From Polytrichum commune (taxonomy: Eukaryota > Streptophyta > Polytrichopsida > Polytrichales > Polytrichaceae), in the NCBI GenBank assembly GCA_950295325.1, contig OX485806.1, forward strand, positions 5,024,001-5,088,000: 64,000 nucleotides of DNA, written 5' to 3'. Each line of letters begins with the position of its first letter. Within the stretch, counting starts at the first letter, position 1. Position numbers and translations under genes: made by a program. Shown here in pieces: positions 1 through 64,000 of this stretch. A model generated the notes under the pieces. The model saw nothing but the letters and a program-made list of their open reading frames with translations. It was not told the origin of the DNA and did not search any database.

Positions 1-1
1 T

Positions 2-1621
2 CCAGTCCTTCAAACGTTTGACATGGTCAAACATAATCCATGAATTCTCCATATCCCCACCGATTTGCATCCTCTTCACAAGCTCCACACCACTACCTGG
101 AAGGTCTACAGATATCTTAAAAACAAACACTTTGTCCTTTGACTGCCCTGGGAACCGACTACCATGGACGAATTTGAAAGCAGAGTGGTCTTTGAGCGCC
201 ATAATACTATCCATAGTTCCCATTTCACTACGCAAAAAACGCTTTGATCCAGATACAAAGTTACGACAATTTGGAGAGGCAAGAGTGCTGAATTTATCCA
301 TGACGATCTCTAGGGATGAACCAACCAAGTGATGGCCTTCGACATTTGCGGGAGATTTGAGAAGGTAATCGGCCAAGAATTGTTTGCTCGCCGCCATAAC
401 TATGGCTGAATTTTTTGCTGTGGGTGTTTTCAATACTTCATTTGCAACGCATTGGTATGCCATGTCCAATGATTCACGGCATGTGCCATTGGCCACAGGG
501 TGATCATGTACACCAAGATGAATGCAAGCCCTGGACATTCCAACGGATGTGGAGTGGATGTATATTATTCGAGCATTATACAAAGCAATGCACATAGGTG
601 TGGAACGACATACCTTACACTCGACAGTGGACTTAGTAGGGGGAACAACACCCACAGCAAATGGGATAGGAGTTGAACCGGCCCATTCCGTGTTGTTCCG
701 GAGGCCCCCATTGCGATTCATGTAATCACAGTAGTCATTATGACATTGGAGATGACCAGCACAAGTAGAGCGCCGGAAGGACAGTCCAAAGTCATTTTGG
801 ATATTCGTGGTTTTGGTGGTGCACCAAGGATGACCGTCGCACATTTTGTCCATGCCGTCCATTGAGCGACCATACGTACTTGGAGCTTTGAGTGCCACAG
901 GATGCAAGAGAAACAAAACATCACCATTAAAAGAAGATGGTAAGTACTTGATTTCACGAACATCTATACTGTCAAAATCAATGGATGCAAGATCGGACTT
1001 TGATCTTTTTCTTGACTTTGTCAGCTTCAAGGCATCAACCATAGTCAACCCTGTAGATGAAGGTGAAGGGTGTAGTGGAGGACGTTGAGAAGGTGAAATT
1101 TGGGGAACCACCTTCTTGTACATAAGACCGCAAGGGGATTTGGCTACATGTATAGGAAGTTGGGAAGGAGTAGAATGAACACTTCTAAATGGAAATGACG
1201 ATGTGTTTGAAAGATCAACAGATGCACAAATGTCATCTTCTGAATCTGATAGCACAAACACACTATCATCAAGGGGTTCCACCTTAACAGGTGCGATAGA
1301 GGGAATTTGAACTGTGGATGTACCGGATTCGTTTGTCAAAATGACAGTTGAAGCTTGCATCTGAGACTCAGAAAGTCCTATCACCCTAAATGAACCAGGT
1401 CCTAAGATCCACATAAAACCAACATCAGTTCTATTTTTTGGAACCAAAATCGTTTCATACACCTCTCCATCTGCAGAGTACATCTCATGCTCTAAATACA
1501 TGGTTCCTATCTGGAGGTTGAATCTCAAACTAAGTAAATCCTCTGAAACACTCACATGACCATCATCTTGGAGTGGCAAAATGAAGGGAACAAAAGATCC
1601 ATGAGCTCTAATGGTAGCCAT
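2..1621 (-). CDS. Partial ORF, FLYWCH/GCM-like Cys-His protein, probably transposon-derived
   Basis: The minus strand is open from an ATG at 1621 to the window edge: 540 codons, no stop, no intron needed. An in-frame TGA lies just upstream of the ATG, which supports that start. The N-terminal ~130 residues are unremarkable. Around residue 130 comes a hydrophobic-then-acidic run (VFVLSDSEDD) that looks like a SUMO-interacting motif, then a Pro/Ser-rich linker and a basic KSRKRSKS stretch, a plausible nuclear signal. Residues ~260-375 are Cys/His rich (CDGHPWC, CAGHLQCHNDYC, CKVC, then VHDHP). The CxxC...HxHP order recalls FLYWCH and WRKY-GCM1 fingers, which are common at the N-terminus of plant transposases. 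The catalytic part, if present, lies outside the window. The reading frame is well supported; the family is inference. Confidence 0.62.
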   Translation of the reverse strand, partial: MATIRAHGSFVPFILPLQDDGHVSVSEDLLSLRFNLQIGTMYLEHEMYSADGEVYETILVPKNRTDVGFMWILGPGSFRVIGLSESQMQASTVILTNESGTSTVQIPSIAPVKVEPLDDSVFVLSDSEDDICASVDLSNTSSFPFRSVHSTPSQLPIHVAKSPCGLMYKKVVPQISPSQRPPLHPSPSSTGLTMVDALKLTKSRKRSKSDLASIDFDSIDVREIKYLPSSFNGDVLFLLHPVALKAPSTYGRSMDGMDKMCDGHPWCTTKTTNIQNDFGLSFRRSTCAGHLQCHNDYCDYMNRNGGLRNNTEWAGSTPIPFAVGVVPPTKSTVECKVCRSTPMCIALYNARIIYIHSTSVGMSRACIHLGVHDHPVANGTCRESLDMAYQCVANEVLKTPTAKNSAIVMAASKQFLADYLLKSPANVEGHHLVGSSLEIVMDKFSTLASPNCRNFVSGSKRFLRSEMGTMDSIMALKDHSAFKFVHGSRFPGQSKDKVFVFKISVDLPGSGVELVKRMQIGGDMENSWIMFDHVKRLKDW

Positions 1622-2145
1622 AGAAAATCAAAAGAACATATGAACAACACATCACAAAAATATGGGGTGAATGTTGGTTTTGTATAGAGTTGTGTGAGGA
1701 AATGAATGGAAATGAAAACGTGTGATACAATAATGGATGGAGATGAAAGCGTGTGATACATAGCATCTAATAATACAGAAGTGGACATAATACAATAATA
1801 GTCAGAGACTATTTACGAGCAAGATATATACACAAAATGGCGTCAAATACTAAAAGTATTGGTAGAAAACAAAAATATATATGTGTGGACTGACGCAGAT
1901 GTAGAAAGAATTAAAATTGGTTGGAAAAATAAATTATTGCTCATTATGAATAGAACAAAGTAGGTGTCAGAAAATTTTGGCGGATATAACAAAAATAAAC
2001 ACATAATGACAAACGCGTTGAAATATCTCGCTCATTGAACGCCAATTACAACATGTGATCGTAATATACGCCGGATTTTGTGAGATAGATACATTGGAAG
2101 AATAAATGATAGTACTTGATAGAAAACATATCATAGACACCAACG
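1622..2145. other. Divergent intergenic region, no gene seen
   Basis: AT-rich spacer of about 520 bp between the start of the minus-strand ORF and the start of the plus-strand basic exon. It would have to hold the promoters of both if both are real. I see no convincing TATA box, tandem repeat or ORF here. Confidence 0.5.
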
Positions 2146-2427
2146 ATGGTGGACGATGTAGAGAGAACACCCGTGAGGCCGAAGAGAAGACGTAGGAAAG
2201 CTTTGTATTTCACTTCCGAGAAAAAGAGGTTCAGACTGAGTGTGGGAAAGAAGAATGCAAATAAGGAAGGGAAAAAAAACTTGTTGAGTACGGTAGAAGA
2301 AACTATGAAGACACTGGATTTTGATGCGATGGAGGATGATGAAGGTGCAAAGAGCAAAGAAGATATAGATGATCGTATATCAGAGTCCGAATTGAAGACG
2401 GGTTCAAAGAAGACGACAAACAAAAAG
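2146..2427 (+). CDS. Basic/acidic 94-codon exon, possible first exon of gene A
   Basis: Begins with ATG and reads 94 codons to a good donor (AAAAAG|GTAAGT) in phase 0. The N-terminus has a strong nuclear-signal-like cluster (RPKRRRRK) and further Lys/Arg runs, followed by an acidic segment (MEDDEGAKSKEDIDD). It splices in frame to the acceptor at 4609/4610, the start of the gene A coding block, giving an intron of about 2.2 kb that would contain two palindromic arrays. The alternative is that it is a separate gene or remnant, with gene A starting at the ATG at 4619 behind its own promoter near 3.92 kb. No domain recognised. Confidence 0.45.
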
Positions 2428-2579
2428 GTAAGTCAGTTCAACGTTCACATAATTTGATAGTGCATAAGTTGTAAGTTAGGACGGAGAACCTTGTACGTTC
2501 ACTCACATATCATGTAGTAGCAATTTATAGAAGTTATAAATTGGAGAGGAAAAAACCTATACGTTAATGCACATGGTAT

Positions 2580-3250
2580 ATAACAGAAATTTAGGAAGGC
2601 TAGAACTCAGGAGGAGAACATTCAGGGTTTATAAGAGCAACTTAGGAGGCAAGAAGTTTGGAGGTAAAACCCTATACGTTAACGCACAAGGTTTATAAGA
2701 GCAACTTAGGGAGGCCAAAAGTTAGGAGCTAAAACCCTGTGCGTTAACGCAGAAGATTTGTAATAGCAACTTAGGAAGGCCAAAAGTTGGGAGGAGAAAC
2801 CCTCTGCGTTAACGCACAAGATTTGCAAGAGCAACTTAGGAGGCAAAAAGTTGGGAGGAAAAACCATGTGCGTTAACGCACAGGGTTTGCAAGACCAACT
2901 TAGGAGGCAAAAAGTTGGGAGGAGAAACCCTGTGCGTTAACGCACAGGGTTTGCAAGAGCAACTTAGGAGGCAAAAAGTTGGGAGGAGAAACCGTGTGCG
3001 TTAACGCACAGGGTTTGCAAGAGCAACTTAGGAGGCAAAAAGTTGGGAGGAAAAACCATGTGCGTTAACGCACAGGGTTTGCAAGACCAACTTAGGAGGC
3101 AAAAAGTTGGGAGGAGAAACCATGTGCGTTAACGCACAGGGTTTGCAAGAGCAACTTAGGAGGCAAAAAGTTGGGAGGAAAAACCATGTGCGTTAACGCA
3201 CAGGGTTTGTAAGAGCAACTTAGGAGGCAAAAAGTTGGGAGGTAAAACGA
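2580..3250. repeat. ~63-bp tandem array built on GTGCGTTAACGCAC
   Basis: About ten units of roughly 62-64 bp. Each carries the perfect palindrome GTGCGTTAACGCAC, usually extended by CCCT/AGGG to 22 bp, and a conserved spacer (GCAACTTAGGAGGCAAAAAGTTGGGAGG split over the unit). The first units are degenerate; those from about 2.87 kb are nearly identical, so amplification was recent and grew toward the right. Confidence 0.9.
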
Positions 3251-3694
3251 CTAGGAAAGCCTAAAAGTAAACAAATATTTATTGTATGAATTTAAATCGA
3301 TCTTCAGAGCGTAGGAACAAAAAAACCATTCAAAACGGGGTTAGAATGCAAGAAATGAGAAATATGTCTATTCAAGTATTCATGCAATACATTATAGGAT
3401 CTAGAAAATGACACAAAATAGCATAATTTTTTTTTACCCCGAAACTCAAAATCTACGAGGTCGCCCAAAACAAGGAAATAGATAGAAGAATGAGAAAAGA
3501 AAATGATTTCAAACCAAAACAAAATATAAGAAGATTTTGTAGCTACGGAGATTTAGATAATATAGCATATTATTTATTTATTTTTTGGACCCCATTAGCA
3601 TTTTTTCCAGATTTTACAAGTTTTGGCAAATCTACCAATTCCAGACTGTTTTCTCCAAATTCAAAAAAAAAAGTTTTTAGCAAATTCAAGTCTC

Positions 3695-3866
3695 GGCCCT
3701 GTGCGATTAACGCACAGGCCTTATGCGCTAACGCACAGTGGCCTCAAAGTTGCCAGCGCAGACCCTGTGCGTTAACGCACGGGGTCTACTTGCCTAGCTA
3801 AAGGCTTCACAAAGTTGGGCAAGTAGACCCTGTGCGTTAACGCACAGGGTCTGCGCTGGCAACTTT
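3695..3866. repeat. Inverted pair carrying the GTGCGTTAACGCAC palindrome
   Basis: Four more copies of the palindrome, some degenerate. The last two units are inverted copies of each other: about 50 bp starting AAAGTTGCCAGCGCAGACCC at ~3746 returns reversed and complemented ending at ~3865. The whole block can fold into one long hairpin that contains the smaller ones. A further single copy lies at ~4374-4400. Confidence 0.8.
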
Positions 3867-3923
3867 CTAGCGGCTATGCGGGGCACGAAGAGCCACGCTA
3901 AATATGGCCGCAGGGACGAGTAG

Positions 3924-3930
3924 TATAAAT
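3924..3930 (+). promoter_or_regulatory. Possible TATA box for gene A
   Basis: TATAAAT lies about 30 bp upstream of a pyrimidine-rich CAGTCTTTTTTCTCTC stretch that would suit a plant transcription start. A short leader exon could end near 4020 (ACAAG|GTTTGT) and splice to the acceptor at 4609. This competes with the model that starts coding at 2146. Confidence 0.3.
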
Positions 3931-4082
3931 TGCCACACCTTCAAAGCATTCAGTCTTTTTTCTCTCATCTATCGGATCGGAGCTCGTCGCTGCAAGCTCT
4001 CTCATCTATAGGTGCAGTACAAGGTTTGTTTGTACTTTCGTGATGACTGGGTAATTGCGCATAATTAGGCATAAATTACGGG

Positions 4083-4345
4083 CAGTTTGGGTCAGTCGAC
4101 CCAAACTGTCTGCCTGGTTTGGATCGCTCGACCCAAACTGTCGGCCTAGTTTGGGTCGAGCGACCCAAACTGTCGACCTAGTTTGGGTCGCTCGACCCAA
4201 ACTGTCTGTCTAGTTTGGGTCGCTCGACCCAAACTGTGAGCATGGTTTGGGTCGTTCGACCCAAACTGGCTGTAGGCGGTTTGGGTCGCTCGATCGAAAC
4301 CGCGTGGACAGTTTGGGTCGTTCGACCCAAACCTCGTGCCCAACT
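4083..4345. repeat. ~40-bp tandem array built on TTTGGGTCG-CGACCCAAA
   Basis: Seven or so units, each centred on an inverted repeat of the form TTTGGGTCGCTCGACCCAAA with variable central bases (CT, AG, TT), separated by short spacers such as CTGTCGGCCTAG. The palindrome is unrelated in sequence to the one at 2.6-3.9 kb. Under either start model the array lies in an intron or leader intron of gene A. Confidence 0.88.
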
Positions 4346-4609
4346 GTTTTAGACCTGTAGTTGGACATACAGACCCTGTGCATTAACGCACAGGGTCTGC
4401 CCTTGTAGTTTTGGGGTGAGCGGCCACCCTTATCGTACAATATTTAAAGGTGCAAATGGTAGTGTCTAGAATCATTTTTGTTATTCTTCCTTGTGTTCGT
4501 GGTATTCTGTTGTTATTGTTGTTGCTATTGCTGTTGTTTTTGTAATGTTATTGCTAATGTGTTTCTACTGGTTTTGAAATATTTATGAAACTTATTTCAT
4601 TTGTTTTAG

Positions 4610-7600
4610 GACCAATCAATGGATTTGGAGAGAACGACTGTTATTTCTACTGGTGATGATTCTACAATACATTCAACTCAAGATCGTCCATCTCAACAAG
4701 TTCATGTTCATCAGGACATATCGTCAAATCTTCATAATAAGAAAAAGAAAAAAATAAATGAATCTCTCGATGATTTTGACTCGGATGAAGATAATGATGG
4801 TAACAATAAAACCTATCAACAGAAAGTCTGTGAGCTTACGGACAAGCGAAAGGTTAATTCCACTTCAACAATTTCTTCAATCCGTGCTGGACCGAAATCT
4901 CGTTTGCGTGTACCTTTATGTCGCATGGTTCCAATGCCTATTGTGCGTCCTGCTTTGAGAGGCGACATCACTAAATTGGAGGCTAACTTTTTCAATGGTT
5001 ATCGTGATGGTGACCGTGTGTTTTATCTATCGGCTACCGATTCTAAGGGAAATTTTCAATTTGTAGATGACGAGGTTCGTGCATCTTGGAGCCCAAATTG
5101 GGCTCAAGCTAATGCGGTGTTTGAAACTGAGTTAAATGCAAGAACAAGATGTTCTTCATATGGGATGGTAATCACAGATTTTTGCTTGGAAAAGTTATAT
5201 TGACCGCTTGCATACCGAAGATTACGAGAGTCATGTCGTTATGGATTCCATCATTTTGGCGCCCGAGCTTGATGACATTCAAAGTTTGTTGACTGCTATG
5301 CACGACATCAACAAATAATGTTTTTACTTCTTTATTTTCATTTATTTCTGGTTTGTATTTTGTTATTTGAATTATATCATCCTAAATCCATGAATTCAAT
5401 ATTTTTTCAGGTCAACAGAAAACTCTCACGTTTCTACCAATTTGGTGCATACTTTGTATCGGATGCAAAGTATTGGCACCATGCCTTTGACTTCTTTTAA
5501 AAAACAACTGGATCCTAGAAGTTATAAGCGATGTAAGGAGAAGTCCGTTGAAACTTGGTATTCTTTGACGCGGCCAATTTTTCTTGATTATATGTACAGT
5601 GTAAGTTTTTCTAGCATTTCCTACTATGTTTTTATTGTTTATTTATCTTTCATTTAGATCACATCTATATGTACTTATTAATTTTGGATTTTGTTTGATT
5701 TTTCAGCAAGAACTTGCCGACGCTAGCGATATTGCTCTCAACCTTTACAATGAAACCCATCCTCTTGAACGAACTTCAGAAGGAGTTTCTAAAGCAATGT
5801 CCGCAGCTGTCAACAAAAAACGTGCAATGTTGTCTTCTAGTTTTACAAAACAACTAGCAATTGCTGACATCAACCTCACCCCTGCTTTTCTTGAAGAAAT
5901 TCAGCACCATTGGGGTTCATTTTCGGTGCCTGAAATGTTACAAGAGAAACTTCATCGTGTTGCTGTTAGTAATGTGGATCCAGATGTCAAAGTCGGATGG
6001 CTCAAGCTTTGGAATGGCAATAGATTTGACAAAGATGCATTGCATTTCCCGAAATCACCCCTCTCTGATTCTGCACTTGATGATTGGTTATCAAAGGCTA
6101 CATATTGGACACAGTTAGAGAAAAAAACTATTGAAGAGCTTCAAAGTATTCTTTCATCTCCTCTTCAATTGCCTGCAGATGTGCCTACTCTCTCCGAATA
6201 TATCCAAACCTGGAAGTTTGCGGCTTTCAATTCAATATTCTATCGTGAATTCAAAAGCGGAAAAGTAAAAAAACACAACGTTTGGGATGAGCAACCGAAT
6301 ATTGATCTTGCTATGAAGCATGTTCTATACAGGTACAACTTATTCTTTACTATTTCTTGATATTTTTTCATTACATTTTACTTTTCATTCAATATTTGGC
6401 TCATAATATTTTTGTGTGTAGGTATTTCCGATATGTTTTGATTCCGCACAAATGCGTTATAGGAGAACCTCGTTTTTTTCCAAATTGGCGTGACACTGGT
6501 GCGGAAGACTCATGCATGTTCACTACTGAGATTTGTTTGGATTGGTCGCTCCCACACTATGAGGATTGTATTTGGTATTTTGATTGTCCTAAGGATGCAT
6601 GTCCGTCAAGTGAGAAGACAATCCGTCAGATAAATGATGCCAAAAATGTAGATCCTCGTGATACTGCAATTTTGCAAGCACAAATTGTGCAGCTTAAACT
6701 TAGAGAGCCAGAACCAAAAGAGACATAACGTCGTAAGAGAAAACATGATCCTGAAACCAAAATACAAGGTCAATCGGAAATTTCACAACATGAAGAATTG
6801 CTTGTTCTTTCCAATGATTTGGATAAGAATACACTTGGAGGCGAAAGTTCAAAATCCGGGTGCGATGTATTGGAATTTCATTACTCTAGCACCTATGACG
6901 CTATTCATCGTGCGCCAACGAATGTTTTGAGAAAATAGTTATTCATACTGAAGAACTTTCTTACGCTCTCTTTTGCTCGATCTACTGCTGTCAAGAACAA
7001 GTCTGAAGGGGTTGAAGTAAGCCCTCCTGAGTGGATCCAATGGCGGGCATTTCTTGAAAATGTAAGTAATCTTCATTTTGTATTTTCTGTAATGTTCTTA
7101 CTTTCATTTGGATTTTATTTTGTGTCTTATATTGTGATATGTTGTGGTATTTCAGTTCAAAGACAATCGCGAATTTCATGTCATGGGAAGTCCGACTCCA
7201 TTTGCCGTTGACTTGGTTTTTCTGCAATTTCCGGACGGTTTTGACTTCAACCTCTCCAATAGACCTGCTGAAATTCCTCTTTGGAATAAATATGACAAGA
7301 ACTGGATGGTTGCAACAATGTCCTTGTGCAAGTCCATCTTGTCTGATGATGGCGTCCTCATAGTATTTTCTGCTATCGATATGCAAACCAAGAAGGTTTT
7401 GAATTCAACCTTACACAACGGCAACATGAAAGTTCTTAGGACTTTTATTTGCCTTAATTCGTACATGGTGTTCAAGGATCCGGAGTCTCCAACCTACACC
7501 GTAAGTATAACACATCACAATTGTTTCTATTTAATTATTTTGGTGTTATTTGCATTGTATATAGTTTTAACACAATTTACATTTTTTTTGTAGACTCCGG

Positions 7601-8413
7601 CATTTATGGCTCATGTCTTGGTAAGGGATTTTACTACCAAAAAATCCACGAGACAACCAAACTCCACTTTTTTCGGCACTGGATTGAAAAGCAAAAACTT
7701 GCTTTTCAATTTTGTGGATGAAAAAAACACGCTTCTTCAAAAATCGGAAAGACCTTGGAGGGGGCCATATCAAAAATCGCCGCGTTTTTTTTCAAGATCT
7801 TATTGAATTGTTTACACCATCGAATGGACGCGTTTTTTATTTGACATGTTCCACTGGAGCTTCTATCCTAGCAACACGCGCATGTGGCAGACATCTTCTT
7901 GCATTTGAGGGTGATAATGACATGTTTGAGCACATATTGAAACCGCTTTTGGAAAAGGTTTTGAAAGAGGGGTCATCTAAGGAGAATATATAAGATCTCA
8001 CAAAAGAAGATGATGACCTCTCGGATGAGGAGATGCTTGAATTTGAGTGTGAGTAAGTTTTGATACAAATTTTTTTTATTCAATTCATTCGTTTCATTCA
8101 ATTCATTGGTTCATTTTTATTTCTTCACATTATTTACATGTTTCATCGATTTGATTTCAGGAATACGATTGGAAAGAGGACATGTCTCCCGTTTTGGGCA
8201 CATAGACAATTCCTACGAAGTCCAAGTCGTAGCCCGCGTCTCCCATCATATGCCGAGAATGTTGCAATTACAATGTTGAATCTCGAAGATTCGGATCCAA
8301 ATGAAGAATCTTGCTATAGTTCCAAAATCAATTCGCAATGCAAAGGTGCTCGAATATATATAGATGACGAGGCAAAAGATAGTTTCATGTCTAGTGCTAC
8401 TACTTATGAATAA
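4610..8413 (+). pseudogene. Gene A: ParB-like + degenerate methyltransferase-like protein, broken copy
   Basis: Diverged tandem paralog of gene B. Likely exons: 4610-5314, 5411-5600, 5707-6332, 6422-7061, 7156-7500, 7594-8052, 8161-8413; intron phases mostly match gene B. Exon 1 has a Lys-rich/acidic N-terminus, then the ParB-like segment (VPLCRMVPMPIVRP ... WDGNHRF). Exon 5 holds the motif-IV region (VDLVFLQFPDGF) and exon 6 the motif-I region (LTCSTGAS ... LLAFEGD). Lesions: two frameshifts around the GNHR motif (one in a T run near 5180); loss of the exon-1 donor (AT where GT is expected at 5315); in-frame TAA at 6726 and TAG at 6936; a frameshift near 7760-7785; an in-frame TAA at 7991. 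Unlike B, the exon spanning WTQ-LEKK has no intron. Several lesions sit in homopolymers, so some could be sequence errors, but together they indicate a pseudogene. Confidence 0.72.
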
Positions 8414-8545
8414 ATTTTTGGACTTCATGTTGTTTATCCTTCTCAACCCTCTTATTACTAAACCCTAAAATCATCATTTTTAAGGCCACAATTCCACGGT
8501 TATAGGATATTGGTGGCCCTATTACCAAAATTTTCATCTTCCTCA

Positions 8546-8655
8546 CTGCTCATAAGTTACCGCTCATCGCTCACCGCTCATCGCTCACCGCTCATAAGTT
8601 ACCGCTCATCGCTCACCGCTCATCGCTCACCGCTCATCGCTCACCGCTCATAAGA
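8546..8655. repeat. CGCTCA(T/C) short tandem repeat
   Basis: Repeated CGCTCATCGCTCAC units with intermittent CATAAGTTAC interruptions, just downstream of gene A. A weakly similar CGCTCT-rich stretch lies after gene B at about 21.97-22.01 kb, so it may be part of an old duplicated 3' flank. Confidence 0.75.
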
Positions 8656-8699
8656 TAGCACTCCCCGCCAAATAGTGTAGTTTCTGAAATCAGGTGTAG

Positions 8700-11600
8700 G
8701 CGATTGTGTGGATTTTGGTTTGACATTAGTGTGAAATGGGCACCCTCTCGGAACTGAGAGGGTGGGCAGGGTGGCCAATTATGATAAATCTGAAATCAGG
8801 TGTGGGCTCGAGTTTCTGAATTCAAAGTATTTTGAACATATTTGATTATCTGAAATGAGGTTTAGGGTCGGTATTTGGTTATATATGTGGGACCATATTT
8901 GATGATTTAAACATTTAGTGTGGTTATGAATTTCAATATGCTTGAGTGTGGCACCCTCTCGGTTCCGAGAGGGTGGGCACGGTGGCCAGATTTTGAAGTT
9001 TCTGAAATCAAGTTGAGAGTGATATTTCAGGTTTCACAGTGTTCGGGGCCATATTTCTCATTTTCTGAAATCATGTGGAAGTGTACTATTCAGCTTAGAA
9101 GAGTTCGGGGCCATAATTTAAGTTTCTGAAATCAAGTGTAGGCGATGAAGTGTGCATTCGATTTTGATTTTAGTGTGAAATTGGGCACCCTCTCTGCAAT
9201 CAAGCGTAGGTTCGAATGTGAGTTTTGTATCAAAATGGGGCACCCTCTCGGAACCGAGAGGGTGGGGTGGGTGGCCAATTTGTGAGGATTCAGAATTCAG
9301 ATGTAGATTGTGGTTAGATAAATATCTGAAATGGGGCACCCTCTCGGAACCGAGAGGATGGGCTAGGTGATCAAATAGTGTAGTTTCTGAAATCAGTTGT
9401 AGGCGATTATGTGGATTTTGGTTTGACATTAATGTGAAATCGGCACCCTCTCGGAACCGAGAGGGTGGGATAGGTGCCCATTTTTGACAAATCTGAAATC
9501 AGGTGTGGGCTCGAGTTTCTGAATTGAAAGTGTTTTGAACATATTTGATTGCCTGAAATGAGGTGTAGGGTCGGTAATTAGTTATATATGTGGGGCCATA
9601 TTTGAGGATTTAAACATTTAATGTAGTTATGAATTTCAATATGTTTGAGAGGGTGGGCACGGTGGCCAGATAATGAGGTTTCTGAAATCAGGTTTATGGT
9701 GGTGATTCTAGTTTCACAGTGTTCAGGGCCATAATTCGAGTTTCTGAAATCAAGTGTATGCGATTGTGTGGATTTTGGTTTGACATTAGTGTGAAATGGG
9801 CACCGTCTCGGAACCGAGAGGTGGGCTAGGTGGCCATTATTTGAAATTTCAGAATTCAGGTGTAAAGTTTGGTTTGATATACATCTGAAATGTGAATTAG
9901 TGTGTAATGGGGCACCCTCTCGGAACCGAGAGGGTAGGCTAGGTGGCCAAATAGTGTAGTTTCTGAAATCAGGTGTAGGCGATTGTGTGGATTTTGGTTT
10001 GACATTAGTGTGAAATGGGCACTCTCTCGGAACCGAGAGGGTGGGCTAGGTGGCCATTATTTGAGATTTGAGATTTCAGGTTTAGATTTTGGTTTGATAT
10101 ATATCTGAAATGGGGCACCCTCTCGGAACCGAGAGGGTAGGCGAGGTGGCCAAATAGTGTAGTTTCTGAAATCAGGTGTAGGCGAGTGTTTGGCTTTTGG
10201 TTTGACATTAGTGTGAAATGGGCACCCTCTCGGAACCGAGAGGGTGGGTTAGGTGGCCAAATAGTGTAGTTTCTGAAATCAGGTGTAGGCGAGTGTTTGG
10301 ATTTTGGTTTGACATTAGTGTGAAATGGGCACCCTCTCGGAACCGAGAGGGTGGGCTAGGTGGCCATTATTTGAGATTTGAGATTGCAGGTTTAGATTTT
10401 GGTTTGATATATATCTGAAATGGGGCACCCTCTCGGAACCGAGAGGGCAGGCGAGGTGGCCAAATAGTGTAGTTTCTGAAATCAGGTGTAGGCGATTGTG
10501 TGGATTTTGGTTTGACATTAGTGTGAAATGGGCACCGTCTCGGAACCGAGAGGGTGGGCTAGGTGGCCATTATTTGAGATTTCAGATTTCAGGTTTAGAT
10601 TTTGGTTTGATATATATCTGAAATGGGGCACCCTCTCGGAACCGAGAGGGTAGGCTAGGTGGCCAAATAGTGTAGTTTCTGAAATCAGGTGTAGGCGATT
10701 GTGTGGATTTTGGTTTGACATTAGTGTGAAATGGGCACTCTCTCGGAACCGAGAGGGTGGGCTAGGTGGCCATTATTTGAGATTTGAGATTGCAAATAGA
10801 TTTTGGTTTGATATATATCTGAAATGGGGCACCCTCTCGGAACCGAGAGGGTAGGCTAGGTGGCCAAATAGTGTAGTTTCTGAAATCAGGTGTAGGCGAG
10901 TGTTTGGCTTTTGGTTTGACATTAGTGTGAAATGGGCACCCTCTCGGAACCGAGAGGGTGGGCTAGGTGGCCAAATAGTGTAGTTTCTGAAATCAGGTGT
11001 AGGCGAGTGCTTGGATTTTGGTTTGACATTAGTGTGAAATGGGGCACCCTCTCGGAACCGAGAGGGTGGGCTAGGTGGCCAAATAGTGTAGTTTCTGAAA
11101 TCAGGTGTAAGGGAGTGTTTGGCTTTTGGTTGGACATTAGTGTGAAATGGGCACCCTCTCGGAACCGAGAGGGTGGGTTAGGTGGCCAAATAGTGTAGTT
11201 TCTGAAATCAGGTGTAGGCGAGTGTTTGGATTTTGGTTTGACATTAGTGTGAAATGGGCACCCTCTCGGAACCGAGAGGGTGGGCTAGGTGGCCATTATT
11301 TGAGATTTGAGATTTCAGGTTTAGATTTTGGTTTGATATATATCTGAAATGGGGCACCCTCTCGGAACCGAGAGGGTAGGCGAGGTGGCCAAATAGTGTA
11401 GTTTCTGAAATCAGGTGTAGGCGAGTGTTTGGCTTTTGGTTTGACATTAGTGTGAAATGGGCACCCTCTCGGAACCGAGAGGGTGGGCTAGGTGGCCAAA
11501 TAGTGTAGTTTCTGAAATCAGGTGTAGGCGAGTGTTTGGATTTTGGTTTGACATTAGTGTGAAATGGGCACCCTCTCGGAACCGAGAGGGTGGGCTAGGT

Positions 11601-12935
11601 GGCCATTATTTGAGATTTCAGATTTCAGGTTTAGATTTTGGTTTGATATATATCTGAAATGGGGCACCCTCTCGGAACCGAGAGGGTAGGCTAGGTGGCC
11701 AAATAGTGTAATTTCTGAAATCAGGTGTAGGCGGTTGTGTGGATTTTGGTTTGACATTAGTGTGAAATGGGGCACCCTCTCGGAACCGAGAGGGTGGGCT
11801 AGGTGGCCATTATTTGTAGTTTCTGAAATCAAGTGTAGGCGAGTGTTTGGCTTTTGGTTTGACATTAGTGTGAAATGGGCACCCTCTCGGAACCGAGAGG
11901 GTGGGCTAGGTGGCCAAATATTGTAGTTTCTGAAATCAGGTGTAGGCGAGTGTTTGGATTTTGGTTTGACATTAGTGTGAAATGGGCACCCTCTCGGAAC
12001 CGAGAGGGTGGGCGAGGTGGTCATTATTTGAGATTTGAGATTTCAGGTTTAGATTTTGGTTTGATATATATCTGAAATGGGGCACCCTCTCGGAACCGAG
12101 AGGGTGGGCTAGGTGGCCAAATAGTGTAGTTTCTGAAATCAGGTGTAGGCGATTGTGTGGATTTTGGTTTGACATTAGTGTGAAATGGGGCACCCTCTCC
12201 GAACCGAGAGGGTGGGCTATGTGGCCATTATCTGAGATTTCAGATTTCAGGTGTCGAGTTTGGTTTGATATATATCTGAAATGGGCACCCTCTCGGAGCC
12301 GATAGGGTGGGCAGGTTGGCCAATTATGATAAATCTGAAATGAAGTGTGGGCTCGAGTTTCTGAATTGAAAGTGTTTTGAACATATTTGATTGTTTGAAA
12401 TGAGGTTTAGGGTCGGTATTTGGTTATATATGTGGGGCTATATTTGAGGATTTAAACATTTATTGTAGTTATGAATTTCAATATGTTTGAGTGTGGGACC
12501 CTCTGGGTTCCGAGAGGGCGGGCACGGTGGCCAATTGTGATAAATCTGAAATCAGGTGTAGGCGATTTAGTGTGGATTCTTGTTTGACATTAGTGTGAAA
12601 TGGGCACCCTCTCGGAACCGAGAGGGTGGGCTAGGTGGCCAAATAGTGTAGTTTCTGAAATCAGGTGTAGGCGATTGTGTGAATTTTGGCTTGACATTAG
12701 TGTGAAATGAGCACCCTCTCGGAACCGAGAGGGTGGGCAGGGTGGCCATTTATGATAATTGAGATTTCAGGTGTAGTTTCGAATTTGAGTTTTGTATCAA
12801 AATGGGGTACCCTCTCGTACCCGAGAGGGTGGGCTATGTGGGCATAATTTGAGACTTCACATCAGGTTGACATTCGGTTTTTACATAAATTTGAAATGGG
12901 GCACCCTCTCGGAACCGAGAGGGTGGACAGGGTGG
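8700..12935. repeat. ~4.2-kb array built on CCCTCTCGGAACCGAGAGGG
   Basis: About 35 copies by eye of an inverted repeat with 9-bp arms and a 2-base centre, AA in most copies and TT in some. Each is followed by GGTGGGCTAGGTGGCC and a TCTGAAATCAGGTGTAG motif. Two spacer types alternate (one with TTGACATTAGTGTGAAATGGG, one with TTTGAGATTTCAGGTTTAGA...TATATATCTGAAATGGGG), so the ~100-bp units form a ~205-bp higher-order repeat. The centre (9.9-12.2 kb) is most regular and the edges are decayed. The short ORFs here on both strands are only translations of the repeat. It ends about 100 bp before the first coding exon of gene B. Confidence 0.93.
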
Positions 12936-13031
12936 CCATTTTCTGGATTGCGGTGATTCGTTGTGTTAAGATGTGTCGTATGTATGCAGGCATCACAATC
13001 ACTAGATCTCACTGCATCTCGGAGGGAATCA

Positions 13032-16000
13032 ATGGAGGACCAGGAAGTTCAATTGGTGCCTCCTGTGGTGATTGTTGCGGCTCTTGATGATCTCTCACAG
13101 GAAGAGGTGATTCATTCTTGTAACTTTTGTTGTTAATGTTTTGATTGTTTGTTTGGTTCTGGGGTTAACTTCTTATTCTTGGATTGACTTGTTCTCTAGG
13201 TTGATGTACCGGCTGTTTCAGACTGCCTACGTCCACTAGCAGAGTCAAATCCAGAGGAGACTGAGCTCTTGATTCGAAGATCACAGAAGGAAGACTCGAA
13301 CTCTGTGATTCACCGGGTTCGATTCAAACCTATTGGGAAGTCACGATTTTCTATTCCATTGTGTCGCCTGCGATCTCTTCCTCTTGTTCGTCCCATCAAC
13401 GACGTTGATGTCGCACGTTTAGAAAACGAATTTGTTATGGGATATCGTGATGGTGATCGAGCTATGTACGTCTCCGTATACAACAATCTCGATGAAGTCC
13501 TTCACGTCTCCGATGACATCAAGGCCACTTGGAGTCCATTATGGATGGAGGCCAATTCAGAATTTGATGCCATCCTCGAAAGAGACTCAGACCTTGCTCA
13601 TTTTGTGGGCAAAATGTTCTTCGTGTGGGAGGGGAACCATCGTTTGACAGCTTGGTGGAGGCACATCAACAAGCATCACCCGTTGGACAAAGAATGGCAT
13701 ATCTCTGCTGACTGTATCGACGTGGATCCAAGAAACTGCACCGCCGTTTTTCTGAATGCTATGAAGGACATAAACTGGTGAGTTTGGCATTTTATATTCA
13801 TGTGTTTGTATTTATTTCGTTAGTGTTTTCCTCTTACATTTTCTTCGTTGTAGGTCCACGGAGCATGACCATGTTAAGGACAACCTCCCAGCAAAGTTAC
13901 TTCGCATTCGGACGTTTGGAAAGATGAAGCTGGAAGAATTTAAAGACCTCCTCTCCATCGCAGACTACAAGATGTGCGAGTCCAAGATGGAAAAGACTCC
14001 TACTTGGTATCCCCTTACGATAGACGTCTTCGTCAAATTCTTATACAAGGTATTTTTCTCTTTATTCCCCTCAAATGTTCATGTCTTCTGGTCATGCCGG
14101 TTCCTAATCCTTTTATGTTTATTTTAGAGGGAGATATCCAACGCTGCGGATAACGCGGCTAGGTTGTACCGTGAGGCCACTCCAGAGGCTCTTAGAACTT
14201 CTCCAGAAATATGGGAAGCTATGACAAAGGCCCAGGATAGGTTGATCAAAAGCATTCGCACCAGGAATTTTGAAAAATTCATTTCCGTCGCCCACAAGGA
14301 CAACGGTGATGATTTCTTCCATGAGGTGAACATTTCTCTCTTCGCCATGATTTTGGCCATATTTGATTTTTCATTTAATATGTACTCGGAACCGAGAGGG
14401 TGGGCTACATGGCCTAGCGAGAGCATTTGGGTTTGATATATATCTGAAATGGGCACCCTCTCGGTTCCGAGAGGGTGGGCTAGGTGGCCATTTTTAACAA
14501 ATCTGAAATCATGTGTGGGCTCGACTTTCTGAATTGACAGTATTTGGAACATATTTGATTGTCTGAAATGAGGTGTAGGGTCGGTATTTGGTTATATATG
14601 TGGGGCCATATTTGAGGATTTAAACATGTAGTGTGATTATGAATTTCAATATGTTTGAGTGTGGCACCCTCTCGGAGTGTTCGGGGCCATAATTTGAGAT
14701 CTTGAAATCAGGTGTAGGCGAATTAGTGTGGATTTTGGTTTGATATATATCTGAAATGGGGCACCCTCTCGGAACCGAGAGGGTGGGCTAGGTGCCCATT
14801 ATTTGAGATTTGAGATTTCAGGTTTAGATTTTGGTTTGATATATATCTGAAATGGGGCACCCTCTCGGAACCGAGAGGGTAGGCTAGGTGGCCAAATAGT
14901 GTAGTTTCTGAAATCAGGTGTAGGCGATTGTGTGCATTTTGGTTTGACATTAGTGTGAAATGGGGCACCCGAGAGGGTGGGCTAGGTGGCCAAATAGTGT
15001 AGTTTCTGAAATCAGGTGTAGGCGAGTGTGTGGATATTGGTTTGACACTAGTGTGAAATGGGCACCCTCTCGGAACCGAGAGGGTGGGCTAGGTGGCCAA
15101 TTTGTGAGGATTCAGATTTCAGATGTTGATTTTGGTTTGATAAATATCTGAAATGGGCACCCTCTCGGAACCGAGAGGGTGGGCTAGGTGCCCATTATTT
15201 GAGATTTGAGATTTCAGGTTTAGATTTTGGTTTGATATATATCTGAAATGGGGCACCCTCTCGAAACCGAGAGGGTAGGCTAGGTGGCCAAATAGTGTAG
15301 TTTCTGAAATCAGGTGTAGGCGATTGTGTGGATTTTGGTTTGACATTAGTGTGAAATGGGCACCCTCTCGGCACCGAGAGGGTGGGCTAGGTGGCCATTT
15401 TTGACAAATCTGAAATCATGTGTGGGCTCGAGTTTCTGAATTGAAAGTATTTGGAACATATTAGATTGTCTGAAATGAGGTGTAGGGTCGGTATTTGGTT
15501 ATATATGTGGGGCCATATTGGAGGATTTAAACATTTAGTGTGGTTATGAATTTCAATATGTTTGAGTGTGGCACCCTCTCGGTTCCGAGAGGGTGGGCAC
15601 GGTGGCCAGATTTTGAAGTTTTTAAAATCAAGTTTTGAGTGGTGTTTCTGTTTTTACAGTGTTCGGGGCCATATTTGACATTTTCTTGAATCAACTCTAG
15701 AGTCTAATTTCAGTTTATAAATATTTGGGGCCCTAATTTTGAGTTTCTCAAATCGAGTGTAGGTGATTAAGTGTGGTTTCAAGTTTGACATTACTGTGAA
15801 ATGGGGCACCCTCTCGGAACCGAGAGGGTGGGCTACATGGCCATTATGTGAGATTTCAAATTTCAGGTCTAGATTTGGGTTTGATATATATTTGAAATGG
15901 GCACCCTCTCGGAACCGAGAGGGTGGGCTAGGTGGCCGTTTTTGACAAATCTGAAATCATGTGTGGGCTCGAGTTTCTGAATTAAAAGTAATTTGTACAT

Positions 16001-19000
16001 ATTTGATTTTCTGAAATGAAGTGTAGGGTCGGGTTTCTCGTTTTCATGTTGTCTGGGCCATGTTTTGAGTTTCTGAAATGAAGTGTTGGGACGGTGTTTG
16101 GTTTTAAATGTGAGGCCATATTTGATGAGCTTAGAATGTAGTCTAGTTTTGAGTTTCAATATGTGTCAAGGGGGGCACCCTCTCAGTTCCGAGAGGGGGG
16201 GCACTGTGGCCATATTTTGAAATTTTTGAAATCAGGTTTCGAGTGTGTTTCTGGTTTTACAGTGTTCGGGCCTATATTTGATATTTTCTGAAATCAAGTG
16301 TAGAGTCTGTTTTGGGGCCATGTTTTGAGTTTCTGAAATCGGGTATAGGGTCGGTGTTTGGTTATAAGTGTAGGGGCCATATTTGTATGCAAGTGTTCGG
16401 GGCTAGATTAGGAGATTTCTGAAATCAAGTGTAAGTCGGTAACATGGTTGACTTAATTCTTCTTAACAACTCACTCTTATATGTTGCAGATTGACCGTCA
16501 TTTTTCCACCTTCCTCGTCACAGATATGACAATAGAGAAACTCTAGAAGGTGGCCACCACACATGTGGATGCTCATTATAAGGCCAAGTGGCTTCGGTGG
16601 TGGAATTCCACTCCCGACGTCAAAGAGAAGAACAAATTTCCCTCGTCTCTCCCTCTTCGAGAGAAAGTCCTCGAAAACTGGCTCAACAAAGCTTCTTTTT
16701 GGGCTCAGGTGCATCTACAACTTTTTTCCATCTATTTGTTCATTTCTCTACTTTACATTTCTAACCATTTTTCTTTCTTGTTATAGTTGGAGAAGGGGGT
16801 TGAGGCTGAGATTGCTTCATTTGAGAATGAGTGTTCCGCTAAAATCGACTGGGGTTCCACGGAGGATATTTTGCAACCGGCGAATTATGTTGAGCATTGG
16901 AGGTTGATTTTGTGGGACAAGGCATTTCTGGTTTATTTTGACGACAAGGGAGACCTCAAATTTGTCAAAGGCCTTGATCTCATGGAATTTGATGAAGGCC
17001 CCATATCAATCAAACGCGTCGCTTATCGGTAATATTTTGAGTTTTCATTTAGTCCGTTTTGTTCTCATTTCATTTCCTTTCCGCCACCTTTTTAGTTTAT
17101 GATTTTCTTTATTTTCCAGGTTCATTCACCGTGAGCTCGTTGTGAAGAATGCCCTGCCTTCTTCCTGCTTGCCAACTTTCCTTGTAGATTGGGTGGATGT
17201 CAACTCCATTCTTTGTGTGTATACGGCCATTCAAGTTGCAAAGTTTCCGGAGTCTCACTTGCAGGCTGGGGGATGGTACTTGGATTGTTCTGGAGGATTT
17301 GTGCCTGCGGAAGAGAAGAGTCTTTTTGCCAGCATTGTGAGTACTGCTCCCGAGCTGAGCATTATCCCCTTTGAGGAGCCCGACATCGTTGAGATTCCTC
17401 CTCCTCCGCCCAAGGCACCAAAAAGAAAGGGCAGACCAAAAAATACCGCCACTCAAACAACTTCACAACTTGTCACTCGGTCTGTTTCAAAGACCCCCAT
17501 TCAGCCATCCACCTTCATACGGAGTCCATCTAGGACTCCTTCTGTTATTCCATCAGCTGCCCCCTCTGGCACTCCCTCAGCCTTTCGTCCACAAATTGTT
17601 GCTACTCCTTCTCACAGTGGCACTTCTCTTCTCTCCTTGCCTCGCAAAAGGAAGGCCGCCCTTTTGGATACGAGTGCCACCTTTTCGGGTTCCCCTAACA
17701 CTCTTTCCCTCATCGAAAATGTGGACATGGTGCAATTCATGCTGGATTCTGAGGTTGCAGGAGGTCCCCTCCCAGCATATACCCGCATCCAGGAGTTCAT
17801 TGCCAAGGTTTGTATCTTTCCTTTTGTTATTTTTCAAACTTCTCTTTTTGTTTGGTTCTTATTTTCTTTCGTCTTGTTCTCTCATGAAATTTTAATTGCA
17901 GGTTGGGGCAAGTCGTTCCCGTGTGAACACCTCGACTACAACTCACAAGGGCCTCGATTTGCTCTTCGCAGACGTTCCCGAGAATTTGCCGGTGCCCAAC
18001 ATCTCCACCGATGTTCCTGCTTGGAACAAGCTCCATGAATCATACTATGAGTGTCTTTTTGCATTTGCGAAATCTAACCTCTATGATCATGGTGTCCTTG
18101 TACTTGCCCATTGTGCTAGTGCCTCTGTTTCCATAACTGCTTTTTATTGGGCACACACTTACGATTTCTACATCGTTGAAGATTGGTTTGGGATGAATGA
18201 TTTGGACCTTCAATCCCCTGTGGTCCCCTCTGGAGTGGTAAGCAACTCCAAAAACTACAATATTTGGACCATATTTGTAATTCTTAATTCAGGTGTAGTG
18301 TTGTCTTCTTAGTTTACAATTTATCGGGGCCATATTAGAGGATTCTGAAATCAGGTGTAGATTCGGCTTTCAAGTTTATAGGTGTTTTTCAAGTTCATAA
18401 ATTTCCAGGGGCAATACTAGAGGATTCTAAAATCACGTGTGCATTCGGCTTTCAAGTAGATGAATTTCGAGGGGCCATATTTGAAGTTTTCTGAAATCAG
18501 GTGTAGTGTCTGCTTTCTAGTTTACAAGTGTTCGGGGCCATATTTGATTTTTTCTGAAATCAAGTGTAGAGTCTGGTTTCTGTTTCGGGTGTACGGTCGG
18601 TGTTTGGTTATACGTGGGGGGGCCATATTTGAAGATTCTATAATCTAGTGTAGTATTGAGTTTCCTCTCGGAACCGAGAGGTTGGGCACTGTGGCCAAAC
18701 TTTGAAGTTTCTGAAATCAAGTTTAGAGTGATGTTTCTGGTTTTACATTGTTCGGTGCCATATTAAAAAAAATTGAAATCAGGTGTACTGTCGGCTTTGT
18801 AGTTTACAAGTGGTCGGGGCCATATTTTAATTTTCTGAAATCATGTATAGACTAGGCTTTGAAGTTCATAAATGTTTTTCAAATTTCATAAATTTTCAAG
18901 GGCCTTATTACGGGATTCTGAAATCAGGTGTAGATTCGGATTATTAGTTTACAAGTGTTCGGGGCCATATTAGATGATTCTGAAATCAGGTGTACACTAG

Positions 19001-21591
19001 GCTTAGAAGTTCATAAAGTTTTTTCAAATTTCATAAATTGTTAGGGGCCTTATTTCAAGTGTTCGGGGCCATATTGGATATTTTCTGAAATCAAGTGTAG
19101 AGTCTGGTTTTTGGTTATACGTGGGAGGGCCATATTTGGAGATTCCAAAATGTTGTGTATATTTGAGTTTCAATATGTATATTAGTGTGAAATGGGCACC
19201 CTCTCGGAACCGAGAGGGTGGGCTAGGTGGCCAATTATGATAAATCTGAAATCAGGTGTGGGCTCGAGTTTTTGAATTGAAAGTATTTTGAACAGATTTG
19301 ATTGTCTGAAATGAGGTGTAGGGTTGGTATTTGGTTATATATGTGGGGCCATATTTGAGGATTCAAACATTTAGTGTGGTTATGAATTTCAATATGTTTG
19401 AGTGTGGCACCCTCTCGGAACCGAGAGGGTGGGCACGGTGGCCAGATTTTGAAGTTTCTGAAATCAAGTTTAGAGTGATGTTTCTGGTTTTACAGTGTTC
19501 GGGGCCATATTAAAATTTTCTGAAATCAGGTGGTGTCGGCTTTGTAGTTTACAAGTGTTCGGGGCCATATTTTAATTTTCTGAAATCAGGTATAGACTAG
19601 GCTTTGAAGTTCATAAATGTTTTTCAAATTTCATAAATTTTTAGGGGCCTTATTACGGGATTCTGAAATCAGGTGTGGATTCGGATTTTTTTGTTTAAAA
19701 GTGTTCGGGGCCATATTAGATGATTCTGAAATCAGGTGTATACTAGGATTTGAAGTTTTTCCAAATTTCATAAATTTTTAGGGGCCATATTAGGGTGGGC
19801 TAGGTGGCCAATTTGTGAGGTTTCAGATTTGAGGTGTAGATTTGGGTTTGATATATATCTGAAATGGTGCACCCTCTCGGAACCAAGATTTCACAGTGGG
19901 CACAGTGGCCATATAGTGAAGTTTCTGAAATAAGGCTGAGTGGTGTTTCTGGTTTAAAAGTGTTCGGGGCCGTATTTGATATTTTCTGAAATGAAGTGTA
20001 GAGTCGGATTTATAGTTTACAAGTGTTTGGGGCCATATTAGATGATTATGAAATCAAGTGTAGACTAGGCTTTGAAGTTCATAAATGTTTTTCATAATTT
20101 CATAAATTGTTAGGGGCCATATTAGAGGATTCTGGAATCAGGTGTAGACTATGCTTTGAAGTTCATAAAGTTTTTTCAAATTTCATAAATTTTTAGGGGC
20201 CTTATTAGGGGATTATGAAATCAAGTGTAAATTCGGATTTTTAGTTTACAAGTGTTCGGGGCCATAAAAGATGATTATGAAATCAGGTATAGACTAGGCT
20301 TTTAAGTTCATAAATGTTTTTCAAATTGCATAAATTTTCAGGGGCCATATTAGAGGATTCTGAAATCAAGTATACATTCGGCTTTCAAGTACATGAATTT
20401 CCAGGGGCCATAATCGAGGTTTTCTGAAATCATGTGTAGCATCGGCTTTTTAGTTTACAAGTTCTCGGGGCCATATTTGAAGTTTCTGAAATCAGGTGTG
20501 AGGGGGTCACCCTCTCGGTTGGGTCTGACATCAGGTGTAGGGTCTACGAGGCCATTTTTGAGACATCTGAAATCAGGTGTACGTTCGAGTTTCTGATTTG
20601 AAAGTATCATTTAACATATTTGATTATCTGAAATGAAGTGTACAGTCTGTTTTTCAGTTTATATGGTTTCGGGGCCATGTTTTGAGTTTCTGAAATAAGG
20701 TGTAGGGTCTTCTGAAATTGTTTTGAGTTTTTCAGACTCGGAAATTCAACATCAAGGTTCTTGTTCGTGCTAACTCCGTTCTCAAAGTGCGTGAGGAGGC
20801 TATGCAAGAGTATGGTTACAACCTCCAGCGTGATGGATGGTTGAATGCTTTCACCGATGAGAAGAGCCAGGCGATGCGCAGTGATGGGGTACCTTGGCGA
20901 GGTGCTCGAGAAAAGCATCATGTTTTCTTCTCTATCCTCCTCGCTACTCTCACCGACAAGAATGATGTTATTATGGACTGGCAGTGTGGTGTAGGTACGC
21001 ATTATCTTTCAGCATCATCCTTACTTTGAATTTTCCGTTATTTTTTCTTCATTACTTTCATACTAACATTTTCCTTTTTTTTTTTAGGTGGTTCGATTAC
21101 AGCATGTCGCTCACTTGAGCGGCATATTGTGGCGCTTGAGAGTGACCCCGTTATTTTCAATGCAATCCTTCTCCCCATGCGCGATTCCCAACCTTCGCGT
21201 ACTCCCCGCTCAGTTGCCCCACCGTCTACCTCTATTTTTGATCCGCCTCAGAAGTTGACCAAACGGGCATTCAGTTTTCTTTGTGCGTAAGTTTGTTTTA
21301 TATGTTTTGTCATGTTTACCTTCATGTCATTTTCCCATCTTCATGTGTCTTCTCGTTTCTAATCTACTTGCTTGGGGGTTCAGAGTACCAGGGGAGAACG
21401 CAGTCCTTCGTCGAGGCATGTGTTCGAGTCTTTCCAAGACGTTCGAGCTCCCTCCGTATGCTGCTGAGCTTGCCAATGTTTTAGCGGAAGCTCCGTCTCC
21501 ACCTCCTAGTCGCATCCGACCATTCAACAAGCTAGTATTGGATTTCCTAGATATAGAGGCCGAGGAGGGCGAAGATAGTGATAGAGGATAG
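13032..21591 (+). CDS. Gene B: ParB-like N-terminus + AT-hook + degenerate beta-class methyltransferase-like C-terminus
   Basis: Exons read by splice signal and phase: 13032-13106, 13200-13777, 13854-14049, 14128-14325, 16490-16708, 16787-17028, 17120-17807, 17902-18237, 20736-20994, 21088-21286, 21384-21591 (1066 codons with stop). Residues ~77-215 look ParB/sulfiredoxin-like (LPLVRPINDVDVARLE, then EGNHRLTAW at ~169). A Pro/Ser-rich linker holds an AT-hook-like KRKGRPK (~605). Residues ~748-802 match the motif IV region of N6/N4 methyltransferases (LDLLFADVPE ... W ... DHGVLVL) and ~902-950 motifs X and I (REKHHVFFSILLA, DWQCGVGGS, ALESD). DPPY is replaced by DVPE, so methyl transfer is doubtful; DNA binding or a scaffold role is inference. 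One in-frame TAG lies at 16544 (residue ~368); an acceptor ending on it would keep frame. The start is the first ATG after a candidate acceptor at ~12985; upstream exons are possible. Confidence 0.7.
14385..16215. repeat. Second CCCTCTCGG palindrome array, inside intron 4 of gene B
   Basis: About 13 copies of the same palindrome and spacer family as the array upstream of gene B, filling most of the 2.2-kb intron 14326-16489. Copies with AA and TT centres both occur, and a few half palindromes are present (for example near 14668). The region 16215-16440 continues with decayed spacers only. Confidence 0.9.
18290..20720. repeat. Intron 8 array, spacer-only subfamily with few palindromes
   Basis: The 2.5-kb intron 18238-20735 is filled with repeats of GGGGCCATATT ... 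TTCTGAAATCAGGTGTAG ... AAGTTCATAAATGTTTTTCAAATT. This shares the 'TCTGAAATCAGGTGTAG' core with the other arrays but mostly lacks the palindrome, which appears only near 18665, 19200, 19410 and as fragments. It looks like the older substrate into which the palindromic unit spread. Confidence 0.85.
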
Positions 21592-22128
21592 TTTGGAAAC
21601 TCTATTTTATATATATTGGTTTTTTTTATATATTTCCTAGGTTCATTTGTTGAATTTCCATGTGCATTTTGCAAATTCCCATTCATCTCCTTCTATATGT
21701 TTTATTGATGTTTGATTTCAATTGGTGACGTCAGCCCTAATTTAATATGAAAGTATTTGAAACCTATACTATAAGATGTTTGATAATAATTGCAATCTTC
21801 CACGCCTATAGGATCTGTTGGTTTCTCGAACACTTTTAGGTTATTATGTCCATGGGAATGGGATGCCTTTCCAACAAATTGTATTCAAACTATCTCTAAT
21901 TCCACGGAAATAGGCACTGCTTCTCCTAAAATTACCCAACAAATTCTAAATTTTTTGCTCCCCAATCTCCGCTATCCGCTCTCTGCTCTCCGCTCTACGC
22001 TCACACTACTAAGTTTCCCACCTAATACCAGTCTCTTACACAACTCGCATCCACAGGCGGATGTCTCAAAACATAGTAGTTACCTACATATTGACTATTT
22101 CTAATATCTAATTTCCTTTCATTTGTAG

Positions 22129-22248
22129 ATTCTGGGCCTTAATTCAACCCGTGAGCAGTTTGAGTGGCTCACAATTATGGCACCTACATGTACGTATAAT
22201 GAGGTTATGCACCTACTTGAGCTTGATGGTGTTGTGGAATGTGAGTAG
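22129..22248 (+). other. Possible orphan terminal exon
   Basis: A good acceptor (TTTCATTTGTAG) is followed by 40 open codons ending in TAG (ILGLNSTREQFEWL...). It is not needed by gene B, whose stop is at 21589-21591, and no matching upstream exon was found. It may be an alternative 3' end of gene B or a remnant of another gene. Confidence 0.28.
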
Positions 22249-22249
22249 T

Positions 22250-24670
22250 TGTGCAAGTGTTGGTTGTAACTACATGTATAAGGATGTCAATAAATGACAT
22301 GTATTGGTTTGGATTATTATAATAAAAATCAGCAATGAATTGAAAGTGTTTTAAATGATCTATGGAAATAGGGCCCTTTCACTTGTGCTTCATTTAAAAT
22401 ATTGGCATGCTCATATATTGTCCAATGCGGAATTTTATTAAGCATGTTTTTTGCTTATCTATGATGGCGGGATTTGTCCAAAAGTCATTTGATAGTATTT
22501 TGTCTATGTCATCATTTTCTAGCCATTTGTGTAGTTGGTGCGTTTGACTTGCTATAATTGTTAAGTTATGTTCATTGTCATGCTTAATAATGTGTTTGCT
22601 AAGGTGCCTAATGGGACCTTTGTCAGGTGTTTCTTGCATGGAATGCCACCAGTCCTTTTGTAAGTAGTATGGTGTTGGGTGTGCATGCTCATATGGGATT
22701 GTGGCATCTCTATGTTCTAATTCAGGTCCTAGTTTGGCTAGTATGTCTGCTTGGTCATTTCCTTCTATGTTTGTGTGGGCCTTTATTTTGTGTATTGTGG
22801 TGGTTTGTGTGCGGGATATTAACATTTTAATCATGTTTTCTAGGATTATTTTGTCCGGGTGATTGTTATGATTAATGGGGTGTTTGATTTGGGTGTTTAG
22901 AAGGTATAGGATATTTAGACAATCTGTGAATATGTGGGCTGGTTCATTTCGGTATGTTGTGGTGAGGAGTTGTAGAGTGTGGTGGATGGCCATCATTTCT
23001 GCTCGTAGAATATTTTGTAGTCCCGGTAATCTTTCTGCAATTTTTAGTTTCTTGAAAGGGTTGTAAATCCCATATCCAGCTTTTTCCCGTCTCCATTGTC
23101 CATTGTTTGTTTGTTTGGGAGGTTTGAATGATCCGTCCGTGTAGTAGCAAAATTGGGGTGGATATTTAAGCCGTAGGCATTGTTCTGGGTTTATATTCCA
23201 TGGGTTGGTTGGGATTTGGGTGGTAGGCGGGGTGGGTGGGTAGGTGAGTTTGGACCATTTTGTATTACGGTTTACTGGGGTGTCTAGTGGTGTTGGTGGC
23301 GCTATTTGGCAGAACATTTCGGGGATACCTATTGTGTTGGCAATATCTTGCATTTGTTGGGTATGGGTCTCTGTTCCTATGGGTGTATTCTTATGGTGTA
23401 TGCATACTATTTGTATGGCTCGGTTTTTTGTTCTAGGTTCAATTCTTAATTTTGGGGGAATTGTTGGTTCTTCGTAGATGATGGTATTGGCTTTGAAGTG
23501 GGTGATAACATGCGAATCTGGGAAAGGGCCATTATGAGGATTGGGATTATGATACCAGTTTTCGTCTGGCATTACTAGTATTGTAATAGAATTTGAGTCG
23601 TATTTGGCTGCTAGGCGGGCCCAATGTAGGGCTTGTTGGGTTTCGAACACCATATTCGAAATTTTGGGAGATTTCCAGTCTCCCAATTTGATGACAGTTT
23701 AGGTGGAGTCGACCTAAAATGTACCCAGTGGGTACATTTTAGGTCGACTCAACCTAAACTGTATTTTCCCAAAATCATGGAATTTTCCCAAAATTTCGAA
23801 TATGGTGTTTTCGGTATTTGTGTGTGGGTATGCATATCCATTGCCATGCCATTTATGTTGAAATGCTTTTCCAACTAATCCAAAAACTACATCTCTAGGG
23901 AATGGGGAGTGAAATTGTTTGAGTGTGGTGGGGCATGTTACTGGTGATGAGAAATATGAGTGTGTTATTTGGAATGTGTTTATGAGGTTTTCAAGGATGG
24001 TATTTGGGAGTGTGTATTGTGAGAGTTTGAGGGGATCATTTTTGGGAGTTTTGTATTTATACCTTTGGTATAGCCATGCTATTTCAGTTTCGAATGGTTG
24101 GGTGGGGGGTTCGAGGTTGTGTGGTCTATTTAGTGCTAGGTGGTATTGGGCCCATAACCATTTTAGTCGTGTTTCAGGAATGGTAATCAAGTGTCGACCA
24201 GTGTTATCGTAGATGTGTGCATTGTCGTATTGGGTTTGGATAGTATATTGTGTGCATGCGATATCATCTTATGGGTTGCAGTCGTTAATGTGTATTTTGC
24301 ACAGGGGTATGGTTTGTGGTGGGGGGATATATTTGGTATCTTTTATCTGTTCTTGGTTGAAGTTTATGTTTAATATGTTAGTAAAATGTTGGTGTTGTTT
24401 TCAAGTGTAGTATTGTGTTAGTAGTAATATGTTATGGATTATGGCGTTTTGGTTGTTCCAAGGAAACAATTCTTTTTGGGCTAGCCATTTGTTGTAAGTT
24501 GTTTCATTTGGAAGTGTCCATTGGCATAAGTAGGATGTGTATTTTTTCGAAATTTTGTACTTGTCTGTGTATGCGCATAGTCGGTCATTTCTAATGTTTT
24601 GTATTGGGAAGTGTGTTGGGTCTTTGAGAATGTATGGGGGTGGTTTAGGGTATTCTAATGATAACTCCAT
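22250..24670 (-). mobile_element. LINE-like element, broken ORF with methyltransferase-like and RNase H domains
   Basis: On the minus strand a long frame starts at ATG 24670 and continues to 22394. It is interrupted by in-frame TGA (24401-24403) and TAA (24269-24271) and by a ~170-bp inverted repeat. The C-terminal part (22394-23686) has the RNase H type I motifs in order: YYTDGSF, LRAEMMAIHH, HIFTDCLNIL and HTNIEGNDQADILAK. The part at 23714-24190 has FSSPVTCP ... FHSPFPRDVVFG, followed after the interruption by ALHWARLAAK and ILVMPDENWY, which recalls PCIF1-type adenine methyltransferases in retroelement proteins. No reverse transcriptase is visible, so the copy is 5'-truncated or the RT is encoded elsewhere. 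Clearly mobile and clearly decayed; the methyltransferase assignment is tentative. Confidence 0.7.
23644..23815. repeat. Long nested inverted repeat inside the LINE-like ORF
   Basis: Outer arms: CGAACACCATATTCGAAATT (from 23644) returns reversed and complemented ending near 23815. Inner arms of ~35 bp (ACAGTTTAGGT...GTACCCA against TGGGTAC...ACCTAAACTGT) meet at a single central base near 23728. It separates two halves of the element's reading frame. Confidence 0.85.
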
Positions 24671-25715
24671 TTAACATATAATAGATATCATAAATAAGCA
24701 TATGAATAAATGTCATCCAATCTTTAAGGTATGGTGTTTTCTAATGGAATTTTGGTAAAACCCTTGGCATATATACAATAGTCTATTATGTAGTGTAAGA
24801 TTTGTAAGTACATTTTGTTTTGGTCATGAATTTTTATATATGTGTATATATAGGGGGTCTTAATAAGTGCTCCTACATGCACATGGCTCCGACGCTTGAG
24901 GAGATTTGCCTCCCCTTCACACGTATTCAACACCACCAAAGTACTTCAAGAGAAAAATATAATAAAAAACTCAAACACTTTCCATTGTGCCATTAATTTG
25001 ACCCCTTTCTATGTGATGGTCACATACCCATGCAATGGCACTTGCATGTTTGCTATTATTTCTGATATACATCACTTTGTTCATTGGAAAATATTATGAA
25101 TCTCATTATTATTACATTGAAGTGGCTTCAAAAGCTCAACGAACCAATCTTCTATCATTTCTTTATCCATAATCCATGATGGTTGTGTTTTGTTTGATTT
25201 CTTCATGTAGACATTCCAACATTTGATTTGAGCCCAATCAAAAAGTCCCGGGGAATCAAGAATAAGCTTGATGTCTTTTATAAGGTTCATAACCATATTC
25301 CCCCTTCATATTGATACATGGCACCTACCTTCAAGAGCATTTTCACCAATGCAAGTCCCTAATAAATAACTATTCCATATTTCTTTGCTTGTTGTGCTAC
25401 AAATTGCATTCGAAATTGAACCTCAAAACCATGTTGATCCTTCAAGATGTGAATGTCATTGTAGTGCTCGCACACCAAGCGACAATGACTAGATTTGAGG
25501 CAAGGCATCATTTGAGTAAGAAATTTTTACATACCGTCATTTTGAGATTCACAAAAATATGCAAGTTTGGTAACCCTTGATAGTTACAATTGTTTTGAGA
25601 ATTGCATCACATCCTCCATGTTTGAGCAAAATTTGATTACTAACTTCTCTTGAGAATTGACAATTGTTGCCGGAGCCACCTAGTGAACCCGTGCTTGCCA
25701 TGAAATTGCCCCCCC
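24671..25715. other. Intergenic, no gene seen
   Basis: AT-rich spacer between the LINE-like element and the transposon pseudogene. It holds short ORFs on both strands without recognisable motifs and a poly-C run of 10 near 25709. The first ~200 bp may include the 5' untranslated part of the element. Confidence 0.5.
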
Positions 25716-25719
25716 CCCC

Positions 25720-26880
25720 ACTATGCGTGTCTAATTGGATAATTGTGTCAAGGACAATTAAAATAGATATGTTTTTGCATATTGGTCGTTGTTGGTTGCG
25801 AAAGGCATTTTCAAGGAAGTGTTTGTGTCCTTTCTTTTGGTAGGCCACACGGACGATGATATTGATGCATCTTTTGGGCAGTGGAGCATGAAGTTGTGAG
25901 AGGAGAATTTTCCAGAAATCCCATTGTTGATGAAGTCGTACATGGATTTGGAGAACGTTCCCGTCACCCCCAATATGATCGAGGAGGTGCCCAACTTCAA
26001 GGCATTTATAGAACCGTATATTCAAAGTGGAGCTCACCGATTGATCGGGCATATGAAGGCACAACAATACCGGTTCTACATGCGTGACGATGGTGTCCCC
26101 GCCATGCAATACAAGTTGTTGTGCACGACACAAGGCTGGAGCCCGCCGGAGGGTCTTTTTGTATGGCGCATTGATGCGGATGAAAGGACCATGTTGCCGG
26201 ACGGGGAGCCTAAGCCTTGCAAACCAATACCCATGAAGAATTTGGAGGATCAATGTAAAAGGCATATCAGGCTTCATACATTATTGGGAGAGTTTGAGGG
26301 TAGTGGATGTTGGTGGATCATGTTGGCATCATTACAGGAGTTGGATACAGTATTGGACACGTGTTCGTGTTGCTTTGGCAAACCTTCACCAAGATATCCC
26401 CCTTACTTTGAGGCATGAATTTTGGCCACAAACATGTGTACAAGCTGCGGAGGCTAGGCTTTTGGGAAATGGAGAGGTTCGTGAGGAGTTTGATGTGAAT
26501 GACCATTACGTCGGGCCTGCTAGTAATTGTTCCCCACCATCATTCCGTATTGCAGTGGATTGTCATAAAGGGTATATGCTCATTTTGCATCTTGGAGATG
26601 AGACATATGCAAATCCAGTGTAGGTGGCAAGAGCTTTGTCCAAACCAGATTTTGTAACTTCTAGCCCTCATTTTCGACAGATTCAGGTGGTGTACTACCA
26701 ACTGACGGCACGGAATGAAGATGTGATTCGGCATTACACATGTTGGGATACAAACCATAACTTTTGGTGGAAGGTGGATTCTAAGCACGGTCCATCTTGG
26801 ATAGATAGAGATTCCATATTCATAGCATGGAAACCACAAAAAATCATAGTAGATCAGTGTCCATCCCTCAAAAATACATA
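25720..26880 (+). pseudogene. DUF7869-like transposon protein, decayed
   Basis: A continuous protein-like track with several breaks. The first frame reads DNCVKDN, a stop (TAA ~25763), NRYVFAYWSLLVAKGIFKE, then FLLVGHTDDDIDASFGQWSM, a stop (TGA 25896) and IPLLMKSYMDLENV. It continues through FKAFIEPYI and YRFYMRDDGVPAMQYK. A frameshift near 26300 leads into RVRVALANLHQDIPLTLRHEFW, and a TAG at 26621 (Trp expected) precedes VARALSKPDFV. 'VGHTxxDIDxxF' is the hallmark I recall for the DUF7869 region of plant and animal transposon-type proteins. The breaks show it is dead. The minus-strand ORF of 242 codons over the same bases is a shadow. Confidence 0.6.
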
Positions 26881-26884
26881 GCTT

Positions 26885-29426
26885 TTGCAAAAGACAACCT
26901 TACTCGGATCACACAAAAAGCATGCCATGTTGAATGAGAAGTTGGTAGGATTGTGTTATCATAATTATAGTTTCATATGTAACTATAGTAGACACGTATT
27001 AATCATATGTGTGCTCCTCAAAATAGGGGTAGAGTTTGGGTTGAACTTAGGAATGCTCCAACTTGATCAAGGTTGGACGAACATCCATATACAATATTTC
27101 ATAACAAATGTGAATTTTATTTTATTATTTTGTTTGGGACTAAATTGTAGGGTTGAATAAATATGCATTTATTGCATGATGTTGGTAGGTCGTAGTGTCT
27201 ATATTTATTTAACATGCTAATAATAGCCAACATTGTATATGATGTCTTTCGTGAAGTTGGTTTCAAGTGCTCTACCCAATGTACTTATGTCGGCCAACCA
27301 CTGATTTTGGGATACTAGGACTGATAATATATTTGAGATTGTTGACAATATAGTTTCAGGCGAATTCATATTGTTATGGTCCATATATTAATTTGAGACA
27401 AGAAAAATCTCAAATTAGCAAATGTAGTGTTCTAAATGAAACATAGTTAATACAACATCATACAAACTGTAGAAGGTAAAGCATTAGATTACTTGTAGTC
27501 AATAGAAATGTAATGAAGAAGGCATGAGAAACAATAAGGTGAGAATAAGGCCACTACGCTAGTCCGAGAGGGATAGAAGATGTTCCATAATGTTTCTATG
27601 AACCAAGAACAAGAAGAAAAACAATAAAAGGCAAAGCAAGGAGAGTATGAGACTATCTCACTCCAAACATTGTTCATATGCCTTTGTGTATGTGTAATAT
27701 GTTTGTATAATCTAATATCTAGACCTATTGAGTTCCAATACTACTATCCATCTACATGCATACTTGGAATAACAATAACACACGTAAATGTTCTAAATAT
27801 GAACCAACCCATATCACAACACCGGCTACTGCCATTTGTCTATCTTATTAATAATTTAACATTGTTTATCTCGACACTTGGCACTATTCATTGAAAGCAC
27901 CGGCACTTGGCATGAAAGTATCAGCACTTCACATGGATGTACCGGCTTTGACACTAATCACTTAAAGTATTGGCACTTTACACTATTCATTAACAAGCAT
28001 GTAGCACACACTAATTTCAAGCATGCACTAATCTCCTTGAAATCTATAATGAATGAACATAGAATTTACTGTAGTCATGAATTTGTGTCACTCAATGGTA
28101 ACTTTGACATTTGGCTAGATTGTGCATGTGACTTGAATTAATACCACCCTCACTAATTGGTATATTTAGTGTATCATCTTCCATTTGTCATTGCACATTC
28201 ATCATATGCAATGCTTTATACCGGTCAATGTTCTCCCACGTTGCATTTCAAAGCATTTTATACCTATTGAATAGAAATTAGACCTTGGAATGTGGTACAA
28301 TCCTACGTCTTTATTGTGACATGTTTGGAAAAACAAGAAAACCATTGTATTATCGAGGTGTCACATATTCAATAATATGAAAAACTTGACCTCTTTGTCA
28401 TAATAACAAGGTATTTCATGAAAACACTCATTAGATATCTTGCCACACATACAAAAAAAACATTTATTCAAATTTAAAAAAAAATATAAGAATTTCACTC
28501 ATAAAATCTATGTGGACCTGCAGGAGGAATCAATAATTTGCTTATATTGCCACTTCAAAAAGGCAACAAATATCTTATTGGGTTTCTTGGACATGGCCTG
28601 CATTTTATTTATGTATGTAGGAGTAAACTCTAATGAATTTCCATAAAAAATGTATGTAACAATTGAGCATGATGTTGAGCATCTTCTAGATTCACAATAT
28701 GTGGATGTACCTCTCACCAACATCTAAAGAGTGCAAGGGCTCCACATTAAGGTTAAAACTAGGTGGCCCTTTTCTCTATCCCAAGGCCATATCAACTAGC
28801 TTTGACATGTAATATTCAACTTTGATAACATCTTCACCTTCCATTATCATATAATCTTCAAATGTCATTCATCTTGTCAAGCTATAGTTTTTGGATATGT
28901 ATACCTCTAAACATCAAGAAATTGATGTTGATGAGGTTATGGTTGATGTGGTAGAAGAAGTTGTAGGACTTAGTGTTGTTGAGCGTTCTCTAGAGACTTT
29001 GAAGAAATACTTTGAACAAAGACCAAATGATGCCCTATCACACATCAAGAGTATTCAAGGACTCTAGAAGGAAGTTCCATCTCATCATTTGGAAGTTTCT
29101 TGTCATACTACTATAGACTCTTTCTTTTGGTTAGTTTAGTTGGAAGAATCTCGTCAAGTTACTACTATATAGATTTATTCTTTCAATTAGTTTAGTTGAA
29201 TTATGTATTATCATTTGTACTTCATTTTTTACTTTTATAAAACGATGTGTTCTTCATTTTTGGAAATTTTATGTGTTATTTCTATAAATGTTATTAATTA
29301 TCGGTATGAGTTCTATAAGTGTTACTTATTATAATTCTATATATGTTATTTTTTTGCTACTCCCGACATGTAACATTTATAGAGTCTTGATTGTAACTGG
29401 ATCATGATACCCATACGATTTATATA
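26885..29426. other. Intergenic, mostly featureless
   Basis: AT-rich DNA with no convincing gene. It contains one arm of a long-range inverted repeat (27440-27805). It also holds a ~50-codon open stretch at about 28906-29067 (HQEIDVDEVMVDVVEEVVGLS...) that could be a remnant exon of unknown origin. Confidence 0.5.
27440..27805 (+). repeat. Dispersed repeat, arm 1 of a 20-kb-apart inverted pair
   Basis: About 365 bp that recurs in reverse complement at 48224-48585 with moderate divergence. The shared core includes GAACAAGAAGAAAAACAATA and GTCCGAGAGGGAT. No coding capacity or terminal inverted repeat seen; probably a fragment of a dispersed element. Confidence 0.78.
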
Positions 29427-29441
29427 GACTATTCCATTTTC

Positions 29442-29631
29442 TTTTTTCTTTTTTTTTGAGACAAAAGGCCGACAGGCTAGCGCCAAAGCACATGAGGCAG
29501 TTCACCACCTGGCAAGTTTTCCGTCAAGTAGAGAGGAGATTTCACAGCCGGGATTCGAACCGCCAACCTCTTCCTTGAGATTTGGGTATCTCTCCACCAT
29601 CATCCGGTAGTTTAAGGTCATCTCGGACCAT
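29442..29631 (-). mobile_element. tRNA-derived SINE with A-rich tail
   Basis: On the minus strand the ~190-bp element carries a pol III B-box-like GGTTCGAATCCC (plus-strand GGGATTCGAACC at 29550-29561) with a weaker A-box-like GATGGTGGAGAG about 40 bp upstream. It ends in an A-rich tail (plus-strand T runs at 29442-29457). It is flanked by 15-bp direct repeats, GACTATTCCATTTTC at 29427-29441 and GACTACTCCATTTTC at 29632-29646, one mismatch apart, as expected for LINE-driven insertion. Confidence 0.8.
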
Positions 29632-29650
29632 GACTACTCCATTTTCACCA

Positions 29651-29860
29651 TGGGCACATTAGAGGAGCACCCTAAACCAATTTGGTTGGTGAAAGCATTG
29701 TCGTCACCGAATTTTGTTCCAACTAGCCCCAATTTTCGTCAAATTATTGTCCAAGCACGAAAGACTAGAACGTGCTCCGCAAGTATTTAGGTTGGGACAC
29801 CAAATAGGGTTCCAAGTGGACAATGGACTCGGCATACGAACCAGTTTTGATAAACACAAG
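29651..29860 (+). pseudogene. Fragment of a second DUF7869-like transposon protein
   Basis: Translates as PIWLVKALSSPNFVPTSPNF with RQI following, closely matching VARALSKPDFVTSSPHFRQI in the pseudogene at 26.6 kb. It then breaks down with an in-frame TAG. Only this C-terminal fragment remains, directly beside the SINE. Confidence 0.5.
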
Positions 29861-32221
29861 TACCGTACTTTGTGCATAAGATGTGCCCAAAATATTCCTC
29901 CCCTGGAAAGTTCATGGGGGAACTTAACGTCCTCCCTTGCACAAGCCTATTAGTAAAGACCCAACGAGCCACAAGACTCCAGGAGTGAGAAGCTTTTGTT
30001 GTAAATTAGATCAACTTATGTAGCTTATGCAGCCGCAATGTTTGAAGTAGCTTTGGCATTGTGCAGACTCAGTTTTGTGTTGTAACTTTATGTCTAGCAT
30101 CTAAACTAACTAAGACCGTTGGCATTCATTTGTTTTCTCCTCTAGTCTGCTTCAAGAAGAGCCTGGTGGCCTGCAAAAGGCATTATCTTTTACATTTACA
30201 TCCTGCTGGGCCATTCCATTTCAGGATCAAGGTTTGTGGCAACCCAGAATCGAGCACAAAGGTGAGCGAAGATCTTGTTCCTTCCAGTGATGTCCCAAAG
30301 GGAGAAAATTGCCATAACTTCAGGGAGCCTGTGGTGGTGCTAGGTTCTGTGTTGAAAATGTGGGACTGGTGAATTCATTAAATGTTGCGTTCGGTTTTTG
30401 TAGAAGGCATCTCTTCCAGCAACTGAGACCTGTCTGCAACGAGCTGGTTTCAGAGATAGATATATAGGAAGTAGTAGATTTGTAGATTGTGCTGCAGCCA
30501 GATTTTGTAGGTATAATTAGTAAGGAACGGGTCCAACACCTCCAAGTTTTGTACATTCTGATGTCCACTGCCAGTTGATATTTTCAGGAGCTCAGATTGC
30601 CCTGCACTTGGGTTGTGCTTGGCAGAGTAACAGCTGACAGAGTCTGTAAGGTACATGGGTGTTATTTGGTTACTCTTCTCGATCGGACACCTATATTTGT
30701 TTGGCGTGTCTTATGTAAAACTAACCAGTTCAAGTTGGTGAACATGAAAAATGAACCGAATAACACCCACATACCTACCTTAATTAATCATTTATGTTGC
30801 CATGCGTCAGACCAAGATTGCCCATAACTAGAAGTGAAAACAAGAAACGCAATCGGTTGAAGATTCAAGTGGGTTTTGTTGGTACACGTTGTGGATAGAT
30901 GTTGAAGTTTGCAAATTTTAACCTCAAGTTGTCACCTAGGCCTCTCATCCTTATATACCCAACAAGACCCCTTTGTTTGCCCTATATAAAGCATCATAAG
31001 TACATTCTTACCATTACCACTAAAACTTGCAATTGCCTCCTTAACTAACATTTGATGATATGAATGGAATTTCCAACATGGGTATGACGTAAATGAAAAC
31101 CTCCTCTCTTAATTGATAGTTGCCTCCCTTTTGGAGTGAGTTTGGAGGTGGACCCTACATTTAAAGATATAATAATTGAGAAGATGCACTCGTAGTCAAT
31201 ATGGATTGGGGTATTGGAATGATGTCTTGTGGACTTGATTCGTTTGGTGGTTTTCCGATTCACTTGGATGGAGAGAGGGTATTCTTGCATACAAGTGAAC
31301 CTCTCATCCATCCAACAAAAAAACTTGACCCTTGTACGTTTGTGACCAATTCATCTTGAAAAAGCCAAATTAGACTAATTTAAGGTCTTCAAAACTAATT
31401 ATGGTGTCAAGTCAACCAAAACAAAGTCCTTCATACAACATGTTATTTCAGGCTTTTATGTTGGATGAATGATAGATGTGCTCATATGCGATAATTTCCT
31501 CTCTCCCACTTGGCTCAAGTTTGTTTATAAGGCCTCTAAATTTTAATTTGATTGAGAAAGTCAATGTGACTGACACATGGTAAGTTTGATGGAGAACATC
31601 ACCTATTGCCAACATGATCTCAGGTGTGGGTGGAAATGCTTTCACAAGATCATGGTAGCAAGCCGAAAAGTTATGGTAATGGTGTTTGTATTTCCATGTC
31701 ATTTTGTCATGTCAACGACATTCTGGGGTGTTGTTGAAAATGTTATTAATCATTGAAAATTAGCAATGTAATCCCCATTTGATCTTATGAGGTTTTGTGA
31801 TGTAGATCTCTCATTAAGATGCTTCCATGATGATGGAGGGAAGTCCTTAAGTTAAATTGCGGTCTAAAGGTCAGAATTGATGACATTTCACCTTGTGAAA
31901 AGGACATATGGACAAAGTCTAGAACCTAGGTTAGGGAATCGTTACATACAAAAATACAACAAAGACGTATTAATAACATGAGATGTGGTCCACATCTAGA
32001 CCCTTCTTTTTGCATCTTCCATTAGAGAATATGCTGACATACCTACTTTTGTATAATCTCAATTTGTCCAAAATATACTTGATACTCAATTAGATTTGAG
32101 AGCTACATTTTCACCAACTCTTTCAATCCTATGGATGAGGTAGATTTTCAAAGACATTCATTTTTGCGTCATTTTTGTGTGGATTTTGTTGAGTTCTTGT
32201 GTAGATTTTGAGTCGCATGTG

Positions 32222-35200
32222 ATGTCTTCATCAATGGGGGAAGTGAAATATTTTCCTTGTAAACACCAATTCAAAGACGGCAAAGGAGATGGGTGCCACG
32301 ATTTTGACCCTTCAGATCGGGATCCATTGATATGTGAGTGTTGTGCTTGTCACCGCAACTTCCACGTGGTGTCGTCTAATGAAGAGTCAAGATGTGGGGT
32401 GTGTCAGAAACCCATTGCAGAGCAAGGTGGAAATGATGGGTGTCAAGCTTTCATCCCATCAACAACGCCAAGGGAGAAATATTGTGCATGTTGTTTGCAT
32501 CATCGAAGCTTTCACAAACCTTTGGTCTTACAAAATTATATGCCTTCAACAAATTGTCTAATTGGAAATGATATGAGGCATGACTCATCCTCAAAACCAT
32601 CAGGTGGTTAAATTCATCTACTCAACTTTCAACTTTGGATGCTCAAGCTCCTATAGCAATGCTTGAACCCTTAGATCTATATGTAGTATGGTCTAAAAGC
32701 AATGTTTGTTTTAGTTGAGCCTCTCGGGATGCCACTCTTTGTAAGATATTGATAGTCATGTGCAAGAAAATATAGGGTGGAATAAAATCCATAGGAGAAA
32801 AAATTATGAAATAATTAACATCAATATAGGGTTTCAAAATTTATTCAAAGAACATGTTAGGGACATTCCAAGAATATTCTTTAAATATATGGAATGTCCC
32901 ATACTATGTTCAATACTCCATAGCCCCCTAAAAAAATACCCCTTTACCACACGGGGTTCATATCCATACAAGGGAGTTATCACTTGTGGTTGAATCTTGG
33001 TGCAATTTAATCAGGTCACAATATGTATCTAGCTCAATGCAACTTATTTCATGGTATCAATCTTGGCTATAAAATGAAGCAGTAGAACTAGTTTTTTGTT
33101 TTTTCGGAGCTAAATAGAAATCAAATGTAAATAGAAGCAAAACATAACTAGTTACTTTATTTGGGTGTTTTAGGAAAGGCCATAGTCTAGGAGATATGTA
33201 GAAGGGTGAATTAAAAAGGCTATCATCTAATAGGAGGAGTCGTAGCCCCAGGAACTACTGACATGACGAGGCTAGTGGCTATAAAAGCTAGAGAGAAGAA
33301 GGAGAGAGAAGGCTGGGATAGCCAAAAGACTGGAATATGTATACTTATGAAATCAGGATGCTAGAGAGGTTGTCAGATGCAATTGTAATAGTTGGGGAAT
33401 TGAATCATAATTAGGATAACTCCAGGATGAATGTACTCGAGTATCTTTTGTTTGACAATATGTGTGTATATTTTCTTGTGATTGGAATTGTCAAGCAAAG
33501 CAAATCAGAGTAAGAGCCTATGTGATTGAAGTCAAATCCAGGTCTTTGCATTAAAGTCCATAGTCTTGGAATTATCAATTGTTGATATAATTAAGATTTA
33601 TAAAAGGTAAAGCTCACATGGATCTGAGAGAGTGATTACGACAAGAATCAAGCATGGTGTTTACCACTAAGTTAGTATGCAAAATTGATCATACTGACCA
33701 CATCTCTTTAAACTCTCTCTCTAGACTTGTTTGGTTGACCCTTCTGTTTATGCATTTTGGCATAGCGAGTGGTTCCTCAACTCCAAGTTTGAGCGGTCAT
33801 CACCCACCTATCCATGGAATCTCAAAGGACCTACTAGAGGAAGCCAAGAATGGTAATGTTGACGATGACATGGCTCACAGTTCTAGTGGCATACATGACC
33901 TTGATATGACCAAGTACGATGTCTTTGTAAATCACCGAGGGCCCGATACGAAGTTAAGCTTTGTTGCCCATCTTGAGGAAGAATTCAAGAGGCACGGGCT
34001 CACTGCTTGGGTGGATAGAAATTCATTGGTGAAAGGGGAGCAAAACTCGAATTCCATCAGAACAGCCATTGAAAAAATCCAAGTTCATGTGGCAATCTTC
34101 AGTCCTGGATACACAGAGTCTGTATGGTGTCTCAACGAGCTCCTCCATATGATAGAATGCCAACACGAGCCCAGATCTCCTGTCCTTGTACCTATCTTTT
34201 ATAACGTGGAGCCTGAACACCTTCGGCGGCCGGAACTGTTTGAGCCATTCAGAAGAGGATTGCAAAAACACAAAGACAGAGGGCTTTGTGTTGAAGATTG
34301 GGAAGCAGCTCTTCGAAAGGCTGCAGAGATATCTGGGATTTCACTCGAGACCATGGCTGGGTAAGTAATGTTGAGTAAAAGGATCATCATTTGACATATT
34401 TTAAATACTCTTTAAATTAGTACATGTTAACTGAAAACTGCCCATTGTCCCTTGTTGCAAAACTGGTTCACATGTTCAAAGGTACAATACAGTCATCCTT
34501 TAATTCAACTATTCTAGTTTTGGTCAAGAGTTGATTATTTGCATTCATATCTTTCCATTTTTAGTAAGTTTTTGGTGCATGTTTGGAGTTTGTGTGGAGG
34601 TTTGAGTCAAAAACATTTGATAATTGGTTCATTGAAGGGCCAAACTTATATAGTGAGTATTTCTTGGTGTGCTTCTTATATGTTTTGAAACTTTGAAACA
34701 ACAAAGGTGCATGGGCATTGGTGTGCTCATTGTTCCAAAATGGACACTTGTATGTAGATTACGACATATGGAACGGACGTTGTGAGGATGGTCTAGAACA
34801 TTAATTCATATGCACAGGTGCATTGAAATGCCAAGATGACATGGACCCACACTAGAATAGTTAATCTCTCTATTCATCAACCTATATATGATTGTACTTT
34901 CAAATATTCTATGCTAACAATATTCATAATTGTGTGTGCCACATTGGTATGCGTAGGGATGAAAGCAAGTTGAAAAAAACAATCATTGAGGAAGTTGAAC
35001 GAATATTGGGACATCATTCATTTAGAATGCAAGCAGGGACTCCGGACCATAAAGTTGGTCTTCAAACCATGCTCAATACGGAACTTGAAGAGTTGGCAAA
35101 ACTGGGAGATGGCTTAGGCGTACGAGGGATTTCAGGCATGGGAGGAATTGGCAAAACCACTTTGGCCAAGGAAGTTTACAATCACTACTCTAAAAAAAAT

Positions 35201-38200
35201 GCTTTTGAGTGCCAAACATTTCTGGAATTGGGAAAAGGGGCAGACTTGGTGACCTTGCAAAGGCAAGCATTGAATGACCTCCTGCAAAAGAAGGGTGTAG
35301 AGAATGTGGGTGAGAATTATAATTATTGGTTTTCGAGGCTCATTGGGCGGTCGGTTCTAATTGTCATTGATGACATCCTAAATGACGATCAATTCATGAA
35401 ACTTGTACCAGACATAACAAGGTTGGGACCAAAGAGCCGTATCATTTTAACCTCACGCGAGCAAAATGTTTTGAGGAGGATTATGACTGACATACCTAAG
35501 TATTCTTTGTACATAATGAGGCAACTTAACCATGTGGACTCTTTTGAGCTCTTCACCTTTCATGCATTCAAAGGAACAAAACCACCTTCAAAGGCCTCCA
35601 ACTTGACGATGTATGATTTGGCAACTCGAATCACACATTCTTGTGATGGTCTACCATTGGCCTTGGAAATTCTTGGGAAACATATGTTTGGGAAAGAAGA
35701 GGATGTTTGGAGCAAGACAACCCAAACCTTGCAGAGCAGACCAGAGGTTTTGAGTAAATTGAGCATAAGTTTTGAAGGCCTACCATCTGAGGCTGAGAAA
35801 ACGATGTTCTTGGATATTGCATGCCAAATGATAGGTTTACATGTGGCGGATGCAATTGACATTTGGGAGTCATGTACCCCATCATGCACAAACCTTTGTT
35901 TGACGTCTAGAAATGTGCCAGATTCATTGGCCATTTTGAAAGACAAGTCATTGATAGATGTGGACACAAACAATCTACTCACCATGCATGACCTCCTTCG
36001 GGAGATGGGCAAAGAGTTGGTTTGCAAAGAGAAGATAGGTGGTAAACCACTTCTGTTTGAAGCTCGAAGTCACTTATGGGATTTGGATGCTGAAGCTCTC
36101 CTCAAGAAAGGGAAGGTATGTATCTTAGCTAACCTCATGCACACTAGCTTAGGCCAATAACACAAGAAAGTTTGGATAGTTCACTCCCTAAGGAAACATG
36201 TGGTAAAGTGGGAAATAACTTGGGGAATGGACCTTAGGTTGGTGTACACGTTCAAAACATCTACCAATATGGAGGATGAAAGTGTTGATTTGAGATCCTA
36301 AATTAGTCTAGCGTGGTGATTTTAGAGTGAATCATGGATGACCCTATAGGGGCCAAGTTCTTTCCACAACCTATAGGTGTTGGGAAATGAAATCCCTTAG
36401 ATATTTTTTCCATACTTTGTCCACTTTACGCTAGGTGGACATGGATAACCATGTTGGTTGTAGTCATGTGTTAAATATATGCACAAACATGTATGGTAGA
36501 AATGGAGTAGGTCTACAAGGTACCTAGCAAACATCATGTGGTAAAGTGGGCAAAACATGATGAACATCGAATAGGCCCATTCATCACATTGTGAGGCCAA
36601 ATCCACCACCCTTAAGCGTCCTAGTCCGGGTGATGACTTTGAGAATCACATTTATCTATTACAACATTGAACCATGTGCAAGGTAATTTTCATGTTCAAT
36701 TGGACGTGTATTGTCTCGCTCATTGTGCTTTATTAATGTTGGCCTCTTGGCTTGTGCTAGAGTTGGCTTTCTCAAGAGTCCAACCCGCGGCTTTAGCCGC
36801 GCATGCCCTTACGGACATTCCCCTCACTCTTTTGAGTTTCACCCCCTCTATCTTGCCATTGCAAGAGTCCTTCACATTCTCCATTAATAATGCAAGTAAG
36901 CTATTTTGACCGGGAGGTTCAAGTGTTGAAAAACACTCTTCTCAACGGCTAAACGCACTCATACAACCCCACACGTGGCACAACTAGCCTAATTGGTCTA
37001 ACTACTTAGCTACCCCTAAAATGGCCTAATGTCATCTAGTTTGCTATATGCTAACGCCCATTAATTGGGCTTAGCCTTGCTAGCCACTAAATATCCTAAT
37101 GGTAGTTTGCAACTAATTAGTTTTCGGCAGTCTGCTGCCCCTTGGTTCGGTGCTGCCCTCCTCCAGAAACTGGCTGCAGTCACAGCCTAAGTATGGCTTG
37201 CAACTAATTACCTCGGCAGTCTGCTACCTATTAGCTCGGCGCTGACCCCCTCCACAAATTGGCTGCAGTCACAGCCTAAGTGTGGCTTGCAACTAATTAC
37301 CTCGGCAGTCTGCTGCCTATTAGCTCGGTGCTGACCCCCTCCAGAAACTGGCTGCAGTCACAGCCTAAGTATGGCTTGCAACTAATTACCTCGGCAGTTT
37401 GCTGCCTATTAGCTCGGTGCTGACCCCCTCCAGAAACTGGTTGCAGTCTCAGCCTAAGTATGGCTTGCAACTAATTACCTCCGCAGTCTGCTGCCTATTA
37501 GCTCGGTGCTGACTCCTCCAGAACTGGCTGCAGTCACAGCCTAAGTATACCAGTTGGGCCTTAGCTAACTTGATGATGCTGCCTATAAATTGCACTAAAC
37601 GCCACTTTCTCTACTAATCAAACCTTCTCTAATTTCTTCCTCTTTTTCTTTTCCTTTTCTTTTCTTTTCTTCTCTCCTTAACTAATGAACTAACCTATCA
37701 CACTAACTTCACTAACAACTACCTAATCTACCTTGGTAATCTCAAGCTCCAAGAGTGCACTTCACTTGGGAGGCATTGAGAGAGAGAGCTTAACTAATTA
37801 AATTCACTAAAAACTAATAACCCACACACGTGGCTCAAGCTCTTAAGAGCTTGCTCCCTTGAGAGCGCTTGATGGAGAGAGTCGCAAATGAGAGAAGGAA
37901 CACCTTAAGTAGCAAAGAGGGAGAGAGGGAGAGAGGGAGAGAGGGAGAGAGAGGTGAGGATAGGGTGGGAGGATTAGCACCTCCAATCACAATCCCTTAA
38001 CCTTCACCTTCAAAGTAGGGACTAATCCCCTTCCACCAAGCTTCCTTCTTCCTAAACTACCAAGGTGGATCCAAAAGTGGGCATTTAACCCGCGGAGCTC
38101 ACCTTGCCTCACCTTACCCTTTACTCACATAATCAAGGCATCCTCTTATTGAAATCAAACCTTGAAATAACTACACAACACATTCTAATGCCTAAACTTA

Positions 38201-41200
38201 AATCCAAACCACACTTCACTCTTTTTATGTTTTGTGAATAATCATAACACATCCAAGTCAAACTAAAATTGGTTTCGAAGAGTTAATCACCACATGTGGG
38301 CACCATTTTGGGCTCACACACATGTTTCCTTAGGTATGTACCACAACTTTTGTGCACATTGGCTTTGGCAAATGGCACAAGAAATTTTGGACAATTACCA
38401 CCAAAGGAAACCATGTGGTTATGTGGACAAACCTAGGGAATGGATATCACTCATTTTTTCTTCTTAGGTTTTGTCCACTTTCACCTTGGTACTAGTAAAT
38501 TGCTCAATATTTCTTGTGTGCATTGAATTAGAGTCATGTTGGTTGCAATCATTTGTTGAATATATGTCTTAAATTCCAAACATGTATGTTGGAAATGAAG
38601 TAGAGACCAAGAAACTTGACATTTCATCGTTATGAAAGTTATGAGTGTTACTTGATCCTCCACAAATTTTATTTCTAGAAGACATAAGTTGTGCAAGTTA
38701 TCCCTTGGTACTTCACTATCTCATAGGTTTTATATATACAAGCATAGAAGTTTTTTTTTGTGGGGGGGGGGGGGGGGGCTATTTATCCAATTTTGTTTCC
38801 TAATACATTTCCCCCCCTACTACTTTGGTCATTATCTTGCACCCTTTGGTGGTTTGAACTTAAAGTTTTTATGTTTAAACTTAATCCTATGATAATTCCA
38901 AAAATGTATCTTCTGTGTTGTGTCAAATCAATGTATATGTGATACTTTAAGGCAGCCTTCATCAACATGCTTAGTAACATAATGTAGCCCATTAGCACAA
39001 GACTTGGGGGTGCCTTATGTTATTAAGTTCTTCAACAAAGGGTGGAATGCATTAATGACAAGGGATTGAGACACCAAAGATTGACATGAATACAACATGA
39101 TGAACAAGAACACAACTATAGTATTTAAAATAAAGTATGTAAATAGAATTAATGCTATAGTACATTGAATATTTTTCGAAATTTTGCTTACAAAAATAAA
39201 GAATACCTTATATTAAATCTCACCCTATTTCTAATATTTTTTTGGTTAAGTACTTGGGAAGCTATGTCCTTTAATTTTCTTATTGTCGTTTTCTAATTGG
39301 CAGGATGTAGAGGAAAACATTCGAGGCATATCGTTGGTTGGGCACATGGCTGCCATTGATGCTTCAATGTTCAAGAAGTTTGTGGAATTGCACTTACTCC
39401 AACTAGATGGGACTCATATAGAGGGTGATTTCTCGGGGACATCTGACAAGCTTCGGTGGCTACAATGGAGGTCCTCATTTCTTGAATATGTGCCTACCAA
39501 GATGTGCTTCTCATGTTTGACCATGTTGGATCTTTCCAAGAGCAATACCCTAACACGACTTTGGTCAGAGAATCAGGTGAGGTTACTCTCAACTAGGCAA
39601 TTCAATATAATTTGGAAGATGTTACAATGGTGACTTAAAGCCAATGCCTTAACCCATATCCCATGGGAACTCAAAGGTTAAATATGTATAAAATCAAAAT
39701 AGTGCTTGGTTGGGGGTGACCTTCCTAGCACTTGGTTCCAGTGCACCTTATCATCTATGGTCCACCTATTAAATGTAGTGGAAGTATTTGGGTGGATTAG
39801 CTTTTTTCTAATTAATCATATGAAAACCTAGGGGCTTGCCCTTGGAAGAGATAGGTACTAGCCAGCTTGTTAGTGCCCGTTCAAGGTGTTCATCTTCAAA
39901 AGAGACGACAATCTTTGAGGTTTTCTAATTCTCGTAAAGCTTGTTTCATGATAACATGTACATATAGGCTCAAACCAACTCGAATAAAAAATGAAGCATG
40001 TATCATAATTCACGGTGGTGGCAACATCAATGTCGTCTTTCTTTTCTATCTCTTCGTTCTTTCCAGCTACCATCATGAAGAAATCATTTGCTATTGCTCT
40101 GCCATAGCTTCCCCTGCCTCAAGTTTAGGATTTACATTACTGGATGTCTCAACTCCAAATTGACATCGGACCATGTCTAATTAATATATGCACGTTACAA
40201 AGTGCTACACTATTTTATCTAATCAGTGTGGAGTACCATTTGGAGTTATAACATTCTACTGAGAGCACCAGTTTTTACCCAAATAACATAGGTAGTTAGT
40301 ATGCACACTGAAGAATATGATATAGGTTAGTTGGTGAAAAGTTACAGAAACATATAACTTCGAATGGTTACCCACACTGATTAGACAAAACAGTGTAGTC
40401 TCCGGAATTCTATTGCATGACAACTTTTGACCTTGATTCTTGAAGCTGAATTCATAACTTACTCTCTTATCCATTAGATGTCATTAGTTTCACTCTGCAT
40501 GATAATTTGGATATCATAATGTATACTACTTTTCCATCCACACTTACAACGATGTCCATAACCTTGATAAATTCGACCTAATTTTTAGAGACACGATTCA
40601 ATGCAGGCTCCCAGGCTATTGCGAGTTCTACTCCTTCGAGACTGTGTGCTGTTGGAGAAGATCCCACGTGACATCATGCTCCTGGAATACTTGAGGAAAT
40701 TGGATCTCCAGGGGTGCAAAAACTTGAATGAACTTCCAGAATCTCTTGGACAGGTGACGCAACTGGAGTATTTGAACTTGAATGAATGTGGGAACCTGAA
40801 CAACCTGCCTGACGAAATGGTCAATTTGTCAAGCCTGAAGATCTTCTCAATGAACAGGTGTAGCAAGATCACAAAACTTCCAGAAAATTTTGGAAACCTC
40901 AAGGCACTGCTGGAATTCTCCGCTGAGGGAGCGACTGGTCTCTCTGCCTTACCAGACTCATTCTCCGGACTCCACAATTTGGAGAAGATTGTGCTGAATG
41001 ATTGCCACACATTGACCAAGCTGCCTAATTCTGTCAAGGGCCTTGTGAAGCTCAAGGAGCTTCGTATGCAATCCACGGCAATTTCAACATTGCCTGACGA
41101 CTTTGGAGATCTTGAAAACCTTGTGGAACTCTTCCTCCAACATTGCGACTGCTTACAAAGTCTTCCTGAGAGTTTCGGAAAGCTCAAGAGTCTCCATAAG

Positions 41201-44173
41201 CTCAGCTTGCACAAGTGTCATAGGTTTCGGACGCTACCGCAGAACTTTCAAGAGTTGTTCAACCTTGTGGACCTCGACCTTGAAGAATGTCCTATTGAAG
41301 ATGATGATTTGCCTCAAAACCTTGGAGGCCTGAAGAGGTTGGAGTTTCTTCGTATGCGGAAGACCAATGTGACCACCCTGCCAGAGTGTTTTAGGGATCT
41401 CATAGCCCTGGTGCATCTCGACATGCAAGAAAGCCCTAATCTGGTGGACGTTCGAGCGTTACCTGCATCCCTTGAGGAGCTTCTGCTTAGTCATTGCCCC
41501 AAGCTAATGGAGACACTTAACATGGAGGAGAACAAATTGTTGATCAAATTGGACCTACACAATTGCACAAGTTTGACTGCTGTTCAGGGACTGGGACATC
41601 TGGATTCACTTCAGGAGATCAATGTGAGTGGGTGCCGGAAGTTGGTGGATATGCATGAAAAACTTCTTCGCAAGACAAAAATGATGAGATGTTTCTTGGC
41701 TGGAAGTGGAGCTTGCCAAGAGTACAACAACAACTTTTTAGAGGTATCACAATCTCGACCAATCAGTTTACTGGCATGCTCCTTTTGCAGAATATGAAGT
41801 CGTGCAAACAAGTAGATCAAAGCTACACAGTAACGGCATATCGTGATGCGGATTTCCTCAAAGCATCAAACACATGGGTCCAAGTTATGGTTTGATTAAG
41901 TGACAATTGAATATGTAATCATAAGTACTGTGAAAAAATCCATCATGCTTTCGAAATCATGATATGAATTTAATAGTTTGATTGAGTGAGTTGGAGTCTG
42001 TGTCGATGACCAATGTGACACCATATACAGGATTTATAGCTACAAACCTCTAAATAAACGTTGGTGCCCTTAATCTTTTTGTTTAATTTCAGGGAAAGGA
42101 AATTTCATCACAACTGGTCAGCTACTATGACCATACTCTCAGATTTGCTCAATATATTATGCCAAAAAAGATTAGTTCAAAGGAACACGCCAATGAGCTC
42201 AGCATGGAGACAACCGTGTCAAGCATGAAGAAGGTCAAAGCTGTCGTCATTGCTCTTGTGGCGCACGATCAAGGTTGGTCTGATTATCCCTATCTTCACG
42301 GGATGTACAATGGAGATTGCGAGATTGAAGTTCGAATTAAACGAGACAAGGAGGAAGTCTATTCAAGTCGGGTAATCAGATTGCGACACGCGGACCATCG
42401 CGATCAGGTCTATCTCCTCACATTATACGAATCCCACCCTGTCATTCGAAGGTTGCAATTCGACGACAAAGTTTGCGTTTTTGCACTATCCAGATATCAG
42501 GGTTGGGAAATCACAGTGATGCAAGGGAACATAAGCTTTGTGCATGATGAGCAAGATCAGCCAGGTTTGGCGTTCAGGAATTTGCGGCTGAAGGACTACC
42601 AACCTGGAAGTCATGAATATCCGAAAGTCATACAAGGTTACAGTGTGGTTGAAAATTCTGCAAATGGGGTTGGTGATGGCTCTTCTTCATTACATCGCAC
42701 TCCTGTTCGACTCGTTTATAAACCGTTTCACAGCGAAGTTGTAAGTGCAATGACTATTCTTATTCACCATTCAGATATGTCTAGTATAATTGTCGGTTGG
42801 TTGATCCTGCTCAACAATGCAATTAGAGCATCCTCAGTCGATCTAGGTAAAGCTCACTGCAAACCAAAACCTATCTTTTGACTGACCTAAAATTAGAAAC
42901 TGAAATTACCATCATTAGAAGCACACCTAAATAAACGTGAGATATTTCTCAAGAAAACATAATTATAAAAATTTGACGGTGAAATCCCTCATTGAAAACA
43001 CCACATTTTCAAAATTTAGAGGGAGTGCACCAAATCTTGCTTTAAAATGGAAAGATCCTCCCACACTCCCTCCAAATTTTTGACATTTAGAGGGAGTGTG
43101 GGAGGATCTGTCCATTTTTAAGCAAGATTTGGTGCACTCCCTCTAAATTTTGAGCAATTTTAGGCAAGATGGGTTTTGGTTTGCAGTGAGCTTTACCTAG
43201 ATCGACTGAGGATGCTCTTAGTACACAGCGCAGGGTGTAATCACGCTTGTTGAGGGGCTTAAGGGTATCGCCAGCCCATTCCCGGCATCAGCTCCCGGCA
43301 GGGCGGGATGCAGGGAGCCCTGCTCAATGGAGGGAGGGTTTGGCGGGAGGGGGGTCCAGCCCATTGCCCGGCAAGGGCCCCCCGGCACACAGGTCTCCAG
43401 CCACGTAGCCCCCGGCACACAGGTGTCCCAGCTTCACAAGCTACTTTTGGATAAGGCAGTGTGTAGCGGGAGGACAACTTCTCTCGGCAAACTCCAAAAA
43501 TGTGCCGAGAGCGGGAGTAGCTTTACAGGGACCCTGTGCATAACGGGCTGGTACCGAGCCCGGGCTCACTGTTCCCGGTAGTTACCGTTGCCGGGAATGG
43601 GCTGGCGATGCCCTAAGAGAAAAATAAACAACCTACATCCTTGGGCTTGGCATCTTACATTCTTCTAGGTGAAATTATATTGAAATACACCTGGTGACAT
43701 CTAATTTCAAGAGACATGTACCTAAAGTCCACTCTAAACATGGGGTGCTTGGAGCTGCAGACATCTGCCTTCTCGCACATACCTAAATTACCTATTTTCA
43801 AAACAAGGATGTTATTTCTCACGTATATAGGGAGAAATCGAGGACATTATGAGCAAATAAATCTGACTTGATTATGTGGTTGTAGGTCATGTGGCAGAAA
43901 CCCATTCGTAGATGTGATGGTTGCAACACAAGCATATGGGAACATGGCTGGCATTGCAACATATGTGATGATTTTGACTTCTGTGAGAATTGCTACAACG
44001 GGTCGAAGGACACAGGAGAGCTAAATTCACCTCACACTTCAGAACATCTTATGTCTGCATTTGGACCAAAAGAAGAGACACTCGTCGGTTTACATCCAAA
44101 TTGGGGATATCTGATGCAACATGATGAATCAGCAACCAATTTTACTTGGAGCGAAACCTTCAATTTCCCATAG
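32222..44173 (+). CDS. TNL-1: ZF-HD x2 - TIR - NB-ARC - LRR - HDQGW domain - ZZ finger
   Basis: Seven exons: 32222-32603, 33766-34360, 34957-36115, 39304-39576, 40607-41743, 42093-42740, 43886-44173 (1493 residues); every junction is GT-AG and keeps phase. Two ZF-HD-like fingers lie at ~10-48 and ~58-98 (DGCHDFDP...CHRNFH; DGCQAFIP...HHRSFH). The TIR starts at ~178 (YDVFVNHRGP) and keeps the likely catalytic Glu in WCLNEL (~252). NB-ARC has P-loop GMGGIGKTT (~386), kinase-2 LIVIDD, GLPLAL (~557), FLDIAC and MHD (~669). LRRs span ~740-1150. A beta domain with AHDQGWSDYP (~1239) and RYQGW (~1316) and a ZZ finger (CDGC...CNIC..FDFCENC, ~1408-1452) follow. Intracellular NADase-type immune receptor by family. 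The first ATG could instead be 32234. If exon 1 is a separate small gene, the TIR would need its own start. Confidence 0.78.
37103..37555. repeat. ~90-bp tandem repeat inside the solo LTR
   Basis: Five units beginning TTGCAACTAATTA at about 37107, 37198, 37287, 37376 and 37466, each with CTCGGCAGTCTGCTGCC and GGCTGCAGTCACAGCC. They lie just upstream of the LTR TATA box, the usual place for an LTR enhancer array. Confidence 0.88.
37915..37956. repeat. GAGAGAGG microsatellite
   Basis: About 40 bp of GAGAGAGG repeats downstream of the LTR TATA box, within the transcribed part of the LTR. Confidence 0.8.
42826..43217. mobile_element. PIF/Harbinger-type MITE in intron 6 of TNL-1
   Basis: A 392-bp insertion absent from TNL-2 (empty site CAATTAGTACAC). 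Terminal inverted repeats of about 46 bp start GAGCATCCTCAGTCGATC, and the interior is itself largely self-complementary. The flanking direct repeat is TTA (42823-42825 and 43218-43220), the target of PIF/Harbinger elements. No coding capacity. Confidence 0.9.
43263..43613. mobile_element. Second, GC-rich Harbinger-type MITE in the same intron
   Basis: A 351-bp insertion absent from TNL-2 (empty site GGCTTAAGAGATA). Terminal inverted repeats of 25 bp start GGGTATCGCCAGCCC, and the target duplication is TAA (43260-43262 and 43614-43616). It is strikingly GC-rich in an AT-rich intron. The ORFs predicted across it are chance. Confidence 0.88.
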
Positions 44174-44263
44174 TAAATGACATAACATTCTACTGTTATG
44201 ACATTTCTGCTGTGCTTGAGCTATAGTTTATAGAGAATTAGGATTGGATGATATTCCGTTGGT

Positions 44264-44600
44264 GATGGTTGCAACACAAGCATATGGGATCATGGCTGGC
44301 ATTGCAACATATGTGATGATTTTGACTTCTGTGAGAATTGCTACAATGGGTCGAAGGACATAGGAGAGCTACGTTCACCTCACACTTCAGATCATCTTAT
44401 GTCTGCAATTGAGCTACCAAAAGAAGAGCCACTCGTCAATTCACGTTGAAATTGGGGATATCTGATGCAACATGATGAATCAGCATCCGATTTTACATGG
44501 AGCGAAACCTTCGATTTCCCATAGTAAATGACATAACATTCTACTCTTGTGACATTTTTGCTGTGCTTGAGCTATGGTGAATAGAGAATTAGGATTGGAT
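44264..44600 (+). pseudogene. Duplicated ZZ-finger exon in the 3' flank of TNL-1
   Basis: Repeats most of the last exon and its flank with a period of about 348 bp. It retains the CDGC-like to CENC Cys pattern, but has no acceptor and carries TGA where TNL-2 has CAA. It resembles the TNL-2 last exon (GATCATGG, GAGCTACCAAAAGAAGAGCC) more than the TNL-1 exon beside it. Confidence 0.8.
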
Positions 44601-45442
44601 GATATTCTGTGGTCAATTATATTAATTAGGTTTCTCAGTGTGTTTGTGGATTGTTTTAAACAATACTACGTTGTATTGGAAATTATTGTTATGATTAGTA
44701 TGCATTGTTAGAATGTAGAAGCTGGAATCTTCCGGAAGCTTCATAGGTGGATACTACTTAGTTGTTTACATTGAGTTGTTACCATTCCACTTAGTATTGC
44801 TATCAAGTATTTAGGTTGTTTGATTCATTGTTGCTGGGACTGGTAATTATAAACCTTAAGAGATATGAACGTATTCGTAAACTTGAAATATAATAATGTA
44901 GTAATATAATTATTACAACACTCTAAAAATAATTTATAATCATTACATATATTTTATAGGATATAAGATATACATCACAATGAACACAAGATAGACTACT
45001 GTTCATAATTAAATCACCTTAAACTAGATCACTTATGTAACTTTTAATTGGATATGTATGATGAGTTATAAAATAGGGAACATTCAAAAAAAAATTCAAA
45101 AAATAATGTATAATTTTCACTAAAATATAATTATTGAAAGTCACTTTATAATTATTTCTATTATATGTATAAATATATATGCTTAGATTATAAATAATAA
45201 TGTTAGTCATTATGTTGAATTGATTTAGTGAATTAACCAATCTACTAGAAAATGATATGTATTACTTTCACATATTATAAATGTTTGGGCAATCACATCC
45301 ACGCAAAATAAATGAGTTGTGAATTTAAAAAATGGTTATGACGACACATCATAACCATTTACCACATGTTGAACACGTTAACAACTTGCGATATTTATCA
45401 AAATAATTTTGTGGATTTCAAAGCCACATCATGGCCTTCACA

Positions 45443-46003
45443 ACATTAAGTAGCAATGTTAAGAGGGTACTCTTTGAGTATCCGCAAATTTACCTCAACA
45501 AGAAGAGAAAAGCTTGCAAAGCAAGCGTGAATGAATGGATAATTGATCAAATATGAAAGCTTCAAAAATGTATCAAAGAGGTTTCCAATGTGGATGTGAG
45601 AAGATGTTTTAAAAAAGTGCAACTACCTCACCAACTTTCCCACCATGACTTTATAGCTATTTAGATTTGTTTAGATCGTACTTTAGCCTGGATTAGAACC
45701 TTTACCACCACTTGTTATAATTTAGTTTTGTTCTAGAAACCGACATAATTAAATCTAAGCATTGAAAGTAACTACCCAAACATATTAAAAATAGCATAAG
45801 TAAAACTCAAACTTAGTATTACCTTTGCTCTTAAAAGAGCATCAAACCTGCACGCATGAAACCTCTTTGATACCTTTTGAAGTTTCTATATTTGATTGAT
45901 TCATTCATTCACCCTTGCTTTGCAAGCTTTTCCCTTCTTGTTCAAGTAATACTGCGGGTACTCAAAGGATAACATGCTAGCATTGCTACTTAATGCTATG
46001 CAC
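45443..46003. repeat. Foldback element with ~140-bp inverted arms
   Basis: The left arm (45443-45587, starting CATTAAGTAGCAATG) recurs inverted at 45855-46003, sharing AAAAGCTTGCAAAGCAAG and TATCAAAGAGGTTTC. The ~270-bp centre has no ORF. It fits an old foldback/MITE; no target duplication could be fixed. Confidence 0.7.
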
Positions 46004-48223
46004 GAAGTAATTTCCAAACAATCATTCCACTTTATTACAACCTAATGCGTAAAACCTTCAGGCACGCAACTCGCGTATTATATGGCCCTCATTATAGTCA
46101 CTTATAATGCATTTTAGTCCAATCTCAAGTGATGTAATTTGTTCTAATGTAGGAATTCTTGTAGTCCTTCTAACAAGGAATTCAAAAATGCAATTATTCC
46201 AGGTTGATGCATGTAATTGTTTTAAAAACCTAATTTTATATATATATATAATAAATGTTCCATGGGCCAAACTACCCAACTTTTTGGATTTTTATATAGA
46301 AATTTAAGGTTTTTTAATCATAAATAAAACGTTGCCAATGACTTTTAATTTTAATTAGAGGCAACCACCCCAATCAACATAGATTCATAAAATAGGAAAT
46401 ATGGAGTTTTTATTAAAATAAATATGAAACTAAATTTTTTGCACATCTCATATTATTTAATATGGTCTTCACCCAACTTTTTGGTCATTTTATTTTTGTA
46501 TAACATGATATAATTCTTACAAACTGGGAGAATAGGAGCACTGTTGAATATAGAAAAGTTTCTAGAATACTTCAATTGTCTCAGCAATGCGGGGGAGGTG
46601 TGGACACCTAAGGTGGAAGCAACCCTCTAAACCATTTTAATGTTGATGCCCTCTGTGTATAATATGGAAGTTGCATTGACTTTCGAGGTTTCTTCAAGAA
46701 TGGAGAATGGGTAGCTTTACTTTCTTGGGGGTGCACTCATTGTTAAAAAGTACAGACCCACATGGGTGCACAAAAGGGGTATTAAATTTGCCTAGGGGTT
46801 ACAAAATATACATAAGGGATGGGTATCATTTATTTTATCTTTGTGAATTTACTAGGCATATTATTCATACGCACCTACTTGTATTTCCATCTTTTGACGC
46901 ATAATCAATTATAAAGAAGTGGGTAATCTATAAGAGGTCCAAATGAATACTTCATCCAATGTGCGCGTTGAATTATAATCCCACATTGACTAGAATCACT
47001 AGACTCACGCAATGTTGTATGTCAAACCGAAAGTTGGACTATCTGGAGCCAGAGATAATGATTACTCATTGAAATTGAGATGTGATTGTGCGGTATCATT
47101 TTGTCACTCAAGGAGTAATTGAAGGAGTGAATAAAAAGATGAATACAAAAAGCAAGTAAGCTAAAACATTGACAACCAAGACTTGGTATTTGGGAAGGGT
47201 CTATAAGATGCGCCACAAAATTGGCAACATGTGGATTGAATATCAACAACTAATTGACCTCAAGAACTAGCCTTCCAATATGGAAATAAGGTTATGTTGG
47301 TATTAAAATTAGAATGGGTCAAATGCAGTCCTACGATTTGACAAATCATTTGATGGTGGAGCTAGAAACCATTCTTGCATTGGCTACAATGACTTATATT
47401 ATAGAAACAATTTGTATAAGTTACATCTAATGAATGAACGAGTGTTCAATGATAAATAAATATGTCTTCCTAAGAGTATTTTAGTCATATTTCTCATATG
47501 ATGATCTTTTTGACGTACACATATCATTGCAATTTATATGAATTACTTCTTTATTTCTCACTTGTGTATGTATTCAAGTGGATTACTCAACTACATATTG
47601 TACATAATTCATTTTTAAGAGGGAGAAAATGTTACATATTAGGGGTATTAAATTCCAGGTCATGCACACACATGGTTTCCAATTCTAACAATGAGTACAC
47701 CCCCGATGGTTACTTTAGTCTTACAAATATACCTATGATGAAAATGGTATGGATTACCATTTAAATCATATGGGTACCATGATCTAGTAACCAGTAATCT
47801 AATGACAGTAAGGGTGAATTTCCATGTACATTGAGCTACAACAAAATCTTCTCACCTCTTGAGTCTTGTCCACGTGCACTGCACAAACGAGTGCATAAAA
47901 CCCCGAGCACTGACTTTCAAGGCTTTTTCAAGAATGGAGAACACCTGGCCTGCATCAAGTGGGCAGCGCTACTTTAGTGTTGCAGATCACCTATGGTGAA
48001 AATGGTAGGAATATTACCACATAGAATTGTATGGGTTTCATGATCCAGTTACCAGTCAAGGTAGATGTCATGACAGCATATTCTAACACTGTCATAACAT
48101 TATTCATCTACCTTGCTGTCAAGGTAGATGTCATGTGGAAACAATCTGGGCTTGCTACTTAATGTGATCGTCTTCCAACATAACATTAAGTGGTAGTAGC
48201 TGGTGTTGTGATGTGGGCTTGTT

Positions 48224-48585
48224 AATATTTAAAACATTTACGTGTGTTATTAGTATTCCAAGTATGCATGTAGATGGATGTTAGTTTTGGAACTCAATAG
48301 GTCTAGATATTAGATTACACAAACATATTACACTTACACAAAGACATATGAACAATGTTTCGAGTGAGATAGTCTCATGCTCTCCTTGCTTTGCCTTTTA
48401 TTGTTTTTCTTCTTGTTCTTGGTTCATACAAACAATATGAGATAATTTGAATCCCTCTCGGACCAGCGCAGTGGCCTTATTCTAACCTTATTGTTTCTCA
48501 TGCCTTCTTCATTACATTTTTATTGACTACGAGCAATCCAATGCTCTACCTTCTACAATTATAATGATGTTGTATTGACCATGTT
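48224..48585 (-). repeat. Dispersed repeat, arm 2 of the long-range inverted pair
   Basis: Reverse-complement match of 27440-27805. The two arms flank about 20 kb that holds the SINE, TNL-1 and the intergenic spacer. Confidence 0.78.
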
Positions 48586-51583
48586 CTAGTTAGTTGTTTA
48601 GTCGAGAATTGGTCTTGAGTTCAAGACCGGAAGTGCTTAGTAAGAAAAACTTGAATGTAAGGGAAGGTTTGGGTTTACCTGCGGTAGCAGCGGTGGTGAT
48701 TGCTGTCACCTAGTTGCTTAAGGTTCCTTGATGTCCTAAATCTAAGGGTTTTCTACTGGCCTTAGGGGCCAAGAAGGAAGAGGAGAATTTAAGACATAGA
48801 GGAAGGGTGGTAAGACATTCTTATGGGTATTCTTGAGAGGTTTGAAGGGTTTGTATTTAGAGAACTTATGGGGTTGAGAGCATGAGTGTTTCGAAGTGCT
48901 TAGAGAAGTTGAAGGTGCTAAGGTTACTAGAAGGAGTGAGGGTATGCACTAGACAAAGTTTTATATCTTGTACTTTTGGTTTATAAAAAAGGAAAAATTG
49001 GGATCTCAAGTTTTGGTCTATTGTGCATGATAGGAGAAATAGCTTATTGCAATATTCTAGAGGAGTGGGACTAGTGAGATACATCACTTATATGCAAAGT
49101 TTTAGGACGTTATTTGTATTGGAAAAAAGTAATGAAGCATTGAAACAACAAGAGTCTAGAACTATCATAGTTGAATAACCTAAATTTGAGGGTTTGGTTC
49201 TCCACAATTATTGTACCTATGAATGTAAGATTTGGACGGTAGCTTGGAAGATGCCTTGTCTCAATTGTGGTGAAATTTGAACTCCATAGGTGCTATAAAT
49301 TTAGAGATATTGATCTTAATACAAATAGATTTTCAAGGGATTGTTAAGGACAAATATTAGTTTGACTAAAAGTTGCACCATGAGTTGTACATTGCTTTGC
49401 TAATCATAAAAATTGACATGTAAAATATATAAAATATGCAATTGCTTTCCAAAGTTTTGTGAGTAGAACATGAAAAAGTTAAAAGTTATATGAGGGTGAA
49501 GTTGACTAGGTTAGCAATGAGGATACTATATGATATGAGTGAACTTAGACTAAATTGAGGGACAATTTTGGAAATGTTAATGGGTTTTCACACTCCTTCC
49601 TTGCTCCATTAACGAGTTCACCGCTAGTCAAATCCAAGCCTTGCAAAAACACCTCCCAAGCTAGTTCCTCATCCCTATAAATCTCCTTTGATGTATAATC
49701 CCCTAATACTTCCGTTTAAGGCTTGAAAACATGCCCTAGACACTACCTACTAGCTGATGTTTTTGGCCCGATCGGGCAACTTCCAAAGGTTGTTTCCACA
49801 ACATAAGCTTGGATCTAGCATCTCCAATGTCCTACCAACCTATAATAAAGTTTTCGGGCCATTTTGACCACTTTCATATTTTTGACCAGCTCACATTTTT
49901 GGTCAGATCCGCCAACTTTCCGGAGGTGGTTTTCGCAAACCGAGCCTAGATATGACCTCTCTAACCTTCTACCAACCTTAGAGAGGTTGACCTATATCCC
50001 TAAGGGAGAGAATTGCTATCATTTCCGGGAGCCTGTGGCAGTGCTGGGTTCTGTGTTGAACATGTGGGACTGGTGAAGTCATTAAATGCTGGGTTTGGTT
50101 TTTGTAGTAGGCATCTCTTTGCAGGAACTGAGACCGGTCTGCAATAAGTTGGTTTCAGAGATACAGATATACTAAGTAGTAGATTTGTAGATTGTGCTGC
50201 AGCCAGATTTTGTAGGTATAATTAGTAAGGAACGAGGCCAACACCTTGAAGTTTTAAACATTCTGATGTCCACTGCCAGTTGATATTTTCAGGAGCCTTC
50301 AAGGCTGCAGTCTGACTCATCATTGTATTTGGGGTTGTATTTGTATCAGATTGCCCTGCACTTGGGTTGTGCTTGCCAGAGTAACAACTGACAGTGTCTG
50401 TAAGGTACGTGGGTGTTATTCAGTTACTTTTCTTGATCGGACACCTATATTTGTTTGGCATGTCTTATGTAAATCTAATCGGTACAAATTGGTGAACATG
50501 AAAAATGAACCGAATAACACCCACATACTTTCCTTAGTTAATCATTTATGTTGCCGTTACAAGTGCATCTGACCAACATTGCAAAATAAGCACCTCCAAA
50601 TACTTTTCATTACAATTATTTAGAAACATTTTTTATAACTCCATGCACTACAACTACACTAAATATGATATTTAGTATGACCACTTGTAATTGTCTTGCT
50701 CAATACTAATTGTAAATCTCGGTTTAGAGTTACCAACACTAAATGTTAACCCAACATTAATTGTCATTCCTTGTAATTTTTTTTTGGAGGATTATAGATT
50801 TACAGTGTTGCAATTACTATCACTTTGCAAGTGATTTTTCATTCAAATTTAAATCATCCATAACAATATTTCATCACAAGTTGTTGACAAGAGAATGTAG
50901 GATTTTGGCCAAAGGATGAACTCATCCACCATCCATGACAATATTTAGTTCACTTATGCATAAAAAGTGTCATCCGAAAAGTTTTTCATAGTGACATTAC
51001 ATATCATATGACACTAAATATCATATTTAGTGTAGTATATAGGTCCTAAAGCACCATGTCATATGTGACTTGGACTTTGTCATGCCTTTGTAAATTTTAC
51101 TTGTTTTCTATTGTACTCTAGATTCTATAAGTTGATTTGACTTTTAAATGATATCAAAGATATTTGAAATCACCAAGTGTTAATTTGACAGGATCTTTTG
51201 ATTAAACATATTACCCATAACTAGAAGTGAAAAACAAGAAACTCAATTGGTTGAAGATTCAAGTGTGTTTTGTTGGTACATGTTGTGGAGAGATCTTGAA
51301 GGTCGCAAATATCAACCTCAAGTTGCCACCTAGGCCTCTCATCCTTAGATACCCAGCAAAACCTCTTTGTTTGCCATATATAAAGTATCATAAGTACATT
51401 CTTAACATCACCACTAAATTTTGCAATTACCTCTTTAACTATCACTTGATGATATGAATGGAAACTCCAACTTGGGTATGACGTAAATGAAAACAACCTC
51501 TCATAATTGACAATTGCCTCCTTTTTGGAGCGAGTTTGGAGGTGGACCCTACATTTAGAGATATACGAATTGAGAAGATGCAC

Positions 51584-51738
51584 ATAACATTATTCATATT
51601 CATAATAGTGTTCTACGGGACTAACAACATTCTAGGGAATATTCCTTGTATTTTTTCACATTCAGTCTGAATGTGGTACATATTCCTTGGAAAATTGTCA
51701 GCCCCGCATAACAATGTTATGAATCTGAATAATGTTAT
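51584..51738. mobile_element. 155-bp MITE present only in copy 2
   Basis: Copy 1 reads GATGCACTCGTAGTCAAT where copy 2 has the insert. Terminal inverted repeats of about 23 bp start ATAACATTATTCA, and GCAC flanks both sides (51580-51583 and 51739-51742). The exact target duplication (4-5 bp) is ambiguous, so the superfamily is not assigned. Confidence 0.75.
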
Positions 51739-52462
51739 GCACTTACAATCAATATGGATTAGTACTAGTGTATTGGAATGATGTCTTGTACTAGTGTACT
51801 AGTGTATTGGAATGATGAATTGTGGACTTGATTCGATTTGGTGGCTTTCAATTCACTAGGCCACAGAGAGGGAGTTATCGCATACAAGTGAAACTCTCAT
51901 TCATCTAACATAAAACTTGACCCTCATACGTTTGTGACCAATTCATCTTGAAATTTTGGGTCTTTAAAACTAATTATGATGTCAAGTCAACAAAACAAAA
52001 AAACCCTTGAAGGGATTGCATGTTATTTCAGGGCTTTTATGTTGGATGAATGCGAGATATGCTCGTATGTAATAACTCCCTCTCTCCAACTCGGCTCACA
52101 TTTGTTTACAAGGCCTCTATATTTTATACAAGACCTTATAAAAAGGACATATGGACAAGTCTAGAACCTAGGTTAGGCAATTGTTACATACATAAATACA
52201 AAAGAAATGTGTTTATAACATGAGATGTGGTCCACATCTAGAGCTATTTTATGCATCTTCTATTAGAGAATCTGCTAACATACCTACTTTTGTATAATCT
52301 CAATTTGTCCAAAATATACTTGATACTCAATTAGATTTGAGAGGTTAATTTTCATCAACTCTTTCAATCCTATGGATGAGGTAGATTTTCAAAGACATTC
52401 ATTTTTGCGTCATTTTTGTGTGCATTTTGTTGAGTTCTTGTGTAGGTTTTGAGTCAGATGTG

Positions 52463-55400
52463 ATGTCTTTATCAATGGGGGAAGTGGAATATTTTCCCTG
52501 TAAACACCAATTCAAAGAAGGCAAAGGAGATGGGTGCCATGATTTTGACCCTTCGGAAGGGGATCCATTGATATGTGAGTGTTGCACATGCCACCGCAAC
52601 TTCCACGTGGTGTTGTTTAATGAAGAGTCAAGATACGGGGTGTGTAAGAAACACATTGCAGAGCAAGGTGGAATTGATGGGTGTCAAGCTTTCATCCCAT
52701 CAACAACGCCAAGGGAGAAATATTGTGCATGTTGTTTGCATCATCGAAGCTTTCACGAACCTTTGATCTTACAAAATTATATGCCTTCAACAAATTGTCC
52801 ATCTGGAAATGATATGAGGCGTGATTCATCCTCAGAACCATCAGGTGGTTAAATTCATCTACTCAACTTTCAACTTTGGATGCTCAAGCTCCTCTAGCAA
52901 CTCTATGCTTGAACCCTTAGATCTATATGAAGTGTCGTCTAAAAGCAATGTCTGTTTTTGTTGAAGCTCCGGGGAGGCCACTCTTTGGAAGATATTGATA
53001 GTCACGTGCAAAAAACATATAGAGTGGAATAAAATCCATAGGAGAAAAATTTATGAAATAATTAACAATCAATATAGGGTTCTAGAAATCTATTCAAAGA
53101 ACATGTTAGGGACATTCCAAGAATATTCTTTAAATATATGGAATGTCCCATAAATATGTTCAATACTACATAGCCCCCTAAAAATATCCCTTTACCGCAC
53201 AGGGTTCATATCCATACAAGGGAGTTATCACTTGTAGTTGAATCTTGGCACAATTTAATCAAGTCACAATATGTATCTAGCTAAATTCAACTTATTTCAT
53301 GGTGTCAATCTTGGCTATGAAATGTAGGATATGGGATGTACATATATAATGTAAAAAGTCCTTATTGTCTATTTTCTTAGCAATTTAAAGATAATCTTCA
53401 CTTTAAACTCCCAAAAATATTGCATCTCAATTTTAATTTTGAATTTGGATGGTAGAAGCCATGGGTTGGAGTGGGCGCCCAATCTACGGAACTGCGACAA
53501 CGGTGGGATAGATATTGGGTGCCTATTACAATTGATGACAAGGCTCTACACGTACATGATCACCTAGTTTGGAATGGATAATGCATCTCTATATACCCAA
53601 TCATGACACTACAAGCACATGAATTCTAGACAATTGACTTGTGCCATTGAAAACTTGCCCTCTATCACTGGACAATTTGCAAATCTACCATAACCGTAGA
53701 TTTTCATTGACCTTTCACCAATGTAGGTAGATTGCCTAGGACTCATATGCTCGTAGTGGGAATTGACATGTCAGCAAAGTCACTCGGCCTTATCACTAAG
53801 TTAGTGCGCAAAATTGATCATACTAACCACATCTTTGCACACTACAAGTACAAGAGTTCCAATCAATTGACTTGCTTCATTGTAAACTTGTCCTACGTCA
53901 CTAAACTTTTTACAAATCTACCATGATAATGGCAGATTTGCATTGATCTTTCACTGACGTATGACTCATATGTTGGTACTGGGATTAGACATGTTAGCAA
54001 AATCACTTGGCCATACCACTAAGTTAGTGTGCACAACTCATAATGCTGACCACATCTATGTAAGCTCTCTTTCTAGACTTGTTTCATTGACTAATCTGTT
54101 TTATGAATTTTGGCATAGGGAGTGGTTCCTCAACTCCAAGTTTGAGCGGCCATCACCCACCTATGCATGAAATCTCAAAGGACCTACTAGAGGAAGCCAA
54201 GCATGGTAATGTCGACGATGACATGGCTCACATTTCTAATGGCATACATGACCTTGATATGACCAAGTACGATGTCTTTGTAAATCACCGAGGGCCCGAT
54301 ACGAAGTTAAGCTTTGTTGCCCATCTTGAGGAAGAATTCAAGAGGCACGGGCTCACTGCTTGGGTGGATAGAAATTCATTGGTGAAAGGGGAGAAAAACT
54401 GGAATTCCATCAAAACAGCCATTGAAAAAATCCAAGTTCATGTGGCAATCTTCAGTCCTCGATACACAGAGTCTGTATGGTGTCTCAACGAGCTCCTCCA
54501 TATGATAGAATGCCAACGCGAGCCCAGATCTTCTGTCCTCCTACCTATCTTTTATAACGTGGAGCCTGAGCACCTTCGGCGGCCGGAACTATTCGAACCA
54601 TTCAGAAGAGGTTTGCAAAAACACAAAGACAGAGGGCATTGTGTTGAAAATTGGGAAGCAGCTCTTCGAGAGGCTGCAGACCTATCTGGGATTTCACTCA
54701 AGACCATGGCTGGGTAAGTAATGTTGAGTAAAAGGATCATCATTTGACATATTGTAAATACTCTTTAAATTAGTACATGTTAACTGAAAACTGCCCATTG
54801 TCCCTTGTTGCAAAACTGGTTCACATGTTCAAAGGTACAATACAGTCATCCTTTACTTCAACTAATCTAGTTTTGGTCAAGAGTTGATTATTTTGCATTC
54901 AAATCTTTCCATGTTTAGTGAGTTTTTGGTGCATGCTTGGAGTTCGTGTGGAGGTTTGAGTCAAAAACATTTGATAATTGGTTCATTGAGGGGCCAAATT
55001 CATATAGTGAGCACCTCTTGATGTGTTTACTATATTTTTTCAAACTTTGAAACGGCAAAGGCGCATGGGCATTGTTCCAAAATGGACACTTGTATGTGGA
55101 TTATGGCATGTGGAACGGACGTTGTGAGGATGGTTTAGGACATTAATTCATATGCACAGGTGCATTGAAATGCCAAGATGACATGGACCCACACTAGAAT
55201 AGTTAATCTCTCTATTTATCAACCTTTATATGATTGTACTTTCAAATGTTCTATGCTAACGATATTTATCATCGTGTGTTCCACATTGGTATATGCAGGG
55301 ATGAAAGCAAGCTGAAAGAAACAATCATTGAGGAAGTTGAACGAATATTGGGACATCATTTATGTAAAATGCAAGCAGGGACTCCGGACCATAAAGTTGG

Positions 55401-58400
55401 TCTTCAAACCATGCTCAATACGGAACTTGAAGAGTTGGCAAAAATGGGAGATGGCTTAGGCGTACGAGGGATTTCTGGCATGGGGGGAATTGGCAAAACC
55501 ACTTTGGCCAAGGAAGTTTACAATCACTACTCTCAAAAAAATGCTTTTGAGTGCCAAACATTTCTGGAACTGGGAAAAGGGGCAGACATGGTGACCTTAC
55601 AAAGGCAAGCATTGAATGATCTCTTGGAGAAGAAGGGTGAAGAGAATGTGGGTGAGAATTACAATTATTGGTTTTCGAGGCTCATTGGGCGGTCGGTTCT
55701 AATTGTCATTGATGACATCCTAAATGACGATCAGTTCATGCAACTTGTACCAGACATAACAAGGTTGGGACCAAAGAGCCGTATCATTTTAACCTCACGC
55801 GAGCAAGATGTTTTGAGGAGGATTATGACTGACATACCTAAGTATTCTTTGTACATAATGAGGCAACTTAACCATGTGGACTCTTTTGAGCTCTTCACCT
55901 TTCATGCTTTCAAAGGAACAAAACCACCTTCAAAGGCCTCCAACTTGACGATGTATGATTTGGCAACTCGAATCACACATTCTTGTGATGGTCTACCATT
56001 GGCCTTGGAAATTCTTGGGAAACATATGTGTGGGAGAGAAGAGGATGTTTGGAGCAAGACAGCCCAAACCTTGCAGAGCAGACCAAAGGTTTTGAGTAAA
56101 TTGAGCATTAGTTTTGAAGGCCTACCATCTGAGGCTGAGAAAACGATGTTCTTGGATATTGCATGCCAAATGATAGGTTTACATGTGGCGGATGCAATTG
56201 ACATTTGGGAGTCATGTGCCCCATTATGCACAGACCTTTGTTTGACGTCTAGAAATGTGCCAGATTCATTGGCCATTTTGAAAGACAAATCATTGATAGA
56301 TGTGGACACAAACAATCTACTCACCATGCATGACCTCCTTCGGGAGATGGGCAAAGAGTTGGTTTGCAAAGAGAAGATAGGTGGTAAACCACATCCGTTT
56401 GGAGCTCGAAGTCACTTATGGGATTTGCATGCTGAAGCTCTCCTCAAGAAAGGGAAGGTATGTACCTTAGCTAACTTCATTCACACTAGCTTAGGCCAAT
56501 AACACAAGAAAGTTTGGATAGTTCACTCCCTAAGGAAACATGTGGTATAGTGGGAAATAACTTGGGAAATGGACCTTAGGTTGGTGTACACGTTCAAAAC
56601 ATCTACCAATATGGAGGATGAAAGTGTTGTTTTGAGATCCTAAATTAGTCTAGCAAGGTGATTTGAGAGTAAATCATGGATGATCTTACAAGGGGCAAGT
56701 TCTTTCCACAACCTATAAGTGTTGGGAAATGACATGCCTTAGATATTGTTTCCATACTTTGTCCACTTTGCACTAGGTGGACATGGAAGAACCATGTTGA
56801 TTGTAGTCATGTGTTAAATATATGCACAAACATGTATGGTAGAAATGGAGTAGGTCTACAAGGTACCTAGCAAACATCATGTGGTAAAGTGGGCAAAACA
56901 TGGTGAACATCGTAAAGGCCCATTCACCACATGTTTCCTTAGGTATGTACCACAACTTTTGCACATTGGCTTTGGCAAATGGCACAAGAAGTTTTGGACA
57001 ATTACCACCAAGGAAAACCATGTGGTTATGTGGACAAACCTAGGGAATGGATATCACTCATTTTCTTCTTCTTAGGTTTTGTCCACTTTCACCTAGGTAC
57101 TAGTAAATTGCTCAAAATTTCTTGTGTGCATTGAATTGGAGTCATGTTGGTTGTAATCATTTGTTGAATATATGTCCAAAATTCCAAACATGTATGTTGG
57201 AAATGAAGTAGAGACCAAGAAACTTGACATTTCATCGTTATGAAAGTTATGAGTGTTACTTGATCCTCCACAAATTTTATTTCTAGAAGACATAAGTTGT
57301 GCAAGTTATCCCTTGGTACTTCACTATCTCATAGGTTTTATATATACAAGCATAGAAGTTTTTTTTTGTTTTTTTTTGTGGGGGGGGGGCTATTTATCCA
57401 ATTTTGTTTCCTAATACATTTTCCCCCCTACTACTTTGGTCATTATCTTGCACCCTTTGTTGGTGTGAACTTAAAGTTTTTATGTTTAAACTTAATCCTA
57501 TGATAATTCCAAAAATGTATCTTCTGTGTTGTGTCAAATCAATGTATATGTGGTACTTTAAGGCACCCTTCATCAACATGCTTACTAACATAATGTAGCC
57601 CATTAGCACAAGACTTGGGCTACCTTATGTTATTAAGTTCTTTAATAAAGGGTGGAATGCATTAATGACAAGGGATTGAGATACCAAAGATTGACATGAA
57701 TACAACATGATGAACAAGAACACAACTATAGTATTTAAAATAAAGTATGTGAATAGAATCAATGCTATAGTACATTGAATATTTTTCGAAATTTTGCTTA
57801 CACAAATAAAGAATACCTTATATTAAGTCTCACCCTATTTCTAATATTCATCTAGTTAAGTACTTGGGAAGCTATGTCCTTTAATCTTTTGATTATCGTT
57901 CTCTAATTGGCAGGATGTAGAGGAAAACATTCGAGGCATATCGTTGGTTGGGCACATGGCTGCCATTGATGCTTCAATGTTCAAGAAGTTTGTGGAATTG
58001 CACTTACTCCAACTAGATGGGACTCATATAGAGGGTGATTTCTCGGGGACATCTGACAAGCTTCGGTGGCTACAATGGAGGTGCTCATTTCTTGAATACG
58101 TGCCTACCAAGATGTGCTTCTCATGTTTGACCATGTTGGATCTTTCCAAGAGCAATACCCTAACACGACTTTGGTCAGAGAATCAGGTGAGGTTATTCTC
58201 AACTAGGCATTTCAATATAATTTGGAAGATGTTACAAGGGTGACTTAAACCCAATGCCTTAACCCATATCCCATGGGAACTCAAAGGTTATATCTGTATA
58301 AATCCAAAATAGTGCTTGGTTGGGGGTGACCTTCCTAGCACTTGGTTCCGGTGCACTTTATCATCTATGGTCCACCTATTAAATGTAGTGGAAGTATTTG

Positions 58401-61400
58401 GGTGGATTTGCTTTTTTCCTAATTAATCATATGAAAACCTAGGGGCTTGCCCTTGGAAGAGATAGGTACTAGCCGGCTTGTTAGTGCCCGTGCAAGGTGT
58501 TCATCTTCAAAAGAGACAACAATCTTTGAGGTTTTCTAATTCGCGTAAAGCTTGTTTCATGATAACATGTACATATAGGCTTAAACCAACTCGAATAAAA
58601 AATGAAGCATGTATCATAATTCATGGTGGTGGCAACGTCAATGTTGTCTTTCTTTTCTATATCTTCTTTCTTTTCAGCTACCACCATGAAGAAATCATTT
58701 GCTATTGCTCTGCCATAGCTTCCCTTGCCTCAAGTTTAGGATTTACATTACTGGGTGTCTCAACTCCAAATTGACATCGGACCATTTCTAATTAATATAT
58801 GCACGTTACAAAGTGCTACACTATTTTATCTAATCAGTGTGGGGTACCATTTGGAGTTATAACATTCTACTGAGGGCACCATTGTTTACCCAAATAACAT
58901 AGGTAGTTAGTATGCACACTGAAGAATATGATATAGGTTAGTTGGTGAAAAGTTACAGAAACATATAACTTCGAATGGTTACCCACACTGATTAGACAAA
59001 ACAGTGTAGTCTCCGGAATTCTATTGCATGACAACTTTTGACCTTGATTCTTGAAGCTGAATTCATAACTTACTCTCTTATCCATTAGATGTCATTAGTT
59101 TCACTCTGCATGATAATTTGGATATCATAATGTATACTACTTTTCCATCCACACTTACAACGATGCCCATAACCTTGATAAATTCGACCTAATTTTTAGA
59201 GACACGATTCAATGCAGGCTCCCAGGCTATTGCGAGTTCTACTCCTTCGAGACTGTGTGCTGTTGGAGAAGATCCCACGTGACATCATGCTCCTGGAATA
59301 CTTGAGGAAATTGGATCTCCAGGGGTGCAAAAACTTGAATGAACTTCCAGAATCTCTTGGACAGGTGACGCAACTGGAGTATTTGAACTTGAATGAATGT
59401 GGGAACCTGAACAACCTGCCTGACGAAATGGTCAATTTGTCAAGCCTGAAGATCTTCTCAATGAACAGGTGTAGCAAGATCACAAAACTTCCAGAAAATT
59501 TTGGAAACCTCAAGGCACTGCTGGAATTCTCCGCTGAGGGAGCGACTGGTCTCTCTGCCTTACCAGACTCATTCTCCGGACTCCACAATTTGGAGAAAAT
59601 TGTTCTGAATGACTGCCATACATTGACCAAGCTGCCTAAGTCTATCAAGGGCCTTGTGAAGCTCAAGGAGCTTCGTATGCAATCCACGGCAATTTCAACA
59701 TTGCCTGACGACTTTGGAGATCTTGAAAACCTTGTGGAACTCTTCCTCCAACATTGCGACTGCTTACAAAGTCTTCCTGAGAGTTTCGGAAAGCTCAAGA
59801 GTCTCCATAAGCTCAGCTTGCACAAGTGTCATAGGTTTCGGACGCTACCGCAGAACTTTCAAGAGTTGTTCAACCTTGTGGACCTCGACCTTGAAGAATG
59901 TCCTATTGAAGATGATGATTTGCCTCAAAACCTTGGAGGCCTGAAGAGGTTGGAGTTTCTTCGTATGCGGAAGACCAATGTGACCACCCTGCCAGAGTGT
60001 TTTAGGGATCTCATAGCCCTGGTGCATCTCGACATGCAAGAAAGCCCTAATCTGGTGGACGTTCGAGCGTTACCTGCATCCCTTGAGGAGCTTCTGCTTA
60101 GTCATTGCCCCAAGCTAATGGAGACACTTAACATGGAGGAGAACAAATTGTTGATCAAATTGGACCTACACAATTGCACAAGTTTGACTGCTGTTCAGGG
60201 ACTGGAACATCTGGATTCCCTTCAGGAGATCAATGTGAGTGGGTGCCGGAAGTTGGTGAATATGCATGAAAAACTTCTCCACAAGACAAAAATGATGAGG
60301 TGTTTCTTCACTGGAAGTGGAGCTTGCCAAGAGTACAACAACAACTTTTTAGAGGTATCACAATCTCGACCAATCAGTTTACTGGCATGCTCCTTTTGCA
60401 GAATATGAAGTCGTGCAAACAAGTAGATCAAAGCTACACAGTAACGGCATATCGTGATGCGGATTTCCTCAAAGCATCAAACACATGGGTCCAAGTTATG
60501 GTTTGATTAAGTGACAATTGAATATGTAATCATAAGTACTGTGAAAAAATCCATCATGCTTTCGAAATCATGATATGAATTTAATAGTTTGATTGAGTGA
60601 GTTGGAGTCTGTGTCGATGACCAATGTGACACCATATACAGGATTTATAGCTACAAACCTCTAAATAAACGTTGGTGCCCTTAATCTTTTTGTTTAATTT
60701 CAGGGAAAGCAAATTTCATCACAACTGGTCAGCTACTATGACCATACTCTCAGATTTGCTCAAAATATTATGCCAAGGAAGATTAGTTCAAAGGAACACG
60801 CCAATGAGCTCAGCATGGAGACAACCGTGTCAAGCATGAAGAAGGTCAAAGCTGTCGTTATTGCTCTTGTGGCGCACGATCAAGGTTGGTCTGATTATCC
60901 CCATCTTCACGGGATGTACAATGGAGAGTGCGAGATCGAAGTTCGAATTATACGAGGCGATGAGGAAGTGTATTCAAGTCGGGTAATCAGATTGCGACAC
61001 GCGGACCATCGCGATCAGGTCTATCTCCTCACATTATACGAATCCCACCCTGTCATTCGAAGGTTGCAACTCGACGACAAAGTTTGCGTTTTCGCACTAT
61101 CCAGATATCAGCGTTGGGAAATCACAGTGATGCAAGGGAACATAAGCTTTGTGCATGATGAGCAAGATCAGCCAGGTTTGGCGTTCAGGAATTTGCGGCT
61201 GAAGGACTGCCATCCTGGAACTCATGAATATCCAAAAGTCATACAAGGTTTCAGTAGAGAAATTGTGCTTGAACTTTCTGCAAATGGGGTTGGTGATGGC
61301 TCTTCTTCATTACATCGCACTCCTGTTCGACTCGTTTATAAACCAGATCCTGAACCTAATGGTGATGGTAAATCGCTTCGCAGCAAATTGGTAAGTGCAA

Positions 61401-62092
61401 TGACTATTCTGATTCACCATTCAGATATATCTAGTATAATTGTCGGTTGGTTGATCCTGCTCAACAATGCAATTAGTACACAGCGCAGGGTGTAATCACG
61501 CTTGTTGAGGGGCTTAAGAGATAAAATAACAACCTAAATCCTTGGGCTTGCGTGTCTTATATTCTTCGGGGTAAAATTATAATGAAATACACCTGGTGAC
61601 ATCAAATTTCAAGAGACATGTACGTAAAGTCCACTCTAAACATGGGGTGCTTGGATCTGCAGACATGTGCCTTCATGCACATACCTAAATTATCTATTTA
61701 CAAAACAAAGAGGGTCTTGCTTACTTATGTATAGGGAGAAATCTAGGACGTTCTGCGCAAATAAATCTAACTTGATTATGTGGTTGTAGGTCATGTGGTA
61801 CATGTTGAAGAGACCCGTTTGTAGAATTTGTGATGGTTGCAACACAAGCATATGGGATCATGGCTGGCATTGCAACATATGTGATGATTTTGCCTTCTGT
61901 GAGAATTGCTACAACGGGTCGAAGGACACAGGAGAGCTAAATTCACCTCACACTTCAGAACATCCTATGTCTGCATTTGAGCTACCAAAAGAAGAGCCAC
62001 TCGTCGATTCACGTCAAAATTGGGGATATCTGATGCAACATGATGAATCAGCATCCAATTTTACTTGGAGCGAAACCTTCAATTTCCCATAG
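52463..62092 (+). CDS. TNL-2: ZF-HD x2 - TIR - NB-ARC - LRR - HDQGW domain - ZZ finger
   Basis: Seven exons: 52463-52844, 54119-54713, 55299-56457, 57914-58186, 59218-60354, 60704-61390, 61790-62092 (1511 residues). The structure and phases equal those of TNL-1. All NB-ARC motifs are present (GMGGIGKTT, LIVIDD, GLPLAL, FLDIAC, MHDLLREMG), as is the TIR Glu in WCLNEL. Differences from TNL-1: the second ZF-HD-like finger has Tyr in place of its first Cys (SRYGVC for SRCGVC), RYQGW is RYQRW, and exon 6 is 13 codons longer near its end. The ZZ finger is intact (CDGC...CNIC..FAFCENC) though the usual Asp before the Phe-Cys is Ala. No frameshift or stop was seen, so it should be functional as a receptor. 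The start is the conserved in-frame ATG; 52475 is an alternative. Confidence 0.78.
53605..54058. repeat. ~225-bp tandem duplication in intron 1 of TNL-2
   Basis: Two diverged units (from about 53605 and 53836), each with CAATTGACTT, ACTCATATG and CACTAAGTTAGTG. The intron of TNL-1 has only the end of one unit (near 33663-33705). Confidence 0.7.
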
Positions 62093-62259
62093 TAAATGAC
62101 ATAACATTCTACTGTTATGACATTTCTGCTGTGCTTGAGCTATGGTGAATAGAGAATTAGGATTGGATGATATTCTGTGGTCAGTAATATCAATTAGGTC
62201 TCTCAGTGTGTTTGTAGATTGTTTATACAGTACTACGTTGTATTGAAAATATGGGTTTG

Positions 62260-64000
62260 ATGTGCATCTGTTCAGATTGAACATCACTAGTTACACGTTA
62301 CCTTAGTTACCAAGTACAAGAAGCTTCTAGAAACTACTGCATGAGCGAAAGATTCTTCTTGTAAGTAGCCAGCTGAGGCTGCGACTACTAAGTAATCTTG
62401 AAATCCGTGATCAAGTGGTTTCTAGTAAAGTATCTCGGAGATAGTTGATGTGTATGGAATACTGAAGTTGTAAATGCAAGATAAATGCAAGAAACGTGTG
62501 TATGTGAGCAGATTGCTTGTCTGTGTTGAAACGCATTGCTGGGTGAACTTGACAATGTTGTGTGTCATCAAATGTTTACAATCAAGAAGTAGTGCATTGT
62601 GTTGTATAATATGTACAGAAGTTGTTTAGACTGTATTTCTATACGTTGCAGTGTAGATGGTTTTTGTCTAAACTTGAAAATTAAAAGTTTTGATTTCTTT
62701 GTGTTACTGATCTTGGGTTACACGTACCTTTCAAAGAATAGGAACATAGAATTACCATACATGGACATCAAGAGATTAGGTACTTCTGTTCCTTGTTGAC
62801 GAGGCCATCTCATATATAAGTTGTCTAAGTCTTGAAGTCACTAACAAGGCCAGCAGAGAGCTTCGCTACCTTCAAGAACCACTCTGATTTGATGTCCAAG
62901 TATGTCATCTTCTGGCCCTGTCGATGAATACATAGCTTTCACCAAGTCTTTGTAAGCAGACACGTCCATGCTCAAAGTTCTCATCATCTTCCAGAGGTTT
63001 TTTTTAGGGTACATGCCTATGAATGATTCAGACGCAAAAATCCCTATAACCTTGTTAGACATTCGTTCATGACTGTATGTACATTGTATAATAAAGTGTA
63101 TAATACCCTCGTTTGTAATCTAACTTGAAGAGTTGTCACATAAGAGATGTGACTCTTACATACAAACACTATATTCGTTAATCGGAGACTTTGGAAAGTC
63201 TCAAAATCAAATTCACCCATAGTTTGGGATGCCAATATTGTGAGCATACATTATAATGGGAACATTGGGAACATTGGGAAAATGATAGTTCATAAGTTTG
63301 TACGCAAAGAATATTTACATTACTAAATATAGTAATTTTAAAATATCGTGATCAAAACATGAACTTCACATGGAAAATAACAATCAAATCTCCCAAAAAA
63401 TAGTTTTATATCATTATAGAGTCTAGGATGCGCATCCCATATGGAAAGGTCTTATTGAATTAGATGGCATATCCCAAACTTATTTAAAATAAGTTTGAAT
63501 GTAGCCGCAATACAACCAAGACTATATAATGCCCCTATTTTCACACTAATTCCAACCTATGTTATGTCCACCAAAAGATGTATCCACAAACACACCCACC
63601 ACGATTGTCCCGTCAATATTGTCAGCCGATCGGGAAGAGAGTTCACATTCATTATCTAAAGACGATGCATATGTCGACAACACAAAGGCACTATCTACTA
63701 CATCCACTACCATCACACCTAAAAAACAACCATGGAATGGACAACCGCATAACCGATGCTATGCAAATAAGAGTGGACACACTATATGTGAGTATATATG
63801 ACCTGAAATACATACATTTTCCAACTAAAGAGACAATAGTGACTAGCAAACCAAAGACACGCTCGCATTGTGGACATTAAAAAGTAGGTGTTGGGATACC
63901 ATTGGAGAACCTCATAAATAAACACGAACATGTGTTCCAAAACAATCCATGGTCAAGTGCAAATAATCCTTATTTTTCCATTCCAATAAACATGGGCATC
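62260..64000. other. Intergenic, no convincing gene
   Basis: Beyond the duplicated block. Short ORFs occur on both strands (for example minus 62841-63062 and plus 63559-63801) but show no recognised motif, splice support or paralog. The right edge may enter another repeat. Confidence 0.45.

Follow-up and report, generated by a model that had tools for sequence, protein, structure and literature searches.

In the stretch of DNA analysed here (the window; 64,000 nt, C4:5024001–5088000 in the coordinates of the genome searched), an exon encoding a pair of ZF-HD-type zinc fingers lies upstream of each of two TIR-NBS-LRR (TNL) receptor copies, raising the question of whether the fingers belong to the receptor and, if so, where they came from. 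We put a probability of roughly 55% on the reading that a young group of TNLs has the finger exon as its first coding exon, and that the pair is of the lineage of a transposon family residing in the same genome.

Both receptor copies lie on the plus strand. In copy 1, exon 1 (32222–32603) is separated by a predicted GT...AG intron with phase 1 on both sides (32604–33765) from a TIR exon (33766–34360; Pfam TIR, E = 3.2e-27), which is followed directly by a GTAAGT donor. Further downstream lie a frame encoding NB-ARC and a winged helix (34892–36160, exon ends approximate; Pfam NB-ARC, E = 4.6e-30, and WHD_ROQ1), a frame that by eye resembles the LRR-like start of the C-terminal half (39250–39633), and an open frame matching Pfam LRR families (40589–41797). 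The TIR, NB-ARC and LRR domains of a TIR-NBS-LRR gene are thus ordered in one locus. Copy 2 comprises exon 1 (52463–52844), a predicted intron 1 that fits in splice sites and phase (52845–54118), a TIR exon (54119–54713; Pfam TIR, E = 2.1e-28), and NB-ARC (55234–56502) and LRR (59200–60408) open frames that look by eye like those of copy 1. The Pfam scan covered the TIR, NB-ARC, WHD_ROQ1 and LRR frames of copy 1 and, downstream of exon 1 in copy 2, the TIR alone.

Exon 1 is 382 nt long (1 mod 3) in both window copies and, as the sequence-only reading of this DNA had proposed, encodes two ZF-HD-like fingers upstream of the TIR exon: comparison with the ZF-HD_dimer profile (PF04770) yielded two matching stretches each, at 41.3 bits in copy 1 (E = 1.9e-10) and 44.9 bits in copy 2 (E = 1.4e-11), over the cut-off of 27. 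ZF-HD_dimer was the sole Pfam match of exon 1 at E ≤ 10, setting it apart from the zf-BED domain that defines BED-NLRs, and the seven frames scanned with Pfam contained no homeodomain after the fingers, as a ZF-HD transcription factor would. A PDB search with the finger alignment returned no meaningful match, and a single-sequence AlphaFold model of exon 1 was discarded (mean pLDDT of 31). At the other end of the receptors, a C-terminal frame past the LRRs is conserved in both copies (42087–42881; 60698–61495, like copy 1 by eye). In copy 1 it had no match in Pfam or PDB searches, and it is perhaps a second unusual receptor domain. Elsewhere in the window, minus-strand frames at 22394–24268 resemble by eye a retroelement RNase H and tail, and repeated minus-strand frames reading PTLSVPRGCPFHTN at 9118–12406 and 14723–15088 are probably a repeat array rather than genes.

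Genome-wide searches (408 Mb in 64 contigs, ~406 Mb of it in seven large ones) placed the two window copies in a small group. The exon 1 protein produced 17 matches at E ≤ 1, five of which constitute the receptor group, i.e. the window copies together with L001 (C4:4535475), L002 (C4:4607274) and L005 (C2:3854978). For the TIR exon, at least 84 matches were listed at E ≤ 1e-5 and at least 129 candidates scored. Five of these matches, 87–100% identical, are co-located with the five finger exons at a distance of 1162–1275 nt. Among those listed, the remaining TIR matches did not exceed 51% identity (43% for the best-scoring one), and comparison of positions by eye put the nearest finger match at least 176 kb from each of these other 79. 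Frames upstream of eight other TNLs, inspected by eye, revealed no finger pair either. With 5 of 84 listed TIR matches having it, the finger exon was rejected as a general TNL feature. Not general to TNLs and with non-NLR relatives at transposon loci, the fingers would qualify as an integrated domain if carried on the receptor transcript.

Within the receptor group, finger exons are 77–100% identical (85–100% among the four full ones), and the duplicated segments also span upstream and intron DNA. In L005, finger 1 and the beginning of finger 2 are deleted with the reading frame preserved, and similarity to the other receptor copies breaks off shortly into the NB-ARC exon. A portion of the copy 1 intron 1 (33076–33662) gave no blastn alignment to L001, L002 or L005, as if it had been replaced. 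A six-frame genome scan with the ZF-HD_dimer model called 11 matches at E ≤ 0.001, which included window copy 2 and L001; window copy 1 and L002 were missed at this threshold, indicating that the single receptor fingers are divergent family members.

Exon 1 ends in CATCAG|GTGGTTAA in all five copies, always with a length of 1 mod 3, the TIR exon always follows GGCATAG, and the joined frame is stop-free in five of five. Five finger exons are hence paired with five TIR exons across an open phase-1 join. For the window copies, this bears out the earlier claim, exact in its coordinates, that exon 1 ends CATCAG|GTGGTT in phase 1 and that the TIR exon restores the frame in both duplicates (32603/33766 and 52844/54119) over a gap of ~1.2–1.3 kb. 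As these duplicates are recent, they do not provide independent evidence for the join, and exons would join in phase by chance about one time in three; the further copies L001, L002 and L005 join in frame too. Compared to the splice donor consensus MAG|GTRAGT, CAG|GTGGTT fits at 7 of 9 positions. In copy 1, 25 GTs were scored from exon 1 base 61 onwards and this donor tied for best; over the interval 32222–33766, a score of 7 was attained by 5 of 92 GTs. The TIR exon's own donor scores 8 in L001 and 7 in the other four copies. The pyrimidine tract of the acceptor is ordinary to poor (8–11 of 16 in the five copies), and a search for the predicted exon junction in intronless form turned up one site at three mismatches vs. 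three such sites in the control, no more than background. Exon 1 is probably spliced to the TIR exon.

Does exon 1 evolve like coding sequence? Across the five aligned copies, all three of its indels are multiples of three (189, 6 and 33 columns). The TIR exon is free of indels; of the eleven in the opening 450 nt of intron 1 none is a multiple of three, and of the eleven in the 450 nt upstream two are. For such multiples, other controls gave 5 of 9 (first 560 nt of intron 2), 4 of 26 (whole intron 1, part of which is unalignable in copy 1) and 3 of 20 (700 nt upstream), and the four-copy comparison of intron 1 gave 7 indels in 1281 columns, one of them a multiple of three. In view of the less favourable intron controls, the absence of frameshifts is by itself not strong evidence for coding. 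Simulated random substitutions left the exon free of stops with a probability of 0.16 (40 substitutions) or 0.06 (60 substitutions); exon 1 varies in 60 columns. Its dN/dS was 0.41–0.74 in five of the six pairs of full copies and 1.61 in the sixth (0.35–0.63 for the TIR exon), and ranged from 1.16 to 4.72 or was undefined in the four pairs involving L005. Coding constraint on exon 1 is thus moderately supported by these comparisons, and the indel, dN/dS and donor-score results together make it likely that exon 1 is coding and that its in-phase donor can be used.

Outside the receptors, the best matches of the exon 1 protein were L003 (48% identity, E = 1e-17), L004 (39%, 2.3e-12) and L006 (38%, 2.6e-11), all transposon proteins that share the two-finger layout, with further places matching more weakly. 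Of the ZF-HD homeodomain genes, only one appeared among the matches at E ≤ 1, with an E of 0.068. The genome contains four full-length ZF-HD matches above 100 bits, and in its ZF-HD genes the homeodomain is visible by eye; C3 and C1 each have one place with a ZF-HD domain split in pieces. At the DNA level, receptor sequence from 30801 to 33800 matched the transposon loci at finger 1 and otherwise only in a weak 48-base alignment within intron 1 (E = 0.001). On these alignments, the receptor finger pair is homologous to that of the transposons.

L004 and L006 are two copies of one element (5.8 and 6.0 kb), 99% identical in blastn blocks of 1471 and 4188 bases. Their homology begins and ends at CCCGGGGTGGCAAC inverted terminal repeats flanked by perfect 8-bp target duplications (CTCAGCTC and GTAACGAG), identifying both as DNA transposons. 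One frame opens with the finger pair and a second encodes 1114 and 1189 aa, respectively; no recognised transposase domain was detected in Pfam, in an NCBIfam scan of two transposon frames, or in PDB searches with the second-frame protein and its alignment. The putative donor element family shares 8-bp target duplications, inverted terminal repeats and, by eye, BED-like motifs with hAT- or P-type DNA transposons, of which these are traits, but matched no known transposase in these libraries.

L003, L008 and L009 are degraded relatives whose mutual alignments span both the finger and the second-frame regions. Linkage of fingers and second frame was verified at five loci (L003, L004, L006, L008 and L009). 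Where seen, the ends are similar: L008 reads CCCGGG..GCAACTCCC at its 5′ end, and L003 and L009 carry the reverse of this sequence at their 3′ ends. The finger-bearing elements are diverse, L003 and L004-type second frames being 47% and their finger pairs 38% identical. Searching the genome with the L004-type second frame gave at least 42 matches, some of them pieces of one locus, from 39 of 242 candidates scored. The wider family includes L019–L022, whose frames of ~1200–1500 aa have no finger pair; the pair therefore seems to mark a subfamily of this transposase-like family. L019–L022 carry the motifs LAEDETK, GHASDGDSRRRQLM-like and GSDxCExFF, and relatives of this transposase-like type, differing in the N-terminus, are spread over all seven large contigs. 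The two-finger module has a third setting in the helicase-like locus L010 (C1:52246000–52255000), where the same pair (1584–2069) lies ahead of frames matching AAA_12 helicase.

The finger-bearing family has also left its trace in the window. A plus-strand relic at about 46061–46674 (blastn E down to 5e-55), which sits between the two receptor copies, is a deleted element whose left part resembles the 5′ part of L007, L008 and L009 and whose right part the 3′ end of L003 and L009. The relic shows that the family reached the receptor locus; that it delivered exon 1 does not follow from this.

An unrooted tree of ten finger pairs, computed without L005 (deletion) and the broken pairs of L009, L027, L028 and L029, and with one stop in L008 written as X, resolved three sets: the receptors, the L003-type elements (98.6/100), and L004/L006 together with L010 (99.2/100). 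The branch between the receptors and the rest had a support of 79.3/34. In a tree of single fingers, including the four ZF-HD genes and omitting L007, the first fingers of the receptors and L003/L008 stood apart from all else (90.6/90), all first fingers and one L010 second finger were united at 80.5/41, and the receptor second fingers sided weakly with L004/L006 (80.7/45). The shared tandem layout argues for one old two-finger unit. The simplest history that we infer is a two-finger module within the transposon family that one TNL lineage acquired as its first exon and that multiplied along with this lineage. As the closest relatives of the fingers in the same genome are mobile elements rather than plant regulator genes, the data suggest that the receptor acquired its finger pair from a transposon, and from the sequence comparisons we lean towards movement from transposon to TNL over the reverse or a third source.

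Three other accounts of the locus have to be weighed against this reading. The fingers and the TNL could be two adjacent genes, namely a small two-finger protein ending at the TAA at 32609, just inside predicted intron 1 and 8 bases past the donor of copy 1, and a separate TNL whose start ATG lies within the TIR exon or immediately upstream of it, the two having been multiplied together in one duplicated segment. Small MIF proteins with this domain type exist, and since the duplications took in upstream and intron DNA as well, fingers and TNL should be linked in either case. An in-frame ATG directly 5′ of the acceptor in four of five copies, and later ones within the TIR exon (MAHS, MTKYDVF) that could begin a finger-less TNL, likewise count against the fingers being part of the receptor. 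However, L005 has CTG in place of the ATG closest to the acceptor, donor and acceptor are phase-compatible in five of five copies, and L005 has kept its frame across two deletions that took out most of the fingers, something for which a stand-alone finger protein would have no need. On balance, two separate genes appear unlikely, although this is the alternative that we take most seriously.

The other two accounts accept the fusion and concern its source. According to the earlier proposal, the fingers mirror or guard ZF-HD transcription factors; as an integrated decoy, they would copy the host ZF-HD dimerisation domain and report effectors attacking ZF-HD proteins. The significant PF04770 matches speak for this, as does the ZF-HD region among wheat integrated domains in a passage of PMC7422411. 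Yet the best ZF-HD gene reached E = 0.068 vs. 1e-17 and 2.3e-12 for transposon proteins, the fingers are tandem with no homeodomain in the scanned frames, and the receptor first fingers group with those of transposons and not with the four ZF-HD genes, making a ZF-HD decoy very improbable. Of the sequence-only reading, the ZF-HD-type pair in phase with a TIR-NBS-LRR thus stands, with an exon that evolves like coding sequence, whereas the ZF-HD factor as its guarded partner is not supported. Alternatively, the transposons may have taken the pair from the receptor, or both may have obtained it from a host two-finger gene such as L010, whose pair beside AAA_12 helicase segments makes a host source possible, and the trees do not fix the root. 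Against this, the receptor copies are few and alike (85–100% in the four full finger exons) while the finger-bearing elements are diverse, and with a ZF-HD root the receptor and L003-type first fingers separate from the L004-type ones (90.6/90). We regard such an origin as improbable, if less so than the ZF-HD decoy.

If the fingers are indeed a transposon-derived first exon of the receptor, the pair may be an additional N-terminal module, with DNA or a partner protein as its ligand, as proposed for BED-NLRs. It might serve as a sensor or decoy platform, or help to bring or hold TIR domains together, with NB-ARC and LRR presumably operating as in other TNLs. N-terminal fingers of transposases bind element ends or dimerise. 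By a highly speculative extension, to which we attach the slightest weight of all, the N-terminus would be a domesticated end-binding module of a transposon, and the ends of a transposon family in the same genome would tether the TIR enzyme or trigger it. If this were true, the NLR would watch the genome's own mobile DNA, or effectors acting on it, instead of a transcription factor. More generally, a ZF-HD label on an NLR need not mean that ZF-HD transcription factors are the guarded target. The case bears on the source of integrated receptor domains: one genome contains the receptor exon, two near-identical related elements with clean ends and an adjacent relic of their family, so that the supply of receptor modules from transposon parts becomes directly testable.

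How does this receptor group compare with known systems? ZF-HD transcription factors and MIF mini zinc fingers share PF04770 with the receptor fingers; these differ in forming a tandem pair, in having no homeodomain in the scanned frames and in being nearer to transposon proteins. The earlier remark that such a receptor was of an unfamiliar kind was too strong, given that ZF-HD or zinc-finger integrated domains are reported in passages of two surveys. In the wheat survey (PMC7422411), the integrated domains listed for NLRs include the ZF-HD dimerisation region, that is, the same domain family on an NLR, known there from a list entry alone. In the survey of non-flowering plants, zinc fingers are among the NLR integrated domains, and NLRs with integrated domains are reported from mosses (PMC11218826). 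The term 'ZF-HD' was not found in the main texts of PMC12787737, PMC11218826, PMC7145615, PMC11126693 and PMC4759884, and a TNL with transposon-type ZF-HD fingers was not found in the titles and abstract openings of the open-licence papers that literature searches listed.

BED-NLRs such as Yr7, Yr5, Xo1 and Xa1 offer the closest working comparison, as they likewise carry a transposase-type zinc finger on an NLR. The receptor described here differs in that its module is a ZF-HD-type finger pair, not BED, and in that the receptor is of the TIR type. According to published work, NLR BED domains resemble single-BED and transposase-type BED proteins (PMC7761493), and Zf-bed, a frequent integrated domain of angiosperms, is tied to CNLs (PMC12787737).
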